A stretch of DNA of 64,000 bases from Kushneria sinocarnis (GTDB lineage Bacteria > Pseudomonadota > Gammaproteobacteria > Pseudomonadales > Halomonadaceae): assembly GCF_003633775.1 (NCBI RefSeq), contig NZ_RBIN01000005.1, positions 124,001 to 188,000 of the forward strand, read 5' to 3'. Below the pieces are notes generated by a model. The model was not told the DNA's origin, searched no databases, and saw only the letters and a list, made by a program, of their open reading frames with translations. Below are positions 1 to 64,000 of this stretch, in pieces (position 1 is the stretch's first letter; every line of letters begins with the position of its first letter). The position numbers and the translations under genes were made by a program.

Positions 1-307
1 CCGACATCCCCAGCGACAGGCCGAGATAGCGCATGGTCAGGCCGAAGGTCAGCCCGCCGATGCCCCACAGCACCCCGAACAGATAGGTCCACAGCAGGGT
101 CACGGGGTCGGCTTCGAGGATGATGGCGGTGAAGTCCGGAATCGTCAGCCAGGCCGCCAGCAGCGGCACCAGCAGCCACGAGGCCAGGCCGCCGATCAGC
201 CAGTAGCTCTCCCACGACCAGCGCCGCACCTCCTTGAAGGGGATATAGAAGCTGCCCGCGGCAAAGCCGCCGATGAAGTGATAGATCACACCCAGCACGA
301 TCAACAT
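1..307 (-). CDS. rhaT: L-rhamnose/H+ symporter RhaT (5' part; gene runs off the left edge)
   Basis: The first 102 codons are visible. The protein would import L-rhamnose across the inner membrane with a proton. The N-terminus (MLIVLGVIYHFIGG, then YIPFKEVRRWSWESYW and later GLTMRYLGLSLG) matches the RhaT family closely, and at least three membrane segments can be seen. It is the last visible gene of a leftward operon with rhamnose lactonase, mutarotase and rhamnonate dehydratase, which supports the substrate. The start is the ATG 40 bases after the lactonase stop. The C-terminal part lies outside the window, so intactness cannot be judged. Confidence 0.85.
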   Translation of the reverse strand, partial: MLIVLGVIYHFIGGFAAGSFYIPFKEVRRWSWESYWLIGGLASWLLVPLLAAWLTIPDFTAIILEADPVTLLWTYLFGVLWGIGGLTFGLTMRYLGLSLGMS

Positions 308-347
308 GACGCAGACTCCCGCCGCTCGAATGAATGACGCCGGCGTG

Positions 348-1244
348 TCATGCCGACAGCCGGTAGTAGCGTCGCGCGTTGCCGGCGAACAGCGCACGCT
401 GCTCGTCGAGGCTCGCGCCCGCCACGATCTGCTGCCACGCCGCCATCAGCGTGGCGTAATCGCTGAACAGGCCGTCGATGGGGAAGTTCGAACCGAACAG
501 GCAGCGCTCGCTGCCGAAGGCATCGAGCGCCTCCAGGATCTGCGGTCGCAGACTCTCCACTGTCCAGCGATGATCCAGCATCGCAAGGCCACTCAGCTTG
601 ATCGCCACATTGGGACACGCCGCCAGCCGGCGCAGGCCATCACGCCATGCCCGCCAGCCGGCCAGGGTTCGATCCACCCACATCCCGGCATGATTGAGCA
701 GCAGGGTTGTGTCGGGCTGCGCCCGGGCCAGCTCGGCCGCCTCGCGCATCTGGTCGGGATAGAGCTGCAGCTCGAAGGACAGCCCGTATTCGGCGAGCAG
801 CGCAAACCCCCGGCGCCAGGCCGGCTCACGCATGTAGTGGCGGCCGACATAGTCGTAGGCCGGATCGGCGTGCACATTGAGAATCTGGCGCACCCCGCGA
901 ATCCGCGCCGAGGCCGCCAGCTGGGCTTCGAGCTGCGCACGGGCATCCGGCGCGGCGAGATCGACAGCTACCATCAGCGCCAGCGGCAGGTCATCAGCGT
1001 CAGCCTCCGCCTCCAGCCACTGCGTCTCCGCCAGTGCGTCGGTGGCATTGGCTTCGATGTTGATCGCACCGGCCAGCTCGAGCCCGGTACAGTCGGCGGC
1101 CTCGCGTTTCAGATCGGCCAGCCGGTGATCCCCCGCCAGGCCGCGGGCATCGCCCAGCATGCCCGCGCGCGGCGGCTGCTCGAAGTGCGGATAGAGGCCG
1201 GTGGCCAGCGACCAGAGATGCACATGGGCGTCAATCAGTTCCAT
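348..1244 (-). CDS. Amidohydrolase-family sugar lactonase, probably L-rhamnono-1,4-lactonase
   Basis: 298 aa amidohydrolase-2 family protein. The N-terminal metal motif DAHVHLW (about residues 4-10) and the late GSNFPID motif, with its aspartate, are present as in L-fuconolactonase and related sugar lactonases. Family knowledge plus neighbours (mutarotase, rhamnonate dehydratase, RhaT) point to hydrolysis of L-rhamnono-lactone to L-rhamnonate. The ATG chosen overlaps the end of rhaM by 14 bases, suggesting coupled translation; a longer upstream reading would run through rhaM. A fuconolactonase role is the main alternative. The L-rhamnose 1-dehydrogenase expected for this route is not in the window. 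Confidence 0.8.
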   Translation of the reverse strand: MELIDAHVHLWSLATGLYPHFEQPPRAGMLGDARGLAGDHRLADLKREAADCTGLELAGAINIEANATDALAETQWLEAEADADDLPLALMVAVDLAAPDARAQLEAQLAASARIRGVRQILNVHADPAYDYVGRHYMREPAWRRGFALLAEYGLSFELQLYPDQMREAAELARAQPDTTLLLNHAGMWVDRTLAGWRAWRDGLRRLAACPNVAIKLSGLAMLDHRWTVESLRPQILEALDAFGSERCLFGSNFPIDGLFSDYATLMAAWQQIVAGASLDEQRALFAGNARRYYRLSA

Positions 1245-1584
1245 GAGTCCCTCCCGTGCCGGTGGGATGGTCGGCCAGGCTGAACATCGGCACCAGCTCG
1301 ACCTCGACCGGCGCACTGTCATTCCGGGTGACCATCAGATCGGCCATCATGCTCCACCAGCGCTGCATTACCGGCAGCTCGGGCAGGCGTTCGAGAGCGT
1401 GCTCATCCCGGTGGGTCATGACCGCGAACAGCGCCAGGCTCTCCTCGTCGAGAAAGATGCGATAGTCCTCGACCCCGGCATCACGCAGGGCCGCAACCAG
1501 CTCCGGCCAGATGGCATCGTGACGCCGGCGATACTCCTCGGCACAGCCGGGATACAGGGTCATGCGAAAGGCTCGGGTCGGCAT
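1231..1584 (-). CDS. rhaM: L-rhamnose mutarotase
   Basis: 117 aa, about the usual length of RhaM (104 aa) with a short C-terminal tail. It interconverts alpha and beta anomers of L-rhamnose in the cytoplasm. The family signature YRRRHDAIWPEL is present with Tyr18 and His22 at the positions that act in E. coli RhaM, and the RWWSMMADLM segment follows. It lies between rhamnonate dehydratase (40 bases upstream) and the lactonase, which it overlaps. A longer in-frame start exists but would extend into the upstream gene; the ATG at 1584 gives the family N-terminus. Confidence 0.92.
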   Translation of the reverse strand: MPTRAFRMTLYPGCAEEYRRRHDAIWPELVAALRDAGVEDYRIFLDEESLALFAVMTHRDEHALERLPELPVMQRWWSMMADLMVTRNDSAPVEVELVPMFSLADHPTGTGGTHGTD

Positions 1585-1624
1585 GAGGGCGCCTCCGGGG
1601 TCGTGGGGCCGCGATCCGGGTCGA

Positions 1625-2809
1625 TCAGTGGGTAAAGGGCCGTGCCAGCTCGCAGTCGGGGTTGAGACGCACCCCGAAGCCGGGCCGGTCGAGCTGGGAG
1701 ACGGACATCCGGCCGTTTTCCGGCACCGGCTCATCCAGCAGCAGCGGGCTGAACATCGGCACCACCCGATCGGCCTTGGGCGCCATCATCAGAAATTCCG
1801 AGAACGGGCTGTTGTGGCGCGTGACCACGAAGTGGTAGCTGTAGACCGACGAGCCGTGCGGGATGACATACCGGCCGTGGGCATCGGCCAGCGCCGAGAT
1901 CTTGAGCAGCTCGGTAATGCCGCCGCACCAGCCCACATCCGGCTGGATCACGTCGCAGCACTCCATTTCCAGCAGCATGCGAAAGCCCCAGCGGGTGGCC
2001 TCGTGCTCACCGGTGTTGACCCACATCCCGGTGGGCACGTTGCGCCGCAGCTCGGCATAGCCCCAGTAGTCGTCCGGCGGCAGGGCCTCCTCGATCCACT
2101 TGAGATCGAACTCGCGGGCGCGCTGCGCAAGCCGGGTGGCGTAACTGACATCCAGACTCATCCAGCAGTCCCACATCAGCCAGAAGTCGCTGCCCACGGC
2201 CTCGCGCATCTTCGCCAGATGCGCCAGATTGCGCTCCATGCCGTCGTCGCCCTCGGCGGGGCCGTGAACCAGCGGCATCTTGCCACCGAGAAAGCCCATG
2301 TCCCTGGCCAGGTCGGGGCGCGCGCCGGTGGCATAGAAGCTCAGCTCATCGCGCACCGGCCCGCCGAGCAGCTGGTGCACCGGCTCGTCGCGCAGCTTGC
2401 CGAGCAGATCCCACATCGCCAGATCGACCCCGGAGATGACGTTGAGCACGATGCCCTTGCGCCCGTAGAAGAGCGTGGCATTGAACATCTGGTCCCACAG
2501 CTTCTCGACATCGCTGGCGCGGGTGCCCTCGATGAAGCGGGCGAGATGGTTCTCCACGATCCAGGCCCCGAGCTCACCGGCGGTCGTGACGCCAAAACCG
2601 ACGGTACCGTCAGTGGCCTCGACCTCGACCACCAGGGTCCCCAGCACGTTGAGCCCGAAGTTGCGCCGGTGCGGGCGATACTCGGGATACTTGCCCATCG
2701 GCGTGGCGATCTGACCATCGATCCAGTGATCCTCGCCCTGGTCGTGATAGTCGGCGCCGCCGCCGCGCACGGTATAGGCCCGCACTTCACGAATGGTTGG
2801 CATGCTCAT
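1625..2809 (-). CDS. rhmD: L-rhamnonate dehydratase
   Basis: 394 aa, enolase superfamily, cytoplasmic and Mg-dependent. It dehydrates L-rhamnonate to 2-keto-3-deoxy-L-rhamnonate. The N-terminal [12 protein letters not shown] loop carries the His of the RhmD family; the metal and acid residues fall in [20 protein letters not shown] and [11 protein letters not shown], and the catalytic His is in [11 protein letters not shown]. An AAGGAG seven bases before ATG 2809 fixes the start. The upstream gene is a broken MFS gene, matching the rhmD-rhmT order of E. coli. This gene defines the operon as the non-phosphorylative rhamnose pathway. Confidence 0.94.
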
Positions 2810-2839
2810 GAGGCTACTCCTTGCAGGAATCGGCAGAAA

Positions 2840-3034
2840 TCAGGAACGTACCGGCGCCGGTGACCGGTCCGTCGCGCCGGTGGCTCGCGGGTCGGTGCCG
2901 CCGCCGCTCAGGCCGAGCCGGCCGAGGCTCAGCAGCAGGAACGGCATCAGTCGTCGGATCAGTCGACCGATCAACGCTCCGCTGACTTCCGATTCACTCT
3001 CTCGGGCGATACCCGGACCGTTTTGGCTGGCCAT
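2840..3034 (-). pseudogene. Stub of an MFS transporter (RhmT-like), internally deleted
   Basis: A 64-codon frame starts with a typical N-terminus of the anion:cation symporter MFS family: about 35 residues ending GRLIRRLMPFLLL. In full-length relatives this runs directly into the first membrane helix (usual continuation close to LYVVAYLDR). Here it breaks into a non-membrane tail (SLGRLGLSGGGTDPRATG) and stops. The tail could be the original C-terminus joined by an in-frame deletion, or unrelated sequence. In E. coli the gene beside rhmD encodes the MFS protein RhmT, so this is probably the wreck of the rhamnonate transporter. It could also be an unrelated small peptide. Confidence 0.6.
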
Positions 3035-3167
3035 GATCACGACGCTCCCGCGATGAGCCGGTCAGGCGATGCCTGTGACCCTGCTTCAGTCATTTCAGAG
3101 GCTTGGCTGACAATGCGCTCAGGATGGGGAGCCAGGTTCGCGGCAGACCAATCAAATATTCGGGCTT

Positions 3168-3190
3168 TCTGATACCTTTTTGTTATCGGA
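3168..3190. promoter_or_regulatory. Candidate LysR operator/promoter between the rhamnose operon and its regulator
   Basis: Imperfect dyad TCTGATA-N9-TATCGGA (one mismatch) in an AT-rich patch between the leftward rhamnose operon and the rightward LysR gene. Spacing and shape suit a LysR-type T-N11-A box. Inferred only. Confidence 0.35.
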
Positions 3191-3247
3191 TAAAAAAGCC
3201 ACCGTGAGTCAGTGGTCTACAGGCATCCTTCGAGTGGGAGGCGCGTC

Positions 3248-4257
3248 ATGGAACGACCAAAGGATAAGAGCAGTGAACTGCCGCAGCGGCGTGACGAGCA
3301 GGCCCGGGAGCGACTGCACCAGCTGATTACCCGGCTGCGCTACAAGCATCTGCGGCTGCTGCTGACACTGGCCGAGTGCGGCAATCTGCACCGCACCGCC
3401 GAGCGCATGGCGATGTCCCAGCCGGCAGCGACGCGCATGCTGGCGGAGATCGAAAACGCCTTCGACTGCCGATTGTTCGAACGCCACCCCCGGGGGTAGC
3501 GCCCACCCCGCTGGGCGAGGAGGTGCTGATCTTCGCGCGCAGCGCGCTGACGCGGCTGGATCGCTGCGCCGAACTGGTGGAGCGCTCCCGGCTGGGCGGT
3601 CAGGGCACGCTCGCCATCGGCGCGATCATGGGCGCGGCACCTGATCTGGTGGCGCAGGCCATCATCGATCTCAAGCGACAGCAGCCGCTGCTGCAGATTC
3701 GGCTGATGGGCGAGACCAGTGATCAGCTGATGGAGTGGCTGGAGCACTCCCGGATCGATCTGGCGGTGGCGCGCTTCGCCTCGCCACTGCAGCACAACCG
3801 CTTCGAATTCGAGGCACTGGGCAACGAAACCCTGCTGACGGTGGTGCGACGCGATCATCCGCTGATCGATACCATGGCGGCCCAGGACCCGCCCGAGCTG
3901 AGCGAGCTGCTGGAGCAGTGGCCGTGGATCATGCAGCCGATCGCAAGCCCCGCCCGGCAGACACTGGAGCACGAATTCGAACGGCTCGGCCTGTGTTCAC
4001 CGCGCGATACCATCGAGTGCGACTCCATCTTTGCCGCACTGCAGCTCGTTCAGCGCAGCGATGCGGTACTGGCCATGGCAGAAAGCGTGGTCCGCGACCA
4101 TCTGCAGAGCGATCTGATCCGGGCGCTGCCGATCCGCATCGGCACGACGCTGGCCCCCTACGGTCTGCTGACCCGCCGCGGCGAACCCATTAGTGCGGCC
4201 GCACTGGCCTTCCGCGAGCAGCTGCGCCAGCGCGCGCAGGCACTGCCACCGCTGTAG
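3248..4257 (+). pseudogene. LysR-family regulator (GbpR-like), frameshifted
   Basis: The helix-turn-helix half (RYKHLRLLLTLAECGNLH, then MSQPAATRMLAEIE) reads from ATG 3248, preceded by GGGAGG. It stops after LFERHPRG at 3497-3499. The effector-binding half continues without loss in the next frame (VAPTPLGEEVLIFARSAL onward) to 4257. One extra G in the CCCCCGGGGG tract at about 3488-3497 would restore a normal ~336 aa protein. It faces the rhamnose operon and would be expected to regulate it. Either a true frameshift mutation or a homopolymer sequencing error; the downstream half shows no further damage, which favours a recent event or an error. Confidence 0.8.
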
Positions 4258-4427
4258 GCAGTGGTTTCGAAACGCCCGACCATGCCGACATGACCCTCTT
4301 CACTCGAACTTAAGGGAATGTCCATATCGGCAAAGTAAGTACTTAAGACCCAACCAAGAATGGCGGTGAGCACCGTATCAGCAGGAAACACAGCACTCAC
4401 CACCATCACCAACACCAACACCAACAA

Positions 4428-5945
4428 ATGGGTCTCGTCATGCCTGATTACATGCGCCAGTGGTTCCCGCATACCATCGCCCGCCCCACCCCCGCTCCGA
4501 TTACTCACGGCCATGCCAGTCCACCGTCCGCTTCGACACTTCACCAGCCCACCCCTGCGCCAGCCGGCCGCGGGGATGACCGCATTCATTCGGTCGTGGT
4601 GATCGGTGGTGGGCCCGCCGGCACCGCACTGCTGACCGCCGCCACCAAACGCAATCGGCTGCCCGAACTGGCCCGTTCGGGTCTGGTCGTGGTAGAGCGC
4701 GACGACGCCATTGGCGGCGGCCGGCTGGGCAACTACGCCATCACCTCCGACAGTACGGCGGCCACCTTTCTCAGCGCCGTCAGGGACAACGTGCACCCCG
4801 AGCTGGCGGCACTGATGGAGCATCCCAGCGGCCGGCAGATCGCGCGTTACAGCGATGCACTCGGCGTGCCGCTGGCCGAGACCGGCCCCTTCCTGCGCGA
4901 AACCGGCCGGCAGCTGCATCGGCTGGTGGAAACCCACGGCGGCAGCGTGCTGACCGGCCATGAAGCGGTCTCGGCCCGGCAACAGACGGATGGCCTGTGG
5001 CACGTCCGCCTGCGCTGCCGGGCGGATGGTAGCGAGCGTACGCTGCTCAGCCGCAGTGTGGTCATCGCTACCGGCGGTCATCAGCCACCACAGCGGCTGG
5101 CCGAGGAGCGCTTTGCCGGTGTCTCGCTCATGGAGCGGGTCAGCGATCGCCTGATCCAGTCCGACGAGGTGGTGGAACTCGGCGGCGTCGAGCGGCTGCG
5201 GCAACGCCTGTCGCACTGCCGCGCCCCCCGGATTGCCATTCTGGGCGGTTCCACCAGTGCCCTGAGCACCGCCGCCCTGCTGCTCAAGGCCTCGCCCTCG
5301 CTGCCGCTGGGCGCCAATGCCATTACCCTGCTCCATCGCCGCCCGCTGCGCCCCTTCTACCCCTCCGCCGAGGCGGCGCATGCCGAAGGCTTTACCGATT
5401 TCGGCAGCGAGGACATCTGTCCGGTCAGCGGCTTCGTCTACCGTCTCGCCGGCCTGAGACTGGAATCACGCGAACTGCTGCTGCGCATGCTGAGCCTCGA
5501 CGGGCGAGCGCCCGACCCGCGCCTGCGCCTGCATCGGATGAACGACCGGCATGACCCGGCAGCGCTTGAACTCCTGGATCAGGCCGATGTGGTAATTGCC
5601 GCGCTCGGTTACCGACCGCACGCCCTGCCGCTGTTCGACGCCTCGAACAATCCGCTGGCACTGGCCGCGCAGGGCCCCGGCCGCCCGGCCATGGTCGATC
5701 GACAGTGCCGGGTCATGGCGACCGATGGTCAGCCGATCCGCAATCTCTACGGTATCGGCCTGGCCGCCGGCTTCGTGCCCAGCGGCGAACTGGGCGGCGA
5801 ACCCAGCTTTGCCGGTCAGGCCAACGGTCTCTGGCTGTGGCAGAACGACGTGGGCATGCTCATCGTGGAGAGCGTCCTCCAGGCTACCGCCAGCGCCAAT
5901 GAGAGCGCGTCATGCACACAGGGACACGCCACCGGCATGAAATGA
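4428..5945 (+). CDS. FAD/NAD(P)-dependent oxidoreductase of unknown substrate
   Basis: 505 aa. After a Pro/Thr/His-rich N-terminal ~50 residues comes a dinucleotide-binding motif VVVIGGGPAGTALL (about 56-69), then VVVERDDAIGGGRLG, a second motif RIAILGGSTSALSTAALLL (about 265-283) and a C-terminal NLYGIGLAAGF segment typical of two-domain flavoproteins. The architecture resembles SidA/IucD-type N-monooxygenases and related nucleotide-disulfide oxidoreductases, but I cannot assign a substrate. It stands alone, upstream of the surface-sugar genes. The start is uncertain: no good ribosome site precedes 4428, and ATG 4440 or 4452 are alternatives. The bases just upstream are a CACCAACACCAAC low-complexity run. 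Confidence 0.7.
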   Translation: MGLVMPDYMRQWFPHTIARPTPAPITHGHASPPSASTLHQPTPAPAGRGDDRIHSVVVIGGGPAGTALLTAATKRNRLPELARSGLVVVERDDAIGGGRLGNYAITSDSTAATFLSAVRDNVHPELAALMEHPSGRQIARYSDALGVPLAETGPFLRETGRQLHRLVETHGGSVLTGHEAVSARQQTDGLWHVRLRCRADGSERTLLSRSVVIATGGHQPPQRLAEERFAGVSLMERVSDRLIQSDEVVELGGVERLRQRLSHCRAPRIAILGGSTSALSTAALLLKASPSLPLGANAITLLHRRPLRPFYPSAEAAHAEGFTDFGSEDICPVSGFVYRLAGLRLESRELLLRMLSLDGRAPDPRLRLHRMNDRHDPAALELLDQADVVIAALGYRPHALPLFDASNNPLALAAQGPGRPAMVDRQCRVMATDGQPIRNLYGIGLAAGFVPSGELGGEPSFAGQANGLWLWQNDVGMLIVESVLQATASANESASCTQGHATGMK

Positions 5946-6020
5946 CCCGTCCGGCATCTGACGTTTCGGGTCGGCGGCAAGGCGCCACCGACCCGGCGGG
6001 CTCCGACCCTGCATTCAAAT

Positions 6021-6110
6021 ATTAATCCCGTTTAAAATAAACATTAGCAACCGAACATTAATTCAAAAAAAGCGCTGCATTTTATTAATCCAGTTTAAAT
6101 ATATAAACAT
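6021..6110. repeat. AT-rich direct repeat upstream of a glycosyltransferase gene
   Basis: Two copies of an approximately 25 bp unit lie at 6021-6045 (ATTAATCCCGTTTAAAATAA...) and 6084-6110 (ATTAATCCAGTTTAAATATA...), each followed by AAACAT. They sit in a strongly AT-rich block between the flavoprotein gene and the GT2 gene, in otherwise GC-rich DNA. Suggests an upstream regulator site or an xenogeneic-silencer target. Confidence 0.5.
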
Positions 6111-6156
6111 CCATTAACATAAATGCACGTCCCGGCACAGCGGGAAACCTGAAGAC

Positions 6157-6169
6157 ACCAATAATGGCG
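6157..6169 (+). promoter_or_regulatory. 13-base element ACCAATAATGGCG shared with the paralogous GT2 gene
   Basis: ACCAATAATGGCG occurs 41 bases before the start of the GT2 gene at 6198 and again 40 bases before the GT2 gene at 12282. AATAAT could act as a -10 box; a protein-binding site is the alternative. Confidence 0.4.
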
Positions 6170-6197
6170 CTTACCACAGAACAAGGGGACGGGGCAC

Positions 6198-7274
6198 ATG
6201 AGCACGCCTTCAGGGGAAAATACGCCCTGGCTGACCGTCGGCATTGCGGCCTATAACAGTGCTGCCTATATTCGCCGGGCGATCAATTCGGTCGTCCGAC
6301 AGACGGATAGCCGGGTCGAGGTCATCATTGTCAATGACGGTTCCAGGGACAACACCCTGGCACGCATTCATGACCTGCTGGCCAGTTACAATGAACCGAC
6401 CCGTCAGCGCATTACCCTGATTGATCAGGACAATGCGGGCGTTGCCGCGGTTCGCAACATCGCCATCGACCGGTCCCGTGCCCCCTATATCACTTTCCTC
6501 GACGGCGACGACTACTGGCTGGATCACTACTACGACAGCGTGCTGTCACTGATCGGAGATCCGGCACAGGCCGAGTTTGACCTGCTGGAATATAACGTGC
6601 TGGAAGACCGGCGCCTGCTCGAACCGGACCAGAAGGCAGGCAGATTCGTCAGGTTCAACCCGCTGGGCAACTACCGGGGCGAGCTCTCTACGGAGCATCT
6701 CAAGAGCATCTTTACCGCCTCCAAGTGGTATGTCTGGACCCGAATCTATCGGAAATCACTGTTTGACGGCCTGCGCTTCCCCCGGGAACTGCACTACGAG
6801 GACATGATGCTGGTGCCGCAGCTCTACCTGCGTGCCCGCACCATCATTGCGACCGAAGACCCGCTGATTGCCTACCGGATCAATCTTGGCGGCCAGGTCT
6901 GCAATCCGGCGCAGCGTGATATCGATGATGTCTCCAGGATCATCGACATTCACCTGAATATCGCGCGGAAAAGTTCCGGCCATGCCCGTGACCTGATGGT
7001 GTTGCTGGCCTGTCAGAGCGCGCTCTATTTCAAGATCATGACCAATATCAGACTGGGCTATATCGGCTCTCTCGGCCCCATAAGAAGACGTCTTGCCACC
7101 ATCCAGCCCATGCTGGCCAGCAGGATCAAGCTGCCGATGAAGACTCGTTTGCTGTTCATGTCGCCGCTGGCATCGAATCTCTATACCTGGCTGAAGACAC
7201 GCCCCCAGGCCCTGAAAAAGCTCGGAAAACTGCCTGAACCGGGAAAAACCACTGCCGCCCGGCAGCATATCTGA
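6198..7274 (+). CDS. Family 2 glycosyltransferase
   Basis: 358 aa cytoplasmic or membrane-associated GT-A enzyme that would add a sugar from a nucleotide donor to a growing surface glycan. The GT2 start WLTVGIAAYNSAAYI (11-25), VIIVNDGSRDNT (42-53) and the metal-binding LDGDDYW (101-107) are all present. The C-terminal half carries a WVWTRIYRKSLF segment seen in capsular GT2 enzymes. No membrane helix is evident. GGGGACGGGGC precedes the ATG. It is strongly similar along its length to the protein at 12282-13412. A hairpin terminator follows. Acceptor and donor are unknown. Confidence 0.85.
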   Translation: MSTPSGENTPWLTVGIAAYNSAAYIRRAINSVVRQTDSRVEVIIVNDGSRDNTLARIHDLLASYNEPTRQRITLIDQDNAGVAAVRNIAIDRSRAPYITFLDGDDYWLDHYYDSVLSLIGDPAQAEFDLLEYNVLEDRRLLEPDQKAGRFVRFNPLGNYRGELSTEHLKSIFTASKWYVWTRIYRKSLFDGLRFPRELHYEDMMLVPQLYLRARTIIATEDPLIAYRINLGGQVCNPAQRDIDDVSRIIDIHLNIARKSSGHARDLMVLLACQSALYFKIMTNIRLGYIGSLGPIRRRLATIQPMLASRIKLPMKTRLLFMSPLASNLYTWLKTRPQALKKLGKLPEPGKTTAARQHI

Positions 7275-7311
7275 CTGCTCAAGCGACTGATCAAACGTCC
7301 TCGCCCGCATC

Positions 7312-7341
7312 GCTCATCCACTTCGTGGATGAGCTTTTTTG
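7312..7341 (+). terminator. Rho-independent terminator after the GT2 gene
   Basis: Perfect 10 bp stem GCTCATCCAC / GTGGATGAGC with a TTC loop, followed by six T. A textbook intrinsic terminator 38 bases after the stop codon. Confidence 0.92.
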
Positions 7342-7567
7342 TTACATGATCTCAAAATAAAAGAATTAATTCATGCACCATCACTCTTTTGACATGCTCC
7401 GAGGAGTGAACTGTCATCAAAACAAAATCGCTCCAGGAGTTAGTTAATACTTTATTACAGAACATTATAAACCAGCATCAATGCAACCATTACAGCACAA
7501 TAAATCGTTACCCTTTTCGTTAGATTCAGCCCCAGGACCTCCTTGAAAAAAAACATGAGGTGTCGTG

Positions 7568-8644
7568 GTGAAAACGATCATTGTGACAGGAGGTGCGGGA
7601 TTCATCGGGTCCGCACTGGTGCGCCATCTTGTCAGGAACACGGCCAACCGGGTCGTGAACATCGACAGGCTGACCTATGCCGGCAACCTCGAATCGCTGC
7701 GCAGTATCGCCGGCAGCAGTCGCCATCATTTCGAGCAGCAGGACATTCGTGACCGGGCTGCAATGGCAACCATTTTCGAAAAATACCGTCCTGATGCCAT
7801 CATGCATCTGGCGGCCGAGTCTCATGTCGATCGCTCCATCGACAACTCGGCAGAATTCATGACAACCAACATCATGGGCACCCATACCCTGCTTGAGGTG
7901 GCACGCCAGTACTGGCAGAAGCTGTCCGGTGAAAGGCGATCGGCGTTCCGCTTCCACCATATATCGACCGATGAAGTCTATGGCGATCTGGGAGATACCC
8001 CGGGCGGCTTTCAGGAAACCACGCCCTATGCGCCCAGCTCACCCTATGCCGCCAGCAAGGCCGGATCGGATCATCTGGTACGGGCATGGCATCGCACCTA
8101 CGGCCTGCCGGTGGTACTGACCAACTGCTCCAACAATTACGGCCCCTGTCATTTTCCCGAGAAGCTGATCCCGCTGACCATTCTCAACGCGCTCGAGGGC
8201 AAGCTGCTCCCGGTCTATGGCCAGGGCAACCAGATCCGTGACTGGCTGTTCGTCGAGGATCATGCCCGCGCACTGATGCAGGTCGTGGAAAAGGGTCGGG
8301 TGGGAGAGACCTACAACATCGGCGGTAACAACGAAAAAAGAAACATCGAGGTCGTACACGGCATCTGCGACATCCTGGAAGACATTGCGCCGATTCGGCC
8401 GGCCGGTGTCGAGCGGTTCCGGGAGCTGATCACCCATGTCAATGACCGACCCGGTCACGACACCCGCTACGCCATTGATGCCCGCAAGATTCGCCGGGAA
8501 CTGGGCTGGACGCCGCAGGAGACCTTCGAAAGCGGGCTGCTGAAGACAGTGCAGTGGTACATCGCCAATGGGCAGTGGTGTCAATCGGCACAGAGCGGCA
8601 AATACAACCGTGAACGACTGGGTCTGATAGAGGAGCATTCATGA
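7568..8644 (+). CDS. rfbB: dTDP-glucose 4,6-dehydratase
   Basis: 358 aa NAD-dependent short-chain (extended) dehydratase. It converts dTDP-glucose to dTDP-4-keto-6-deoxyglucose, the branch point to rhamnose and amino-deoxysugars. The cofactor motif [25 protein letters not shown], the catalytic STDEVYG and SPYAASK (Tyr and Lys) are all present, and the length matches RfbB. There is no ATG: two adjacent GTG codons at 7565 and 7568 follow GAGG, and 7568 gives the better spacing and the usual MKTIIVTGG start. Overlaps rfbA by four bases. No rfbC or rfbD follows, so the route leads to an aminosugar rather than rhamnose. Confidence 0.93.
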
Positions 8645-9511
8645 TGAAAGGCATCATTCTTGCAGGTGGCAGCGGTACACGCCTTTATCCCCTGACCCTG
8701 GCGACGTCCAAGCAGCTGCTGGCGGTGCACGACAAGCCGATGATCTACTATCCGCTGTCGGTACTGATGCTGGCCGGCATCCGCGACATCCTGATCATCA
8801 CCACCGAACGCGACCAGAGCAACTTTCATCATTGGCCGGGAGTTCATCGGCAATGACAGTGTCTGCCTGATTCTCGGCGACAACATCTTCTACGGCCACG
8901 GCCTGCGGCCGAAGCTGATCCGCGCCTCGGGACGCGACCACGGCGCCACCATCTTCGGCTATCAGGTCCAGGATCCGGAGCGCTTCGGCGTGGTCGAGTT
9001 CGACCGCCAGCAGCGTGCCATCTCGCTGGAGGAAAAACCCGCTCACCCGAGGTCCAACTACGCCGTCACCGGGCTCTACTTCTACGACAACGACGTGGTC
9101 GAGATCGCCCGCAACGTGCGCCCGTCACACCGCGGTGAGCTGGAGATCACCAGCGTCAATCAGGCCTATCTGGAGCGGGGCGATCTCAGCGTCGAACTGC
9201 TGGGCCGGGGCTACACCTGGCTGGATACCGGCACGCACGAGTCGCTGCTGGAAGCCTCCATGTTCGTGGAAACCCTGGAGAAGAACCAGGGCTACAAGAT
9301 TGCCTGTCTGGAAGAGATCGCCTGGCGCAACCGCTGGATCGGCGACGATCATCTGCTCGATATCGGCCACTCCCTGAAGAAGAACAACTACGGCCGCTAT
9401 CTGCTGGATATCTTCGACAATCGTGCCATGGAGGGGGATTCGCTGGAGATCCAGGTGCCGTTCACTCCGGCAACACAGGCCACCCATCACGCCGTGGAGG
9501 GTTCGCCATGA
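8641..9511 (+). pseudogene. rfbA: Glucose-1-phosphate thymidylyltransferase, internally deleted and frameshifted
   Basis: Residues 1-62 are normal RfbA ([38 protein letters not shown]). At about 8824 the sequence jumps to [11 protein letters not shown] in another frame, and the original frame stops at 8854-8856. Compared with E. coli RfbA, about 28 residues that normally lie between these points (LLGDGS to GLAQA) are missing, together with one-base frame loss. From 8825 the frame is clean to 9511 ([30 protein letters not shown]). The missing stretch contacts the thymine base in known RmlA enzymes, so even a frame-corrected product should be inactive. Another rfbA/rffH copy elsewhere may supply dTDP-glucose. 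Confidence 0.88.
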
Positions 9512-10665
9512 TTCCGGTAACCCGCCCTTTCATGCCGCCCGAGGCCGATTACATTGCGCGTATCGGCGACATCTATCGCGCCGGACAGTGGACCAATCAC
9601 GGCCCCCAGGTGCGGGAGTTCGAGCAGCGGATCACGGCCCTGACCGGCGTCCGCCACTTTCACTATATCGCCAATGGCACCATTGCCCTGCAGCTGGCGC
9701 TGAAGGCCCTGCCGCAGCAGGGGGAGGTCATCACCACCCCCTTCTCGTTCGTGGCCACCCTGAGCAGTATCGTCTGGGAGGGCTTCACGCCGCGCTTTGT
9801 CGATATCGATCCGGATACACTGAACATCGATGCCGGCAGGATCGAGGCGGCAATCACCGAACGTACCGTGGCCATTCTGGCGACCCATGTCTACGGCAAT
9901 CCGTGTGACATTCATGCCATCCAGGCCATCGCCGACCGTCACGGATTGAAGGTCATCTACGATGCCGCGCACTGCTTCGGCACCCTCTATCAGGGGCGCA
10001 GCGTCTTCAACTACGGCGATATCAGCATTACCAGCTTTCACGCCACCAAGCTGTTCCACACCATCGAGGGGGGCGGCCTCTTCACCAATGACGCCGAACT
10101 CTCCGCCGCCCTGCGGGCGACCCGCGAGTTCGGTCAGGTGGGCCAGGAGGGTTACATGCTGGCCGGCATCAACGGCAAGAACTCCGAGGTGCATGCGGCC
10201 ATGGGACTGACCATCCTGCCGTGGCTCGAGGCCATTCTGGCGCGCCGCAGTGCCATCGCCCGCGCCTATGACGAGCGGTTCGCCGGCAGCGGCCTGCAGC
10301 GGCCGGCGGTGATCCCGGGCACCCGCAGCAATCATGCCTACTACCCGATCCTGTTTGCCAGCGAGCAGCACCTGCTGGATGCCGTGGAGCGGCTGGCTGC
10401 CATCGAGGTGGTGCCGAGGCGCTACTTCGCCCCGAGTCTCAACACCCTGGCCTGGGTGCCCCATGCGTTCATGCCGGTCGCCGAGGATGTGGCCGCCCGG
10501 GTGCTGTGCCTGCCCAGCTATCATGAACTGGACGCGGAAAGCATCGACCGCATCGCCGATGCCGTGCTCGATGGCCTGCCTCGGTCGGCGAACCTTGCAC
10601 CGGCGGCGATGCCGGCGATACACCACGCCGAGCTCACGCAGCAGGCGGTGGGCATGCGCCCCTGA
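9508..10665 (+). CDS. DegT/DnrJ/EryC1-family sugar-nucleotide aminotransferase
   Basis: 385 aa PLP enzyme that would transaminate a keto-deoxysugar nucleotide, most likely dTDP-4-keto-6-deoxyglucose made by the adjacent RfbB. Seen directly: [14 protein letters not shown] (55-68), the cofactor Asp in IYDAAHCFG (Asp152) and the Schiff-base lysine in [15 protein letters not shown] (Lys181). The ATG overlaps the end of rfbA by four bases. VioA-type (4-amino) enzymes look closest by motif; a 3-amino FdtB-like role is possible. No acetyltransferase or isomerase is nearby to settle the product. Confidence 0.85.
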
Positions 10666-10672
10666 CGAAGCC

Positions 10673-10694
10673 GCCGGCCCGGCTCCGGGCCGGC
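10673..10694. terminator. GC-rich hairpin between convergent genes
   Basis: Perfect 10 bp stem GCCGGCCCGG / CCGGGCCGGC with a two-base loop, placed between the stop codons of the aminotransferase and the leftward MFS gene. No T tract, so termination is only probable. Confidence 0.5.
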
Positions 10695-10704
10695 GCCATG
10701 CGGC

Positions 10705-12000
10705 TCAGCGATCCTCGGCCTCGGGCGTGACAATCGGGTCCCGCACGATCCACAGATAGCAGATGGCGGCCCCGGCGGCGATGATGCCGCCGGAGATGAA
10801 GGCGAGCGACCACGAGCCCGTGGTATCGACAATCATTCCGGCCACCAGCGGTGAGAAGGCACCACCGAAATAGCCGCCGAAGTTCTGGATCGAGCCGACC
10901 GAGGCCACCATCGAGGGCGGCGCCACATCACCGGCCAGCGCCCAGGCACTGCCGGTGATCGCCGAAATGAAGGCCAGTGCGAGGGTCATCAGCGCAATGG
11001 TCATGGCCAGCGAGCCCATGAAGGGCAGCGCGATCACCGCCCCCGCAGCCACCAGGGCGCTGACGGCGATGATGTACTGACGCGCCTTCAGCGAAGGCAG
11101 CCCCTGCCGCTCCACCAGGCTTCGGGCCACGAAACCGCTGGCGATGTTGCCCAGCGCACCGCCGATCCACGGAATGGAGGAGTAGAACCCCATCTCGGTC
11201 AGGGTGATCTGCCAGCTGTCCTTCAGGTAGAGCGGCAAAAAGACCAGAAAGATGTTCCAGATCCAGATGGTGCAGAAATAGCCCAGAATCATGCCCCACA
11301 CGCTGCGCTGGGCAAACAGGGCACGCCAGGGCATCGGCGAGCGCTGCATGACCTGCTCATGGCCACCGCCCCCGGATTCGATCCAGTCGAACTCTGCCTG
11401 CGGCAGCCGGGCATGCCGATCCGGATTGCGATAGAAGAGATAGAACACCAGCGCGAAGACGGCCCCGACCAGGCCGGTGAACAGGAACAGGCCTCGCCAG
11501 CCGAACCACGCCAGCACCCCCACCAGCACCGGCGGTGCCAGCGCCGGCCCCCATTTCGAGGCGCTGTCGAAGATGCCGGTGGCGATGCCCCGCTCCTGGC
11601 GCGGAAACCAGAACGAGGTCACCTTGGCCGCGGTCGGCCAGCAGGGCGCCTCGCCGAAGCCCAGCAGTACCCGCAGCAGCAGAAAGACCCACAGCGCACT
11701 GGCCAGCCCCATGCCCATGGTCGCCAGGCTCCAGGCCAGCAGGGCCAGCGCATACACCAGCCTTGCCCCGAAGCGGTCGGCAATCCAGCCGGCCGGCAGC
11801 TGGGCGACGGCATAACACCACGCGAACACCGTGCCCATCAGCCCGATGTCGGTATTGTCGAGCCCCAGCTCCGCAATCATGGCCGGTGCTGCAATCGACA
11901 GATTGGCGCGATCGATGTAGTTGATCATGCCGCCGACCAGCAGCCAGAGCACGATTCGATAGCGAACCTTCGAGGCCGGTGCCGCGCTTGCCTGGGTCAT
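10705..12000 (-). CDS. MFS transporter, anion:cation symporter (hexuronate/galactonate) type
   Basis: 431 aa inner-membrane protein with the 12-helix pattern of the major facilitator family. The N-terminus RIVLWLLVGGMINYIDRANLSIAAP and the helix 2-3 loop WIADRFGARLVY are those of the ACS group, which carries hexuronates, galactonate, glucarate and similar acids. The ATG at 12000 follows GGGGAGGCGAA. The gene is alone on its strand between the aminotransferase and the second GT2 gene and interrupts the sugar-nucleotide cluster, so its location says little about substrate. Confidence 0.8.
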   Translation of the reverse strand: MTQASAAPASKVRYRIVLWLLVGGMINYIDRANLSIAAPAMIAELGLDNTDIGLMGTVFAWCYAVAQLPAGWIADRFGARLVYALALLAWSLATMGMGLASALWVFLLLRVLLGFGEAPCWPTAAKVTSFWFPRQERGIATGIFDSASKWGPALAPPVLVGVLAWFGWRGLFLFTGLVGAVFALVFYLFYRNPDRHARLPQAEFDWIESGGGGHEQVMQRSPMPWRALFAQRSVWGMILGYFCTIWIWNIFLVFLPLYLKDSWQITLTEMGFYSSIPWIGGALGNIASGFVARSLVERQGLPSLKARQYIIAVSALVAAGAVIALPFMGSLAMTIALMTLALAFISAITGSAWALAGDVAPPSMVASVGSIQNFGGYFGGAFSPLVAGMIVDTTGSWSLAFISGGIIAAGAAICYLWIVRDPIVTPEAEDR

Positions 12001-12241
12001 TTCGCCTCCCCGTTTCAGTGCAGTTCCTTTCCCTGCCACCCTGAAACGAGGCTGAAAAAGAGTCTCTACGACATTGGTCAGACCACCGAACCGGAGCGGC
12101 CCACCACATGCGCGGGCCATCAGTCCAGGCCCATGGAGGAGTACTACTACAACTTTCTCAAGGTATTGAAAACAAGGATAAAAATCAGCTTTCCCGGCGC
12201 AGCCCGACCGACATTTTCGGCATAGCAGCCCCTTGTCAAAG

Positions 12242-12254
12242 ACCAATAATGGCG
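12242..12254 (+). promoter_or_regulatory. Second copy of ACCAATAATGGCG
   Basis: Identical 13-mer to the one at 6157-6169, again about 40 bases before a GT2 start codon, while the bases between element and gene differ. Conservation of sequence and distance suggests a shared promoter or operator. Confidence 0.4.
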
Positions 12255-12281
12255 ATGATTCCATGCGCCAGAGATCATGAG

Positions 12282-13412
12282 ATGAACATCACCAGCGGAG
12301 CAGACGAAGCCTGGCTGACGGTCGGCATTGCCGCCTACAACAATGCCGATCACATCCGGGCGGCCATCGATTCGGTGGTGCGCCAGACCGATCACCGGGT
12401 CAGGATCATCGTGGTCAATGACGGTTCGAGCGACGAGACAGCACACCGCATCCAGTCGCTGATCACGGGCTATGCGCCCGCCACGCGCGAGCGCATCCTG
12501 GTCATCGATCAGCCCAATGCCGGCGTGGCGACGGTCCGCAACATGGCCATCGAGCGCGCCACCACCCCCTTTCTCACCTTTCTCGATGGCGATGACTACT
12601 GGCTCGAGCGCTACTACCCCCGGCTCGAAGCACTGATCGGCGATGTCGATGAGCTGATCACCGGCGACGTCGATCTCATCGAATTCAACGCCCTTGCCGA
12701 CCCCGGACTGGTCGCCACCGAGGACTGGTCGGGCGACCGGCTGATGCGCTTCAACGCGCTGGGCAACTACCGTGGCCTGCTCACGCCGACGCAGCTGGAG
12801 CGGATCTTCACCGCCTCGGAGTGGTATGTCTGGACCCGCATCTATCGCACCCGGCTGTTCGACAACCTGCGCTTTCCGGTCAGCCTGCACTTCGAGGACA
12901 TGATGCTGATCCCCCGGGTCTATCTGCGCGCCCGGGAGATCATTGCCACCGACGAAGCCCTGATCGCCTATCGCATCAACCCGCAGGGGCAGGCCCGCAA
13001 TACCCGGCCGCGCGACCTGACCGACATCGGCCACATCATCGAACTGCACCTGGAGATCGCAGGCCAGGGGCCGGACTACCAGAACCGGCTGATGACCCTG
13101 CTGGCGTGTCAGGATGCGCTCTATTACAAGACGGTCGCCAACCGGCTCGAAGGCTATCTCGCCTCGCTGCCGAAGATCCGCCAGGTGGTCCGACAGCTGC
13201 GGCCACTGCGGGCGCGATACGCGCTGCCACTGCCCTCGAACACCCGGCTGCTGATGCTGTCGCCTCTGGCCTCCAATCTCTGCAGCTGGCTGCGCCGGCA
13301 GCGCCGGGGGTTCAGGCGCCGGTCTGCTGCGCCGCCGGCGTCTGCCGGCTCGTTCGAGCAGTGGTATCGCCTCGGGCGAAGAGCTCGCGCAGGTGAGCGC
13401 GATAGCGACTGA
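12282..13412 (+). CDS. Family 2 glycosyltransferase, paralog of the gene at 6198
   Basis: 376 aa. It aligns over nearly its whole length with the GT2 protein at 6198-7274: WLTVGIAAYNNADHI, IIVVNDGSSDET, LDGDDYWLERYY, WYVWTRIYR and the SPLASNLCSWL tail are shared or nearly so. It would transfer a sugar to a surface glycan. The start at 12282 (MNITSGADEAWLTV) lines up with the paralog; ATG 12249 is an in-frame alternative. The last 35 codons, rich in Arg and Ala, extend past the paralog and overlap the convergent mdaB gene by 101 bases, so this tail may be a stop-loss extension. Confidence 0.84.
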   Translation: MNITSGADEAWLTVGIAAYNNADHIRAAIDSVVRQTDHRVRIIVVNDGSSDETAHRIQSLITGYAPATRERILVIDQPNAGVATVRNMAIERATTPFLTFLDGDDYWLERYYPRLEALIGDVDELITGDVDLIEFNALADPGLVATEDWSGDRLMRFNALGNYRGLLTPTQLERIFTASEWYVWTRIYRTRLFDNLRFPVSLHFEDMMLIPRVYLRAREIIATDEALIAYRINPQGQARNTRPRDLTDIGHIIELHLEIAGQGPDYQNRLMTLLACQDALYYKTVANRLEGYLASLPKIRQVVRQLRPLRARYALPLPSNTRLLMLSPLASNLCSWLRRQRRGFRRRSAAPPASAGSFEQWYRLGRRARAGERDSD

Positions 13413-13950
13413 CATGATGCTCGACTGCCGGCGCCTTGATCACGTCGGTGGCGAGAAAGGTGGGCAGCGCTTCGAGGCCGAGAAACTGCTGCGCCTTGTG
13501 AAACGGGAAGTAGACCGCATCCACGCCCCGGCCCTCGAAGAAGTTGCCGGGTTCGTCGAACGCCTCCTGCGGGGCGTTCCAGGTCAGCGACAGCATGTAG
13601 CGCCGGCCCTGCAGCAGTCCGCCGCTACCGTACTGCCGGCTCGGATCGTGGCGGCTGCGCCCATCGCTGGCGTAGAGCGTGCCGTGACCGGTGGTCAGCA
13701 CCTCATCGAGATAGCGCTTGAGACTCCAGGGCACCCCCATCCACCAGCCCGGCATCTGATAGATGATGACCTCGGCGTGCACGAACTTTGCCACTTCCTC
13801 TTCGACCTCGTAACCGTCGTCCACGGTGGTGGTAGTCACCTCGTGGCCCAGCGCGGTCAGCTCCTCGCGGGCCGCTTCGTGCAGGGTGGTGTTGAGCCGG
13901 CCCCCGGAGTGGGCGAACGGGCGCTGGCCGTTGATCAAAAGAATCTTCAA
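13312..13950 (-). CDS. mdaB: NAD(P)H-quinone reductase of the MdaB family
   Basis: 212 aa flavodoxin-fold protein that reduces quinones with NAD(P)H and protects against oxidative stress. The start KILLINGQRPFAHSGGRLN and the segment IIYQMPGWWMGVPWSLKRYLDEV are those of MdaB/KefF-like enzymes. The start appears to be TTG at 13950 (read as Met), preceded by AGGAG with six-base spacing; no ATG fits. A LysR gene is divergent. The 3' end overlaps the rightward GT2 gene by 101 bases, and the MdaB tail after ELFARGD looks variable. Confidence 0.87.
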   Translation of the reverse strand: MKILLINGQRPFAHSGGRLNTTLHEAAREELTALGHEVTTTTVDDGYEVEEEVAKFVHAEVIIYQMPGWWMGVPWSLKRYLDEVLTTGHGTLYASDGRSRHDPSRQYGSGGLLQGRRYMLSLTWNAPQEAFDEPGNFFEGRGVDAVYFPFHKAQQFLGLEALPTFLATDVIKAPAVEHHVSRYRAHLRELFARGDTTARTSRQTPAAQQTGA

Positions 13951-14050
13951 GACGAACTCCTGTAGCAGTCGAGGCGGCCGCCGGCCGCAATGGGCAGGCA
14001 GCCTACCCGGCGTTTTATTGTCGAAAAATGCGATAAACTGCAAAAAACCC

Positions 14051-14065
14051 TTGATTGCCGATCAA
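14051..14065. promoter_or_regulatory. Dyad at the LysR start codon, candidate autoregulatory operator
   Basis: TTGAT-TGCCG-ATCAA, a perfect 5 bp inverted repeat, ends two bases before the LysR ATG in the mdaB-LysR intergenic region. Fits a LysR box; inferred. Confidence 0.4.
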
Positions 14066-14067
14066 TA

Positions 14068-14961
14068 ATGCGCAGCACCCTCGAAGAGCAGCAGGCCTTT
14101 GTCGCCGTGGTGGATGCCGGTTCGATCACTGCCGCCGCCGAACAGCTCGGCCAGACCACCTCGGGCGTGAGCCGCGCCCTCAATCGCCTGGAGCGCAAGC
14201 TCGCCACCACCCTGCTGCGGCGCACCACCCGCCGGCTGGAGCTGACCGAAGAGGGCCACGAGTTCCTCGATCACGCCCGCGCCATCCTCGCCGCAGTGGA
14301 AGCCGCCGAAGAAGCGATGGCGCTGCACCATCAGCAGCCGGTCGGGCGCCTGCGGGTCAACGCCGCCCCCACCTTCATGCAGCACGTGATGGTGCCGCTG
14401 ATCGGCGAGTTCCGAAGGCGCTACCCGGGCATCACGCTCGAACTCGACACCCACGACCGCTTCATCGACCTGCTCGAGCAGCGCACCGATGTCGCCATCC
14501 GCATCGGCGAGCTCAGCGACTCCAGCCTGCACGCCCGCCCGCTGGGGCGCAGCCGCCTGCAACTGCTGGCCGCCCCCGGCTATCTGGCGCGTCATGGCAC
14601 CCCGCAGGCGGTGGCCGAGCTGGAGCAGCACACCCTGCTGGGCTTCCACCAGCTCACCCATCTCAACCGCTGGCCGCTGGCGGATACGTTCGGCGGCGAT
14701 CTGCAGGTCACCCCCGACCTGGCAGCCTCCAGTGCCACCACCCTGCGCAGCCTGGCGCTGACCGAACAGGGCATCGTCTGCCTGGGCGACTACACCACCG
14801 TGGCCGATCGCCGCGACGGTCATCTGATCCCGGTCCTCGAGACCCTGACCCAGCCGCGCTTTCAGGCGATCAATGCCGTCTACTACCGCAATACCGCGCT
14901 GGCCCAGCGCATCACCCTGCTGCTGGATTTCCTCGGCGAGCGGCTGCCGGCGCTGCTGTAA
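14068..14961 (+). CDS. LysR-family transcriptional regulator, divergent from mdaB
   Basis: 297 aa. The N-terminal helix-turn-helix is clear: EEQQAFVAVVDAGSITAAAEQLGQTTSGVSRALNRLE (about 5-41), followed by the LLRRTTRRLELTEEG linker and a periplasmic-binding-like effector domain. It most resembles the group that controls quinone and redox genes. It likely regulates the divergent mdaB gene and itself. The ATG at 14068 gives the usual short N-terminus; longer readings from 13990 add unrelated residues. The effector is unknown. Confidence 0.88.
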   Translation: MRSTLEEQQAFVAVVDAGSITAAAEQLGQTTSGVSRALNRLERKLATTLLRRTTRRLELTEEGHEFLDHARAILAAVEAAEEAMALHHQQPVGRLRVNAAPTFMQHVMVPLIGEFRRRYPGITLELDTHDRFIDLLEQRTDVAIRIGELSDSSLHARPLGRSRLQLLAAPGYLARHGTPQAVAELEQHTLLGFHQLTHLNRWPLADTFGGDLQVTPDLAASSATTLRSLALTEQGIVCLGDYTTVADRRDGHLIPVLETLTQPRFQAINAVYYRNTALAQRITLLLDFLGERLPALL

Positions 14962-15029
14962 TGCCCAATGCCTGGCCGAAAGCTGCCAGAATGACGTTGT
15001 GCCATCCCTTCTTCAGCCGGAGAACCACC

Positions 15030-15971
15030 ATGCCGCTCGATCTGCTGCTCGTAACCCACATCTCCCGTCGCCACCGGGAGCAGCTGACGCAGGCAGGCTT
15101 TCGCGTGCACCGGGCCGAGCACGACGAACGGCGCCGCGAGGTGATCGCCGAACACGGCGACTCGATTCGTGCCGTGCTGACCATCGGCACCATCGGCTTT
15201 ACCGCTGAAGAGATGGATGAACTGCCCCGGCTCGGCCTGATCTGCGCCCAGGGGGTGGGCTTCGAGGGCATCGACGTCGCCGCCGCCCGCGAACGCGGCA
15301 TTGCCGTCACCCACGGCCCCGGCACCAATGCCGATACCGTCGCCGACCACACCCTGGGGCTGATGCTGGCCTGCCTGCGCCGCATTCCCCAGAGCGATGC
15401 CGCCGTACGCCGCGGCGAATGGCAGAACGCCCGGCGCAGCCACCCCGATCTGCACGGCAGGACGCTGGGGCTGCTGGGCATGGGCAACATCGCCCGGGCG
15501 ATCGCCAAACGCGCCCACTACGGCTTCGACATGCCGGTGGTCTACCACAGCCGTTCACCAAAAACGGAGCTGCCGTATCACCATGAGCCCGAGGCACGGC
15601 GCGTGGCCGAACAGGCGGACGTGCTGGTCGCCGCCCTGCCCGGCGGCCCGCAGACCCATCATCTGGTCGATGAGGCAATGCTCACCGCCCTGGGTGCCAG
15701 CGGCGTGCTGATCAACATCGGCCGCGGCAGCGTGGTCGACACCGAGGCACTGGTGGCCGCCATCCGCGAACGGCGCATCGCCTCGGCCGGGCTGGATGTG
15801 ATCGACGGCGAGCCCGAGGTGCCCGAGGACGTGCTCGCCGAAGAGTCGATCATTCTGACCCCGCACACCGCCGGCCTCTCGCCGAGCGCGCTGGAGGCCA
15901 CCATCGCGCTGGTGATCCGCAACCTGCAGGCCTTCGAGGCCGGCGAGGCGCTGGTTACGCCGGTGCCCTGA
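15030..15971 (+). CDS. D-isomer-specific 2-hydroxyacid dehydrogenase
   Basis: 313 aa NAD(P)-dependent cytoplasmic enzyme that reduces 2-keto acids such as glyoxylate or hydroxypyruvate. The catalytic triad is visible: Arg in NIGRGSVVDTEAL, Glu in DVIDGEPEVPE, His in ILTPHTAGLS. The nucleotide motif is LGLLGMGNIARAIAK, with Ala where the third Gly of GxGxxG is usual; this occurs in some family members. It follows the LysR gene by 68 bases. The exact substrate cannot be read. Its 3' end lies opposite an unusual read-through of murI. Confidence 0.86.
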   Translation: MPLDLLLVTHISRRHREQLTQAGFRVHRAEHDERRREVIAEHGDSIRAVLTIGTIGFTAEEMDELPRLGLICAQGVGFEGIDVAAARERGIAVTHGPGTNADTVADHTLGLMLACLRRIPQSDAAVRRGEWQNARRSHPDLHGRTLGLLGMGNIARAIAKRAHYGFDMPVVYHSRSPKTELPYHHEPEARRVAEQADVLVAALPGGPQTHHLVDEAMLTALGASGVLINIGRGSVVDTEALVAAIRERRIASAGLDVIDGEPEVPEDVLAEESIILTPHTAGLSPSALEATIALVIRNLQAFEAGEALVTPVP

Positions 15972-16801
15972 GCCGCCGCTCGGTTCGCGAGGCGCGTATC
16001 GCTCAGGGCGAAGCCCCGCCGCTGCAGGAAGGGGATCAGCGCGCCGTTCTCCGCACGCTCGGCGGTAAAGCGGAAGCGATGCATCGGGACAGCCGCGCCC
16101 GGCGCGGCATCGACCGCCAGCAGCATCGCCAGCCGCCGCGCCACCGGCTCGGCGGTATCCACCAGTGCCACCGACGCCCCCAGCTGACCGCGAATGGCCC
16201 CGGCCAGCAGCGGATAGTGCGTACAGCCCAGCACCACGGTATCCAGCCCGGCCGCGCGCGCCTGCAGCAGGGGCGCCAGCTCACGGGTCAGCAGCGCCTC
16301 ATCCGGCGGCCCATCGCGCATGGCCGTCTCGGCCAGCCCGGCCAGATGCTCGGCCCCCACACGAATCACCCGGCAGTGCGCGGCAAAGCGCTCGATCAGC
16401 GTATCGACATAAGGGCCCTGTGTTGTGCCGGGCGTGGCCAGCAGGCCAATCACCCCGCTGCGGCTTCGCTGCGCCGCGGTGCGAATGGCCGGCACCACCC
16501 CGATCACCGGGCACGCCACCCGCTCACGCAGTGCATCCAGCACCACCGTGCTGGCGGTATTGCAGGCGATCACGATCGCCCGGAGCGACTGCCCGGCCTG
16601 CACCCGCGCCACCAGTGAGAGGACCCGCTCGATCAGGGCATCACGCGATAACTCTCCATAAGGGAACCAGGCGTTGTCCGCGACATACAAAAGCGGCAGC
16701 GCCGGGCAACGCCGCTGAATGGCCTCGGCAATGGTCAGCCCACCCACGCCGGAATCGATCAGCAGCACCACGCCGGCCTGCCCCGGTTCACTGCTTGTCA
16801 T
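15659..16801 (-). CDS. murI: Glutamate racemase with an abnormal C-terminal extension
   Basis: It makes D-glutamate for peptidoglycan. The MurI core is complete: LLIDSGVGGLTI, the first catalytic Cys in IACNTAST and the second in GCTHYPLLAG. The core ends near HRFRFTAERAENGALIPFLQRRGF at about 16000, a normal length of about 270 aa. No stop follows; the frame stays open for about 110 more codons of Ala/Ser/Arg-rich sequence antisense to the dehydrogenase gene, overlapping it by 313 bases. This is probably stop loss. The start is uncertain: ATG 16801 fits the family length, ATG 16843 is in frame, and neither has a well-placed ribosome site. Confidence 0.85.
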   Translation of the reverse strand: MTSSEPGQAGVVLLIDSGVGGLTIAEAIQRRCPALPLLYVADNAWFPYGELSRDALIERVLSLVARVQAGQSLRAIVIACNTASTVVLDALRERVACPVIGVVPAIRTAAQRSRSGVIGLLATPGTTQGPYVDTLIERFAAHCRVIRVGAEHLAGLAETAMRDGPPDEALLTRELAPLLQARAAGLDTVVLGCTHYPLLAGAIRGQLGASVALVDTAEPVARRLAMLLAVDAAPGAAVPMHRFRFTAERAENGALIPFLQRRGFALSDTRLANRAAAQGTGVTSASPASKACRLRITSAMVASSALGERPAVCGVRMIDSSASTSSGTSGSPSITSSPAEAMRRSRMAATSASVSTTLPRPMLISTPLAPRAVSIASSTR

Positions 16802-16978
16802 CTCCGCGTTGGCCCTGTGTGGATTCACAAGAATTCGGGGCATTATCGCTCATCGGCATGCCAGTAACATGATCGAGCTCAATCTCTCGTCTCAAGGAGA
16901 CCTGAAGCAGGGGCCGATTGATAAGCCAATCTGCCAGGGAGAGAAGAGCCCCGTGGCGATGCCAACCCAATGCTCTCG

Positions 16979-17356
16979 TTAATGCAGCAAGCCCTCGGAC
17001 CAGAGCGCAATGACCACATCCATTTGTCCATTGTGCGCCTTGTGCTCGGGGCCACAGGCCCTGACCCACAAGGTACGCCTGTCATCGACAAGGCCATGGT
17101 CGCCCTTCAACAATCTGAACAGCTCAAGGGCATAGCGTTTGTTCCTTTTGGATGTGGTGTAACTGCCTGAAGGAATCCCCTGAATATGCCCCTCTTCCGC
17201 CAGGCCCAGAAACGCGCTCTTTGGACAACCTTTCTTGATGGCTGCCACACGATCGACAAACTCGTTTTCAGCGGCCCTCTGCCACGCATTGACCGGGTCG
17301 ACCCCGGACTGGGCCATGTACACGGCTTCTGTAGCCACTTTCCCATATCGCCTCAT
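16979..17356 (-). CDS. DUF6979-family protein of unknown function
   Basis: 125 aa, soluble, no signal or membrane segment. The pattern MRRYGKVATEAVYMA, NAWQRAA, KKGCPKSAFLGLAEEGHIQGIPSG and RNKRYALELFRLL matches the small DUF6979 family. No biochemical role is known to me. It reads toward murI with a 135-base gap and is divergent from the GntR regulator at 17624. The AT-richer upstream stretch (17357-17600) is unlike its neighbours, hinting at an acquired gene. Confidence 0.7.
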   Translation of the reverse strand: MRRYGKVATEAVYMAQSGVDPVNAWQRAAENEFVDRVAAIKKGCPKSAFLGLAEEGHIQGIPSGSYTTSKRNKRYALELFRLLKGDHGLVDDRRTLWVRACGPEHKAHNGQMDVVIALWSEGLLH

Positions 17357-17614
17357 TTTTTCTCCTTGTTCAGTTACCGGGCTACAACCTCCTTTGAAAG
17401 TTTTTTCAGAGTATGTTTACAACGCCTGGTCAGCCATGCCGTTTCTTTCACTCATTCGAGCTCGCTGCCCATCACCAACGCCCTTCTCAGTTGAGATCTT
17501 TGCATTTTTTGCACATCCAACCGACTTCCTGCCTTGTTTTATACATCTGGAATCCTGACTGCTTCGACCAAGGGCTGATCGACGAATGTCCAAGTGCCGG
17601 AGACAGGCTGGCAC

Positions 17615-17645
17615 TGTACAAGTATGTACATGAACAAACATGTAC
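17615..17645. promoter_or_regulatory. Nested palindromes covering the GntR start codon
   Basis: TGTACA-AGTA-TGTACA (17615-17630) overlaps a perfect 7 bp dyad GTACATG-N6-CATGTAC (17626-17645). The ATG codons at 17624 and 17630 lie inside. GntR/HutC regulators bind short dyads with GTAC cores, so this is a probable autoregulatory operator for the whole operon. Confidence 0.6.
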
Positions 17646-18337
17646 GATTTGGCAAAAAGCAGCGTGTCGTCGATGAGCTGGGACGTCGTATTCGCAGCGG
17701 TGAGTGGTCTTCGGGCCGCCAGCTACCCGGCGAGCATCAGTTGGCGACCGAATTCAATGTCAGCCGCGGTACGCTGCGTCAGGCGCTGCTGGAGCTTCAG
17801 CGCCAGCAGTACATCGCGACCCAGAGCGGCGTGGGCTCCTTCGTCACCTTCGATGGTATCGCCCTGGATCAACAGCAGGGCTGGGCCCGAGCACTGGCCC
17901 GTTCCGGAGTCCGCATCGTCACCGAACTATTAAGCATTGAATGCGTGCATGACGATGCACTGGCCGATCGCGTCCACTGCAACCGCTTCGTGGAAATCGT
18001 GCGCCGCCGGCGTCTGGCCGAGGGCGAAATCGTCTCGCTGGAACGCTCTCTGATACCGGCGCGCGGCCAACTGTCCAACCTGCCGGAGCACGGTCTTCTC
18101 AACGACTCCATCACCGACACCCTGGCAGCCCATGAGCTGATAGCCGCTCGCGGCGAGCAGTGGTTGAGCATTGCCGCACTCGATGAACAGCAGGCCCAAC
18201 AGCTCAACAGAGCGACCGGGACCCTGTTCATGCAATCGACGCGTCTGACCCTCGATGCCGATGATCGTTTTGTCGAACACGTGACCAGCCTGCTCGATCC
18301 CACCCACTTTCACTTCCATCTGGCCTTTGACTCATGA
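17624..18337 (+). CDS. GntR/HutC-family regulator (YegW-like)
   Basis: 237 aa. The winged helix VVDELGRRIRSGEWSSGRQLPGEHQLATEFNVSRGTLRQALLELQ (about 13-57) is followed by a UTRA ligand domain ending HVTSLLDPTHFHFHLAF. It would sense a small metabolite and control this operon. Starts at 17594 (GTG), 17624 and 17630 are all in frame; only the last two give the family N-terminus, and they sit inside a palindromic operator with no clear ribosome site. Overlaps the next gene by four bases (ATGA), so it is co-transcribed with it, as a local regulator. Confidence 0.86.
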   Translation: MYMNKHVRFGKKQRVVDELGRRIRSGEWSSGRQLPGEHQLATEFNVSRGTLRQALLELQRQQYIATQSGVGSFVTFDGIALDQQQGWARALARSGVRIVTELLSIECVHDDALADRVHCNRFVEIVRRRRLAEGEIVSLERSLIPARGQLSNLPEHGLLNDSITDTLAAHELIAARGEQWLSIAALDEQQAQQLNRATGTLFMQSTRLTLDADDRFVEHVTSLLDPTHFHFHLAFDS

Positions 18338-19371
18338 CCGACTCCCTTGCTGACTCTGATCTGCGTCGCCGGGCGCTGGGGGCCTTTTACGGCCTGGCCC
18401 TGGGCGATGCGCTGGGCATGCCGACCCAGTCCTTCAGTCGCGCCGACATCATCAGCCGCTTTGGCTCGATCGATACGCTCCATGACGGGCCGGCGGATCA
18501 ACCGATTGCGCCCGGCATGCCTGCCGGCTCGATCACCGACGATACCGAACAGGCCGTACTGGTGGCAGAACTGCTGATCAACGGCAAGGGCCACATCGAA
18601 CCCGTGGCCTTCGCCCGAGCCCTGACCGACTGGGAAGCCGACATGAAGGCCCGGGGGTCACAGGATCTGCTCGGCCCCTCCACCAACCGGGCGCTGGCCA
18701 TGATTGCCGAAGGTATCAGCCCCGAGCAGAGCGGCCGGTTCGGCACCACCAACGGTGCTGCCATGCGTATTACGCCAGTCGCCATCGCCACTCCGGCAAC
18801 GCCCCGCGAAACGCTGCTCGAGGCGGTCATCGAGGCCAGCCGCGTGACACACAACACCTCATTGGGGATTGCCAGCGCCGCCGCCGTCGCCGGCGCCATT
18901 TCGGCAGGACTGGAAGGCGCACCACTGGATCAGGCATTGCGTGTCGGACACGAAATGGCTTTCCTGGGCGAGCAGCAGGGCCATTGGAGTGCCGGGGGGC
19001 TGATCTCAGCACGCATCGAGTGGGCACGCCAGCTGGTTCGGGGCCGCGATCAGGCAACGGGCATCGCCCTCATTCATGATCTGATCGGCACCTCGGTCGC
19101 GGCTCAGGAGTCGGTGGTCGCCACCTTCGCCCTCGCCGAACTCGCCGGCGAGGAGCCGCGCTCGGCACTCACGCTGGCCGCCGGAATTGGCGGAGACACC
19201 GACACCATCGCCGCCATGCTGGGCGCCATACTCGGCGCCTGTCATGGTCCCGAGGGCCTGCCTGCTGCGCTGTTAGAACAGGTCGCTCGTGTCAGTCACT
19301 TCGCGCCGGAACCTCTCGTCGACCAGCTGCTGATGCTGCGTCAACACCATGCTCCGACCCACTCAGGGTGA
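18334..19371 (+). CDS. ADP-ribosylglycohydrolase-family protein (YegU-like)
   Basis: 345 aa all-helical Mg-dependent hydrolase. The family's metal residues are intact: LALGDALGMP, SITDDTEQAVL and, late, GIGGDTDTIAAMLGAI. DraG-type members cleave ADP-ribose from proteins, but YegU-like members sit in metabolic operons and are uncharacterised. Here it lies between a GntR regulator (4-base overlap) and an NCS1 permease (5-base gap), followed by a PfkB kinase. I infer cleavage of an N-glycosidic bond of an imported ribosylated compound rather than protein de-ADP-ribosylation. No signal peptide, so cytoplasmic. Confidence 0.85.
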   Translation: MTDSLADSDLRRRALGAFYGLALGDALGMPTQSFSRADIISRFGSIDTLHDGPADQPIAPGMPAGSITDDTEQAVLVAELLINGKGHIEPVAFARALTDWEADMKARGSQDLLGPSTNRALAMIAEGISPEQSGRFGTTNGAAMRITPVAIATPATPRETLLEAVIEASRVTHNTSLGIASAAAVAGAISAGLEGAPLDQALRVGHEMAFLGEQQGHWSAGGLISARIEWARQLVRGRDQATGIALIHDLIGTSVAAQESVVATFALAELAGEEPRSALTLAAGIGGDTDTIAAMLGAILGACHGPEGLPAALLEQVARVSHFAPEPLVDQLLMLRQHHAPTHSG

Positions 19372-19376
19372 ACGCC

Positions 19377-20828
19377 ATGACCTCCAGCGAAGCCTCCTCG
19401 AAAGCAGGACAACTGGAAACACGCGGCATCGAGCCAGCACCGGAAGCGGAGTGTCATGGGCATCCGCTACAGCTGTTCTGGGTCTGGTTTGCCGCCAATA
19501 TCAGTATTCTCGGCCTGCCGTTGGGGGCCACGCTGGTCGTCTATCAGCAGCTGGCGATCTGGCAGGCGTTCATTGTTGCCGTGATCGGTGCCGGGGGCTC
19601 CTTTGCTGTCGTGGGGCTGATCTCGATTGCCGGCCGCCGAGGGCGGGCTCCCAGTCTGACGCTATCACGCGCGGTTTTCGGGGTCCGGGGCAACATCGGG
19701 CCAACGCTGGTGTCGCTGATGTCTCGACTGGGCTGGGAAACGGTCAACACCACAACGGCGGCTTACGCCCTGCTCTCACTCTCCACGATCCTGTTCGGTA
19801 CAGCGCCCACCGCGGGCGAAGTACCACTGCTGACGCTGATTTTCATTGCCCTTTTCGTGACCTGCACCCTGCTGGTCTCGGGCCTGGGGCATGCGACGCT
19901 GCTGGTCATCCAGAAATGGGCAACATGGGGATTCGGCGCACTGAACATCGTGGTCGCCCTGTTTCTGATGGCGACCATCGACTGGCAGGCCGTCGCTGAT
20001 ACGCCGGCCGCACCGCTGAGCGCCGTCCTGATAGGCATCGGCACCATTGCCGCCGGCACCGGCATCGGCTGGGCCAACGCCGGTGCCGACATGTCACGCT
20101 ATCAGCACGGTCAGGTGAAAGGCTGGAAACTGGTCCTTTCCGCCGCCGCTGGTGCGGGCATTCCATTGACGCTGCTGATCACGCTGGGCGGGCTGATTTC
20201 CGCCGGTGACGATCATCTGGCCTCGGCCAACGATCCCATTGCAGCGATCCGGGAGATGCTGCCCGACTGGATGGCCGTGCCCTATCTGCTGGCGGCCTTC
20301 GGCGGACTGCTGCTCTCCAACAACTTGTCGGTCTACTCGGCCGGGCTGACCACGCTTACCCTGGGCCTGCGCATCAAGCGGGTCTATGCCGTGGTCGTGG
20401 ATATCGTGGCCATCTTTGCCGGCTCCATCTACTTCATGCTGATCGCGGGCAATTTCTACGGCCCGTTCATCTCATTCATCAGCCTACTGGCCGTGCCCAT
20501 CACCGCCTGGGTCGGCGTGTTCCTGGTGGATCTGATCCATCGTCACCACTACTCCGGCCCGGATCTGCTCGATGTCACCCCCTCGAGCGCCTACTGGTAT
20601 CGCGGCGGTATCGAATGGCGCGCCTTTGCCAGCTGGGCACTGGCGATCGTGATCGGCTTCTGCTTCACCAGTATCGGCGTTGGCGATCATGTCTGGTTTA
20701 CCGGGGTACTGGCCGACAGCTGGCTGGGTCGCAACGGCCTGGGCTGGATCGCCACCTTCGTGGTCGCCGCCGGCAGCTATGGCCTGTTGGGCAGCGCTCG
20801 CCATACCACCTACCAGGAGGCCCGATGA
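19377..20828 (+). CDS. NCS1-family nucleobase/nucleoside permease
   Basis: 483 aa inner-membrane protein with about 12 hydrophobic segments. The start HPLQLFWVWFAANISILGLPLG and the WANAGADMSRYQ segment are diagnostic of the NCS1 (CodB-type) family, which imports cytosine, purines, allantoin, hydantoins, thiamine precursors and some nucleosides. AGGGTG lies seven bases before the ATG, which overlaps the upstream region by coupling. In E. coli the equivalent operon has an unrelated nucleoside:H+ symporter (YegT) in this position, so a purine- or pyrimidine-derived nucleoside is the likely cargo. Confidence 0.87.
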   Translation: MTSSEASSKAGQLETRGIEPAPEAECHGHPLQLFWVWFAANISILGLPLGATLVVYQQLAIWQAFIVAVIGAGGSFAVVGLISIAGRRGRAPSLTLSRAVFGVRGNIGPTLVSLMSRLGWETVNTTTAAYALLSLSTILFGTAPTAGEVPLLTLIFIALFVTCTLLVSGLGHATLLVIQKWATWGFGALNIVVALFLMATIDWQAVADTPAAPLSAVLIGIGTIAAGTGIGWANAGADMSRYQHGQVKGWKLVLSAAAGAGIPLTLLITLGGLISAGDDHLASANDPIAAIREMLPDWMAVPYLLAAFGGLLLSNNLSVYSAGLTTLTLGLRIKRVYAVVVDIVAIFAGSIYFMLIAGNFYGPFISFISLLAVPITAWVGVFLVDLIHRHHYSGPDLLDVTPSSAYWYRGGIEWRAFASWALAIVIGFCFTSIGVGDHVWFTGVLADSWLGRNGLGWIATFVVAAGSYGLLGSARHTTYQEAR

Positions 20829-21754
20829 ACCAGGTCCGTGTGATCCATACCGGCCAGGTCATCATCGACCTGGTGATGCCGATCGATCGGCTGCCTGCCC
20901 CGGGCGGAGACACCGTGGCCCGGGGGGCCACCTTCGAGGTCGGCGGCGGGTTCAATGTCATGGCCGCCGCCGCTCGGGACGGCATGACAGTCGTCCATGC
21001 AGGCGGCCATGGCCGTGGGCGTTTCGGCGACATGGCCCGTGAGGCCATGCGCCGGGAAGGCATCGAATGGCTGGCCCAGATGGATGAAACACTCGATACC
21101 GGCTTCTGTGTCGCGCTGGTGGATCAGGCGGCCGAGCGCACATTCATCACCCATACCGGTGCGGAAATCGGCCACCTCGACGTGCTGTATCGGCTCACCC
21201 CCGAGCCCGGCGATCATGTGCTTGTCAGCGGCTATACGCTGTTTCATGAGACGACAGGCAGGGCCCTGACCGAGTGGCTGGACACACTGCCCGATCAGGT
21301 CCCGGTTATATTCGACCCCGGCCCGATGATCGGTGAACTCTGCCCCGAACGGCTGGAAAAGGTCATGCAGCGCACCACGATCCTCAGCTGCAACACCGAC
21401 GAAGCACGCGCCCTGACCGATACCGATTCACTCAAGGCCGCCACAAGGGCGCTGCCCGCCAGGACCAGTGCACCGTTGATCGTGGTGCGTGATGGTCCCC
21501 GAGGGTGTCATCTGCTAATGGATGGGCACCACCAGCACATCGCCGGCTTCGCCACCCGCGCCGTGGATACCAATGGCGCCGGCGATGCGCATACCGGCGT
21601 ACTGGTAGCCGCGCTTAGCCGAGGCCAAACGCCCGAACAGGCAGCACAACGTGCCAATGCGGCGGCGGCCCTGGCCGTCAGCCGTCATGGCCCGGCCACT
21701 TCGCCTTCGGGGTCCGAGATCGACGCCTTGCTGGCCCATCCTCCATTCCCCTGA
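20825..21754 (+). CDS. PfkB-family sugar/nucleoside kinase (YegV-like)
   Basis: 309 aa ribokinase-fold kinase. The N-terminal glycine motif GGGFNVMAAAARDGMTV and the C-terminal PfkB signature DTNGAGDAHTGVLVAAL (anion hole plus catalytic Asp) are present. It would phosphorylate ribose, a nucleoside or a related sugar released by the upstream hydrolase. AGGAGG precedes the ATG, which overlaps the permease stop by four bases. It ends the operon. Substrates of YegV-type kinases are not established, so the step is inferred from context. Confidence 0.87.
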   Translation: MNQVRVIHTGQVIIDLVMPIDRLPAPGGDTVARGATFEVGGGFNVMAAAARDGMTVVHAGGHGRGRFGDMAREAMRREGIEWLAQMDETLDTGFCVALVDQAAERTFITHTGAEIGHLDVLYRLTPEPGDHVLVSGYTLFHETTGRALTEWLDTLPDQVPVIFDPGPMIGELCPERLEKVMQRTTILSCNTDEARALTDTDSLKAATRALPARTSAPLIVVRDGPRGCHLLMDGHHQHIAGFATRAVDTNGAGDAHTGVLVAALSRGQTPEQAAQRANAAAALAVSRHGPATSPSGSEIDALLAHPPFP

Positions 21755-22115
21755 GCTTGTTCATCAGGCAGCAGCTCACCGACGCCTCCTGCCACGAACC
21801 GAGGGGGCTATTACCGTGATGAGCACGCCGCTGGGAGCATTTTCCATGCCCCGGATTGCCCAGCCAACATTGGCAAAAAATCAACCTGAGCCGCCGCAGA
21901 CCTATTACGAGCCCACTCGGGGAAGCTGGATGAAAAAAGATCATGCCCCCGGGAGACCGTGAAAGGTTTGCCGAAATTCAACAGGAACCGTTGTCATTAA
22001 TGGCAGCGACGCGGGGTTGTTTTGGCCCCTGATCCGGGCATGCCGGTGCACTGCCTGATGTCGTCATCCCCTTCTCGCCCCCTTCAGGAATCGAGTAAAC
22101 CAGTGAGCCCGGGCT
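21755..22115. other. Non-coding gap of about 360 bases
   Basis: Between the PfkB kinase and the leftward tautomerase gene. Short frames only, none with coding character. No convincing terminator, repeat or RNA gene seen. Confidence 0.5.
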
Positions 22116-22484
22116 TCAGCGCTCTATAAAGCTGGCCTGGCCGTCGGCGAAGGACCAGTCGATATCCCGGTTTTCCACGATGGTGATCATCATGTTGTGT
22201 GGCTCGATACCCGGGTCGACGCTCAGCTTGTCGACCACTTGCCGGTAAAACGCTTTTTTCTGGGCGTCGGTCTTGCCCGCACGCATGACCAACGACAGCA
22301 TGACTCGATCCCCGGTGCGGGTCTGGAGCTGTAAGGCATGCTCTGCATATTCAGTGATGAGCTGATAGCGATCATCCTCGGGGAAATCGAGGGCACCAAT
22401 GGCCGCCTCATTAACGCCATTGGCCACGGCTTTTGCATACTGCGTGGATTTGCCAGCGAGTATGGCGATATTGACGAAAGGCAT
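22116..22484 (-). CDS. Tautomerase-fold protein (4-oxalocrotonate tautomerase superfamily)
   Basis: 122 aa. It begins MPFVNIAILAG, so after Met removal Pro is the N-terminal residue, the catalytic base of this superfamily. The later MLSLVMRAGKTDAQKKAFYRQVVDKL and NMMITIVENRDIDWSFADG segments fit the longer members related to MSAD and cis-CaaD. It probably tautomerises or hydrates an unsaturated keto acid; the substrate is unknown. Longer in-frame starts would hide the proline, so ATG 22484 is preferred. It stands alone; the next leftward gene upstream ends at 22652. Confidence 0.8.
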   Translation of the reverse strand: MPFVNIAILAGKSTQYAKAVANGVNEAAIGALDFPEDDRYQLITEYAEHALQLQTRTGDRVMLSLVMRAGKTDAQKKAFYRQVVDKLSVDPGIEPHNMMITIVENRDIDWSFADGQASFIER

Positions 22485-22651
22485 CCTGTTTATTCCATGA
22501 ATAATGTTTGTGAGTTCGGCTGGCCAGCATTGAAGGCAAGAGATCGCGAAGCCCAGACAAGCGCAACCTGTAGTGGCTAAAGACCATTCGGCGATTGCTG
22601 CCAATCAGGCCATTGCGCCATGTATCAAAACGGCCATTCGCCAGATAATCG

Positions 22652-23143
22652 TCAGAGCGCCCCTCGTATCTCCTCCAGAGGTACTTCAACTCGCATATCG
22701 ATGGTATTGGGTTGTACCTGCTGTTCCGACAGACAGTTCAACCACGCCTGCAACGGCGTTGCGCGATAGAAGCGGCGCAGCCCTGAATCAAGGAAATCAT
22801 CCAGCTGAACCTCTTCGTCCGGGTAAAGCAGTTCATGTGCAGCGCAGGCTTCATGCCTGTCCGAAACCACCGCGGCCTCGCAACGCAGATAAAGGCATCG
22901 GCGATTGTTGGTTCCCCGCTCGCGAGTCGAGTCGTAATAGGTGATAAAAACCCGGGGATTGGCAAGAATGTTTTTTGAATGAACGGCCTCGGTCCAGGAG
23001 GACCAATAGATATTGAGGCTCGAATCCGCAATCGCCGTGGCCGGCGTGTTCCACGGTTGCTCACCGCCGATCGTTGCGATATTGGCGTACAGGCAGGTGT
23101 TCAAGAGTTCGACGCAGCGTGCGCCCGAAGCCTGATTTTCCAT
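22652..23143 (-). CDS. Pyridoxamine 5'-phosphate oxidase-like flavin split-barrel protein
   Basis: 163 aa. NTCLYANIATIGGEQPWNTPATAIADSSLNIYWSS is the typical first half of the FMN-binding split barrel, followed by HSKNILANPRVFITYYDS. The C-terminal third (EVQLDDFLDSGLRRFYRATPLQAWLN) is less conserved. These proteins bind FMN, heme or F420; this one is too short and too divergent from PdxH to assign. ATG 23143 follows GGAGG at five-base spacing and is preferred to the in-frame ATG at 23155. Confidence 0.75.
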   Translation of the reverse strand: MENQASGARCVELLNTCLYANIATIGGEQPWNTPATAIADSSLNIYWSSWTEAVHSKNILANPRVFITYYDSTRERGTNNRRCLYLRCEAAVVSDRHEACAAHELLYPDEEVQLDDFLDSGLRRFYRATPLQAWLNCLSEQQVQPNTIDMRVEVPLEEIRGAL

Positions 23144-23198
23144 GGCATCCTCCATTAAGCAGCAGTGTGTTGGTGAAAGACGTGCAGTGCATCCGGGT

Positions 23199-24434
23199 TC
23201 AATCGAGTGCCTGTGGTGGCACGTTTGCTCGGCGGACCCGGCGTCGCTTGAATTGCGCTGGATCGCCGAGCCAGGACAGAACGAAGGCCACCGCCAGCAC
23301 CAGCGCGCCGATCGCAAAGGTCGGACGGTAACTGCCGATGACCGTCGAAAGCCCGGACATGCCGTAGCCGGCACTCGCCTGCGCTACCGCAAACGCGGCG
23401 GTAGCGCGACCCCATAGGCGCTTGTGTTCGAAGGGGCCGACCATTTCAGCCAATCGGCCAGAGGTGAGTGCGACGATGCCCGGGATGAGCGCGCCCACGA
23501 CGATCGATGACAGCGACCGTGTCCAGATACCGATTGCGACAAACGGCAAACCGACTGCCAGGGCTTTGATGATGAATCCCGTCGTCAGGCTGGCCCGCCA
23601 GCCGATGCAGGGCACAATGGCACGCGTGATTATCGGCCCCAGCATCGCGCCCAGTCCGAACAGCGCCCACTGAACGTTGGCAGGCGCCATTCCCTGGCCA
23701 ACTTCGCGGGCGAGATAGTCGACCCAGAACATGGTATGCGGCACAAAACCGATACCGTCACAGGCATAGGCGATGATGACGAGCGCCACGGCCCATCGGA
23801 GTGCCGGATTCGAGGCAGATGTGCCAGAGACAGGCCGGTCGTGCGCCTCGACCGGGTCGGGCAGCCGATAAAGCGCCACGTCGCCCGCAGTGCCGGCAAT
23901 CAGTGTCAAAGCGCCCAGCGCGCACCATGCTACCCATAGCCCGGCGTGCAGCAATGCGGGTACAACCAGGGCGGATAGCAGTGCCCCCAGCCCCAGACCC
24001 ATGAACATCATTGACCCCACGATCGGGTGTCGATCAGCAGCGGTGGCCGCTAGTGCGATCGCGGGTCCGACCACCATCAGCCACGCGCCCGCCAGGCCGG
24101 AGAGCAGCCGCCAGAAGAAGAACCATCCGAAAGGCGCCGCATGCACACAGGCCAGAAAGCTCAGCGCCGCCATACCGAACGATGCCGCGAGCGTAGCGCG
24201 TGCGCCGAAACGCTCTGAAACCGGGTGCGCCGTTACTGCGCCGAGGAAATAGCCCAGCAGATTGGCCGCCCCCAGATAGACGGCGCCCGAGGTCGTGAAC
24301 CAGTGCGCTTCCACGACCGGCGGGATGAGTGCCGTGTAGGCGAAGCGGGTCAGGCCGATGCCGACCAGCGTGGACGCCAGGCCCACTGTGATCGCCGGGA
24401 TAACCGAATGCTGCTCGCGGGTCGTTGCCACCAT
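23199..24434 (-). CDS. MFS transporter, YbfB/YjiJ family
   Basis: 411 aa inner-membrane protein with 12 predicted helices. The beginning VGLASTLVGIGLTRFAYTALIPPVV and the helix GAANLLGYFLGAVTAHPVSERFGAR identify the YbfB/YjiJ subgroup, whose substrates are unknown. ATG 24434 is preferred over a longer reading from 24485 because the latter adds Arg/Ser-rich residues. It is divergent from a LysR gene with an intervening dyad, which suggests control by that regulator. The split-barrel gene downstream (56 bases away) may be co-transcribed. Confidence 0.83.
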   Translation of the reverse strand: MVATTREQHSVIPAITVGLASTLVGIGLTRFAYTALIPPVVEAHWFTTSGAVYLGAANLLGYFLGAVTAHPVSERFGARATLAASFGMAALSFLACVHAAPFGWFFFWRLLSGLAGAWLMVVGPAIALAATAADRHPIVGSMMFMGLGLGALLSALVVPALLHAGLWVAWCALGALTLIAGTAGDVALYRLPDPVEAHDRPVSGTSASNPALRWAVALVIIAYACDGIGFVPHTMFWVDYLAREVGQGMAPANVQWALFGLGAMLGPIITRAIVPCIGWRASLTTGFIIKALAVGLPFVAIGIWTRSLSSIVVGALIPGIVALTSGRLAEMVGPFEHKRLWGRATAAFAVAQASAGYGMSGLSTVIGSYRPTFAIGALVLAVAFVLSWLGDPAQFKRRRVRRANVPPQALD

Positions 24435-24519
24435 GAAAATCTGCTGTCGCGGTCGTGAACTGCGATCAAGACTAAGCGACGTCAATTTTCATTTAAAACG
24501 ATTTAAAGAGATGATAAGA

Positions 24520-24534
24520 ATCACTTTCAGTGAT
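24520..24534. promoter_or_regulatory. Dyad in the MFS-LysR divergent region
   Basis: ATCACT-TTC-AGTGAT, a perfect 6 bp inverted repeat 13 bases before the LysR ATG, in an AT-rich divergent promoter region. Candidate LysR or other operator. Confidence 0.4.
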
Positions 24535-24547
24535 CATGAGGGCTGTC

Positions 24548-25414
24548 ATGCAACTGCACTCGCTACGCCTGTTCGTCGCGGTGGCCGACAACGCCAGTTT
24601 CAGCGCCGCTGCTAAACAGATGCACACGGTTCAATCCAATGTCACGGCCCATATCAAGAAGCTGGAAAGCGAACTGGGGGTGACGCTTTTTGAGCGCCAG
24701 AGCCACATTCATCTCACCCCGGCGGGTCATACATTGATCACCCATGCCCGACGGACCCTCGCCGCTCACGACAATGCCCGGGCCGCCTTCCAGACGTCAG
24801 AGGCGCCCCGTGGTGTATTGCGTATCGGCTCGATGGAGAGCACGGCTGCTGTGCGGCTACCGGATCTGCTGGCGATCTACCACAAGCAGTATCCCCTCAT
24901 CGATCTTCGCCTGGTCACCGGCACCACAACCGATATTGTCACGCAACTTCTGGACGGCACGCTCGACTGCGCTTTTATTGCGGGTTCGGCTCCTCATTCG
25001 AAGCTTCATTCCCGCAAGGCATTTCAGGAATCGCTCGTATTGGTCACCAGCGACCCGATCGAGGCCATGCCTTCCAGTGACGAGTTTTTGGAGACGCCGT
25101 TTCTGGCATTCAGACAGGGTTGCCATTATCGACACTGTATCGAGCGCTTGCTGGCCCGTCAGGGCATCGCCGGAGGTCGAATATTCGAATTCGGCTCGAT
25201 TGACGGCATCCTGGGATGTGTAGCAGTAGGCATGGGGTATGCCCTGCTACCGAAGGCGATCGTAGAAGCGCAACAATCCCGCTTTGCCATCCATTATCTT
25301 GAACTGCCCGAGGACATTGGCCATGTAACAACGTGGTTTGCAGCCACAACCCCCGACGGCTGGTCACCAGCACTGGTCTCATTCGAGCGAATGGTTCAGA
25401 CACTCCAGAAGTGA
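24548..25414 (+). CDS. LysR-family regulator, divergent from the YbfB-like transporter
   Basis: 288 aa. The helix-turn-helix MQLHSLRLFVAVADNASFSAAAKQMHTVQSNVTAHIKKLE opens the protein, followed by LFERQSHIHLTPAGHTLI and a full effector domain to ERMVQTLQK. It resembles the regulators paired with YbfB/YjiJ-type transporters. It probably activates or represses the divergent MFS gene in response to the transported compound. ATG 24548 gives the family start. Confidence 0.88.
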   Translation: MQLHSLRLFVAVADNASFSAAAKQMHTVQSNVTAHIKKLESELGVTLFERQSHIHLTPAGHTLITHARRTLAAHDNARAAFQTSEAPRGVLRIGSMESTAAVRLPDLLAIYHKQYPLIDLRLVTGTTTDIVTQLLDGTLDCAFIAGSAPHSKLHSRKAFQESLVLVTSDPIEAMPSSDEFLETPFLAFRQGCHYRHCIERLLARQGIAGGRIFEFGSIDGILGCVAVGMGYALLPKAIVEAQQSRFAIHYLELPEDIGHVTTWFAATTPDGWSPALVSFERMVQTLQK

Positions 25415-25434
25415 TGGTTTGCCAGGGACACAGA

Positions 25435-25645
25435 TCAGCCTTCCTGATATCCACCCTCTGCCGCCTCCATCCACTGCCGACAGACTGCGATCACCGTGTA
25501 ACGGAACCAGCGATGAGCCGGATCGGCGCCGAGCCTCGGGTGCCACAGCGCCGAGATCATGAAACTCTGCGCTGGCAGGGGGCAGCTCGAACATCTTAAG
25601 CGCCTGCGCCTCCTCGAAGGCCGGCGCGGGAAGCAGGCAGGAGGG
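25435..25645 (-). pseudogene. C-terminal fragment of a LysR-family regulator
   Basis: Read leftward, one frame gives RAPAFEEAQALKMFELPP and the next frame continues QSFMISALWHPRLGADPAHRWFRYTV to a stop at 25435-25437. The pattern (WHPR...DPAHRWFR near the end) is the standard C-terminus of LysR regulators. The helix-turn-helix and most of the effector domain are absent, and the fragment changes frame near 25560. A decayed remnant at the border of an accessory segment. Recognition rests on motif memory only. Confidence 0.5.
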
Positions 25646-25857
25646 AGGGAATGTTGGCGTGAGGCGACGTTTCACAGGAAAGCCAATTCGGCAAAGGCAA
25701 TAGTGATGCCCAATCGGGTGGGTAGACAGCCTCTTTATTCAAGCGATAAAGATGGTCTATTTTCAGCCAATAGCGGATCGTGCTTCGAGCTTGAAGGCTT
25801 CAGTTTATGTCGCTACTCGAGACGGGGAGAGGCGCCCTTCTGGCGTCTTAGCTACGC

Positions 25858-25894
25858 GCGCCCACGGGCCGATCATAGATCGGCCCGTGGGCGC
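25858..25894. terminator. Perfect 17 bp hairpin after the DUF2235 gene
   Basis: GCGCCCACGGGCCGATC, loop ATA, then its exact complement, 15 bases beyond the DUF2235 stop. On the plus strand a T-rich run (ATTTCCTTTCTC) follows; on the minus strand, the direction of the gene, there is none. Probably a terminator working in at least one direction. Confidence 0.65.
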
Positions 25895-25908
25895 ATTTCC
25901 TTTCTCTT

Positions 25909-26910
25909 TCAATGTTCGACTGGAACAAATTCAATTTGGTCGAGAGCCGGGAGATTGTCTGGATCGTAGTTACGGACCGAGTTGCGTCGATCGTTAACGC
26001 TTCGATGTACGTTGGCAGCAGCGGGAACTTCACGCACACGTGCTCCGCGGGCCTCATATAGGAAGCCCTTCAGCGACACATGTAGCGTGTCCGCCGGATC
26101 CGGGACGAACTCGGCGACGCGATCAGGCCTGAACTGGACACCGTGCTGTTCGGCCTGCTCGATCATCCATTGCAGCGCGATGTTGGCCAACCCATCGTCG
26201 GCATAACCACCACCGACGTCTGCATGGACACCCGCGAACCACACCTGCTCAAGATCCCCGAGATCGGTGTTCCATACGCTCGGGTAGAAATCCTTACGAT
26301 GCTCGTCAATGGAAAGCGCATGACGTCCGACATCGCAGTTGTCGGCAGCAGCGCCGTAGAAATAGTCGTCTTGATGATGCGGGCCCAAGCTCTTCACCGT
26401 ATCCCAGACGCCGATGAATTTTGGTTTGCAGGTACGGCACATGGTGTCCTTGAAGTCAGTTGCAATATCGTCGTTGTCGCGTGTCAGATAGATCTCGGTG
26501 ACGTATGGGATAAGATTGTCATTATCTTGATAGAGCAGCCCGCACTTGTTTAGCATACCGGCCACCGCCTGCGCGGTAAACGCGCCGCGGCTAAATCCAA
26601 ACAGATAGACTTCATCTCCATCAACGTAGTTCTGCATCAAGAAGCGATACGCATCTAGGATATTGCGTACGATGCCGCGACCAAGGCCTTTGCCTTCAAT
26701 CACACTGGTCGCATTAGACCATAGGTTGCCGAGCCATCCCGCATCGTAGTTCGGTGATTCCTCTGGATCGAATGTGCCGACGCCTGGGTCATAGAATGAG
26801 ATCTGGTTCTCGTCGTTGCGAAGGCAATAGTACAGGCGCAACGGATTGGCCTTGTTGTGTTGGAACTTCTGTCCGGTGCCATCGCAGCAGAGCACGATTT
26901 TCTTACTCAT
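25909..26910 (-). CDS. DUF2235-family alpha/beta hydrolase (Tle1-like fold)
   Basis: 333 aa. The start KKIVLCCDGTGQKF, the nucleophile elbow LFGFSRGAFTAQAVAG (GxSxG type, about residues 109-124) and WFAGVHADVGGGYADDGLANIALQWM are the signature of DUF2235, the family that includes type VI phospholipase effectors of the Tle1 group. No signal peptide, no fused PAAR or VgrG part and no immunity gene of known type is adjacent. ATG 26910 follows AAGGGGAAATT. Base composition is lower in GC than the flanks. It is the last of four leftward genes in an accessory island and has a paralog at 36798. Substrate unknown; a lipase or esterase role is inferred. Confidence 0.82.
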   Translation of the reverse strand: MSKKIVLCCDGTGQKFQHNKANPLRLYYCLRNDENQISFYDPGVGTFDPEESPNYDAGWLGNLWSNATSVIEGKGLGRGIVRNILDAYRFLMQNYVDGDEVYLFGFSRGAFTAQAVAGMLNKCGLLYQDNDNLIPYVTEIYLTRDNDDIATDFKDTMCRTCKPKFIGVWDTVKSLGPHHQDDYFYGAAADNCDVGRHALSIDEHRKDFYPSVWNTDLGDLEQVWFAGVHADVGGGYADDGLANIALQWMIEQAEQHGVQFRPDRVAEFVPDPADTLHVSLKGFLYEARGARVREVPAAANVHRSVNDRRNSVRNYDPDNLPALDQIEFVPVEH

Positions 26911-27109
26911 AATTTCCCCTTGTGATTCGTCGCGTGCCTCTTTTATGACGTATCCCTTACAGCGCACCGCTGAATTTAAGCAGATACCAGTAACCAACCT
27001 TAGCGCTGTACTCAGCGCACGCAACCATGAAGCAGTCGGTGTGGATGCCTACGACCCAAGTCGCGCGTAGAAAGCTTTTTTGACGAGATCACGCTATCCA
27101 GCAGTCAAA

Positions 27110-27169
27110 TGGGACGTTCGTTAGCGGCCAGAAGCGACCATTAAACTCTTTCTGAAATTTAACGTCCCA
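27110..27169. repeat. 60 bp element bounded by 9 bp inverted repeats
   Basis: TGGGACGTT at 27110-27118 is matched by AACGTCCCA at 27161-27169. The interior (TTAGCGGCCAGAAGCGACC...) has no coding sense. Size recalls an integron attC site, but the arms run the wrong way (GTT inward to AAC). Nature unknown. Confidence 0.4.
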
Positions 27170-27213
27170 AGCAGAGGCAATAACGCGTAGGCTAAAATAC
27201 GGAACGAAGTTAT

Positions 27214-27234
27214 GGGCCCCTAAGTTAGGGCCCC
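27214..27234 (-). terminator. Hairpin after the small membrane-protein gene
   Basis: GGGCCCCT-AAGTT-AGGGCCCC, an 8 bp near-perfect stem 14 bases beyond the leftward stop at 27248. No T run on the minus strand, so termination is weakly supported. Confidence 0.4.
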
Positions 27235-27247
27235 ACTGACTTGGATT

Positions 27248-27532
27248 TTATATATTTTGTAAAACTTTAACCACTGCCTGCAACGAAATAGTTACTGCGG
27301 CCAATATAGCTGCAATAGAGTTCCATTTAGCCTGAATCCGAAAAGTGCCACTCATATCCCAACCATCCAAAGTCACACCGGCTAGATTTGGTTTAACACC
27401 TTTTTTCTCTGCTTCACCCTTTCTTCGTGAGACTTCCTCTTCTCGACTTATTTTAACGACACTAGCTTTTAACCAGCTTGCAGCAGACAAAAACCCAGAA
27501 ACAATCGAAGCAACTGTAAGAAAAATTTCCAT
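27248..27532 (-). CDS. Small membrane protein of unknown function (94 aa)
   Basis: 94 aa with a hydrophobic N-terminal segment (FLTVASIVSGFLSAASWL, about 4-21), a charged middle rich in Lys/Glu (ISREEEVSRRKGEAEKKG) and a C-terminal hydrophobic segment (NSIAAILAAVTISLQAVV). A hairpin-like topology with both ends in the membrane is likely. I do not recognise the family, though small proteins of this plan are common in accessory DNA. AT-rich codon use unlike the flanking genes. It lies 85 bases after the 126 aa membrane protein on the same strand. Confidence 0.65.
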   Translation of the reverse strand: MEIFLTVASIVSGFLSAASWLKASVVKISREEEVSRRKGEAEKKGVKPNLAGVTLDGWDMSGTFRIQAKWNSIAAILAAVTISLQAVVKVLQNI

Positions 27533-27617
27533 TTCAAACTTCCCGATCCTACATGATGTATAACGGCAAGCTCACCGGTGTCCTTTAGGCCATCCGCGTG
27601 ACGCACATTATTTCACA

Positions 27618-27998
27618 TTACTTGCATCTCTCCCGCTTTCTGATCAATCGAAAAAATATGTAGCCATTAAATACAAGAAGAGCAAATAGCGCATAAACCA
27701 CAAAAATATAAAGCGTTTTCCTTGGATCAAAATCCCATAACGCCAATTTGCTCGATGCAAAAATATTAAATGCTACAGGAAGATTTACATAGAACAAAAG
27801 AATGAACGATATCAATATTGGGAGCACAGCTGTCAGTATAACCCGGTCTACTTCCTCTCTAAGCCTCTGCTTAGCATGATGACCCGGTATATTTTCTTCC
27901 AAATTAATCGCATGACTTATTTTTGGCCAAGCCAGATTAAACAGAAAAGTTGCCAGTGTTAAAAGCAATCCAGATACGGAAACAATGTCATTCAACAT
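27618..27998 (-). CDS. Small multi-pass membrane protein of unknown function (126 aa)
   Basis: 126 aa. Hydrophobic segments at about 4-23, 51-80 (long enough for one or two helices) and 96-120, with a charged loop (HAKQRLREEVDR) between the first two and a basic tail RKRERCK. No family recognised. The start overlaps the end of the 190 aa gene by 11 bases and has no separate ribosome site, so the two are translationally coupled and probably act together. AT-rich. Confidence 0.68.
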   Translation of the reverse strand: MLNDIVSVSGLLLTLATFLFNLAWPKISHAINLEENIPGHHAKQRLREEVDRVILTAVLPILISFILLFYVNLPVAFNIFASSKLALWDFDPRKTLYIFVVYALFALLVFNGYIFFRLIRKRERCK

Positions 27999-28560
27999 CG
28001 TTTAGCTCGAGAACTCTGCATAAAAGAGTATACGAATCTTCGCTGATTTCATACTGACCCGCACTTCCTTTTCTTTTAGAAATTGGTTTAAATGTTGGCT
28101 CATTTTGGGTAATCAGCATGTTCAATTCATCTTTAACCACATCAGAACTGATAACGACCAAAAATATTTGGTTAGAGTGCTCAGCATCTTCCAAGACAGA
28201 CTTCATCGTATTTGCAAGTATTTCATCGAGCTTGTTTCTGAAGCGCGACACAGTGTTTTTCAGTAAGGTTTTGCTTTGACTCTGAGTGAGCTGGAATATT
28301 ATTGAAATTTGAGATTCAGTGGGCAGGCTATCGCAAAAGTAACTTTCTATGAGGTACAGCAGCCGATCCTGTTTGGCCTCATCCGCACGGCTAGGCATCC
28401 CACCTTCAACCAGCATCGTCAAATACTCAGTCAGAGAGGCCTTGCCAATTTTACTTAAGGCTTCTTGAATTGCTGCCTCTTCAATCTTGAGGGTTTTTTT
28501 AACCAGCTCTTTTTGATTCTCTTCGAATTCATCATCATCAATCTGGAAGGTGATTTCCAT
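27988..28560 (-). CDS. Acidic helical protein of unknown function (190 aa)
   Basis: 190 aa, soluble, very acidic at the start (QIDDDEFEENQKELVKKTL), then mostly helical by composition, with a Ser/Thr/Gln-rich middle (SIIFQLTQSQSKTLLKNT) and a C-terminal beta-rich part (GQYEISEDSYTLLCRVLEL). No family recognised. ATG 28560 follows AAGGAGAATAA, a strong ribosome site. It opens the leftward set of three small genes plus DUF2235. Base composition is much lower in GC than the chromosome around it, a sign of transfer. Confidence 0.7.
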   Translation of the reverse strand: MEITFQIDDDEFEENQKELVKKTLKIEEAAIQEALSKIGKASLTEYLTMLVEGGMPSRADEAKQDRLLYLIESYFCDSLPTESQISIIFQLTQSQSKTLLKNTVSRFRNKLDEILANTMKSVLEDAEHSNQIFLVVISSDVVKDELNMLITQNEPTFKPISKRKGSAGQYEISEDSYTLLCRVLELNDVE

Positions 28561-29170
28561 TTATTCTCCTTATATGTAAAAGGTATTAGACAGCGTGTTC
28601 GTTTATTAACTTGAACGCAAAACGCGTGCGCGCGTTCAAGAATGTTATGCCGCTCGCATGCAGAGCCCCTAAGAGGCACTGAAATATAAAAAATCACTTA
28701 TAACTCGGCTATATATCAGCGATCATCGTGCATGCTACATAACACCCTGGAACGCGCATGCGACCTTCCTCGGGCCACCCGCTTAGGTCGATACCAGCCC
28801 CAATTCGTATTCAACAACATCCCAAAAACAACAAAGCTCTCATGGTGTAATCAGCCATCTACTCCATCAGCCTATGGCGAAATACACACGATGTCACTGA
28901 ACGATTACATTATTTGCTTCATACATTCGTCTGAGCACGCCCCATACCGCGTACCTTTCTGCCTCCTGCCCTGCCACCGCTGCATCAACGCCTGTCCCGC
29001 CGCCCCTGGGCTTATGGCCATTACCTATCAAAAGCCCCACCCCACTGTTCCCTTTTTCAGAACACTCCCGCTCTTCCATTGCAACACCCGCTCTTTCAAT
29101 ACTGCCGGTAGCGCGGTAGCCGCCTGCGGTTATCGCCCTGATCCATAACCACAACAACAAGGGCACTGCG
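28561..29170. other. Gap of about 610 bases upstream of two divergent units
   Basis: No supported gene; an open frame at 28732-29148 lacks coding character and a ribosome site. Holds the promoter side of the leftward accessory genes and of the rightward DUF3100 gene. A dyad TTGAACGC-N13-GCGTTCAA lies at 28611-28639, just upstream of the 190 aa gene, and may be an operator. AT-rich on the left, normal GC on the right, so an island boundary falls here. Confidence 0.5.
28611..28639. promoter_or_regulatory. Dyad upstream of the accessory genes
   Basis: TTGAACGC and GCGTTCAA, a perfect 8 bp inverted repeat with a 13-base spacer, 51 bases before the first gene of the leftward set. Candidate repressor site or hairpin. 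Confidence 0.4.
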
Positions 29171-30466
29171 ATGACACTGTCACTGCTGTTGAACTGGCGC
29201 CTGCATCTGGCGGCCGTGATCCTCTCGCTGATCGCGGAGGCGATCGGCATCATCAAAATTCCACTTGGGCCGGGCACCCTGCTGCTGCTCCCACTGTTCT
29301 ACGCCTTCATCCTCGGCGTGCTGCTCAATCCTCATCTGTTTTCAGCGACCAGACGCGTGATGCCGGAGGCAGTCAGCCACGCCGCGGGGCCGATCATTCT
29401 GCTGTCGATCATGCCGTTCATTGCCCGCTTCGGTTCGACCATCGGGCCGGCCATCGAGCAGATCATCAGTGCCGGGCCGGCGCTGATCCTGCAGGAGCTG
29501 GGTAACCTCGGCACCATGCTGATCGCGCTGCCGGTGGCGGTGCTGGTGCTGAAGATGGGGCGGGAGAGCATCGGCGCCACCTACTCCATCGCGCGTGAAC
29601 CCAATATCGCCATCATCTCCGATCGCTACGGGCTTCGCGGCCCGGAGGGCGTCGGAGTGATGGGCGTCTACGTGGTCGGCACCATGTTCGGCACGCTCTG
29701 GTTTGCGCTGATGGCGGGCTATCTGGCCTCGCTCGATTTCTTCGATCCGCGCGCGCTGGCGATGGCCTGCGGGGTGGGCAGCGGCAGCATGGTGGCGGCC
29801 TGCTCCGGGGCACTGGCCGGCGCCGTACCGGCGATGAAGGATGATCTGCTGGCCTTTGCCGGGGCCAGCAACCTGCTGACCTATGCCACCGGGCTCTATA
29901 TCTCACTGTTCATTGCCCTGCCGGTGGCGGAGTGGCTCTACCGCAGGCTGCGAGGCCCCGCGCGGGAGCAGTCGACGGTCGGCGCGGTCGATGAGCACGC
30001 GCTGGCCGCCGATAGCGAAACCGATGATCGCCCCGAGCAGCAGCTGGGCCGTACCGCCATCGTGCTGGCCGTGGTCTGCGCGGTGGCGTGGATCACCAAC
30101 ACCATCAACGGTGCCTCGCTGGTCGCCGCCGCCCCGGGGATGATCATCCTCTATGTGATGTCGATGCTGGGGCTGCTGATCACCCGCGCCGCGCCCTTCT
30201 ACCTGCCCGGCGTGGCGTGGGTGTCACTGGTGAGCATCCTGCTGACGCTGCCCTGGTTCCCCGGTAGCGGCTGGATGGTCGAGCAGCTCAAGGCGGTGAA
30301 CTTCCTCGCCATCGTCACCCCGGTGCTGGCCTATGCCGGGCTGGCGCTCACCCGGCGCGAGTTCACCATGTTCCGCCAGACCGGCTGGAAGCTGGTGATC
30401 ATCGCGCTGCTGGTGTTTACCGGCACCTATATCGGCTCGGCGATTGTCGCCCAGCTGCTGCTCTGA
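29171..30466 (+). CDS. DUF3100-family membrane transporter-like protein
   Basis: 431 aa with about 11 to 12 membrane segments. The segments IGIIKIPLGPGTLLLLPLFYAF, LGNLGTMLIALPVAVLVLKMGRESIGATYSIAREPNIAII and CGVGSGSMVAACSGALAG are those of DUF3100 proteins. The family is uncharacterised but is regularly found beside M20 amidohydrolases, as here (23-base gap before the M20 start). I infer uptake of the amide or N-acyl substrate of that enzyme. A charged loop (about 271-295) separates two halves. Confidence 0.8.
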   Translation: MTLSLLLNWRLHLAAVILSLIAEAIGIIKIPLGPGTLLLLPLFYAFILGVLLNPHLFSATRRVMPEAVSHAAGPIILLSIMPFIARFGSTIGPAIEQIISAGPALILQELGNLGTMLIALPVAVLVLKMGRESIGATYSIAREPNIAIISDRYGLRGPEGVGVMGVYVVGTMFGTLWFALMAGYLASLDFFDPRALAMACGVGSGSMVAACSGALAGAVPAMKDDLLAFAGASNLLTYATGLYISLFIALPVAEWLYRRLRGPAREQSTVGAVDEHALAADSETDDRPEQQLGRTAIVLAVVCAVAWITNTINGASLVAAAPGMIILYVMSMLGLLITRAAPFYLPGVAWVSLVSILLTLPWFPGSGWMVEQLKAVNFLAIVTPVLAYAGLALTRREFTMFRQTGWKLVIIALLVFTGTYIGSAIVAQLLL

Positions 30467-30489
30467 ACATGCGACGGGAGACTCATGCC

Positions 30490-31668
30490 ATGGAAGACGC
30501 CATGACGCCACCGGCGACCTACCCCGATGCCGCCACGCTGAAGCAGTGGCGCCACGACTTTCACCGCCACCCCGAGATCGCCTTCGAGGAGCACCGCACC
30601 AGCGCGCAGATCATCGAGATCCTGCAGGCGCACGGGCTCGAGGTGACCACCGGGCTGGGCGGTGGCACCGGCGTGGTGGCAACGCTTTCAGGCAGCCGGC
30701 CGGGGCCGACCATCGGCCTGCGGGCCGATATCGACGCGCTGCCGATCGAGGAGAGCAACGAGTTCGAACATCGCTCCACCATCGCCGGGCGCATGCATGC
30801 CTGCGGTCACGATGGCCATACCACCATGCTGCTGGGCGCGGCCTGTGCGCTGGCGCGGGCGCCGGATTTTGCCGGCCGGGTGCACTTCATCTTTCAGCCT
30901 GCCGAGGAGAGCGAAGGCGGCGCCCGGGTGATGGTCGAGGAAGGGCTGTTCGAGCGCTTTCCCATGGAGGCCGTCTATGGGCTGCACAACTGGCCGGGGC
31001 TGGCGGCTGGAGAGGCGGCGGTACACGACGGGCCGGTGATGGCGGCGTTCGATGTCTTCACCCTGACGCTGACCGGGCACGGCTGCCACGCGGCGATGCC
31101 GCACCTGGGCAGCGATACCATCCTCGCTGCCTGCCAGCTCGCCACCCAGCTGCAGGGTGTGATCAGCCGGGAGACCCCGGCGCATCAGTCGGCGGTGCTC
31201 AGCATCACCCAGTTCCACGCCGGCGATGCCTTCAACGTGCTGCCGGAGTCGGTCGAGCTGCGCGGCACGGTGCGCTGCTTCGATCCCGCACTCAAGGCAC
31301 ATCTGGCAAAGCGGCTGAACGAGGCCATTCAGGCGCTGGCGCAGTTCCACGGTCTCGAGGTCGAGCTGGACTATCAGGCGCGCTACCCCGCCACCGTCAA
31401 CAGCGCCGAGCACGCCGCCCGCTGCGCCCGGGTGCTGGAGGCGATGCCGGCCATCCGCCGGGTCCATCGCGACCTGCCACCGAGCATGGGCTCGGAGGAT
31501 TTCGCCTTCATGCTCGAACACTGCCCCGGTGCCTATATCTGGCTGGGCAATGGCGACAGCGCCGCGCTGCATAACCCCGCCTACGACTTCAACGACGCCA
31601 TCGCCCCACTGGGCGTGGCCTACTGGCAGGCACTGGTGCGCGGGCTGCTTACCACTGCCGACACCTGA
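30490..31668 (+). CDS. M20-family amidohydrolase (N-acyl amino acid / hippurate hydrolase type)
   Basis: 392 aa cytoplasmic zinc-dependent enzyme. WRHDFHRHPEIAFEEHRT, the metal motif GRMHACGHDGHTTMLLG, FQPAEESEGGARVM and the late PSMGSEDFAFML are all present, as in HipO, AbgA/B and IAA-amino-acid hydrolases. It would split an amide bond between an acyl group and an amino acid or amine. ATG 30490 follows GGGAG; 30469 and 30502 are in-frame alternatives. It is the second gene of an operon with a DUF3100 permease and two dehydrogenases that could degrade the product. Confidence 0.85.
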   Translation: MEDAMTPPATYPDAATLKQWRHDFHRHPEIAFEEHRTSAQIIEILQAHGLEVTTGLGGGTGVVATLSGSRPGPTIGLRADIDALPIEESNEFEHRSTIAGRMHACGHDGHTTMLLGAACALARAPDFAGRVHFIFQPAEESEGGARVMVEEGLFERFPMEAVYGLHNWPGLAAGEAAVHDGPVMAAFDVFTLTLTGHGCHAAMPHLGSDTILAACQLATQLQGVISRETPAHQSAVLSITQFHAGDAFNVLPESVELRGTVRCFDPALKAHLAKRLNEAIQALAQFHGLEVELDYQARYPATVNSAEHAARCARVLEAMPAIRRVHRDLPPSMGSEDFAFMLEHCPGAYIWLGNGDSAALHNPAYDFNDAIAPLGVAYWQALVRGLLTTADT

Positions 31669-31739
31669 GCCGACGCGCTCGGGCCGCACTTCAGACCGCT
31701 GTCAGGCCAATCGTCACAAGAACAAGGAGACGCCGTACC

Positions 31740-32621
31740 ATGAAGAGTGTTGTCATCGGCCTGGGTCAGATGGGCGGCAACATGGCCCTCACCCTCAAAC
31801 AGGCCGGCTTTGAGGTTACCGGCTGCGATGTTTTCGAAGCCGCCCGCCAGCGGCTGGCGGATCAGGGGCTTGAGGTGGCCGCGCCGGATGAGCTGCCGGC
31901 CGCCGAGGTCTATCTGCTGTCGCTGCCGACCTCCGATCACGTGCGCGAAGTCATCGAAACCGCTCCCGGGCTGCTGATCCGCGCGCCGAAGGGCAGCGTG
32001 GTCATCGACGCCTCGACCAGCGATCCCACGGTCAGCCGCGCGCTGGCGCAGCAGGTGATCGGCGCCGGGCTGGCGTGGCTCGATGCGCCGTTGAGTGGCG
32101 GGCCCAAAGGGGCTGCGACAGGCAAGCTCGGCATGCTGCTGGGAGGGGAAGCCGCCACCATCGAGCGCGTAATGCCGTTGCTGGAGGCGCTCTCGGCCAA
32201 ACGTACCCATGTCGGCGGCGCCGGTAGCGGTCACGTGGTTAAACTCGCTAACAACTACCTCTGCGCCACCAACCTGATCGCCACCGGCGAGGCCGTCGCC
32301 ATGGCCGCCCGGGCGGGCGTCGAGCCGGCCGCCTGTCTGGCCGGGCTCAACAGCGGTTCCGGGCGCAGCGCGGTCAGCGAGGTCAATTTCCCCGAGTGGA
32401 TTCTGAGCGATCGCTTCGACTCCGGCTTCACCACCGGGCTGATGCGCAAGGATCTGCGCCTGGCACGCGACGCCGCTGAACAGCTTGGTATGCCGCCGGG
32501 GCTGCTGGCCGCCGTGGTCGAGCGCTGGCACAGCGGCGCCGAGGGTATCGCCGATGGTGAGGATTTCAATCGCATTGCCGGCGAGCTGCTCGCCGCCGCC
32601 CGGGAGGAGACCGCCTCATGA
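31740..32621 (+). CDS. NAD(P)-dependent beta-hydroxyacid dehydrogenase (3-hydroxyisobutyrate dehydrogenase family)
   Basis: 293 aa. Rossmann motif VVIGLGQMGGNMALTL, substrate motif LDAPLSGGPKGAATGKL and the catalytic Lys in GSGHVVKLANN are intact. It oxidises a 3-hydroxy acid or reduces a tartronate-semialdehyde-like compound; the exact substrate cannot be read. AAGGAG precedes ATG 31740. Overlaps the following aldehyde dehydrogenase start by four bases. The pair hydroxyacid dehydrogenase plus aldehyde dehydrogenase suggests oxidation of an alcohol group to an acid in two steps. Confidence 0.86.
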   Translation: MKSVVIGLGQMGGNMALTLKQAGFEVTGCDVFEAARQRLADQGLEVAAPDELPAAEVYLLSLPTSDHVREVIETAPGLLIRAPKGSVVIDASTSDPTVSRALAQQVIGAGLAWLDAPLSGGPKGAATGKLGMLLGGEAATIERVMPLLEALSAKRTHVGGAGSGHVVKLANNYLCATNLIATGEAVAMAARAGVEPAACLAGLNSGSGRSAVSEVNFPEWILSDRFDSGFTTGLMRKDLRLARDAAEQLGMPPGLLAAVVERWHSGAEGIADGEDFNRIAGELLAAAREETAS

Positions 32622-34167
32622 ACGCACTCGATCAGCAGGCACACGACACCTGGACCAGCTGCTGGCGCACTTCGGCCTCGGCTCCCGCGCGCAGCCGCTG
32701 GCCAACTGGATCGATGGCGAGGCCGTGGCCGGTGCCGGCGACCCCATTGCGCTGACCAATCCGGCCACCGGCGGTGAGCTGGTGCGCTACGCCGACGCCG
32801 GCGAGGCGCTGGTCGCGCGTGCCGTCACCGCCGGCCACCGCGCCCAGGCCGAATGGATGGCGCTCACCGCCAGCGAGCGTGGCCGACGCATGAACGCCGC
32901 GGTGCGCATGCTCGAAGGCCACGAGGAGGCACTTGCCCGGCTGGAGAGCGTGGTGGCCGGCAAGCCGATCCGCGACTGCCGCGGCGAGGTGGGCAAGGTG
33001 CGCGAGATGTTCGAGTACTACGCCGGCTGGTGCGACAAGCAGCACGGCGAGGTGATCCCGGTGCCCACCAGCCACCTCAACTATGTACGCCGCGTGCCCT
33101 ATGGCGTGGTCGGCCAGATCACGCCGTGGAACGCGCCGATGTTCACCTGCGCCTGGCAGCTCGCGCCGGCCGTTGCCGCCGGTAACGCGGCGGTACTCAA
33201 GCCCTCCGAACTCACCCCCTTCTCGTCGGTGGCGGTGGCGAAGCTGCTGGAGAGCGGCGGCCTGCCGCCGGGGCTGATCAGCATCGTCAATGGCCTCGGC
33301 CCGTCGACCGGCGCGGCCCTCACCGGCCATGACGCCATCGGCAAGCTGGTCTTCGTCGGCTCCCCCGAGAGCGGCCGGGTGATCGCCGAGACCGGCGCCC
33401 GGCGGCTGGTGCCCAGCGTGCTGGAACTCGGCGGCAAGTCCGCCAACATCATCTTCAGCGATGCCCGGCTCGACGACGCCGTGGCCGGCGCCCAGGCGGC
33501 CATCTTTGCCGCTGCCGGGCAGAGCTGCGTGGCCGGTTCCAGGCTGCTGATTCAGCGCGATATCTTCGACGAGGTCATCGAGCGCGTGGGAAGCGCCGCC
33601 GAGCGGATCGCGGTCGGCCTGCCGGAGGACGAGACCACCCGCATGGGGCCGCTGCAGAACGCCCGCCAGTACGAGCGCGTGATGGCCATGATCGAGACCG
33701 CTCGACAGGCCGGCGCCCGGCTGGTGACCGGGGGCGACCGGCCGCAGGGGCTGCCGGAAGGCGCCGATGGCTACTATCTGGCGCCGACGCTGCTGGCCGA
33801 AGTCACCCCCGAGATGGCGATTGCCCACGAGGAGGTCTTCGGCCCGGTGCTGGTGGCGATGCCGTTCGATGACGAGGCCGACGCCCTGCGCCTGGCCAAT
33901 GCCACCCGCTTCGGGCTGGCCGGCGCGGTGTGGACGCAGAACCCGGCCCGCGCCCACCGCGTCGCTCACCAGCTCAGGGCCGGCACGGTGTGGATCAACA
34001 GCTACAAGTCGATCAGCGTGATGTCACCCTTCGGCGGCTTCCGCGACAGCGGCTTCGGCCGCTCCAGCGGCCCGGACGGCCTGCTCGAATACAGTCTGGC
34101 GCAGAGCGTCTGGGTGGAAACCGGCGAAACGGCCAGCGTGGCGATGGGCTACGGCAGCGGGCGGTAA
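32618..34167 (+). pseudogene. NAD(P)-dependent aldehyde dehydrogenase, frameshifted near the N-terminus
   Basis: The natural start is ATG 32618, coupled to the upstream stop, but it reads MNALDQQAHDTWTSCW and stops. The aldehyde dehydrogenase frame enters one base out as HLDQLLAHFGLGSRAQPLANWIDGE at about 32646 and is then perfect to the end: GQITPWNAPM, LELGGKSANIIF (catalytic Glu), AGQSCVAGSRL (catalytic Cys), HEEVFGPV, PFGGFRDSGFGR. One missing base near 32640-32650 explains it. GTG 32725 could start a shorter protein lacking about 25 residues, so function may persist. Otherwise a one-base sequencing error. Confidence 0.82.
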
Positions 34168-34372
34168 GCGGCCTTTGTCGACCGATACATTCCGGCGCCC
34201 TGGAACCGATCCCGCGGGGGCCGACAGTCGTGCGCTGCACCTGGCGCACGGCTGCATCCGGCCGACAGCAGCGCCCATGACAGATAGGCCGCTGGCCACC
34301 CTCAAGGTTGCGCCAGGTTTCCTCCGCGCGCCATCCACGTAGAATGAAGCGTCAATTCCCGTGGAGCTGACC

Positions 34373-34984
34373 ATGCGCCAGCGTCTGATCACCGTTCTGC
34401 TTGCCTGCCTCTCGCTCTTGTCGCTGCCCCTTCAGGCCGATGCCGAGCCGTCCTCTCGTGCCCAGGTGGCCGAGCAGAAGGCCCGGGTACTGGAGAGAAC
34501 GGCTTCATCCGAGAGCACGGGCAGCGTGCCAGCCAGTGTCACCATTACCAGACAGGGGGTGCAGGCGGTCGACCCTGACGGCACCGCGCCGCTGGATGAC
34601 GCCATTACCTGCATGGCGCGTACCGTCTACTGGGAGGCGCGCGGCACCGATACCCGGGAGATGGAGGCCGTCGCCGAGGTGGTCATGAACCGGCTGGGCA
34701 GCCCGGAATTTCCCGATACCGTCTGTGGCGTGGTGCGCCAGGGTTCGGAACAGGGCAGCTGCCAGTTTTCCTGGTGGTGCGATGGCCGGCCGGATCAGGC
34801 CACCAGCGAGCAGGCGTATGCCTACTCCCGGGAGATCGCCCGGCGCGCGCTCAACGGCGATCTGCCACAGCGCACGCGCGGTGCCCTGTTCTTTCACCAT
34901 CGCGGCGTGTCACCCGCCTGGGCCGATCACTTTAAGCTCACCGTCAGCACCGAGGAGTTCATCTTCTACAAGCCAGGGGGGTGA
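34373..34984 (+). CDS. Secreted SleB-like cell wall hydrolase
   Basis: 203 aa. Signal peptide MRQRLITVLLACLSLLSLPLQADA, then about 50 disordered residues and a Hydrolase_2 domain: ITCMARTVYWEARGTDTREMEAVAEVVMNRL (with the catalytic Glu in YWEARG), SEQGSCQFSWWCDG and ALFFHHRGVSPAW. It would cleave peptidoglycan in the periplasm, probably in remodelling; in spore formers the family acts in germination, not relevant here. GGAG precedes ATG 34373. Single gene between the aldehyde dehydrogenase and a convergent pyrophosphatase. Confidence 0.86.
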   Translation: MRQRLITVLLACLSLLSLPLQADAEPSSRAQVAEQKARVLERTASSESTGSVPASVTITRQGVQAVDPDGTAPLDDAITCMARTVYWEARGTDTREMEAVAEVVMNRLGSPEFPDTVCGVVRQGSEQGSCQFSWWCDGRPDQATSEQAYAYSREIARRALNGDLPQRTRGALFFHHRGVSPAWADHFKLTVSTEEFIFYKPGG

Positions 34985-35008
34985 TGAGCAGCAGGGTGAG
35001 CGGGTGCC

Positions 35009-35548
35009 TCAGGTGCCCCCGTCATCCCGGCGCCCCCCTTCCAGCAACTGCTGCGCGGCTTCCGGTCCCTCGTAGCCATGCACATTCATCTCTCGATCAA
35101 GCATACGGTTATAGGAGAGAAAGAACTGCTCGATATCCCAGGCCAGCCCCTCGCGGGTCTCCTCCAGCCGGTCAACGCCGGCGTAGGCGCGGGAGAGATT
35201 GGCGACCGCAATCAGCCGGTCATTGCGTACCATCTCGCCACCCTCGTCCTGCTCGAGTTCGAGCACACCGATCAGGCGTGACTTGACCAGCGTGCCGGGC
35301 GGCACGGCGCCATCGAGCAGCAGGATCACGTCCATCGGGTCGCCATCGGCGCCGAGCGTGCCGGGAATGAAGCCGAAGCTGAACGGAAACAGCATCGCCT
35401 CGGGCAGTTCCAGCGACCACTGGAACAACCCGGTCGAGTGATCGAGATCGTATTTCTGGCGGCTGCCCTTGGGCGTTTCGATGATCACATTGATGTCGCC
35501 GCTGTCATCCACGGCTGCCATGCGCGCTACTGCATCCATCGGCATCAT
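35009..35548 (-). CDS. ppa: Inorganic pyrophosphatase (family I)
   Basis: 179 aa, family I length. It hydrolyses pyrophosphate with Mg. VIIETPKGSRQKYDLD, FPFSFGFIPGTLGADGDPMDVILLLD (metal Asp cluster) and LEETREGLAWDIEQFFLSYNRM are visible. It is more divergent from E. coli Ppa than a housekeeping copy usually is, so a second pyrophosphatase elsewhere is possible. The two adjacent ATG codons (35548, 35545) follow GGAG; the first is taken. Confidence 0.85.
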   Translation of the reverse strand: MMPMDAVARMAAVDDSGDINVIIETPKGSRQKYDLDHSTGLFQWSLELPEAMLFPFSFGFIPGTLGADGDPMDVILLLDGAVPPGTLVKSRLIGVLELEQDEGGEMVRNDRLIAVANLSRAYAGVDRLEETREGLAWDIEQFFLSYNRMLDREMNVHGYEGPEAAQQLLEGGRRDDGGT

Positions 35549-35640
35549 GAGCGTTCTCCGGTTCTGCAGGTCATCGGCACGGCATCTGCCCATACCCGGT
35601 CGATTCAGTCAGGTGCCCTGGCGGCACGCGTCCTGCAAAG

Positions 35641-36558
35641 CTAGCTGCTGTACGTCCTGAATGCCCGCATCCATTCGGCGAGATGGCGCAGCAGCCGGAG
35701 ACTGGCCTGCGGCTGACGCCGGCCGACCCGGGTGATCATGTGCGCCTGGGCGCTGCAGAAGGTGGCGCAGGCAATCGGCCGGGCCACCAGGCTGCCCGCC
35801 TCCAGCTCCCGGACCACGGCAAAGCGCGGCAGGATCGTGAGCTGCATGCCGGCCAGCACCGAGTGTCTGAGCACGGCCATGGAGTTGGTCTCGAGCGTCA
35901 CCTGCGGGCGCAGGGCGGCCTCGGCAAAGGCCTGATCGACCAGGGTGCGCACCCCGTGGCCGGGCCGCCATAGCGCCAGGGGAGTTTCGGCCAGCTGCGC
36001 CAGGGTGAGCGGCGCCTCCCCCCCGGCGAGCGGATGACCGGGCGGACACACCGCCATCAGCGGCTGCTCGCTGGAGTGCCAGAAACGCAGCTGGGGATGG
36101 ATGCGCTCGTGGAACATCAGCCCGATATGGGCCTGATCCTCGACCACCGCTTCGATGATGCCATCGGTGCCGGCCACCTCGACGTCGAGCCGGATGCCGC
36201 GATAGCGTTCGGCGAAGGACTTCAGCGGAGTATCAATGAGATCGCCGACAAAGCCCTCGCCCACCACCAGCGCGATGGTGCCGGCCTCGAGCCGCTGCTG
36301 CGCCTCGAGCCGCGCGATGAATTCATCATCCAGCGCACTGCGCTGGCGGCAGTAATCCAGCACCATCTCCCCGGTCGGCGTCGGCCGCATGCCCCGGGAG
36401 GTCCGCTCCAGCAGCGGCGCATCGAAGACGTCTTCCAGCAGGGCTATCTGACGGCTGACCGCGGAGGGGGCAATGTTCAGCCGGCTCGCGGCCCGCCGCA
36501 GCGACCCCGACTCGGCGGTAACCCGGAAATAGACCAGTCGCTGATGCGGAATATCCAT
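35641..36558 (-). CDS. LysR-family transcriptional regulator
   Basis: 305 aa. HTH region LVYFRVTAESGSLRRAASRLNIAPSAVSRQIALLED (about 8-43), then LERTSRGMRPTPTGE and an effector domain with VALVVGEGFVGDLI and ending RRHLAEWMRAF-like residues. Related to regulators of oxidative and aromatic-acid genes, but no specific relative is recognisable. ATG 36558 gives the family start. Divergent from the DUF2235 gene at 36798; the 240-base region between may hold its target promoter. Confidence 0.86.
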   Translation of the reverse strand: MDIPHQRLVYFRVTAESGSLRRAASRLNIAPSAVSRQIALLEDVFDAPLLERTSRGMRPTPTGEMVLDYCRQRSALDDEFIARLEAQQRLEAGTIALVVGEGFVGDLIDTPLKSFAERYRGIRLDVEVAGTDGIIEAVVEDQAHIGLMFHERIHPQLRFWHSSEQPLMAVCPPGHPLAGGEAPLTLAQLAETPLALWRPGHGVRTLVDQAFAEAALRPQVTLETNSMAVLRHSVLAGMQLTILPRFAVVRELEAGSLVARPIACATFCSAQAHMITRVGRRQPQASLRLLRHLAEWMRAFRTYSS

Positions 36559-36797
36559 GATGAACTGCCTGACGCTGTTGCCGTCATTAGTACACCCCAC
36601 CGGCAGCGGGTCAACGCTGCAGGCCGCCCCCCTCGCGAACGCCGCCGGGAGTAGCAAGACGACACATTTCGGGGCAGCCGGCAGCAGAGGTGACCAGCCC
36701 CGGCAGGATGACTACAGTCACTCAAGGGCCTGCTGCGCCGTGAGACGTGGCCGTGCCCACCGGTCAGTCCGTCATCCTTCCACCGTTCCGGAGCCCG

Positions 36798-37781
36798 ATG
36801 CGCAATATCGTCATCTGCTGCGACGGCACCGATCATCAGTTCGGTCGTTGCAATACCAACGTGATTCATCTGCTTCAGGCCCTCGAACGCCACTCACACG
36901 GTCAGAAGTTCTTCTACACCCCCGGAGTGGGCACCTTCGCGGCCCGCTTCTTCGGCCTCAACGTGGGCACCACGCTGGGCAGGCTGCTGGGCTCGGCGTT
37001 CGGTTACGGCATTCGCCAGAGTCTCGAACAGGCCTACCGCTATCTGATGAACGAGTACGAGGAGGGGGACCGGGTGTTCATCTTCGGCTTCAGCCGGGGC
37101 GCCTTCATCGCCCGCTCGCTGGCCTCGATGCTGGATGCCTGCGGGCTGCTCTACCCTCATCACGAGAACATGATCTCCACCGTCAGCGACTACTATCTGA
37201 ACAACGCATCGTTGGCACAGCTCGACGACTTCCGCCGGACCTTTACCCGGCCGTGCCCGCCCCATTTCGTCGGCGTCTGGGATACCATCGGCGCACTCGG
37301 CGTGCTGCTGTCGATGCGCCGGTTCCATACCGCGAAGCTGGCACCGGGAGTGGCCAATGCCTTTCATGCCGTCGCCATCGACGAGCGCCGCGGCCCCTTC
37401 GTGCCGGCACTGTGGGATGAGCACGACATCGGTGACGATCAGCATGTCGAGCAGGTCTGGTTTGCCGGCGTGCACGGCGATATCGGCGGCAGCTATCGCG
37501 AGCGCGGGCTTGCGGATATCGCCCTGCACTGGATGCTGGAAAAGGCCCGCGAGCGCGGTCTCGAGCTGACCGACAACGCCCTTGAGCAGCTAACGCCCGA
37601 TCCGCTGGGTACGCTGCATCACGGCCGAACCGGCTGGTGGCGGCTGCTCGGCCGCCACGTGCGCGAACTGCCCGAGGGCGCCAGGCTGCATCCAAGCGTG
37701 CACGAACGGCTGAGCGCCATGCCGGCGTATTCGCCGAGCAATCTGCCATCAGCGCGTCACGATCACGGCAGTGCCGACTGA
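36798..37781 (+). CDS. DUF2235-family alpha/beta hydrolase, second copy
   Basis: 327 aa. RNIVICCDGTDHQFG, VFIFGFSRGAFIARSLASML (nucleophile Ser) and WFAGVHGDIGGSYRERGLADIALHWML mirror the DUF2235 protein at 25909 along most of its length, but the base composition here is normal for the chromosome. GGAG lies before ATG 36798; a GTG at 36747 would add 17 residues. No signal peptide. A carboxylesterase gene follows after 32 bases, so the two may be co-transcribed. Substrate unknown. Confidence 0.83.
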   Translation: MRNIVICCDGTDHQFGRCNTNVIHLLQALERHSHGQKFFYTPGVGTFAARFFGLNVGTTLGRLLGSAFGYGIRQSLEQAYRYLMNEYEEGDRVFIFGFSRGAFIARSLASMLDACGLLYPHHENMISTVSDYYLNNASLAQLDDFRRTFTRPCPPHFVGVWDTIGALGVLLSMRRFHTAKLAPGVANAFHAVAIDERRGPFVPALWDEHDIGDDQHVEQVWFAGVHGDIGGSYRERGLADIALHWMLEKARERGLELTDNALEQLTPDPLGTLHHGRTGWWRLLGRHVRELPEGARLHPSVHERLSAMPAYSPSNLPSARHDHGSAD

Positions 37782-37813
37782 ATCACTCACGACCACACCA
37801 GGGGAGTTGCAAC

Positions 37814-39406
37814 ATGCAGGCAGTGCGCGGTGCGAGAGCGGGCATCATGATGATGCTGATGACCTTCGGCCTGTCATGTCAGGCCGCGGGCAGCGAATCG
37901 ACCACGGTCCGGGTCGACGGCGGCCTGATTCGCGGCGAGCAAGCCGATGGCATGAACGTGTTTCGCGGGATTCCTTATGCTGCCCCGCCGACGGGTGCCA
38001 ACCGCTGGCAGCCGCCGCAGCCGGTCCCCGGGTGGGCAGGCGTGCGTGATGCCACCCGCTTCGGGCCGAACTGCCTGCAAAAGCCGGTATCGGGCGATGA
38101 GGCGCCACTGCGCGGCGGCTATGCCGAGGACTGTCTCTATCTCAATGTCTGGCAGCCCCGGGATGAACGCTCCACCCATCCGGTCATGGTCTGGATTCAT
38201 GGCGGCGGCTACGTCAACGGCGGCAGCGCCTCACCGGTCTACGACGGCAGCGCCTTCGCCCGTGATGGCGTGGTGCTGGTCAGCCTGAACTACCGGCTGG
38301 GCCGGTTCGGCTTCTTCGCCCATCCGGCGCTGTCGGCAGACGGCGATGCGCCCGGCGGCAACTACGCGCTGATGGATCAGCTCGCGGCCCTTGAGTGGGT
38401 GCAGCGCAACATCGCGCAGTTCGGTGGCGACCCCGCTAACGTGACGATCGTTGGCGAATCCGCTGGTGGCGATGCCGTGCTCAACCTGGCGGCCTCGCCG
38501 GCGGCAGAGGGTCTGTTCCAGCGCGCGGCGGTGATGTCCGGAGGCGGGCGCGAGCTGTTCGGCCCGCGCCCCCGGCTCACCGAGGCCACCGACGAGATGC
38601 CCGGTGCCACCCGCGTGGGCGAGCGCTTTGCCCGGGCGCATGGCATTCAGGGCGATGACCGGGAGGCGGCGGCACGGTTGCGCCAGCTCTCCGGCGATGA
38701 GGTGGTCGGTGATCTCAACATGCTGACCCTGAACGGCACGGCACGGCGTACCTATGTGGGCGGTCCGATCGTGGATGGCGATATCGTCAGGGCCACGCCC
38801 GAGGAGCGCTACGGGGCAGGCGAGCAGCTGCAGGTACCGATGCTGATCGGCACCACCGACGCCGACCTCGGCTTCTTCCCGGCCGAATCGAAGGCAGCGC
38901 TGTTCGAGCGCTTCGGCGACCTCGCCGAGCAGGCGCGACAATATTATGATCCGACCGGCGATACCGATCTCGAGACCCTGATCAGCGAGATCGGCCGCGA
39001 CTGGACGATGACCGAGCCGGCGCGCTTCATTGCCAACCGGACCACCGCCGGCGGCCAGCCGACCTGGCGCTACCGTTTCGCGCATGTGGCCGAACCAAAG
39101 CGGGAGCAGTGGCCGGGCGCGCCGCACGCCACCGAACTGCCCTATCTCTTCGAGACGCTGCCGGCCCGCTTTGATGCCCGGGCGCTCAGCGACAGCGATC
39201 GGGCCACGGCTGCCGCCATGCACGACTACTTCGTCAACTTTGCCCGCGACGGCAACCCCAACGGCCCCGGCCTGCCGGAGTGGCCCCGCCACGATGCCGA
39301 GCGCGAAGCGCTGATGATCTTCGCCCGCCAGGGGGCACAGGCGCGCCCCGAACCGTGGCGTGACCGGCTGGACATGCTGCAGGCGTTGCGTCAGCGTGAC
39401 GAGTGA
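37814..39406 (+). CDS. Type B carboxylesterase, exported
   Basis: 530 aa. An N-terminal signal-like segment (about 1-26, with a possible lipobox-free cleavage after CQAAGS) precedes a full carboxylesterase type B domain: FRGIPYAAPPTG, EDCLYLNVWQP, WIHGGGYVNGG (oxyanion hole), VTIVGESAGGDAVL (nucleophile Ser) and the C-terminal His near GAPHATELPYLF. It would hydrolyse esters in the periplasm. GGGGAG precedes the ATG. Length and motifs fit the para-nitrobenzyl esterase group. Confidence 0.87.
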   Translation: MQAVRGARAGIMMMLMTFGLSCQAAGSESTTVRVDGGLIRGEQADGMNVFRGIPYAAPPTGANRWQPPQPVPGWAGVRDATRFGPNCLQKPVSGDEAPLRGGYAEDCLYLNVWQPRDERSTHPVMVWIHGGGYVNGGSASPVYDGSAFARDGVVLVSLNYRLGRFGFFAHPALSADGDAPGGNYALMDQLAALEWVQRNIAQFGGDPANVTIVGESAGGDAVLNLAASPAAEGLFQRAAVMSGGGRELFGPRPRLTEATDEMPGATRVGERFARAHGIQGDDREAAARLRQLSGDEVVGDLNMLTLNGTARRTYVGGPIVDGDIVRATPEERYGAGEQLQVPMLIGTTDADLGFFPAESKAALFERFGDLAEQARQYYDPTGDTDLETLISEIGRDWTMTEPARFIANRTTAGGQPTWRYRFAHVAEPKREQWPGAPHATELPYLFETLPARFDARALSDSDRATAAAMHDYFVNFARDGNPNGPGLPEWPRHDAEREALMIFARQGAQARPEPWRDRLDMLQALRQRDE

Positions 39407-39539
39407 CTCCCGCTGCCCGGGGCGGTCTCGCCGTCCCGGATGTCGTGGCGCTACATCCACCCCTGCCAGGGGTGAATCAAGCTGGCCCCCCGGGCGGCCG
39501 ATGAAGCGTTTGTAACTTCATGCAACAGGCGCTTCCCTC

Positions 39540-39794
39540 ATGAAACTCGACCGCTACCACGCCCAGGCCAACGAGCAGGAGTATCACGCGCTGCGTGCCC
39601 GCCTGCTCGAGGGCAACTACATTCACCAGATGTTTGTCCGGCTCGATCAGCTCGAGCGCGACTACCGTGAACTCCATCACGACTGCGAACAGGCCGGCGA
39701 GGTCTGGGCACGCTGCCCGCCCCGGCTCAAACAGCAGCTGCACGACTGCGGGCTGGGTGAGCTGCTCGATCGACTGGCCACACGTGCCGTCTGA
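39540..39794 (+). CDS. Small conserved-looking protein (84 aa)
   Basis: 84 aa, soluble, charged and helical: NEQEYHALRARLLEGNYIHQMFVRLDQLERDYRELHHDCEQAG suggests a long amphipathic helix or coiled coil. No family recognised. Codon pattern matches the chromosome, which supports it being real. It sits alone between the esterase and the flippase gene. Confidence 0.6.
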   Translation: MKLDRYHAQANEQEYHALRARLLEGNYIHQMFVRLDQLERDYRELHHDCEQAGEVWARCPPRLKQQLHDCGLGELLDRLATRAV

Positions 39795-39952
39795 GCTGCC
39801 GGCGCCCTGCCGGCCCCCTTGCCTGCCCGGGCCGACCGCCGTACATTCCTCGCCCCTGCACATCTGTACAACCGGACTTCTGGCATCATTCGGTTGTACA
39901 GGCTAGGGTCTGCTCAGCCATTTCACTTATCGGTCCGTGGTCCATTCGCAGC

Positions 39953-41239
39953 ATGAACAGGGCGCTACTCAATACCGGCTGGATTCTCACCGAGAAGGTG
40001 ATGTTTGCGCTGGCCGGCATCTTCATCAATGTCTATGTCGCCCGCTACCTGGGACCCGATGCCTTCGGTCTGATCGGCTTCTCCATGGCCATCGTGGCGC
40101 TGATCAGCCCGCTGGTGAAGCTGGGCAGCGAAAACGTGGTGTTCAACCGGCTGGTCCGCAACCAGCCCAGCGGCCTGCTGCTGCTGGAGACCTCGGGCAG
40201 GATTCGCGCCCTGCTGTTTGCCTGCATCGCCCTGCTGCTGACCGTGGGCGCGCTGTTCTACTTCGAGAGCCGCGAAGCGATCATCGTCTTCTGCATCCTG
40301 CTGTGGGGCAGCTTCTTCACCGCCAATGACATCTTCGCGGTTTTCTTCAATGCCCTGCTGAATGCCAAGTTCAACACCCTGGCCGGCAATATCGCGCTCG
40401 CCATCGGTGTGGTACTCAAGCTGGTGTTCATCAAGTTCGGCGGCAGCGTGATCTGGTTCGCCAGTGCCAACGTGGCGCAGTGGGCGGTCTCCTACGCCAT
40501 CAAGTGGCGGGTCTATCGCCGTCAGACCCGCGACCGGGTGCGTGACTTCAACGGCAAGAGCCGGCGCCATACCCGCCACCTGCTGAAGGTCGGCCTGCCG
40601 CTGGCCATCTCCAGCATCTCGATTGCCATCTACACCCGCACCGATCAGATCATGCTGGGGGCGATGGTGGATCAGACCCACGTGGGCTATTACAGCGCCG
40701 CCCTGACCCTCTCCCAGGGCTGGATGTTTTTGCCCATGGCGATCATCACCTCCTACATGGTGCGCATCAACGAAGCCGCCCGGCACAACGACCCTGCGCT
40801 GTTCGATCGCAAGGTGCGCAAGCTCTTCGCCATGGTGCTGTTCATTACCCTGGGGCCGGCGATCTTCATCGGGGTGCTGAGCGAGCCGCTGGTGGAACTG
40901 CTCTACGGGGCGGACTACGCACCGGCGGCCATGGTCCTGAGCATCACCGTGATCTCGTCGGTCTTTTCCGGGCTGGGCACCGCTGCGCACAGCGTGATCA
41001 CGGTGCTCGGCGGCTACGGTTTTCTGCTGCGCAAGATGATCGCGGTCAGCCTGCTCAACATCGGCCTCAACTATCTGCTGATTCCGCAGCTGGGGCTGAC
41101 CGGGGCGGCGCTGTCGACGCTGTGCGCCGAGATCCTGTCGGCATTCGTGCTCAATCTGCTCTACAGCCGGGGGCGGATCTTCCGTCTGCAGCTGGAAGTA
41201 CTGATGCCGCACAAACTGCGCGAGAGCCTGCGGGTATAA
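39953..41239 (+). CDS. Oligosaccharide flippase family protein (Wzx-like)
   Basis: 428 aa inner-membrane protein with about 12 to 14 helices, MATE/MOP superfamily. NTGWILTEKVMFALAGIFINVYVARYLGPDAFG is the standard Wzx/RfbX opening; ISIAIYTRTDQIMLGAM and the C-terminal NIGLNYLLIPQLGLTGAALSTL follow the family. It moves lipid-linked oligosaccharide across the membrane for surface polysaccharide or capsule. Followed after 34 bases by a CapA-like gene, forming a small polysaccharide unit far from the GT2/rfb genes at 6-13 kb. Confidence 0.87.
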   Translation: MNRALLNTGWILTEKVMFALAGIFINVYVARYLGPDAFGLIGFSMAIVALISPLVKLGSENVVFNRLVRNQPSGLLLLETSGRIRALLFACIALLLTVGALFYFESREAIIVFCILLWGSFFTANDIFAVFFNALLNAKFNTLAGNIALAIGVVLKLVFIKFGGSVIWFASANVAQWAVSYAIKWRVYRRQTRDRVRDFNGKSRRHTRHLLKVGLPLAISSISIAIYTRTDQIMLGAMVDQTHVGYYSAALTLSQGWMFLPMAIITSYMVRINEAARHNDPALFDRKVRKLFAMVLFITLGPAIFIGVLSEPLVELLYGADYAPAAMVLSITVISSVFSGLGTAAHSVITVLGGYGFLLRKMIAVSLLNIGLNYLLIPQLGLTGAALSTLCAEILSAFVLNLLYSRGRIFRLQLEVLMPHKLRESLRV

Positions 41240-41273
41240 TCGCCGCCTCATCGTTGCCTGAAAGGAATCCTGC

Positions 41274-42422
41274 ATGCCTGAACTGTTCGTCTGCGGCGAC
41301 GTGGTCAACGCCCACCATCAGGGCCAGCCCCTCTGCGATCCGGCACTGAGCGAGCAGATCCGTGCGGCCGACTACGCCATCTGCAATCTGGAGGCGCCGG
41401 TCAGCGGTCACGGCCAGCCGCTGCGCAAGTCCGGGCCGCACCTGAATCAGCCTGCCGGCGTGCTGTCACGGTTGCGCGAGGAGGGCTTCGATCTGATGCT
41501 GCTCGCCAACAACCACATCATGGATTACGGCGAGCCGGCCCTGCAGGCCACGCTGGAGGAGATTCGGCGTCTCGAGCTGGACAGCCTGGGCGCCGGACCC
41601 GATGCCGATAGCGCCTATCGGCCGCTGATCCGCCGCGTGGGTGATGTCACCGTCGGCATGCTCAACGCCTGCGAAGCCCAGTTCGGGGTACTCGATTTCA
41701 ATACGCCGTCGGACCAGGCGGGTTATGCCTGGCTGAACCACCCCCGCTTCGATCGCGCCCTGCTGGCACTGAAGCGGGCGTGCGATTTCGTGCTGGTGTT
41801 CGCCCACGCCGGCATGGAGCACTACTCCATTCCCCAGCAGGAGTGGCGCGAGCGCTACCGCCATCTCTGCGCGCTGGGCGCGGATGCGGTCATCGCCTGC
41901 CATCCGCACGTGCCCCAGGGCTGGGAGCGCCACGGCGACTCGCTGATCGTCTACAGCCTGGGCAACTTCCATTTCAATTCGCTCGGTACGCAGACGGGCG
42001 ATCGCCATCACAGCTACGCCCTGCGCCTGCAGCTCGAGCGCGGCGCGCCGATCGGCTTCACACCGGTCTTTCATCACAACCGCGACGGCGTGGTGGTGCT
42101 CTCCGAGGAGACCGAGCGCATCGACCTCGACGAGCTCTGCCGGCAGCTCAATGCCGATGAGTATCAGCGGCGTCACGAGGCCATGAGCCTCGAAGTCTAT
42201 CGCACCGTCATCCGCGGCCAGCTCACCCGCTCGCTGCTGGCCCTGCCCAGCGACGGCACCCTGCGTGGCACCCTGAAGGAGACAGCCGCCACCCTGCTGG
42301 GCCGGCGGCGCGGCTTCGATCGCACCACCCAGCAGCTGCACCTGACCCGCAACGAGACGTACTACTACGCCACCCGCCACGCACTGGAGCTGCTCAGCCG
42401 CTCCGGCCAGCCTGCCCGCTGA
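41274..42422 (+). CDS. CapA/PgsA-family metallophosphatase-like protein
   Basis: 382 aa. LFVCGDVVNAH, ICNLEAPVSG, LLANNHIMDYGEPALQATL and the late AVIACHPHVPQGWE and YSLGNFHF are the CapA family metal and active-site motifs, related to calcineurin-like phosphatases. Family members take part in poly-gamma-glutamate or capsule synthesis. No signal peptide or membrane anchor is evident, unlike PgsA. AAAGGAATCC precedes the ATG. The last 29 bases overlap the convergent FUSC gene. Linked to the flippase upstream. Confidence 0.83.
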   Translation: MPELFVCGDVVNAHHQGQPLCDPALSEQIRAADYAICNLEAPVSGHGQPLRKSGPHLNQPAGVLSRLREEGFDLMLLANNHIMDYGEPALQATLEEIRRLELDSLGAGPDADSAYRPLIRRVGDVTVGMLNACEAQFGVLDFNTPSDQAGYAWLNHPRFDRALLALKRACDFVLVFAHAGMEHYSIPQQEWRERYRHLCALGADAVIACHPHVPQGWERHGDSLIVYSLGNFHFNSLGTQTGDRHHSYALRLQLERGAPIGFTPVFHHNRDGVVVLSEETERIDLDELCRQLNADEYQRRHEAMSLEVYRTVIRGQLTRSLLALPSDGTLRGTLKETAATLLGRRRGFDRTTQQLHLTRNETYYYATRHALELLSRSGQPAR

Positions 42423-44649
42423 CCGCCGTGGCCCGGGTAGTGCCGGTACCGCTATCGGTCAGCCGGCCGGCGGCTTCGGCCAGCGGCGTGATCTGACGGC
42501 AGATCAGCGCCAGCTGGGTGGGCACCAGCCGATCGCCCTCGTCGCTCGTCTCGGGCTGCGGCTCCAGCGACGCTGCCACCGCCTCCGGGGCCGGTTCGAA
42601 GGGGGCGATCGCCGTGCGCTCGCTCAGCGCCCGGGCGATACGGTCGAGATAGCCGATCAGCTGCTCGTAGGCGTACGCCACCGCCGGATCATCGGGATGA
42701 TCGGCCTCGTGCCGCTGCAGATTGCGCCGATGCGCCCCCAGCGCCGAGAGATGGCCGAGAATGGTGTGGGCAATCACCAGAAAGCGGAAGCCGTCATCAG
42801 CGCCGCGCCGATAGGGGGCCGGTTCGAGCAGCATGTTGGAGAGCAGCGTGGAGAAGGCCGCATCGGCATTGTGCGCGTTGCGCCGCGCCAGCCGATAGGC
42901 AAGATCATCACGCTTGCCGGTCTGATACTGGCGGCGGATCTCGCGCAGATAGTCGCGACTGGCGCTGACCGTGGCCGCCGCCTCGCGGTTGAGCCTTCGC
43001 CCCTGCCAGTCCGGCAGGATCAGCACCACCGCCAGCCCCGCGATCAGCGCCCCCAGCAGGGTATCGATCAGCCGCGGCAGGATCAGCCCGAAGCCGTTGC
43101 CCACCTGGTTGAAGCAGCACAGCACCATCAGCGTGATCGCCGCGGTGGCCAGCGTATAGCGGGTGGTGCGGTTGGCGAAGAACAGCACCCCCGCCAGCAC
43201 CGCGATCATCGACTGCACCAGCGGTTGCGGAAACAGCGTGATCAGCGCCCAGCCGGCCACCAGCCCGCCCACGGTGCCGAGGATGCGCTGGCGCAGGAAG
43301 CGGTGGGTCGCACCAAAGCTGGGCCGGCAGACGAACAGCGTGGTCAGCAGGATCCAGTACCCCTGTACCGGATGTACCAGCCTGAGCACGCCATAGCCCA
43401 CCATCAGCGCCGTCGACAGGCGCAGGGCGTGGCGCAGGATCGGTGAACGCAGCCGCAGGTGGCCGCGGACCCGCTGCCAGGCGTCGCGCGGCCCGCTGGG
43501 GGTGCGATCGAACAGGCTGCGATCCCCCTCGGCGGGAATCACTTCCGGGTTGTAGGCCCCGCCCAGCTGGCGCTCCAGCGCGGTGAGGTTGATCAGAAGC
43601 GCATTCAGCGAGCGCAGCAGCCGTTGCCGTTCGGGGGTGTCCGGCTGCCCGTGAGCGTGCAGATGATCAAGCGAGGCGCGCAGGTCCTCGAGCGCCTGCT
43701 CGCTCTCATGATGGTCGAAGGCGCGGCGCAGCAGCAGCGCCCGGCTCAGGGTCTGACAGGCCCGGCCCTGCTGGTGCAGCAGGCGCTGACAGCGGAACAG
43801 CACGTCGCTGTGATAGAAGTGCTCGATCAGTGCCCCGTAGGGGTAGTGGGTCGAGCTGGCCCGCTCGTGAATGTCCTGGGCGATGAAGTACAGCCGCAGA
43901 TAGCGATCAAGGCGTCGGCCGCTGCGCTGGCCGTCGATACGGCTGAAGATCATCTCCTTGGTCTGGTTGAGGGCCTCGACCACCCGCCCGTTCTGGCGCA
44001 GCAGCGCCACCCGGCGCTGCTCGATGTCGACTCCGCGGATCGGCTCGAACAGGGCCGACTTGAGCCTCAGGTAGTCGCCGAGCTCGCTCAGCAGGGTGGC
44101 CAGGCTCTGTCGGACCGGCTGGTGGGTGAACAGCGCATGCCAGAGCACCGACAGCAGCCCGTACCAGGCCGCGCCGCTCACCAGCAGCGCCGGACCGTGC
44201 CAGAGGTTGTCCGGCGGCACCCCGCCACGATGCTCGAGACTGATCATGGTGTACACCGACAGGATCAGCGTGGCCGAGGCGATGGTGGCATAGCGCTGGC
44301 CGATCGCTCCCAGCATGATCAGCATGAAGCTCGACGCGCCCAGCGACACCGCAAACAGCCACGGCCACTCGAACAGCAGCTCGACCGAGAGCGCCGCCAC
44401 CGAAAAGCACACCAGCGTCACCAGCAGCGCCAGCAGCCGCCCCTGCCAGCTGTCGTCGGTCTCGGCCAGGGCACTGGCGATGATCCCCAGAAAGAGCGGG
44501 ATCATTACCTGCATGTCATCCTGCCACCAGCTCCACAGCATCGCCCCCGAGAGCGCGATGAACACCCGAAAGCTGTAGGCGAAACGATCCAGCGCCCACA
44601 GTCGGCGCAGCGACAGACTCAGGGCGGCGGGAAACTCGGACGATGACAT
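42394..44649 (-). CDS. FUSC-family inner-membrane protein (YccS type)
   Basis: 751 aa with two membrane blocks of about five to six helices each (N-terminal SFRVFIALSGAMLWSWW... and middle VLRLVHPVQGYWILLTTLFVCRPSFGATHRFLRQRILGT) separated by a large cytoplasmic part, and a C-terminal cytoplasmic domain. The RPSFGATHRFLRQRILGT segment is characteristic of YccS/YhfK. Family members are putative efflux or envelope-stress proteins related to aromatic acid exporters. ATG 44649 is chosen because the longer reading has no family match. Ends inside the capA-like gene. Confidence 0.86.
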   Translation of the reverse strand: MSSSEFPAALSLSLRRLWALDRFAYSFRVFIALSGAMLWSWWQDDMQVMIPLFLGIIASALAETDDSWQGRLLALLVTLVCFSVAALSVELLFEWPWLFAVSLGASSFMLIMLGAIGQRYATIASATLILSVYTMISLEHRGGVPPDNLWHGPALLVSGAAWYGLLSVLWHALFTHQPVRQSLATLLSELGDYLRLKSALFEPIRGVDIEQRRVALLRQNGRVVEALNQTKEMIFSRIDGQRSGRRLDRYLRLYFIAQDIHERASSTHYPYGALIEHFYHSDVLFRCQRLLHQQGRACQTLSRALLLRRAFDHHESEQALEDLRASLDHLHAHGQPDTPERQRLLRSLNALLINLTALERQLGGAYNPEVIPAEGDRSLFDRTPSGPRDAWQRVRGHLRLRSPILRHALRLSTALMVGYGVLRLVHPVQGYWILLTTLFVCRPSFGATHRFLRQRILGTVGGLVAGWALITLFPQPLVQSMIAVLAGVLFFANRTTRYTLATAAITLMVLCCFNQVGNGFGLILPRLIDTLLGALIAGLAVVLILPDWQGRRLNREAAATVSASRDYLREIRRQYQTGKRDDLAYRLARRNAHNADAAFSTLLSNMLLEPAPYRRGADDGFRFLVIAHTILGHLSALGAHRRNLQRHEADHPDDPAVAYAYEQLIGYLDRIARALSERTAIAPFEPAPEAVAASLEPQPETSDEGDRLVPTQLALICRQITPLAEAAGRLTDSGTGTTRATAVSGQAGRSG

Positions 44650-44775
44650 GAAGCACTCGCTGATCGACGGGTTCGGCCAGGATGCCACACTCCCGGCCGC
44701 TCGCAAACATTCCAGCGGGATCACGCCAGGGCGCCGCGACCACCGCCCGGCTCGCCGAGCCCCGACACGACTGGC

Positions 44776-45897
44776 ATGATGGCAGCCTCTGTCACGGAAC
44801 CTGTCTTCATGCCACGGCTCTCTTTACCCACGCTGCTGACCGCCTCGGCGCGCCTGCTGCTGCTGCCGGTGGTGGCCGTCGCGACTGCCTGGGGTGGCGG
44901 CGCCCTCTGGTTCCAGCTGCCCGGACCCGCCCCGCTGCGCGAGCTCGTGATCGCCCTCTGGGGCACGCTTGCGCTGCTGCTGGCAATCGCCCTCTGCTGC
45001 CCCCGCATGAGACGCCTGCGCCGCTGGAGCCTGGCCGGCTACCTGCTCGCACTGGCGGCCCTGCTCGGCTGGTGGCAGACCCTCACGCCGCGCAACGACC
45101 GCGACTGGGCGCCGGATGTGGCCCGTCAGCTCGCCTTCGAGCGTCACGGCTCGCAGGTCACGCTTTACAACGTGCGCAACTTCGAGTGGCGCGCAACCGG
45201 CGGCTTCACGCCGCACTGGGAGACGCGGGAGTACGATCTCGATCAGCTGCGCTCGGTGGACATGCTGGTGTCGTACTGGATGGGGCCGGCGATCGCCCAT
45301 ACGCTGGTGAGCTTCGGCTTCAGCGATGGCCGCTACCTGACCTTTTCGGTGGAGATTCGCCGCGAGCGCGGCGAGGCCTTTTCAACCTTCGGCGGGTTCT
45401 TCAGGCAGTTCGAGGTGAGCCTGATCGCCGCCGACGAGCGCGACATCGTGCGTACCCGCACCAACGTGCGCCATGAAGCGGTGTATCTCTATCGGGTCGG
45501 GCTGTCGCGGCCGGCGATGCGCCAGCTGCTGCTGGCCTATCTCGATACCGCCCGGGCGCTGCGCAGCGAGCCGGCGTTCTACAACACCCTGACCAGCAAC
45601 TGCACCACCCTGGTGTTCGACATGCTCAGACCGATCGTGCCGGGCCTGCCGCTGGACTATCGGCTGCTGCTGTCGGGCTATCTGCCGGACTATGCTTACG
45701 ATCTCGGCGGGCTGGATGACTCACGTTCGCTTGAGACCCTGCGCCGGCTCGGCCACATCAATGCCCGGGCGCGCGCCTCGGACATCGACGGTCACGCTGC
45801 GGCGGACTTCTCCCGCGCCATCCGCCGCGGCGTGCCGGCTGCCGACGGTACGCTGATCGCACCGCCGGCCCCCGGGGACCCGGCCACTGCACCATGA
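44776..45897 (+). CDS. DUF4105-domain membrane protein
   Basis: 373 aa. Two or three N-terminal membrane helices (about 15-95), then a periplasmic DUF4105 domain: NVRNFEWRATGGFTPHWETREYDLDQLRSVDMLVSYW, FSFGFSDGRYLTFSVEIRRERGE-like segment and NTLTSNCTTLVFDMLRPI (the conserved NCTT). The Cys and the context suggest a peptidase-like fold of unknown activity. Starts at 44776, 44779 or 44809 are possible; none has a strong ribosome site. Single gene, divergent from the FUSC gene. Confidence 0.8.
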   Translation: MMAASVTEPVFMPRLSLPTLLTASARLLLLPVVAVATAWGGGALWFQLPGPAPLRELVIALWGTLALLLAIALCCPRMRRLRRWSLAGYLLALAALLGWWQTLTPRNDRDWAPDVARQLAFERHGSQVTLYNVRNFEWRATGGFTPHWETREYDLDQLRSVDMLVSYWMGPAIAHTLVSFGFSDGRYLTFSVEIRRERGEAFSTFGGFFRQFEVSLIAADERDIVRTRTNVRHEAVYLYRVGLSRPAMRQLLLAYLDTARALRSEPAFYNTLTSNCTTLVFDMLRPIVPGLPLDYRLLLSGYLPDYAYDLGGLDDSRSLETLRRLGHINARARASDIDGHAAADFSRAIRRGVPAADGTLIAPPAPGDPATAP

Positions 45898-45924
45898 TGG
45901 CCGCCGGCCATCAGTCGCGCCGGC

Positions 45925-47073
45925 TCACCACTCGGCGAAGCTGCCATCGCGATGACGCCACACCGGATTGCGCCAGCGGTGACCGACCTCGGCGCGCTCG
46001 CGCACATAGGCTTCGTTGATCTCGACCCCCAGTCCGGGCCCCTGCGGGATCTTCACGTAGCCGTCGCTGTAGTCGAAGACTTCCGGATTGTTGACGTAGT
46101 CGAGCAGATCGTTGCTCTGGTTGTAGTGAATCCCCAGGCTCTGCTCCTGGATGAAGGCGTTGTAGCAGTTGGCATCAAGCTGCAGGTTGACCGCCAGCGC
46201 GATCGGCCCCAGCGGACAGTGCAGCGCCAGCGCGGTATCGTACGCCTCCGCCATCGAGGCGATCTTGCGGGTCTCGGTAATGCCGCCGGAGTGCGAGGGA
46301 TCGGGCTGGATGATGTCGACATAACCGCCGGCCAGCACCTGCTTGAAGTCCCAGCGCGAGAACAGCCGCTCGCCCAGCGCGATCGGCGTATTGCACTGCG
46401 GCGCCAGCTCCTTCAGCGCCTCGTAGTGCTCGCTGAGCACCGGCTCCTCGATGAACATCAGCCGGTAGGGTTCGAGCTCCTTCATCAGCACCTTCGCCAT
46501 CGGCTTGTGGACCCGGCCGTGGAAATCCACCCCGATGCCGAAGTTGGGCCCCAGGGCCTCGCGGATCGCCGCAACGTTCTCGATCACGCCATCGACCTTC
46601 CGGTAGGAGTCGATGAACTGCATCTCCTCGCTGGCGTTCATCTTGATCGCGGAGAAGCCGAGCTCGGCGCGCTCCTTCGCGGCACCGGCAACATCGCCCG
46701 GGCGGTCGCCGCCGATCCAGGAGTAGACGCGGATACTGTCGCGCACCGCCCCGCCGAGCAGCTCGTGCACCGGCACGCCCAGCGCCTTGCCCTTGATGTC
46801 CCACAGCGCCTGGTCGATGCCCGCCAGCGCACTCATGTGGATCGCGCCGCCGCGGTAGAAGCCACCGCGATAGAGCACCGTCCAGTGATCCTCGATGTGG
46901 CGCGGGTCCTTGCCGACCAGATAGTCGGAGAGCTCGTCGACCGCCGCCGCCACGGTATGCGCGCGGCCCTCGACCACCGGCTCGCCCCAGCCGGTGATGC
47001 CCTCGTCGGTTTCGATCTTCAGAAAGCACCAGCGCGGCGGCACGATGAAGGTTTCCAGGCGGGTGATTTTCAT
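45925..47073 (-). CDS. dgoD: D-galactonate dehydratase
   Basis: 382 aa, the family length. It dehydrates D-galactonate to 2-keto-3-deoxygalactonate (enolase superfamily). Begins [37 protein letters not shown]; the metal ligands lie in [20 protein letters not shown] and [13 protein letters not shown], and the catalytic [14 protein letters not shown] segment follows. It is the last gene of the leftward dgo operon; 169 bases with a large folded element separate it from dgoA, unlike the tight packing of the other genes. Confidence 0.94.
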
Positions 47074-47127
47074 AAGGCAAATCCCGGATGACGTGATTGG
47101 AAAAGGTAACTGCTCAACCCAATGGCA

Positions 47128-47218
47128 GGAGGCAGATTGCAGCAAGGGTCTTTCGCCATGAATGGCGAAAGTAGCGTCCACGGATGGATTAACAGCGCCC
47201 TTGCGTAAATCTGCCTCC
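47128..47218. repeat. Large imperfect stem-loop between dgoA and dgoD
   Basis: Nested inverted repeats: outer GGAGGCAGATT / AATCTGCCTCC (11 bp), then GCAAGGG / CCCTTGC (7 bp), enclosing a tip hairpin CTTTCGCCAT-GA-ATGGCGAAAG (10 bp). The RNA of either strand could form a branched structure. No T tract follows on the minus strand. Candidate mRNA processing, attenuation or mobile repeat element. Confidence 0.6.
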
Positions 47219-47242
47219 GATACGAGCGCAACGCATGTTGAT

Positions 47243-47863
47243 CTACCCGAGCGAGCGCCAGGCGTCGGCAAACCGCTCGGCATTGGTGCGCACTTCCTCG
47301 ACACTGCGCCCGGCCTTGTAGAGCGACGACCCCAGCCCGAAGCCGCTGGCACCAGCATCGACGAATTCCTGCATATTGTCCGGCGTCACGCCACCCACCG
47401 GCATCAGCAGCGTCTGCGGCGGGAACACCGCCCGCCAGGCCTTGACCACCTGCGGGCCCAGCTGCTCGGCGGGGAACAGCTTCAGCCCGTGGGCGCCGGC
47501 ATTGAGCGCGGCAAAGCCTTCGGTCGGCGTGGCCACGCCGGGTGAGCTGACCAGGCCGGCCTCGACGGTGGCCTCGATCACCCGGGGATCGCCGTGCGGC
47601 GAGACGATCAGCCGGCCGCCGGCCTCGCCGACCTCGCTGACCTGGGCCGGGTCGAGCACGGTACCGGCCCCGACCAGCGCCCGCTCGCCCAGTCGCGCGC
47701 TCAGCCTGCGAATGCTCTCCAGCGGCCGGGGCGAATTGAGCGGGATCTCCATCACCCGGAACCCGGCCTCGAACAGCGCATCGCCGATCGGCTCGATCTC
47801 CTCGGGGGTCACGCCGCGCAGAATGGCGATCAGCGGCAGCTCCTGCAGATAGTGCTCGAACAT
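47243..47863 (-). CDS. dgoA: 2-dehydro-3-deoxy-6-phosphogalactonate aldolase
   Basis: 206 aa class I aldolase of the KDPG/KDPGal family. It splits 2-keto-3-deoxy-6-phosphogalactonate to pyruvate and glyceraldehyde 3-phosphate. [26 protein letters not shown] (Glu of the active site), [11 protein letters not shown] and [12 protein letters not shown] (Schiff-base Lys) are present. The two adjacent ATG codons (47866, 47863) follow AGGAG; the second has better spacing. It lies 29 bases after dgoK. Confidence 0.92.
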
Positions 47864-47892
47864 CATGATGCTCCTCAGGATGCTTCTGGTAA

Positions 47893-48846
47893 TCAGTGCC
47901 CGCGGTCGCTCACCAGCCCCGCGGTATGGGCAATGCGCCACAACCCGGCGATGCCGGCGTCCGCCATCGGCTGAACATCGTCGATGCCGAATCGCGCCAG
48001 CGCCAGCCGGTAGCGCCGGCAGAGGCTGTCGTCTCCGATCAGCATCAGCGGCGGGCAGCTGTCGCGCCCGACCAGCACGCTGCGCAGCTCCTCGCCGATC
48101 AGCAGCCCCGAGAGATACTCCAGCGAGTGCTCGACGGCGAGTTCACCGGCCAGCACTCGGCTGCGCACCGAGAACAGCGCGCCGCTGATCCCGGCGGCGC
48201 CGCACTGCCGGGCGACATCCAGACCGTCACCAAAGGCCGCCTCGCTGGCCTCGGTAGCGACCTCCCGGGCCGGGCGGCCGAGAATGGAGTGCTCGCGCAG
48301 CACGGCGAAGAGCTCGCCGGTCATGTGGGTGGTGAAATCGGTGATCCGGCCGTCGCGCACCGTCACCCACTTGCAGTGGGTACCCGGCATGACCAGCAGG
48401 GCCTCGTCACGCAGCGCCGGCTGACGTTCGAGCGCGCCCAGCACCTGGGTCTCCTCGCCACGCATCACGTTGGGCAGGGTCGCGGTGGCACCATTCGAGT
48501 GCTGCATGATGCCCGGCACCAGCGTCAGCGGCCCGGTGCCGGTATCGAACTCGACCAGCCCTTCGGCAAGCTGTTCCGGGGCGGCCGGACAGTCGACATA
48601 GGGCACTTCGCGCCAGCCACCCCGGCTGCCGATCATGCCGCAGGCCAGCGCCGGCAGTGCGGGGTACTGCGTACGCCAGCCACCGGCGATGCGCCGCCAG
48701 GCACCGGCGAAGTCACCATCGGGCAGCTGTTGAATGCCCCACGGCTCGGCGCGGCTTTCGAGAATGTCACCCTGATCATCCAGCAGCCAGGCACGCAGCG
48801 ATGAGGTGCCCCAGTCCGCGGCGATCAGTCGGGGTTGCCTGCTCAT
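47893..48846 (-). CDS. dgoK: 2-dehydro-3-deoxygalactonokinase
   Basis: 317 aa sugar kinase that phosphorylates 2-keto-3-deoxygalactonate. The opening IAADWGTSSLRAWLLDDQG (phosphate loop), CGMIGSRGGWREVPYVDCP, PGIMQHSNG and MPGTHCKWVTVRDGRI are standard DgoK motifs. Overlaps the IclR gene by four bases and is followed by dgoA, giving a complete De Ley-Doudoroff lower pathway. Confidence 0.93.
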   Translation of the reverse strand: MSRQPRLIAADWGTSSLRAWLLDDQGDILESRAEPWGIQQLPDGDFAGAWRRIAGGWRTQYPALPALACGMIGSRGGWREVPYVDCPAAPEQLAEGLVEFDTGTGPLTLVPGIMQHSNGATATLPNVMRGEETQVLGALERQPALRDEALLVMPGTHCKWVTVRDGRITDFTTHMTGELFAVLREHSILGRPAREVATEASEAAFGDGLDVARQCGAAGISGALFSVRSRVLAGELAVEHSLEYLSGLLIGEELRSVLVGRDSCPPLMLIGDDSLCRRYRLALARFGIDDVQPMADAGIAGLWRIAHTAGLVSDRGH

Positions 48847-49637
48847 GAGTCTCTCCAGCCGAGTTCACGGGACAGTTGCTCTGCGGCAGCACTGACCTCG
48901 GGTGCGAGTGCTGCCAGACGGGATTCGGGCATCCACGGCGAGGCGCTGGCCACGCTGAGGGCAGCGACGATATCGCCACCGGCATCGCGTACCGGCGCCG
49001 CCACGCAGCGAATGCCCAGTTCATTGTCCTCGAGATCAAACACCACGCCGCGCCGGGCGTAGTCGTGCAGGCGCGCACGGTACGCCGGCCACTCGGGCGG
49101 AGCATGCGCCGGGGTGACCGCGGCATCGCCGGACGCAGTGCGCTCGGTCAGCGCGCGCTCGAACAGCCGCTGCCACTCCGCCTCCGGCAGTGCCAGCATC
49201 AGCGCCCGCCCTACGCCGGTAAGCGCCAGCGGCATGCGCAGGCCGATCCGCGAGCGCATCTCCAGCCCGCGCGAGCCGGCCACCTTGTCAAGGTAGAGCA
49301 CATCGTCGCCTTCGCGAATGCCGAGGTGGACGGTATCGCCGCACCGTTCGGCCAGCTGCGCCAGCACCGGCCGGGCCAGTGCGGAGAGCGGGCTCTGCTC
49401 GCGGGCCCGGGCGCCGAGGCCGATCAGATGGCTGCCCAGCCGGTAGCCGTCCGCGCCCTGACGCAGATAGCCGGTGCTGACCAGCGCACCCACCAGCCGA
49501 TGGGTGGTACTGCGCGAGCAGCCGATGCGTTCGCCGATCGCGGCCAGCGAGGTGCTGCCCTCGGCCACCGCCTCGATGACGGCAAGGCCGCGCATCAGCG
49601 CCTGGGTGCCCGCAGGCGTTGCTGAGGTATCGTTCAT
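48843..49637 (-). CDS. IclR-family regulator of the galactonate operon
   Basis: 264 aa. The winged helix ALMRGLAVIEAVAEGSTSLAAIGERIGCSRSTTHRLVGALV (about 13-53) and a C-terminal effector domain (GVVFDLEDNELGIRCVAAPVRD) are typical of IclR. In E. coli the dgo operon uses a GntR regulator (DgoR); an IclR protein here is a different solution. It is first in the operon and overlaps dgoK. A dyad 30 to 65 bases upstream is a likely operator, so autoregulation and response to galactonate or its keto-deoxy product are inferred. Confidence 0.87.
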   Translation of the reverse strand: MNDTSATPAGTQALMRGLAVIEAVAEGSTSLAAIGERIGCSRSTTHRLVGALVSTGYLRQGADGYRLGSHLIGLGARAREQSPLSALARPVLAQLAERCGDTVHLGIREGDDVLYLDKVAGSRGLEMRSRIGLRMPLALTGVGRALMLALPEAEWQRLFERALTERTASGDAAVTPAHAPPEWPAYRARLHDYARRGVVFDLEDNELGIRCVAAPVRDAGGDIVAALSVASASPWMPESRLAALAPEVSAAAEQLSRELGWRDS

Positions 49638-50032
49638 GGCCGCAGTATACGCCGTTCAGGCCACTGTCCCAATATGCAAGATCGCATCCCACCATATGGG
49701 ACAGGTAGAAACCGCTTCAGGATTCGGCGGGGCGGACTGCCCGGTCACCGCCCCTGCCGGCCGCGTACGATGGCGCGCTGCTTGCGCCCTGTTCACCCTG
49801 TTGCGTGTTTGCGGTTGACCGAACCTGCCATGCAGCCAAAGTCCAGGGCGCCGGGCACGCCGCTGCAGGGCCCGCCAGCACTGTCTCGCAGCAGCCGGTC
49901 CGGCACTCCCAGACTAAAGTCGCCATGGACAGACAGCGCACAGGCGCCTTATCAAGGAGTGGCTAGATGAATGACATCATATAACCGAGCCACCGGTGGG
50001 CGCTGTTCACCGGATAACGCGGGAGTGTTTTC
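49638..50032. other. Divergent promoter region of about 400 bases
   Basis: Between the leftward iclR-dgo operon and the rightward TRAP operon. The iclR side holds the dyad operator (listed separately); the TRAP side has no recognised site. No gene or RNA seen; a five-codon frame at 49967 is not credible. Confidence 0.5.
49665..49703. promoter_or_regulatory. Probable IclR operator upstream of iclR-dgoKAD
   Basis: TGTCCCAATATG at 49665-49676 is the reverse complement, with one gap, of CATATGGGACA at 49693-49703. Inside it TCCCA-N5-TGGGA (49687-49701) forms a compact perfect dyad. Placement just upstream of the IclR start fits autoregulation. Confidence 0.6.
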
Positions 50033-51079
50033 ATGAGTTCTGCCAGAACGGGCCGGCGCCCTCAGCCCCTTCGGTCTCGCCTTACCCCTCTTGCCCTGAC
50101 CGCGGTCGGGCTGATGTCGGGTCTGCTGTCATCGCAGGCGCTGGCGGTCGACAGTGTCACCCTGCGAGTGGGCCACGCCCTCAACGAGGATCACGTGGTC
50201 GCGCGCTCCTACCGCCACATGGCCGATGAGCTCGAACAGCTCTCCGATGGCAGCATGCATCTGCGCATCTTCCCCAACGGTCAGATGGGCAGTACCCAGG
50301 ACATGCTGGGTCAGATGCAGAATGGCGCGCTGGATCTGGTGCACGCCTCGGCGAGCAATCTCGAAAGCTTCGACGACATCTATTCGGTGTTCAATCTGCC
50401 CTATCTGTTCCCCTCCCAGGCCGACTTCAAGAAGGTGGTCTTCGGCCCGATCGGCGAAGAGATCATGCAGTCCACGCGGGAGAAGGGCTTTTTTGCCATC
50501 GGCGCCTATGTGGCCGGCTATCGCAGCTTCTACGCCAGCAAGCCGATCCGCACCCCGGCCGATCTCGAGGGCATGAAGATCCGCGTCCAGTCCTCGCCGA
50601 CCACCATCAGGATGATCAAGCTGATGGGCGGCTCCCCCACGCCGATCGCCTTCAGCGAGGTCTACAGCGCACTGCAGCAGGGCGTGGTCGATGGCGCCGA
50701 GAACAACGTGCCGTCCTATGTACAGACCCGCCATGCCGAGCTCGCCAGGTATTTCTCCGAGGATCAGCACACCTCGGTACCGGACTTCCTGACCATTGCC
50801 ACCTCGACCTGGAACCGGCTCAGCGACGAGCAGCAGCAGATCCTGCAAAAGGCAGTGGCAGACTCCGAAGCGTATCAGCAGAAGCTGTGGGACAAGGTCA
50901 ACCAGCAGGCCCGCGAGCAGGCGAAGGAGATGGGCGCACAGTTCATCGAGGTCGACAAGGACGCCTTCCGCAAGGCCGTCCAGCCGCTCTACGAGGAGTA
51001 CCGGCAGCAGTCCGGACATGCCGAACTGCTCGAGCGGATTCGCGATGCCGAACAGGATGATGATCAGCCGCAGGGCTGA
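50033..51079 (+). CDS. dctP: TRAP transporter substrate-binding protein (DctP family)
   Basis: 348 aa. A Tat-like or Sec signal (RRPQPLRSRLTPLALTAVGLMSGLLSSQALA, about 8-38) precedes a DctP domain: LRVGHALNEDHVVARSYRHM, LRIFPNGQMGSTQDMLGQMQNGALDLVH and MKIRVQSSPTTIRMIKLMGGSPTPIAFSEVYSALQQGVVDGAE. It captures an organic acid in the periplasm and hands it to DctQM. Divergent from the galactonate operon, which suggests D-galactonate or a similar sugar acid as ligand. Confidence 0.89.
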   Translation: MSSARTGRRPQPLRSRLTPLALTAVGLMSGLLSSQALAVDSVTLRVGHALNEDHVVARSYRHMADELEQLSDGSMHLRIFPNGQMGSTQDMLGQMQNGALDLVHASASNLESFDDIYSVFNLPYLFPSQADFKKVVFGPIGEEIMQSTREKGFFAIGAYVAGYRSFYASKPIRTPADLEGMKIRVQSSPTTIRMIKLMGGSPTPIAFSEVYSALQQGVVDGAENNVPSYVQTRHAELARYFSEDQHTSVPDFLTIATSTWNRLSDEQQQILQKAVADSEAYQQKLWDKVNQQAREQAKEMGAQFIEVDKDAFRKAVQPLYEEYRQQSGHAELLERIRDAEQDDDQPQG

Positions 51080-51160
51080 TCCACCCTGCGGGGTTCGGGT
51101 CGGGTCGGTGAGCCGATCCGGCCCGGTGTCGTTCATGTGTCGTCAGCCCGAGAGACTGCC

Positions 51161-51760
51161 ATGAGTCTTGCTACCTTCAAGAAACCCGTCGATGCCGTGA
51201 TCGCCACCCTCACCGTGACCGTCATGGTCGCGCTGGTGGGCTGCGTGGTCTGGCAGGTCTTCAGCCGCTACGTGCTCAGCGAACCCAGCACCATCACCGA
51301 CGAGCTGGCCCGCTACGCGATGATCTGGGTGGGGCTGCTGGGGGCGGCCTATACCGTGGGGCTGCAGCAGCACCTGGCCATCGACCTGATCACCGACGCC
51401 ATGGGTGCCCGGGACCGGGCGGCGATGGGCGTGCTGATCAATGCCGTGGTGGTGGCCTTCGCACTGCTGGTGATCACTCGCGGCGGGCTCGGCCTGATCG
51501 ACAAGTCGCTGGCCTCCGGTCAGCTCTCGCCGGCCATGCGCATCCCCATGGGCTATGTCTACTTCGTGCTGCCGATCAGTGGCGTGGTGATGAGCTACTA
51601 CTGCGCTCTGTTCTGCATCGGTCACCTGATCGACCTGTGCCGGCCCGATCGCCATCGCGTGGCCGGTCTCGCCTCATCGGCCGAGCACTACGAGACGGTA
51701 GCCGCGCAAGCGGCTGCGACCGGCCCGGCGACTCTCGATGAGCAGGAGGAGCGGCGCTGA
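51161..51760 (+). CDS. dctQ: TRAP transporter small permease (DctQ)
   Basis: 199 aa, four membrane helices: ATLTVTVMVALVGCVVWQVFSRYVL, ELARYAMIWVGLLGAAYTVGLQQHLAID, AVVVAFALLVITRGGLGLI and VYFVLPISGVVMSYYCALFCIG. The RYVL...ELARYAMIWVGLLGAA motif is diagnostic of DctQ. A soluble tail of about 35 residues follows. ATG 51161 is preferred to an upstream in-frame start at 51137. Overlaps dctM by three bases. Confidence 0.9.
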   Translation: MSLATFKKPVDAVIATLTVTVMVALVGCVVWQVFSRYVLSEPSTITDELARYAMIWVGLLGAAYTVGLQQHLAIDLITDAMGARDRAAMGVLINAVVVAFALLVITRGGLGLIDKSLASGQLSPAMRIPMGYVYFVLPISGVVMSYYCALFCIGHLIDLCRPDRHRVAGLASSAEHYETVAAQAAATGPATLDEQEERR

Positions 51761-53058
51761 TGGATGCCTCGATGCTGACCATGTTCGGCAGCTTCTTCCT
51801 GCTGATCTTCCTGGGTGTACCGGTGGCCTTCTCGATCGGCATTGCCACCGTGATCACCATGCTGCTGACCTTTCCGTTCGATGTCGCGGTGTCGATCGTG
51901 GCCCAGCGCATGGCCACCGGGCTGGACAGCTTCACGCTGCTGGCGATCCCGTTCTTCATTCTCGCCGGTACGCTGATGAGCAGCGGCGGCATCGCCCGAC
52001 GGCTGATCGACTTCGCCCAGGTACTGGTCGGCCGGCTGCCGGGCTCGCTGTCGCACGTCAACATCATGTCCAACATGATGTTCGGCGCCATCTCCGGCTC
52101 GGCGGTGGCGGCAGCCGCGGCCGTCGGCGGCACCCTGGGGCCGATCCAGCAGCGCGAGGGCTACCCGGCGCCCTACTCCACCGCCGTCAATGTCTCCTCC
52201 TGCGTGACCGGACTGCTGATTCCCCCCTCCAACGTGCTGATCGTCTATTCGCTGACCTCGGGCGGGGTGTCGATCGCCACCCTGTTCATGGCCGGCTACA
52301 TCCCCGGCATCCTGATGGGGCTGGGGCTGATGCTGACCGGCGGCATCATCGCCAGACGGCGCGGCTACCCGACCGCCGAGCGGCCGACGCTGAAGCAGGC
52401 GGTGCAGGCGTTTCTGCGCGCCATCCCCAGCCTGATGATGATCGTGGTGGTGATCGGCGGCATTCTCGGCGGCGTGTTCACCGCCACTGAGGCCTCGGCC
52501 ATCGCGGTGGTCTATACCTTCGTGCTGTCGGTACTGATCTATCGCGAGGTGACCTTCCGCCAGCTGCCGAAGCTGATTCTGGAGTCGGTGGTGATGTCCT
52601 CGGTGGTACTGCTGCTGATCGGGCTGTCGGTGAGCATGTCGTGGGCGATGAATGTCTCCGGCATCCCGCAGGCGATCAGCGATACCCTGCTGTCGGTGTC
52701 CAGCAACCCCATCGTGATCCTGCTGATGATCAATCTGGCGCTGCTGATCGTCGGCATCTTCATGGACATGACCCCGGCGGTGCTGATCTTTACCCCGATC
52801 TTTCTGCCGATCGCCACCCAGCTCGGCATCGACCCGGTGCACTTCGGCATCATGATGGTGTTCAACCTCTGCATCGGGCTGCTGACGCCGCCGGTGGGCA
52901 GCGCGCTGTTTGTCGGCTGTTCGGTCTCGGGGGTCAAGCTGCAGCATCTGCTCAGACCGCTGCTGCCGTTCTACGCCGTGCTGGTGCTGGTGCTGCTGGC
53001 GGTAACCTTCATTCCGGCCCTTTCGCTGGGCCTGCCGCACCTGTTCGAGCTGAAGTAA
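51760..53058 (+). CDS. dctM: TRAP transporter large permease (DctM)
   Basis: 432 aa with about 12 membrane segments. FFLLIFLGVPVAFSIGIATVI, FTLLAIPFFILAGTLMSSGGIARRLIDFAQ, MSNMMFGAISGSAVAAAAAVGGTLGPI and IPPSNVLIVYSL are all DctM signatures. It forms the sodium-coupled pore of the TRAP system. The ATG shares bases with the dctQ stop, so the genes are translationally coupled. A GC hairpin follows. Confidence 0.92.
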   Translation: MDASMLTMFGSFFLLIFLGVPVAFSIGIATVITMLLTFPFDVAVSIVAQRMATGLDSFTLLAIPFFILAGTLMSSGGIARRLIDFAQVLVGRLPGSLSHVNIMSNMMFGAISGSAVAAAAAVGGTLGPIQQREGYPAPYSTAVNVSSCVTGLLIPPSNVLIVYSLTSGGVSIATLFMAGYIPGILMGLGLMLTGGIIARRRGYPTAERPTLKQAVQAFLRAIPSLMMIVVVIGGILGGVFTATEASAIAVVYTFVLSVLIYREVTFRQLPKLILESVVMSSVVLLLIGLSVSMSWAMNVSGIPQAISDTLLSVSSNPIVILLMINLALLIVGIFMDMTPAVLIFTPIFLPIATQLGIDPVHFGIMMVFNLCIGLLTPPVGSALFVGCSVSGVKLQHLLRPLLPFYAVLVLVLLAVTFIPALSLGLPHLFELK

Positions 53059-53070
53059 TCCCCCGCCCCG

Positions 53071-53098
53071 CGCCGCCCGCTGCCGGGCGGCGCTGTTG
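53071..53098 (+). terminator. Terminator-like hairpin after the TRAP operon
   Basis: Perfect 9 bp stem CGCCGCCCG / CGGGCGGCG with a CTGC loop, followed by the short T-containing run CTGTTGT. Starts 12 bases after the dctM stop. Confidence 0.65.
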
Positions 53099-53237
53099 TC
53101 ACCCTGGCCACTGGTCTTAGCCGGTTGCGCGACACTTTCCTGCCTGCGACCAGGGTTTGACAGCAGCCGCAGCTCCCGCCATCACTTGTATCAGGTCCTG
53201 CCGATCGGCGGCATTCACGCACAGTCGAGGCCCCTGC

Positions 53238-54626
53238 ATGCGCGAGACACTGATGAGCTGGCCTACCCAGCTGCCCGGCTGGGTGCTGGCCGGCGGCGTC
53301 CTGGCCCTGACCGTGGCCCTCCATGCCCTGCTGGGCTATCTGCACCTTCGCCTGCGCCGGCTGGCGCAGGGCAGGCTGCACCCGCTCAATGTCGCGGCCA
53401 TTGCCGTGCACCCGCCGCTGGTGGCCGGTGTCTGGCTCTACGGGCTGGCGATCACCCTCTGGCATCTGATTCCGGATGGCGTGGCATGGCATCCGGCGAT
53501 CATGACGCTGGCCAATGCCGCCGCCCTGCTCGGGGTATGGCTGGTGATTCGCGTGTCGCGCCGGCTGATCGCGGTAATGGATCGCTGGTCCGGACAGCGC
53601 GAGCACCGTTTCGAACGCTACCTCGTGCCCTTTCTGGTGCGCTGCGTGGCGGCGCTGGCGCCGGTGCTGCTGCTGTTTTCGCTGCTGCCGCTGTTCATTA
53701 CCTCCACGCGCATCGATGCCGTGCTGCACAACATCACCAGTCTGCTGCTGATTGCCAGCATCGCCGCGGTCATGGTGCATGGCGTCAACGTGACCGAACG
53801 GCTTTTGAGCGAGCGCTATCGCATCGATGTGGCCGACAACCTGGTGGCTCGCAAGGTACATACCCAGATCGCCGTGCTGCGCAAGCTGGTCAACTTCATC
53901 ATCATCCTGCTGGCGCTGGCCTCGATGCTGATGGTGTTCGACAAGGTCCGCCAGCTCGGCGCCAGCATCCTGGCCTCGGCGGGGATTCTGGGCGTGGTAC
54001 TGGGCTTCGCTGCCCAGAAGGTCATCGGCAACCTGATTGCCGGCATCCAGATCGCCCTCACCCAGCCGATCCAGCTCGACGATGCCGTGGTGGTCGAGGG
54101 GGAGTGGGGCTGGGTGGAAGAGCTCACCCTCACCTATGTGGTGGTGCGGCTGTGGGACTGGCGGCGGCTGGTGCTGCCGATCAACTACTTCATCGATCAT
54201 CCGTTCGAGAACTGGACCCGGCGCACCAGCGATCTGATCGGCACCGTGATGCTCTACGCCGACTACTACCTGCCGCTCGACACCCTGCAAGAGGAGGCCG
54301 AGCGCATCGCCGAGGCCTCACCGCTGTGGAACGGCAAGGTCTGCAAGGTGCAGCTGCTGGAGATGACCGAACGCAACATGCAGCTACGCGTTCTGGTCAG
54401 CGCCACCGGTGGCCCCGACACCTTCGATCTGCGCTGCGAGATGCGCGAGGGTCTGATCCGCTTCATTGCCGGGCACTACCCCGATGCGCTGCCGCGGGTG
54501 CGCCTTGATCTGCCACCACAGGGCAGCGCCGGCGCGCCGGCCGAGCGCGGGCACCCGGACAGCGAAGAGGAGTCGACCTACGGCGTGCCGGAACGCAGCA
54601 GCTCGCCCTCCTCCTCGGATGCCTGA
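53238..54626 (+). CDS. MscS-family mechanosensitive ion channel
   Basis: 462 aa. Four to five membrane segments in the first 250 residues, then the pore-lining helix and beta domain: VRQLGASILASAGILGVVLGFAAQKVIGNLIAGIQIALTQPIQLDDAVVVEGEWGWVEEL, followed by the C-terminal MscS domain and an acidic, disordered tail. It releases solutes under osmotic downshock. Larger than MscS and close to the YbdG/YnaI size class. GAGG lies seven bases before ATG 53238; ATG 53253 is an alternative. The 3' end overlaps the convergent ogt gene by 49 bases. Confidence 0.87.
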   Translation: MRETLMSWPTQLPGWVLAGGVLALTVALHALLGYLHLRLRRLAQGRLHPLNVAAIAVHPPLVAGVWLYGLAITLWHLIPDGVAWHPAIMTLANAAALLGVWLVIRVSRRLIAVMDRWSGQREHRFERYLVPFLVRCVAALAPVLLLFSLLPLFITSTRIDAVLHNITSLLLIASIAAVMVHGVNVTERLLSERYRIDVADNLVARKVHTQIAVLRKLVNFIIILLALASMLMVFDKVRQLGASILASAGILGVVLGFAAQKVIGNLIAGIQIALTQPIQLDDAVVVEGEWGWVEELTLTYVVVRLWDWRRLVLPINYFIDHPFENWTRRTSDLIGTVMLYADYYLPLDTLQEEAERIAEASPLWNGKVCKVQLLEMTERNMQLRVLVSATGGPDTFDLRCEMREGLIRFIAGHYPDALPRVRLDLPPQGSAGAPAERGHPDSEEESTYGVPERSSSPSSSDA

Positions 54627-55144
54627 ACGCGGGTTACTCCGGTGTCGGCGGGCAGCCCGACGCCCTCCAGCGTCAGCAGCGCGCGCTTGCGCTCGAGCCC
54701 GCCGGCATAGCCGCCCAGCCTGCCCGAGCCGGCCAGCACCCGGTGGCAGGGCACGATGATCGACAGCGGATTGCGTCCTACCGCACCGCCCACGGCGCGG
54801 GCGTGGCCGGGCGAGAGCGAGAGCTGCTCGGCGAGCATTCCGTAGGCGGTCACCGTGCCCCACGGGATGGCCCGCAGTGCCTGCCAGACCCGTTGCTGGA
54901 ACGCCGTACCGGGCGGCGCCAGCGGCAGCTCGAATTCGAACCGTTCACCGCTGAAATAGGCCGCAAGCTGCTCCGCGGCGTGCCGGATCACCGGCGACCG
55001 GCTGGCACCGACCGGCTCGGAGGGCTGCGTCAGGGCCGGAAAGTGGCGCTGACCGACAAGGAACACACCGCTCAGCTGCTCATGCTCGTCGGCCCGCAGC
55101 ACGATCTCACCCAGCGGGCTTTCCATGCTGGCGTAATGCGTCAT
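54578..55144 (-). CDS. ogt: Methylated-DNA--protein-cysteine methyltransferase
   Basis: 188 aa suicide repair protein for O6-alkylguanine. The C-terminal MGMT domain is complete: FQQRVWQALRAIPWGTVTAYGMLAEQL, GHARAVGGAVGRNPLSIIVPCHRVL (acceptor Cys in PCHRV), GGYAGGLERKRALL. No Ada-type N-terminal part. The start overlaps the alkA-type gene stop by four bases, so the two form an alkylation repair operon. The C-terminal tail runs 49 bases into the MscS gene. Confidence 0.92.
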   Translation of the reverse strand: MTHYASMESPLGEIVLRADEHEQLSGVFLVGQRHFPALTQPSEPVGASRSPVIRHAAEQLAAYFSGERFEFELPLAPPGTAFQQRVWQALRAIPWGTVTAYGMLAEQLSLSPGHARAVGGAVGRNPLSIIVPCHRVLAGSGRLGGYAGGLERKRALLTLEGVGLPADTGVTRVQASEEEGELLRSGTP

Positions 55145-56613
55145 GATGGGGTGACCTCCTCATGTGATGGTGTTGTCACCGGTCGATCCTCACCTTCCCA
55201 CAGCCGGATCGCGGCATAGGCGCGCCAGGGCGACCAGCGATGGCTGTACTGCTCGAGCGCCCTGGCGCTCTCCAGCCCCAGCCGCTTTTTGAGCACGGCA
55301 TCGCCGGCGGGAAAGGCATCGGGCCAGGCCAGTGCCCGCATGGCAATGTACTGCACGGTCCATTCACCGATACCGCGAATCGCCCGCAGCGCCGGCAGTA
55401 CCTCAGCCGGGTGCATCAGCGGCGCCAGGCTCACTCGCTGAGCGACGATCTCACACGCCAGTGCAATGATCGCCTCGGCCCGCTGACGCAGCAGCCCCAC
55501 CGCGATCAGTGCTTCCGGCGCCAGCCCGGCAATCCGCGAGGCCTGCGGAAAGGTGACACTCAGGCCAGCCGGAGCGCCCGCCACCGGCTCACCGAACTGC
55601 TCGACCAGCCGCGAGAGCAGGCGCCGTGCCTGCGTGACGCGAATCTGCTGACCGGCGATCGCCCGCACCGCCATTTCGAAACCGTCAAACGCACCCGGCA
55701 CCCTGATGCCCGGCCGGTCAGCCGCCAGTTCGCCCAGGTGGGCATCGATGAGCTCCGGGGAACAGTCCAGATCAAACAGCCGGCGCACGCGGGACAAGAC
55801 CCCGGCGACGACTGGGTACAGGCTCGCCGGCAGGGTCACGCTCAGCGCATGACGCTCGGGCACATGGCTCACCCTTACCCAGCCATGATGCCACTGCCCC
55901 CGGCGCTCGATCGCGACCGTGCGGGCGTAGCACTCCCCTTCGATGCTCTCCACCCCTTCGATGGCGCGCGACGCCAGAAAGGCCAACAGGGCCGACCAGC
56001 ACAGCGGCGGACGATAGGCGAGTTCGATACACAGTGGCGCGCCGGCGTCACTGCCGCCGGTCCGGCGCAGGGCACTCGGCGTCAGCCCGTAGCCCTGGCG
56101 AAACAGGGCATTGAAGCGTCGTTGACTGCCGAAGCCGGCGGCCAGTGACAGCTCGGTCATCGGCAGCCGGGTTTCGGTCAGCAGGCGTTTGGCCAGCAGC
56201 AGCCGGCGGGTCTGCACGAAGCGGCGGATACTCACCCCGAAATGGGCTTCGAAGATCCGGCGCAGGTGGCGATCGCTGACCCCGATGCGGCCTGCCAGCG
56301 CAGCCATCGGGGCCTCATCGAGAAAACCGCTCTCGATCAGCGCGGCCGCCGACTGCGCCAGCCGCGCCGACATGTCCGTCATCGCCAGCCCCGGTGCCCG
56401 TTCGGGACGACAGCGCAGGCAGGGCCGAAACCCGGCCTGCTCGGCAGCAGCGCTGTGAGCAAAGAAGCGGCAGTTCTCCCGGCGCGGCTGGCGCACCCGG
56501 CAGACCGGCCGGCAGTAGATGCCGGTGGTCGTCACCCCGGTGAAGAACCAGCCGTCGAAGCGGCGGTCACGGGAGAGCATGGCCTGATAGCAGGTTTCGA
56601 AATCGAGGTTCAT
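55141..56613 (-). CDS. Ada-AlkA fusion: DNA-3-methyladenine glycosylase II with Ada regulatory half
   Basis: 490 aa fusion. Residues about 8-75: Ada zinc domain with Cys ligands in GIYCRPVCRVRQP and PCLRCRPE, one of them the methyl-phosphotriester acceptor. About 90-185: AraC-type helix-turn-helix (LAGRIGVSDRHLRRIFEAHFGVS, LAAGFGSQRRFNALFRQGYGLTPS). About 195-480: AlkA N-terminal fold and HhH-GPD glycosylase with GIGEWTVQYIAMRAL and the catalytic Asp in PAGDAVLKK. It senses methyl damage, activates transcription and removes alkylated bases. Translationally coupled to ogt. Confidence 0.92.
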   Translation of the reverse strand: MNLDFETCYQAMLSRDRRFDGWFFTGVTTTGIYCRPVCRVRQPRRENCRFFAHSAAAEQAGFRPCLRCRPERAPGLAMTDMSARLAQSAAALIESGFLDEAPMAALAGRIGVSDRHLRRIFEAHFGVSIRRFVQTRRLLLAKRLLTETRLPMTELSLAAGFGSQRRFNALFRQGYGLTPSALRRTGGSDAGAPLCIELAYRPPLCWSALLAFLASRAIEGVESIEGECYARTVAIERRGQWHHGWVRVSHVPERHALSVTLPASLYPVVAGVLSRVRRLFDLDCSPELIDAHLGELAADRPGIRVPGAFDGFEMAVRAIAGQQIRVTQARRLLSRLVEQFGEPVAGAPAGLSVTFPQASRIAGLAPEALIAVGLLRQRAEAIIALACEIVAQRVSLAPLMHPAEVLPALRAIRGIGEWTVQYIAMRALAWPDAFPAGDAVLKKRLGLESARALEQYSHRWSPWRAYAAIRLWEGEDRPVTTPSHEEVTPS

Positions 56614-56689
56614 GCCGCTACTCTAGGCTGCCACCGGCGGTAGCGCTCGCCGGATTCGGACATGTGAGCGCCCCGCTCCGGTGATCGGC

Positions 56690-57226
56690 TCAGCGCCCCA
56701 GGCCGGCAGTGAGCTCGGGCTGAACGATCTCGATCCAGTAACCGTCGGGGTCCTTCACAAAGGCAATGTCGGGCATCTTCCCCGAGCCCGGCCGCTTGAC
56801 GAACTCCACGCCCATGTCCTCGAACCAGGTCGTGGCACTCTCCAGGTTGGGCACGCTGAAGCAGATGTGGCCGAAGCCCTGGGGCGCGTCGTTGCCGTTG
56901 TGATAGGCGAAATCGGGATCGTCCTCGGTGCCCCAGTTGTGGGTCAGCTCCAGCAGCCCGCGCTGGCTGAAGGTCCAGACCGTCCGCTCGTCCGGATCCT
57001 CCGGCACGCTGTCTTCCGGCAGCAGCCGGGTGAGGAAGTAGAGCGTGAACTGCATCTCGGGGAATTCGAGCTTGCGCAGCAGCCGCATGCCGAACACATG
57101 GGTATAGAAATAGAGCGAGCGCTCCGGGTCCTTCACCCGCAGCATGGAGTGGTTGAGGGTAAAGCCGGCCGCCGCATCGGGCGACTGTTCGGCCACGCCG
57201 GGGGCGTTTTCGGTAAAGGTCGACAT
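56690..57226 (-). CDS. gloA: Lactoylglutathione lyase (glyoxalase I)
   Basis: 178 aa, the size of the longer bacterial and eukaryotic-like GloA. It turns the methylglyoxal-glutathione adduct into S-lactoylglutathione. Metal ligands can be placed in FTLNHSMLRVKDPERSLYFY (His), LLELTHNWG (Glu), FGHICFSV (His) and YWIEIVQP (Glu). ATG 57226 is chosen; longer readings add unrelated sequence. Single gene divergent from the LysE exporter. Confidence 0.92.
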   Translation of the reverse strand: MSTFTENAPGVAEQSPDAAAGFTLNHSMLRVKDPERSLYFYTHVFGMRLLRKLEFPEMQFTLYFLTRLLPEDSVPEDPDERTVWTFSQRGLLELTHNWGTEDDPDFAYHNGNDAPQGFGHICFSVPNLESATTWFEDMGVEFVKRPGSGKMPDIAFVKDPDGYWIEIVQPELTAGLGR

Positions 57227-57383
57227 TGCAGACTCCCTGTTCTGGAACTGGAATCTGCAAGGGTAGACGATCCGAAGGCCGATGACTGCCCCCGCCGCCC
57301 CCGGTGACGGCCCGCCACCACTGGACGCCGGCGTTGCGGGTTGGGCATGCTGGCCCTGCACTGCCCGTCACGGAACATCCGCC

Positions 57384-58028
57384 ATGCTCGGCCTTCATGA
57401 TCTGCCGCTGTTTCTGTTCTCCGGCTTGTTGCTCAACATGACGCCCGGCCCGGACTCGCTGCTGGTGCTGTCGCAGACGGCCACCCGGGGCTGGCGGGGC
57501 GGCGCCGTCACGGCGCTGGGCATCGGTACCGGCACGCTGGTGCACGTGACGGCCGCGGCTCTGGGCCTGTCGGCGCTGCTGAGCGCTTCCGCCACGGCCT
57601 TCACGGTCATCAAGTGGGCGGGCGCGCTGTGGCTGATCTGGCTCGGCCTTTCGGCCCTGCTGCAACGGGGTACGCCGGCCGGAACAGGCCGCCTGTCTGC
57701 CCGGCCGCCGGTCTCGGCGTCCCGGGGGGCCCTCTTTCGCCGGGGCCTGCTGACCAATGCCCTCAACCCCAAGGTGGCGCTCTTCTTTCTGGCCTTCATG
57801 CCCCAGTTCATCACGCCCGGCACCGGGCTGGAGCCCCTGGCCTTTCTGGTGCTGGGATTGATCTTCGATGTCACCGGCATGCTCTGGAGCGCCGTGCTGA
57901 TCGTCACCCTGACCGTCACCGGTCAGCGCCTGAAACCCGGTGCCACACTCAAAGGGCTGCTGGCGCGCAGCGTTGGCGCCCTTTTCGTGGCCATGGGCAT
58001 CAAGCTGGCCCTGACCCGCGCCCCCTGA
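57384..58028 (+). CDS. LysE-family amino acid exporter
   Basis: 214 aa with five to six membrane helices. LFLFSGLLLNMTPGPDSLLVLSQTATRGWRGGAVTALGIGTGTLVHVTAAALG is the standard RhtB/LysE opening (TPGPD motif), and FRRGLLTNALNPKVALFFLAFMPQFI its second signature. It would export amino acids or related metabolites from the cytoplasm. ATG 57384 is the first start consistent with family length. Convergent with the M42 peptidase gene; a hairpin lies between. Confidence 0.89.
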   Translation: MLGLHDLPLFLFSGLLLNMTPGPDSLLVLSQTATRGWRGGAVTALGIGTGTLVHVTAAALGLSALLSASATAFTVIKWAGALWLIWLGLSALLQRGTPAGTGRLSARPPVSASRGALFRRGLLTNALNPKVALFFLAFMPQFITPGTGLEPLAFLVLGLIFDVTGMLWSAVLIVTLTVTGQRLKPGATLKGLLARSVGALFVAMGIKLALTRAP

Positions 58029-58094
58029 CCGGGCGGCACGACCATGGCTGGTCACAGGCACTGAGCGTGGCGATCACTGTCTCGCCGCTGCAGG

Positions 58095-58124
58095 GCGACT
58101 GCATCCGGCGCCTGATGCAGTCGC
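58095..58124. terminator. Hairpin between convergent lysE-type and M42 genes
   Basis: Perfect 10 bp stem GCGACTGCAT / ATGCAGTCGC with a 10-base loop. No T tract; may terminate in both directions weakly. Confidence 0.4.
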
Positions 58125-58195
58125 ATCTGCTGGCCGAGCGCCACGCCGGCGACGCCCCCTGAAGGTCATCGCCGGCGCCAGCGGCCGCGATCGGC

Positions 58196-59293
58196 TCACT
58201 CGAAGTAGCTGAAGGTCTCACCGCTTTGGATATTGAGCAGGCTGTGGTAGATCAGTTCGATCACCTGCTCGACATCGCTGCGCTGCACCATCTCCACCGT
58301 GGTATGCATGTAACGCAGCGGCAGCGAGATCAGCGCCGAGGCCACGCCGCAGTTGCTGTAGGCGAACGAGTCGGTATCGGTGCCGGTGGCGCGGGAGCGC
58401 GGCAGGCGCTGGAAGGGAATCTGCTGCTGCTCGGCGGTCTCGATGATGCGCTCGCGCAGCCGGTTCTGCACCGCCGGCGCGTAGGCAATCACCGGGCCGG
58501 CGCCGATTTTATTGGCGCCCTGGGTTTTGGGATCGATCATCGGCGTGCTGGTGTCGTGACAGACATCGGTGACGATCGCCACATCGGGCCGGATACGCTC
58601 GGCGATCATCTGCGCCCCGCGCAGCCCCACCTCTTCCTGTACGGCATTGACGATATACAGGCCGAAATCGAGCGTCTGTCCGCGCTCCTTCAGCAGCCGG
58701 GCCACCTCGGCGATCATGAAACCACCGATGCGGTTGTCGACTGCCCGGCAGACGAACTTGTCGCCGTTGAGCACGGTGAACTCGTCGGGATAGGTGATCA
58801 CGCAGCCGACGTGAACGCCGAGCGCCTCGACCTCATCCTTCGAGCCGGCGCCGACATCGACGAAGATGTTGTCCGGTTTGGGCGCCTGCTCCTCGCCCTG
58901 GCCGCCCCGCCGGGTATGAATCGCCGGCCAGCCGAACACGCCGGGCACCACGCCGTTTTTCGTGTGCACGTTGACCCGCTTGGAGGGTGCGATCTGATGG
59001 TCGCTGCCGCCGTTGCGGATCACGTAGATCATGCCGTCGTCGGTGATGTGATTGACGTACCAGGAGATCTCGTCGGCGTGCCCCTCGATCACCACCTTGT
59101 AGGTCGCCTCGGGGTTGATCACGCCCACGGCGGTGCCGTAGGTATCGGTGAAGAACTCATCCACCCAGGGGCGCAGGTACTCCATCCAGAGCTTCTGGCC
59201 CTCCCACTCGTAGCCGGTGGGGGCGGCATTGTTGAGATAGCGTTCGAGAAACGCCATGGCATCGGCGCTCAGCAGACCGGTTTCGGCACTCAT
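58196..59293 (-). CDS. M42-family metallo-aminopeptidase
   Basis: 365 aa di-zinc aminopeptidase. Metal and catalytic residues can be seen in VIEGHADEISWYVNHI, FVCRAVDNRIGGFMIAEV, NAVQEEVGLRGAQM, TDVCHDTSTP and the final LRYMHTTVEMVQ. It trims peptides in the cytoplasm; relatives form tetrahedral particles (TET, FrvX, PepA). ATG 59293 lies 83 bases after a GC-rich region; upstream in-frame codons do not look coding. Substrate preference unknown. Confidence 0.88.
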   Translation of the reverse strand: MSAETGLLSADAMAFLERYLNNAAPTGYEWEGQKLWMEYLRPWVDEFFTDTYGTAVGVINPEATYKVVIEGHADEISWYVNHITDDGMIYVIRNGGSDHQIAPSKRVNVHTKNGVVPGVFGWPAIHTRRGGQGEEQAPKPDNIFVDVGAGSKDEVEALGVHVGCVITYPDEFTVLNGDKFVCRAVDNRIGGFMIAEVARLLKERGQTLDFGLYIVNAVQEEVGLRGAQMIAERIRPDVAIVTDVCHDTSTPMIDPKTQGANKIGAGPVIAYAPAVQNRLRERIIETAEQQQIPFQRLPRSRATGTDTDSFAYSNCGVASALISLPLRYMHTTVEMVQRSDVEQVIELIYHSLLNIQSGETFSYFE

Positions 59294-59532
59294 GATTTGA
59301 CTGTCCTGATTGCGTGAAACATCGGCTCGACGCCGCTGCGGGCCCCGAACCGGACTTCCCCCTGCATGATAACCAATACGCGCCGCCCTGCCCGAATCGT
59401 ACCAGGTCATCGGTGCTACGCCAGTGCGACAACCTGCCTCGCGACACTGCCCTATCGAGGGCATAGTCTGGGGCTATCTCAAGGCGCCTGGGATCGATTC
59501 AACAAGAGATCATTTCAGGGGAGTACTGCATC

Positions 59533-60165
59533 ATGCGCACGGTTACCATGCTGTCTGCCGCCATCCTCGCCATGGCCGGCAGTCTCGCGGCCACGCCCGC
59601 ACTGGCCTATGGGCAGGGGGATGTCTACACCCGCTTCGGGGTCGCCAAGGTGTCGCCGAAGGACGATAACGGCGATCTCGACGCCATCGGGGTCGACAAG
59701 ATCGATGTCGACGACGATTCCGGCTTCGCCTTTACCCTGGGCTACCGCTTCCTCGATCAATGGGGCGTCGAACTGCTGGCCGCCCAGCGCTTCAAGCACG
59801 ACATCAATCTTGATGGCAACGAAGCCGGCTCCACCAAACACCTGCCGCCCACGCTGACCCTGCAGTACTACCCGTTCGGCGGCACCGAGGCCCGGGTGCA
59901 GCCCTATATCGGCGCCGGGGTCAACTACACCCACTTCTCGGACGAGAAGCTCGACGGCGGCAGCCTCGACATGGATGACTCCTGGGGCTGGGCCGGCCAG
60001 GTCGGCGTCGACCTGCTGGTGAGCGAACACTGGGCACTCAACGCCGCCGCCTGGTATCTCGACATCGACTCCGATACCACGGCCACCGTGGGCGGCAACG
60101 ACTACGACACCACGGTGCACATCGACCCGGTCGTGGTCATGGGGGGCATCAGCTACCGCTTCTGA
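59533..60165 (+). CDS. ompW: OmpW-family outer membrane protein
   Basis: 210 aa. Signal peptide MRTVTMLSAAILAMAGSLAATPALA, then an eight-stranded barrel typical of OmpW: GDVYTRFGVAKVSPKDD, GFAFTLGYRFLDQWGVELLAAQRF, LPPTLTLQYYPFGG and the C-terminal VVVMGGISYRF ending in Phe, the outer membrane signature. Forms a narrow hydrophobic channel in relatives. Regulated by oxygen, salt or stress in other bacteria; nothing specific seen here. Confidence 0.92.
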   Translation: MRTVTMLSAAILAMAGSLAATPALAYGQGDVYTRFGVAKVSPKDDNGDLDAIGVDKIDVDDDSGFAFTLGYRFLDQWGVELLAAQRFKHDINLDGNEAGSTKHLPPTLTLQYYPFGGTEARVQPYIGAGVNYTHFSDEKLDGGSLDMDDSWGWAGQVGVDLLVSEHWALNAAAWYLDIDSDTTATVGGNDYDTTVHIDPVVVMGGISYRF

Positions 60166-60226
60166 CACCGCCCTGCCCGGCGGCAGGCTCGGCCCGGGCC
60201 CGCCGCCGACCGGCGGCCTGCAGGTA

Positions 60227-60895
60227 TCAGCGCTGCCCGCTGGTACGCTGCTCCTCCTGCGAGGAGGCCGCAGCTGCCTCGCGGGCAGCCGCATCCCGGT
60301 TGCGCGCGGCGTCGTCGGCACGCACCCCATCGGGCCGTTCGTCACCCGCCGCCGCAGTGCTGTCGGCGCCGTTTCTGCCATCCTGCTCGTGGCCGGTCGT
60401 CGCCTCGTAGGCCTGCGCCTGCGAATAGCCCGGCTCTTCGGCGGTTTCATCCTGCGCGGCCGCGCGGCTCCGGCTGTCGGCGGTACCGCCGGTGGTCGCG
60501 CCGGTTGACCGGGAGGCCGAGTGCGGCGCGGGCCGGTCGCCCTCGCCCCTGTCGGCCTCCCGATCGGCCTCGGAGCGCTGATCGGTAATCGTCTCCGGGG
60601 CCGGCGGCAGGTCGATCAGATGCTCGGGATGGACATCCGCCAGCTGCTCGGCATGGCGTGCCACGTGCTGGTACATCTCGCGATAGTCACCGGCCATCCG
60701 GGTCATGATGGTCGAGATCTCCTGAAAGTGCTCACGCACCTCGGCCCTGTAATCATTCTGCTCACGCCGCGACTGCTGCACATCCCTGGCGTGCTGGCGC
60801 CCCGTCATGGAGCCCAGCCAGTAGCCGATCAGCACACCAATGATGCACCCCACTACGACAATGGCAATCCACTCGCCGGTACCGATACTTTCCAT
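60227..60895 (-). CDS. zapG: ZapG/YhcB-family (DUF1043) inner-membrane protein
   Basis: 222 aa. One N-terminal helix WIAIVVVGCIIGVLIGYWLGSM, then a helical domain with REHFQEISTIMTRMAGDYREMYQHVARHAEQL, the conserved DUF1043 core, and a long disordered tail rich in Ala, Asp, Glu, Arg and Gln. The E. coli protein (YhcB/ZapG) coordinates envelope growth and division. The tail is longer than in E. coli. AGGAG precedes ATG 60895. Convergent with ompW, divergent from the NlpC/P60 gene. Confidence 0.89.
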   Translation of the reverse strand: MESIGTGEWIAIVVVGCIIGVLIGYWLGSMTGRQHARDVQQSRREQNDYRAEVREHFQEISTIMTRMAGDYREMYQHVARHAEQLADVHPEHLIDLPPAPETITDQRSEADREADRGEGDRPAPHSASRSTGATTGGTADSRSRAAAQDETAEEPGYSQAQAYEATTGHEQDGRNGADSTAAAGDERPDGVRADDAARNRDAAAREAAAASSQEEQRTSGQR

Positions 60896-61164
60896 CCCGG
60901 ATACTCCTGTTATCGTGAATGCGCGGACATTGCACCGGTGTCCGCCGTCAGCCGCATCACGGTGATACGGCCGTAGCCCGTCTCCCAGCAAAGCATGGCA
61001 ACAGCCGCCATGTCAGATTTTTCAGCTTAAGCGTCAGTACTGACGTTACCATGCCCGCTACCCGGCGCTGCCATGCCGATTCCCGCGGGGCTTGACCCCG
61101 GTTGTGCAATCGGCGCCTGATAACGGCTGACCGGAGTTCACCGCAGACAGACGAGAGAGGCCTG

Positions 61165-61665
61165 ATGTCCACGCCCTTCCCCGCCACCGCCTGGCGCCGG
61201 TTTCATGGTCTGCTGACCGTCCTGACACTGTTACTGCTGGCCGGCTGTGCCGGTAACCCGCCCCTGGATGTCGGCGATACCGGCACGGCCGATCAAGAGC
61301 TGTCGATCGACCGGGTCCTGATCATCGAACGGGCCCGGCAGGCACTGGGCACGCCCTATCGCTACGGGGGCACCACCGCCAGCGGCATGGACTGCAGCGG
61401 TCTGGCACAGGTCAGTTACGCCGCCGCCGGCATAACGATTCCGCGCACCTCGCAGCAGCAGTTCGACCGGCTGCCGCATCGCGATGTTGCCCGACCCGGC
61501 GACCTGCTGTTCTTCGGCTCGGGCAGCGTCAGCCATGTCGGTGTCTACATCGGCAACCAGCAGATGATTCATGCACCCGGCAGCGGACGGTCGGTGCGAA
61601 CCTCCAACATCACCAAACGCTACTGGCGTCAGCACTACCGGGGCGCGGCGGGCCCGGCGCGATGA
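61165..61665 (+). CDS. NlpC/P60-family lipoprotein peptidoglycan endopeptidase
   Basis: 166 aa. Lipobox-bearing signal (LTLLLLAGCAGN, Cys about residue 29) followed by an NlpC/P60 domain: ALGTPYRYGGTTASGMDCSGLAQ (catalytic Cys), FFGSGSVSHVGVYIG (catalytic His) and MIHAPGSGRSV (third residue). It cleaves peptidoglycan cross-links, anchored in the outer membrane. GAGAGAGG precedes ATG 61165. Overlaps the next reading frame start region at 61662. Confidence 0.9.
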   Translation: MSTPFPATAWRRFHGLLTVLTLLLLAGCAGNPPLDVGDTGTADQELSIDRVLIIERARQALGTPYRYGGTTASGMDCSGLAQVSYAAAGITIPRTSQQQFDRLPHRDVARPGDLLFFGSGSVSHVGVYIGNQQMIHAPGSGRSVRTSNITKRYWRQHYRGAAGPAR

Positions 61666-61724
61666 CCCGAACGGCTTCAGCTGTCAGAATCAAGCGTGCC
61701 ATCCATTGCTTCGGAATGCATGCC

Positions 61725-62525
61725 ATGTCGATGCCTCGATCCTGCCTGGCGCTCGCCTTCACGGCTCTCGTGAGCCTGGCGGGCTGCGGTGGTCATGACA
61801 CCACCTCCTCTGGCGAAGACGACCAGGCAACCGGGCAGCCCCCGCTGAATCCGGTCCATATCAACCGGCGGCTCGTCCAGCCGGATTGCCGGGACAACTG
61901 CGCCACCATTACCGTCAACTCCCTGCGCCTGGACGGAGCCCCCCGGCTGACACGACAGCTCGAACTTCGCCAGCTGCTGCTGGCCGGGGATTTCAACGAG
62001 AGTGCCGACGAGGCCCCGGCATCAATCCGGGAGTTCGCCGAGCACTTCTTCGCGCAGGCGGCAGCCGATCATGAGGAGCATCCGGACACCGCGACCTACG
62101 AGGCCCGCTTCGAGGCCGAAGTGGTCGCCGATCACGATGACCTGCTGGTCATCCGGCTCGACGATTACGTCTTCCGGGGCGGTGCCCACGGCATGCCGAC
62201 CACCGGCTACATGGTGATCGACCAGCGCAACCGGCACGTGGTCACCCTCGATGACATGCTCAAGGCGGGCCAGCGCGAGGCCTTCAACCAGGCCCTGCAG
62301 GCCGCCCATCAGCGCTGGCTGGACAGCCTCGATCAGCCCCTCGACACCGGTGACTGGCCCTTCGCACCCAGCGACAACGTCGCGCTCCTGCCCGAGGGCG
62401 CAGTGGTGAAGTACCAGCCCTATGCCATTGCGCCCTATGCCGCCGGCCAGCCCGAGCTGCATATCCCGTACCGCGAGCTGGAAGGCATCTTCAAGCCGCG
62501 CTATCTGCCGCAGGACGCATCCTGA
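61725..62525 (+). CDS. DUF3298/RsiV-like lipoprotein
   Basis: 266 aa. Lipobox signal LALAFTALVSLAGCGGH, then a DUF4163/DUF3298 domain: SIREFAEHFFAQAAADHEEHPD, DDLLVIRLDDYVFRGGAHGMPTTGYMVIDQRNRHVVTLDDML and PYAAGQPELHIPYRELEGIF. The domain is found in RsiV-type proteins and may bind lysozyme-like ligands; the role here is unknown. Starts at 61662, 61716 and 61725 are in frame; the last gives the cleanest lipoprotein signal. Follows the NlpC/P60 gene closely. A terminator follows. Confidence 0.83.
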   Translation: MSMPRSCLALAFTALVSLAGCGGHDTTSSGEDDQATGQPPLNPVHINRRLVQPDCRDNCATITVNSLRLDGAPRLTRQLELRQLLLAGDFNESADEAPASIREFAEHFFAQAAADHEEHPDTATYEARFEAEVVADHDDLLVIRLDDYVFRGGAHGMPTTGYMVIDQRNRHVVTLDDMLKAGQREAFNQALQAAHQRWLDSLDQPLDTGDWPFAPSDNVALLPEGAVVKYQPYAIAPYAAGQPELHIPYRELEGIFKPRYLPQDAS

Positions 62526-62560
62526 GGTCCCGCTGTTCCCGGTTACATCCGCGCCCATCA

Positions 62561-62597
62561 ACCGGCCATACCTCTCTCGGTATGGCCGGTTCTTTTC
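62561..62597 (+). terminator. Rho-independent terminator after the DUF3298 lipoprotein gene
   Basis: Perfect 13 bp stem AACCGGCCATACC / GGTATGGCCGGTT with a TCTCTC loop, followed by CTTTTC. Confidence 0.88.
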
Positions 62598-62665
62598 TGT
62601 CTGGGACCAAAGTCTCCATTGCGCTCTCCGATGGCGCCGCCTAGCTTGGTTCGCATTGCAAATTA

Positions 62666-62684
62666 TTGTTCAACTGACGAACAA
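62666..62684. promoter_or_regulatory. Dyad TTGTTC-N7-GAACAA upstream of pobA
   Basis: Perfect 6 bp inverted repeat 25 bases before the pobA start in an AT-rich promoter patch. Good candidate for the binding site of the pobA activator, which is not in the window. Confidence 0.5.
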
Positions 62685-62708
62685 GGCGCCACGACAGGGA
62701 GAGCCAAC

Positions 62709-63917
62709 ATGACTTCTGTACACCGCACCCGTGTCGCCATCATTGGAGCCGGTCCCGCCGGACTGGTGCTGTCGCACATGCTCACACGACAGGGTATCGA
62801 CTGTACGGTACTGGAGCGGCGTTCACGCGGGTATGTCGAATCCCGGCTCCGTGCCGGAGTACTCGAGCAGAACACGGTCGAACTGATCCGTGAACTGGGA
62901 CTCAATGCGCACATGGATCGCGATGGGCTCGAGCACCATGGCATCTATCTGCAGCACGATGGTCAGCGCTTCCACATCCCCATGACCGAACTCTGTGGAC
63001 GCAGTGTCACGGTCTACGGCCAGACCGAACTGACCCGCGATCTGATCGCTGCTCGGCTGGAAAGCGGCGGCGCACTGCACTTCGAGGCCGAGGTCGAGGG
63101 CGTTCACGACCCCGACAGTGATCATCCGGCCATCAGCTATCGGTTCGACGGCGAAGAGCATCGCCTCGAGTGCGATTTCATCATCGGCTGTGACGGCTTT
63201 CACGGCCCCTGTCGCAACGCCATACCCGAGCATCGTCAGCGGCTGTTCGACAACCACTACCCCTACGGCTGGCTGGGTATTCTGGCACGGGTACCGCCTT
63301 CCACCGACGAGCTGATCTACGCCGCTCATCGCGATGGCTTTGCCATGCACAGCATGCGCTCGCCCGAGATCAGTCGGCTCTACCTGCAGGTTACGCACGA
63401 TGATCACCCCGACAACTGGTCGGACGATCGGATCTGGGAGGCCCTGGAAGCCCGTCTGGGCACCCCCGGCTGGACGCTGCAGCGTGGGCCAATCCTCGAT
63501 CGCAGCATCACCCCGATGCGCAGTTTCGTGGCCGAAACCATGCAGTACGGTCGGCTCTTCCTCGCCGGCGACAGCGCCCATATCGTGCCACCCACCGGAG
63601 CCAAGGGGCTCAACCTGGCGATTGCCGACATCCGGGTACTGGGGGATGCGCTGATTGCACACTACCTCGACGATGATGAGCACCCGCTGAAGGATTACAA
63701 CGCCCGGGTGCTGTGGCGAGTCTGGCGGGCCAATGCCTTTTCCAACTTCATGACCGGACTGTTGCACAACGCGCCCGAGGAGAACCCCTACGAGCATCAG
63801 CTGCGCATGAGTCGCATTGACTATCTGCATCGCTCGACCGCAGCAGCGACCGCTCTGGCGGAAAACTACACCGGCATGCCGTTTGACGCCTCGCAGCGCT
63901 TCATGACGCCACCCTGA
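62709..63917 (+). CDS. pobA: 4-hydroxybenzoate 3-monooxygenase
   Basis: 402 aa FAD- and NADPH-dependent hydroxylase that forms protocatechuate from 4-hydroxybenzoate. FAD motif VAIIGAGPAGLVLSHML (about 9-25), CDFIIGCDGFHGPCRNAI (NAD(P)H and FAD DG motif) and LFLAGDSAHIVPPTGAKGLNLAIAD are complete; RAGVLEQNTVELIRELGL is specific to PobA. Length matches the family (about 394). The protocatechuate genes are not in view. A dyad operator lies upstream and a strong terminator isolates it from the preceding gene. Confidence 0.95.
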   Translation: MTSVHRTRVAIIGAGPAGLVLSHMLTRQGIDCTVLERRSRGYVESRLRAGVLEQNTVELIRELGLNAHMDRDGLEHHGIYLQHDGQRFHIPMTELCGRSVTVYGQTELTRDLIAARLESGGALHFEAEVEGVHDPDSDHPAISYRFDGEEHRLECDFIIGCDGFHGPCRNAIPEHRQRLFDNHYPYGWLGILARVPPSTDELIYAAHRDGFAMHSMRSPEISRLYLQVTHDDHPDNWSDDRIWEALEARLGTPGWTLQRGPILDRSITPMRSFVAETMQYGRLFLAGDSAHIVPPTGAKGLNLAIADIRVLGDALIAHYLDDDEHPLKDYNARVLWRVWRANAFSNFMTGLLHNAPEENPYEHQLRMSRIDYLHRSTAAATALAENYTGMPFDASQRFMTPP

Positions 63918-64000
63918 TGATCGACCATGACAGCGCGCCGATCTGATGTCCCCGCCCGCCGGGTCTGCGCTGGCATATGCGATATGCCCGGAGTGCGACG

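Follow-up and report, generated by a model that had tools for sequence, protein, structure and literature searches.

A conserved regulator-hydrolase-permease-kinase cassette in Kushneria sinocarnis, a candidate pathway for the uptake and breakdown of a riboside

A cassette of four closely packed genes (17624-21754, + strand) was identified in a 64,000-nucleotide stretch of the Kushneria sinocarnis genome (the window), encoding a GntR/UTRA regulator, an enzyme of the ADP-ribosylglycohydrolase (ARH) fold, an NCS1 permease, and a PfkB kinase. The reading we prefer, with a probability of roughly 0.55, is that the cassette serves the uptake and catabolism of an N-linked riboside through 5'-phosphorylation and metal-dependent cleavage to ribose-5-phosphate and a base. 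The NCS1 symporter would import the riboside, the kinase would phosphorylate its 5'-hydroxyl, and the ARH enzyme, with two metals holding the ribose, would cut the C1-N bond to release ribose-5-phosphate and the free base. Action of the kinase before the hydrolase is modestly favored over the reverse order, and the substrate is probably nucleoside-like without being an ordinary nucleoside. The salvage logic proposed in a first-pass annotation of this DNA is supported by the analysis. E. coli K-12 carries a related operon of the yegTUV type, whose genes were still said in a 2024 paper to be of unclear function. The variant in the window makes the question testable, as it is a compact four-gene cassette with one predicted operator, and its ABC-type counterpart has a binding protein that can be screened for ligands. 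If the preferred reading is right, it would bring the ADP-ribosylhydrolase fold into small-molecule catabolism and account for a so far enigmatic set of genes found in several phyla.

Gene layout and conservation

The four gene types named in the first-pass annotation are all present on the + strand, each with a Pfam match above its cut-off (Table 1), and the regulator combines a GntR helix-turn-helix with a UTRA ligand domain, as in the HutC type. The span first given for the four genes was retained, but ATG 17630 is a more probable start for the regulator than ATG 17624, which the three nearest relatives (L002, L003, L074) lack. Coupling of the ATGA type, described earlier for the operon as a whole, was found at two of the three junctions (GntR/hydrolase and NCS1/PfkB), while the hydrolase/NCS1 junction is either GTGA, if the permease starts at GTG 19368, or a 5-base gap, if it starts at ATG 19377. 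Scans of 17350-22120 returned no sigma-70-like promoter (1.1 expected by chance) and one terminator (1.8 expected by chance).

Table 1. Features of the cassette and their positions in the window
Feature	Position	Strand	Support
GntR family (HutC/UTRA type) regulator	17624-18337	+	PF00392 65.2 bits, PF07702 52.3 bits
ARH-fold binuclear-metal glycohydrolase, 345 aa	18334-19371	+	PF03747 211 bits
NCS1 family permease	19368 (GTG) or 19377 (ATG) to 20828	+	PF02133 169.7 bits
PfkB family kinase, 309 aa	20825-21754	+	PF00294 132.8 bits
Predicted operator of the operon's own GntR, TGTACAAGTATGTACA	17615-17630	.	abuts probable start codon 17630

Among 80 relatives of the hydrolase, a PfkB homologue was found near the hydrolase gene in 79, an NCS1 gene in 76, and a GntR gene of this kind in 64, with all four genes arranged as in the window in 61. 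This linkage, which spans Gammaproteobacteria, Betaproteobacteria, and Actinomycetota, is far beyond chance. The contrary case named at the outset, a hydrolase with the other genes unlinked, was sought among these 80 members of the subfamily and not found. Distances between hydrolases and between kinases were correlated at 0.92 over 30 loci, a value equaled in none of 2000 permutations, showing, at the level of sequence divergence, that the two enzymes evolve in a correlated fashion. Among the 32 loci displayed of the 80, no further gene recurred as a constant neighbor. The Kushneria genome itself has only one PF03747 match.

Hydrolase and kinase

The presence of all metal motifs in the hydrolase, claimed from the first inspection, was confirmed: across 30 aligned hydrolases, T68-D69-D70-T71 and G286-G287-D288-T289-D290-T291 show no variation. 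The AlphaFold model (pLDDT 95.8) has as its closest solved structure 1t5j (MJ1187; Z 39.1, rmsd 2.3, 301 aligned), and fold, motifs, and Pfam match together place the protein in the ARH superfamily. DraG and ARH3 share its fold and binuclear metal site (Z 32.5 to 36), and an Asp97 called DraG-specific in PMC7050489 is found in the window protein and in 15 of 22 module rows of the alignment, the other 7 having Asn. Such likeness would fit a DraG/ARH-type role in removing ADP-ribose from protein or nucleic acid, with the transporter and kinase being incidental, but we regard this as very unlikely. The window hydrolase scores far under the curated cut-offs, with 97.4 bits of the 337 needed on the DraG model TIGR02662 and 60 of 490 on the Tri1 model; PADLOC gave no match for hydrolase or kinase; and the gene is embedded in a transport operon whose kinase link recurs in 79 of the 80 relatives. 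Moreover, the Glu of the ExxA motif, which contacts adenine in DraG according to PMC7050489, is absent from all 22 module rows (13 Arg, 6 Asn, 1 Val, 1 Lys, 1 Asp), although the test is soft because the 7 DraG sequences compared (from 8 DraG loci, L147 giving none) have Glu in 4 cases and Asp in 3. The counterpart of the adenine-stacking tyrosine of DraG (Tyr212 in R. rubrum) falls at an ambiguous place in the alignment. In the hydrolase tree, 21 module rows, of the NCS1, ABC, and YegT types and with YegU among them, form one branch (99/98) with Salmonella STM4067, separate from 8 ARHs that have no kinase gene nearby.

Products of ADP-ribosylation are described as alpha-linked (PMC7050489), and the ARH enzyme ARH3 is reported to cleave the N-glycosidic bond of alpha-NAD+ (PMC8319183), which also speaks for the preferred reading. 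For these reasons we tentatively raise the idea, doubtful as it is, of a dedicated route for ribosides that are alpha-configured or unusual in some other way (such as alpha-nicotinamide riboside or compounds resembling alpha-ribazole), in which the ARH fold would act as a small-molecule riboside-5'-phosphate glycosidase within a cassette that spreads horizontally and has interchangeable importers. Were this the case, it would to our knowledge be the first nucleoside catabolic pathway on an ADP-ribosylhydrolase fold.

The kinase model (pLDDT 93.1) is closest to E. coli ribokinase (1rk2; Z 37.9, rmsd 1.8, 296 aligned), with the kinase for aminoimidazole riboside (AIRs), 1tz3, at Z 35.4 (rmsd 1.9, 282 aligned), and in the kinase tree ribokinase is the sister of the module kinases. 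It is thus possible, though clearly a minority reading, that the ARH enzyme splits the free riboside and the kinase acts as a ribokinase on the freed ribose. We take Lys43 and Glu143 to lie at the anomeric end of ribose in ribokinase. The ribose-binding residues given in PMC9604405 are Asn14, Asp16, Lys43, Asn46, Glu143, and Asp255. In a residue table that leaves out Gsk, own_L096, own_L097, and own_L100, all 21 module kinases retain Asp16, Asn46, and the catalytic Asp255, as a ribokinase role would suggest, but none has Asn14 or Lys43 and 2 have Glu143. The window kinase itself retains Glu143 in addition to the three constant residues and lacks Asn14 and Lys43, and so does not have the full ribokinase set. 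With Asn14 and Lys43 absent throughout and Glu143 mostly absent, the pocket of the module kinases is unlike one for free ribose. On the ribokinase model TIGR02152 the window kinase reaches 109.7 bits against a cut-off of 299.65. By contrast, all six residues are present in own_L095, a kinase encoded elsewhere in the same genome, which also encodes an ordinary nucleoside hydrolase (PF01156); with these two genes already at hand, the substrate of the cassette is likely a different one. Finally, STM4066, the kinase of a sister operon in Salmonella, phosphorylates intact AIRs according to PMC3161100, which also argues against prior hydrolysis.

The module kinases make up one side of a branch (92/93) that joins the NCS1, ABC, and YegT types, as obtained after the long-branched Gsk, own_L096, and own_L097 were dropped. 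When these three rows were kept, Gsk fell inside the module group, and we therefore consider it likely that the window kinase and YegV share a clade. The Salmonella AIRs kinase and PsuK, annotated as pseudouridine kinase, fall outside the module clade; PsuK also keeps the Asn14 that module kinases are missing. Because of the position of the AIRs kinase, its substrate cannot be transferred to the window kinase.

Importers and the predicted operator

The permease matches PF02133 far above the cut-off of 23.5 bits, but on the curated NCS1 model TIGR00800 it scores 56.2 of the 353.1 bits required. When its substrate was sought from solved structures, neither its sequence nor a 19-sequence profile matched a PDB sequence at 0.001. 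Carriers of the NCS1 family known to transport ribosides include yeast Nrt1 (nicotinamide riboside) and Fui1 (uridine), as listed in PMC7697741. Across related loci the hydrolase-kinase pair is constant and the importer varies. The replacement of one transporter family by another, noted in the first-pass annotation, was borne out and proved wider than first thought, comprising NCS1, YegT, ABC, and MFS types. YegT, which Pfam assigns to the nucleoside symporters (PF03825, 613 bits), is found in all six loci examined of the yegTUV type. An ABC importer is found in all eight loci examined of the ABC type, all eight from one family, and this form is also carried on plasmids of Rhizobium, Mesorhizobium, and Paracoccus; its binding protein most resembles polyamine-binding PotD (157 bits, cut-off 582) and not nucleoside-binding models, which tells against the preferred reading. 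In Halomonas salipaludis (L004), which lacks NCS1, a solute-binding protein 52% identical to that of Rhizobium is encoded beside the cassette. An NCS1 match near the hydrolase is missing in 4 of the 80 loci, and for two of the four, L010 and L037, no other importer was identified, a further point against that reading.

In Bifidobacterium/Gardnerella loci (L053, L063, L075), an isochorismatase-fold gene follows a divergent NCS1 gene (by Pfam for L063 and L075). A route from nicotinamide riboside through a nicotinamidase was considered for these loci and rejected: the L063 protein reached 25 bits against the 174 of the nicotinamidase model, and Asp-x-His, the zinc motif of nicotinamidases, was not seen in L063 or L053. 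We do not take these neighbors as evidence for nicotinamide.

A search for TGTACANNTNTGTACA at ≤1 mismatch returned a single site in the 3.51-Mb genome, that at the start of the operon, which is also the genome's sole exact match to the operator pattern; the pattern read backwards, used as a control, gave 0 forward matches and 1 reverse. The predicted operator is exact in L002, L003, L074, L016, and L024, its exact recurrences include two actinobacterial loci, and with ≤3 mismatches allowed it turns up in 40 of 63 windows upstream in relatives, compared with 0.8 of 63 in letter shuffles. Conservation of an operator-like site at the operon start is thus shown by sequence comparison, and we see the cassette as self-contained, with regulation that probably has a single target. 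The GntR protein would occupy this site and be released by the substrate or its phosphorylated intermediate, making the predicted on/off switch a direct route to finding the compound.

Related operons and what they suggest about the substrate

Relatedness to E. coli yegTUVW, proposed at first sight, is upheld by both trees, and the E. coli operon, whose hydrolase is ~33% identical to that of the window, is probably a true relative. The two share hydrolase and kinase groups, a GntR/UTRA regulator, and an importer within the operon. They differ in the importer, for which E. coli has a nucleoside H+ symporter (PF03825), a class to which the window's NCS1 permease does not belong, and in gene order, which in E. 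coli is transporter-hydrolase-kinase with a convergent regulator. The earlier statement that no such system has an established substrate was incomplete, since it missed both an ADP-glucose effector (PMC10819704) and the Salmonella AIRs kinase (PMC3161100). According to the former paper, GgaR (YegW) is a repressor of yegTUV that comes off DNA in gel shifts with ADP-glucose, an effector that goes against our preferred reading, and deletion of ggaR raises yegTUV mRNA ~30-fold and increases glycogen. As the window hydrolase and kinase are related to YegU and YegV, the cassette might act on ADP-glucose or related compounds under a regulator that senses ADP-glucose, as proposed for E. coli, but we consider this unlikely. 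The GgaR assay as described in PMC10819704 tried ADP-glucose, ADP, and glucose only, and the cassette carries an importer, which is needless for ADP-glucose made in the cell, an objection tempered by the same paper's citing of NupC and NupG as routes by which ADP-glucose is taken up. In addition, the best operator copy in the yegT promoter region has 5 mismatches, so GgaR and the window's GntR may differ.

The Salmonella operon STM4065-4067, which by its annotation probably corresponds to our locus L088 with its GntR gene, likewise combines an MFS transporter, a kinase, an ARH hydrolase of the same broad group, and a GntR regulator; its transporter is of PF13347 and not NCS1. That STM4066 is an AIRs kinase in an operon with an ARH gene (PMC3161100) raises the question of whether the cassette salvages AIRs or a related imidazole riboside for thiamine synthesis. 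Gene neighborhoods point the same way, with yegTUVW adjoining thiD and thiM in E. coli and thiD in Salmonella, and with thiD adjoining 3 of 6 yegTUV-type loci (L126, L129, L130). Nevertheless, this is highly unlikely for the window: the AIRs kinase lies outside the module clade, a thiD homologue (1e-15) was found in 0 of 80 loci of the NCS1 set, an Rfam search of 16800-22400 gave zero matches, and a glycohydrolase would be expected to destroy the ribotide instead of using it.

Within the open PMC literature, no description of the NCS1 form was found in titles and abstract openings among the matches listed. The available portion of a study of Bifidobacterium nucleoside regulons (PMC4746261) names RihC/RbsK genes and does not mention ADP-ribosyl enzymes, and that of a SAR11 paper (PMC2217521) has no relation to the cassette. 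The GntR-ARH-PfkB-ABC operons of Rhizobium and Mesorhizobium follow the window in the sequence of regulator, hydrolase, and kinase genes and carry related ACAGGT half-sites upstream, with an ABC importer and a PotD-like solute-binding protein instead of NCS1; for the Paracoccus form, no GntR is listed within the annotated stretch. Our preferred reading, import followed by phosphorylation and cleavage, has a counterpart in pseudouridine catabolism. PsuG belongs to another enzyme family than the ARH hydrolase, but the logic of psuT-psuG-psuK, by annotation an importer, a kinase, and a glycosidase acting on a nucleoside 5'-phosphate, is the same.

Layout, linkage and distribution of the operon

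All four of the closely packed genes described in the first-pass annotation are present and arranged as stated, and their products certainly belong to the GntR/UTRA regulator, ARH-fold hydrolase (PF03747), NCS1 permease (PF02133) and PfkB kinase (PF00294) families. None of the NCBIfam models matched any of the four proteins at or above its own cut-off. Two junctions are ATGA overlaps, and the middle one is either a GTGA overlap or, if the NCS1 gene starts at a later ATG, a 5-base gap.

Coordinates of features in the window and at loci of relatives (L-numbers)
Feature	Locus	Position	Remark
DUF6979 protein gene	window	16979-17356	divergent, immediately upstream of operon
Predicted operator	window	17615-17630	immediately 5' of regulator
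GntR regulator start	window	17630	more likely start
ATGA overlaps	window	18334, 20825	
Middle junction	window	19368 (GTGA) or 19377 (ATG)	
T6SS Tle1-like phospholipase-domain gene	window	25909-27024	
Low-G+C stretch	window	27000-28999	G+C 0.42-0.44
ORFs	window	27618-28560	minus strand; adjoin Tle1-like gene
Cassette with ABC importer	L004, Halomonas salipaludis	5342-9218	without NCS1; importer divergent
Split hydrolase gene	L074, Salinicola tamaricis	10001-12128	two overlapping pieces; NCS1 and kinase matches also fragmented
Split hydrolase gene	G529:C1	1863242-1864184	two overlapping pieces
Second NCS1 gene	L024, Amycolatopsis MAG	13414-14886	divergent, immediately after cassette
Extra gene, MFS transporter by eye	L127; L128 (yegTUV type)	8044-9330; 7979-9247	between kinase and regulator
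Isochorismatase-fold gene	L053; L063; L075	13605-14180; 13787-14353; 13835-14395	Bifidobacterium indicum/Gardnerella

Genome contigs were scanned with the window hydrolase, yielding 257 stretches encoding a relative, and neighbours on the same strand within 5 kb were recorded for the best 80. In these best 80 of 257, a set that was selected on similarity to the window and so favours the NCS1 type, and in which genera with many close species carry heavy weight, the hydrolase lies beside a PfkB gene at 79 loci (the exception, L058, is a 3.3-kb contig), an NCS1 gene at 76 and a GntR gene at 64. The order GntR-hydrolase-NCS1-kinase was found at 61 of them, followed by hydrolase-NCS1-kinase (11), hydrolase-kinase-NCS1 (3), GntR-hydrolase-kinase (2), hydrolase-kinase (2) and GntR-hydrolase-NCS1 (1). 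The genera represented include Salinicola, Halomonas, Pseudomonas, Caballeronia and Paraburkholderia as well as Rhodococcus, Amycolatopsis, Micromonospora, Curtobacterium and Bifidobacterium. The two split hydrolase genes could be true pseudogenes or sequencing errors.

Within the window's genus, 2 of 10 genomes carry the hydrolase gene, and within its family 12 of 201 do; the closest homologues outside are in Pseudomonas, Caballeronia and Actinomycetota (~60-63% identity). This patchy occurrence, with homologues in distant taxa, fits a catabolic cassette that may have moved horizontally. Elsewhere in the window, the low-G+C stretch (most adjacent 1-kb windows have 0.60-0.70) suggests an acquired island.

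A hydrolase-kinase core with exchangeable importers

A branch (92/93) in a tree of 33 kinases sets apart the 21 that come from L. plantarum and from NCS1, ABC and YegT cassettes; this group lies beside ribokinase, with the Salmonella AIRs (aminoimidazole riboside) kinase outside it. Because Gsk enters the group when three more long-branched kinases are added, the cassette-kinase clade is likely rather than proven. The hydrolase tree (n=30) groups 21 cassette hydrolases with Salmonella STM4067 (99/98), separate from 8 ARHs that have no kinase gene nearby; in Salmonella this hydrolase is partnered by an unrelated PfkB kinase. Hydrolase distances correlate with those of the kinase at 0.92 (30 loci), of GntR at 0.63 (20 loci) and of NCS1 at 0.73 (21 loci), the last rising to 0.90 (19 loci) without L053 and L063, which bear a different NCS1; none of 2000 permutations was as high in any of the four cases. 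From these trees and correlations, hydrolase and kinase form the core of the cassette, with an exchangeable importer. The gene families, the PfkB linkage and the trees bear out the proposal of a real yegTUVW-like operon.

The suggested replacement of the transporter also held, with NCS1, YegT and ABC importers all found around the hydrolase and kinase. A hydrolase match at 1e-10 was found in 58 of 398 Pseudomonadota genomes, some of the matches being DraG proteins. Among 20 of 61 matched places, retrieved for diversity, 8 loci of one family (f51) have GntR-ARH-PfkB followed by an ABC importer as in Rhizobium sp. TH2, and 6 have YegT-ARH-PfkB with a YegW-like regulator; the other 6 (best BLAST identity 27-33%) had no PfkB match to the reference set within the stretch. 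Plasmid records show hydrolase and kinase genes flanking one for an NCS1-type permease (Lactiplantibacillus, Plesiomonas), a permease and kinase downstream of an unannotated hydrolase match (Limosilactobacillus), or an ABC importer with the cassette (Rhizobium, Mesorhizobium, Paracoccus). In Halomonas salipaludis, the solute-binding protein of the adjoining ABC importer shares 52% identity with its counterpart in the Rhizobium cassette. Such swapping gives the strongest indication that one pathway may be fed by different importers.

A predicted operator

With up to one mismatch allowed, the genome has a single match to the pattern TGTACANNTNTGTACA, although the pattern read backwards also gives one match, so that a single site alone is not striking. 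The case for an operator lies instead in conservation: the pattern is exact in the three closest loci (L002, L003, L074) and in two actinobacterial ones (L016, L024), and is present with at most 3 mismatches in 40 of 63 relatives, which are not independent of one another, versus 0.8 of 63 in shuffles. In L027, L037 and L044 the match sits at a different distance, and 23 of the 63, including nearly all Caballeronia-type loci, have at least 4 mismatches. Six Rhizobium-type loci tested carry related half-sites (3-4 mismatches), which were not found at E. coli yegT, STM4065, Plesiomonas or L. plantarum (4-5 mismatches). The site predicts a self-regulating switch, as is reported for YegW acting through its own site (PMC10819704). 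The yegTUVW kind of operon was already known, though unexplained; the NCS1 type with its predicted operator is new.

Candidate substrate and order of steps

The modeled hydrolase (pLDDT 95.8) matches MJ1187, DraG and ARH3 across almost its full length, and its metal motifs do not vary among 30 sequences. None of 22 cassette hydrolases has the Glu of the DraG ExxA motif, at the adenine end (PMC7050489), most having Arg or Asn instead, a soft test given that 7 DraG sequences have Glu in 4 and Asp in 3; the DraG-type Asp97 is present in 15 of 22, including the window's. ARH3 is described as cleaving alpha-NAD+ (PMC8319183). Cassette kinases retain ribokinase Asp16, Asn46 and Asp255 (21/21), with Asn14 and Lys43 in none and Glu143 in 2, one being the window's. 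Elsewhere, the same genome encodes a kinase with the complete ribokinase residue set and an ordinary nucleoside hydrolase. Together, these patterns favour a riboside over ribose as the putative substrate, processed separately from common nucleosides. The riboside would be imported by the cassette transporter, phosphorylated at the 5' position, and then cleaved to ribose-5-phosphate and base; yeast NCS1 carriers of ribosides are described in PMC7697741.

The reverse order, hydrolase before kinase, would suit ribokinase being the best structural match of the window kinase, while the Salmonella sister kinase is reported to accept an intact riboside (PMC3161100). Against a riboside, the binding protein of the ABC type is closest to the polyamine binder PotD, though far under the PotD model cut-off. 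Also against it, ADP-glucose, for YegW, is the sole effector reported in this family, in an assay that tried three compounds in all (PMC10819704). These YegW and Salmonella reports correct the first-pass statement that no substrate was established. Salvage is the best explanation available. In Bifidobacterium indicum and Gardnerella, hydrolase-kinase is followed by a different NCS1, which shares 32-34% identity with the window permease, and the isochorismatase-fold gene at these loci is a possible clue to the base.
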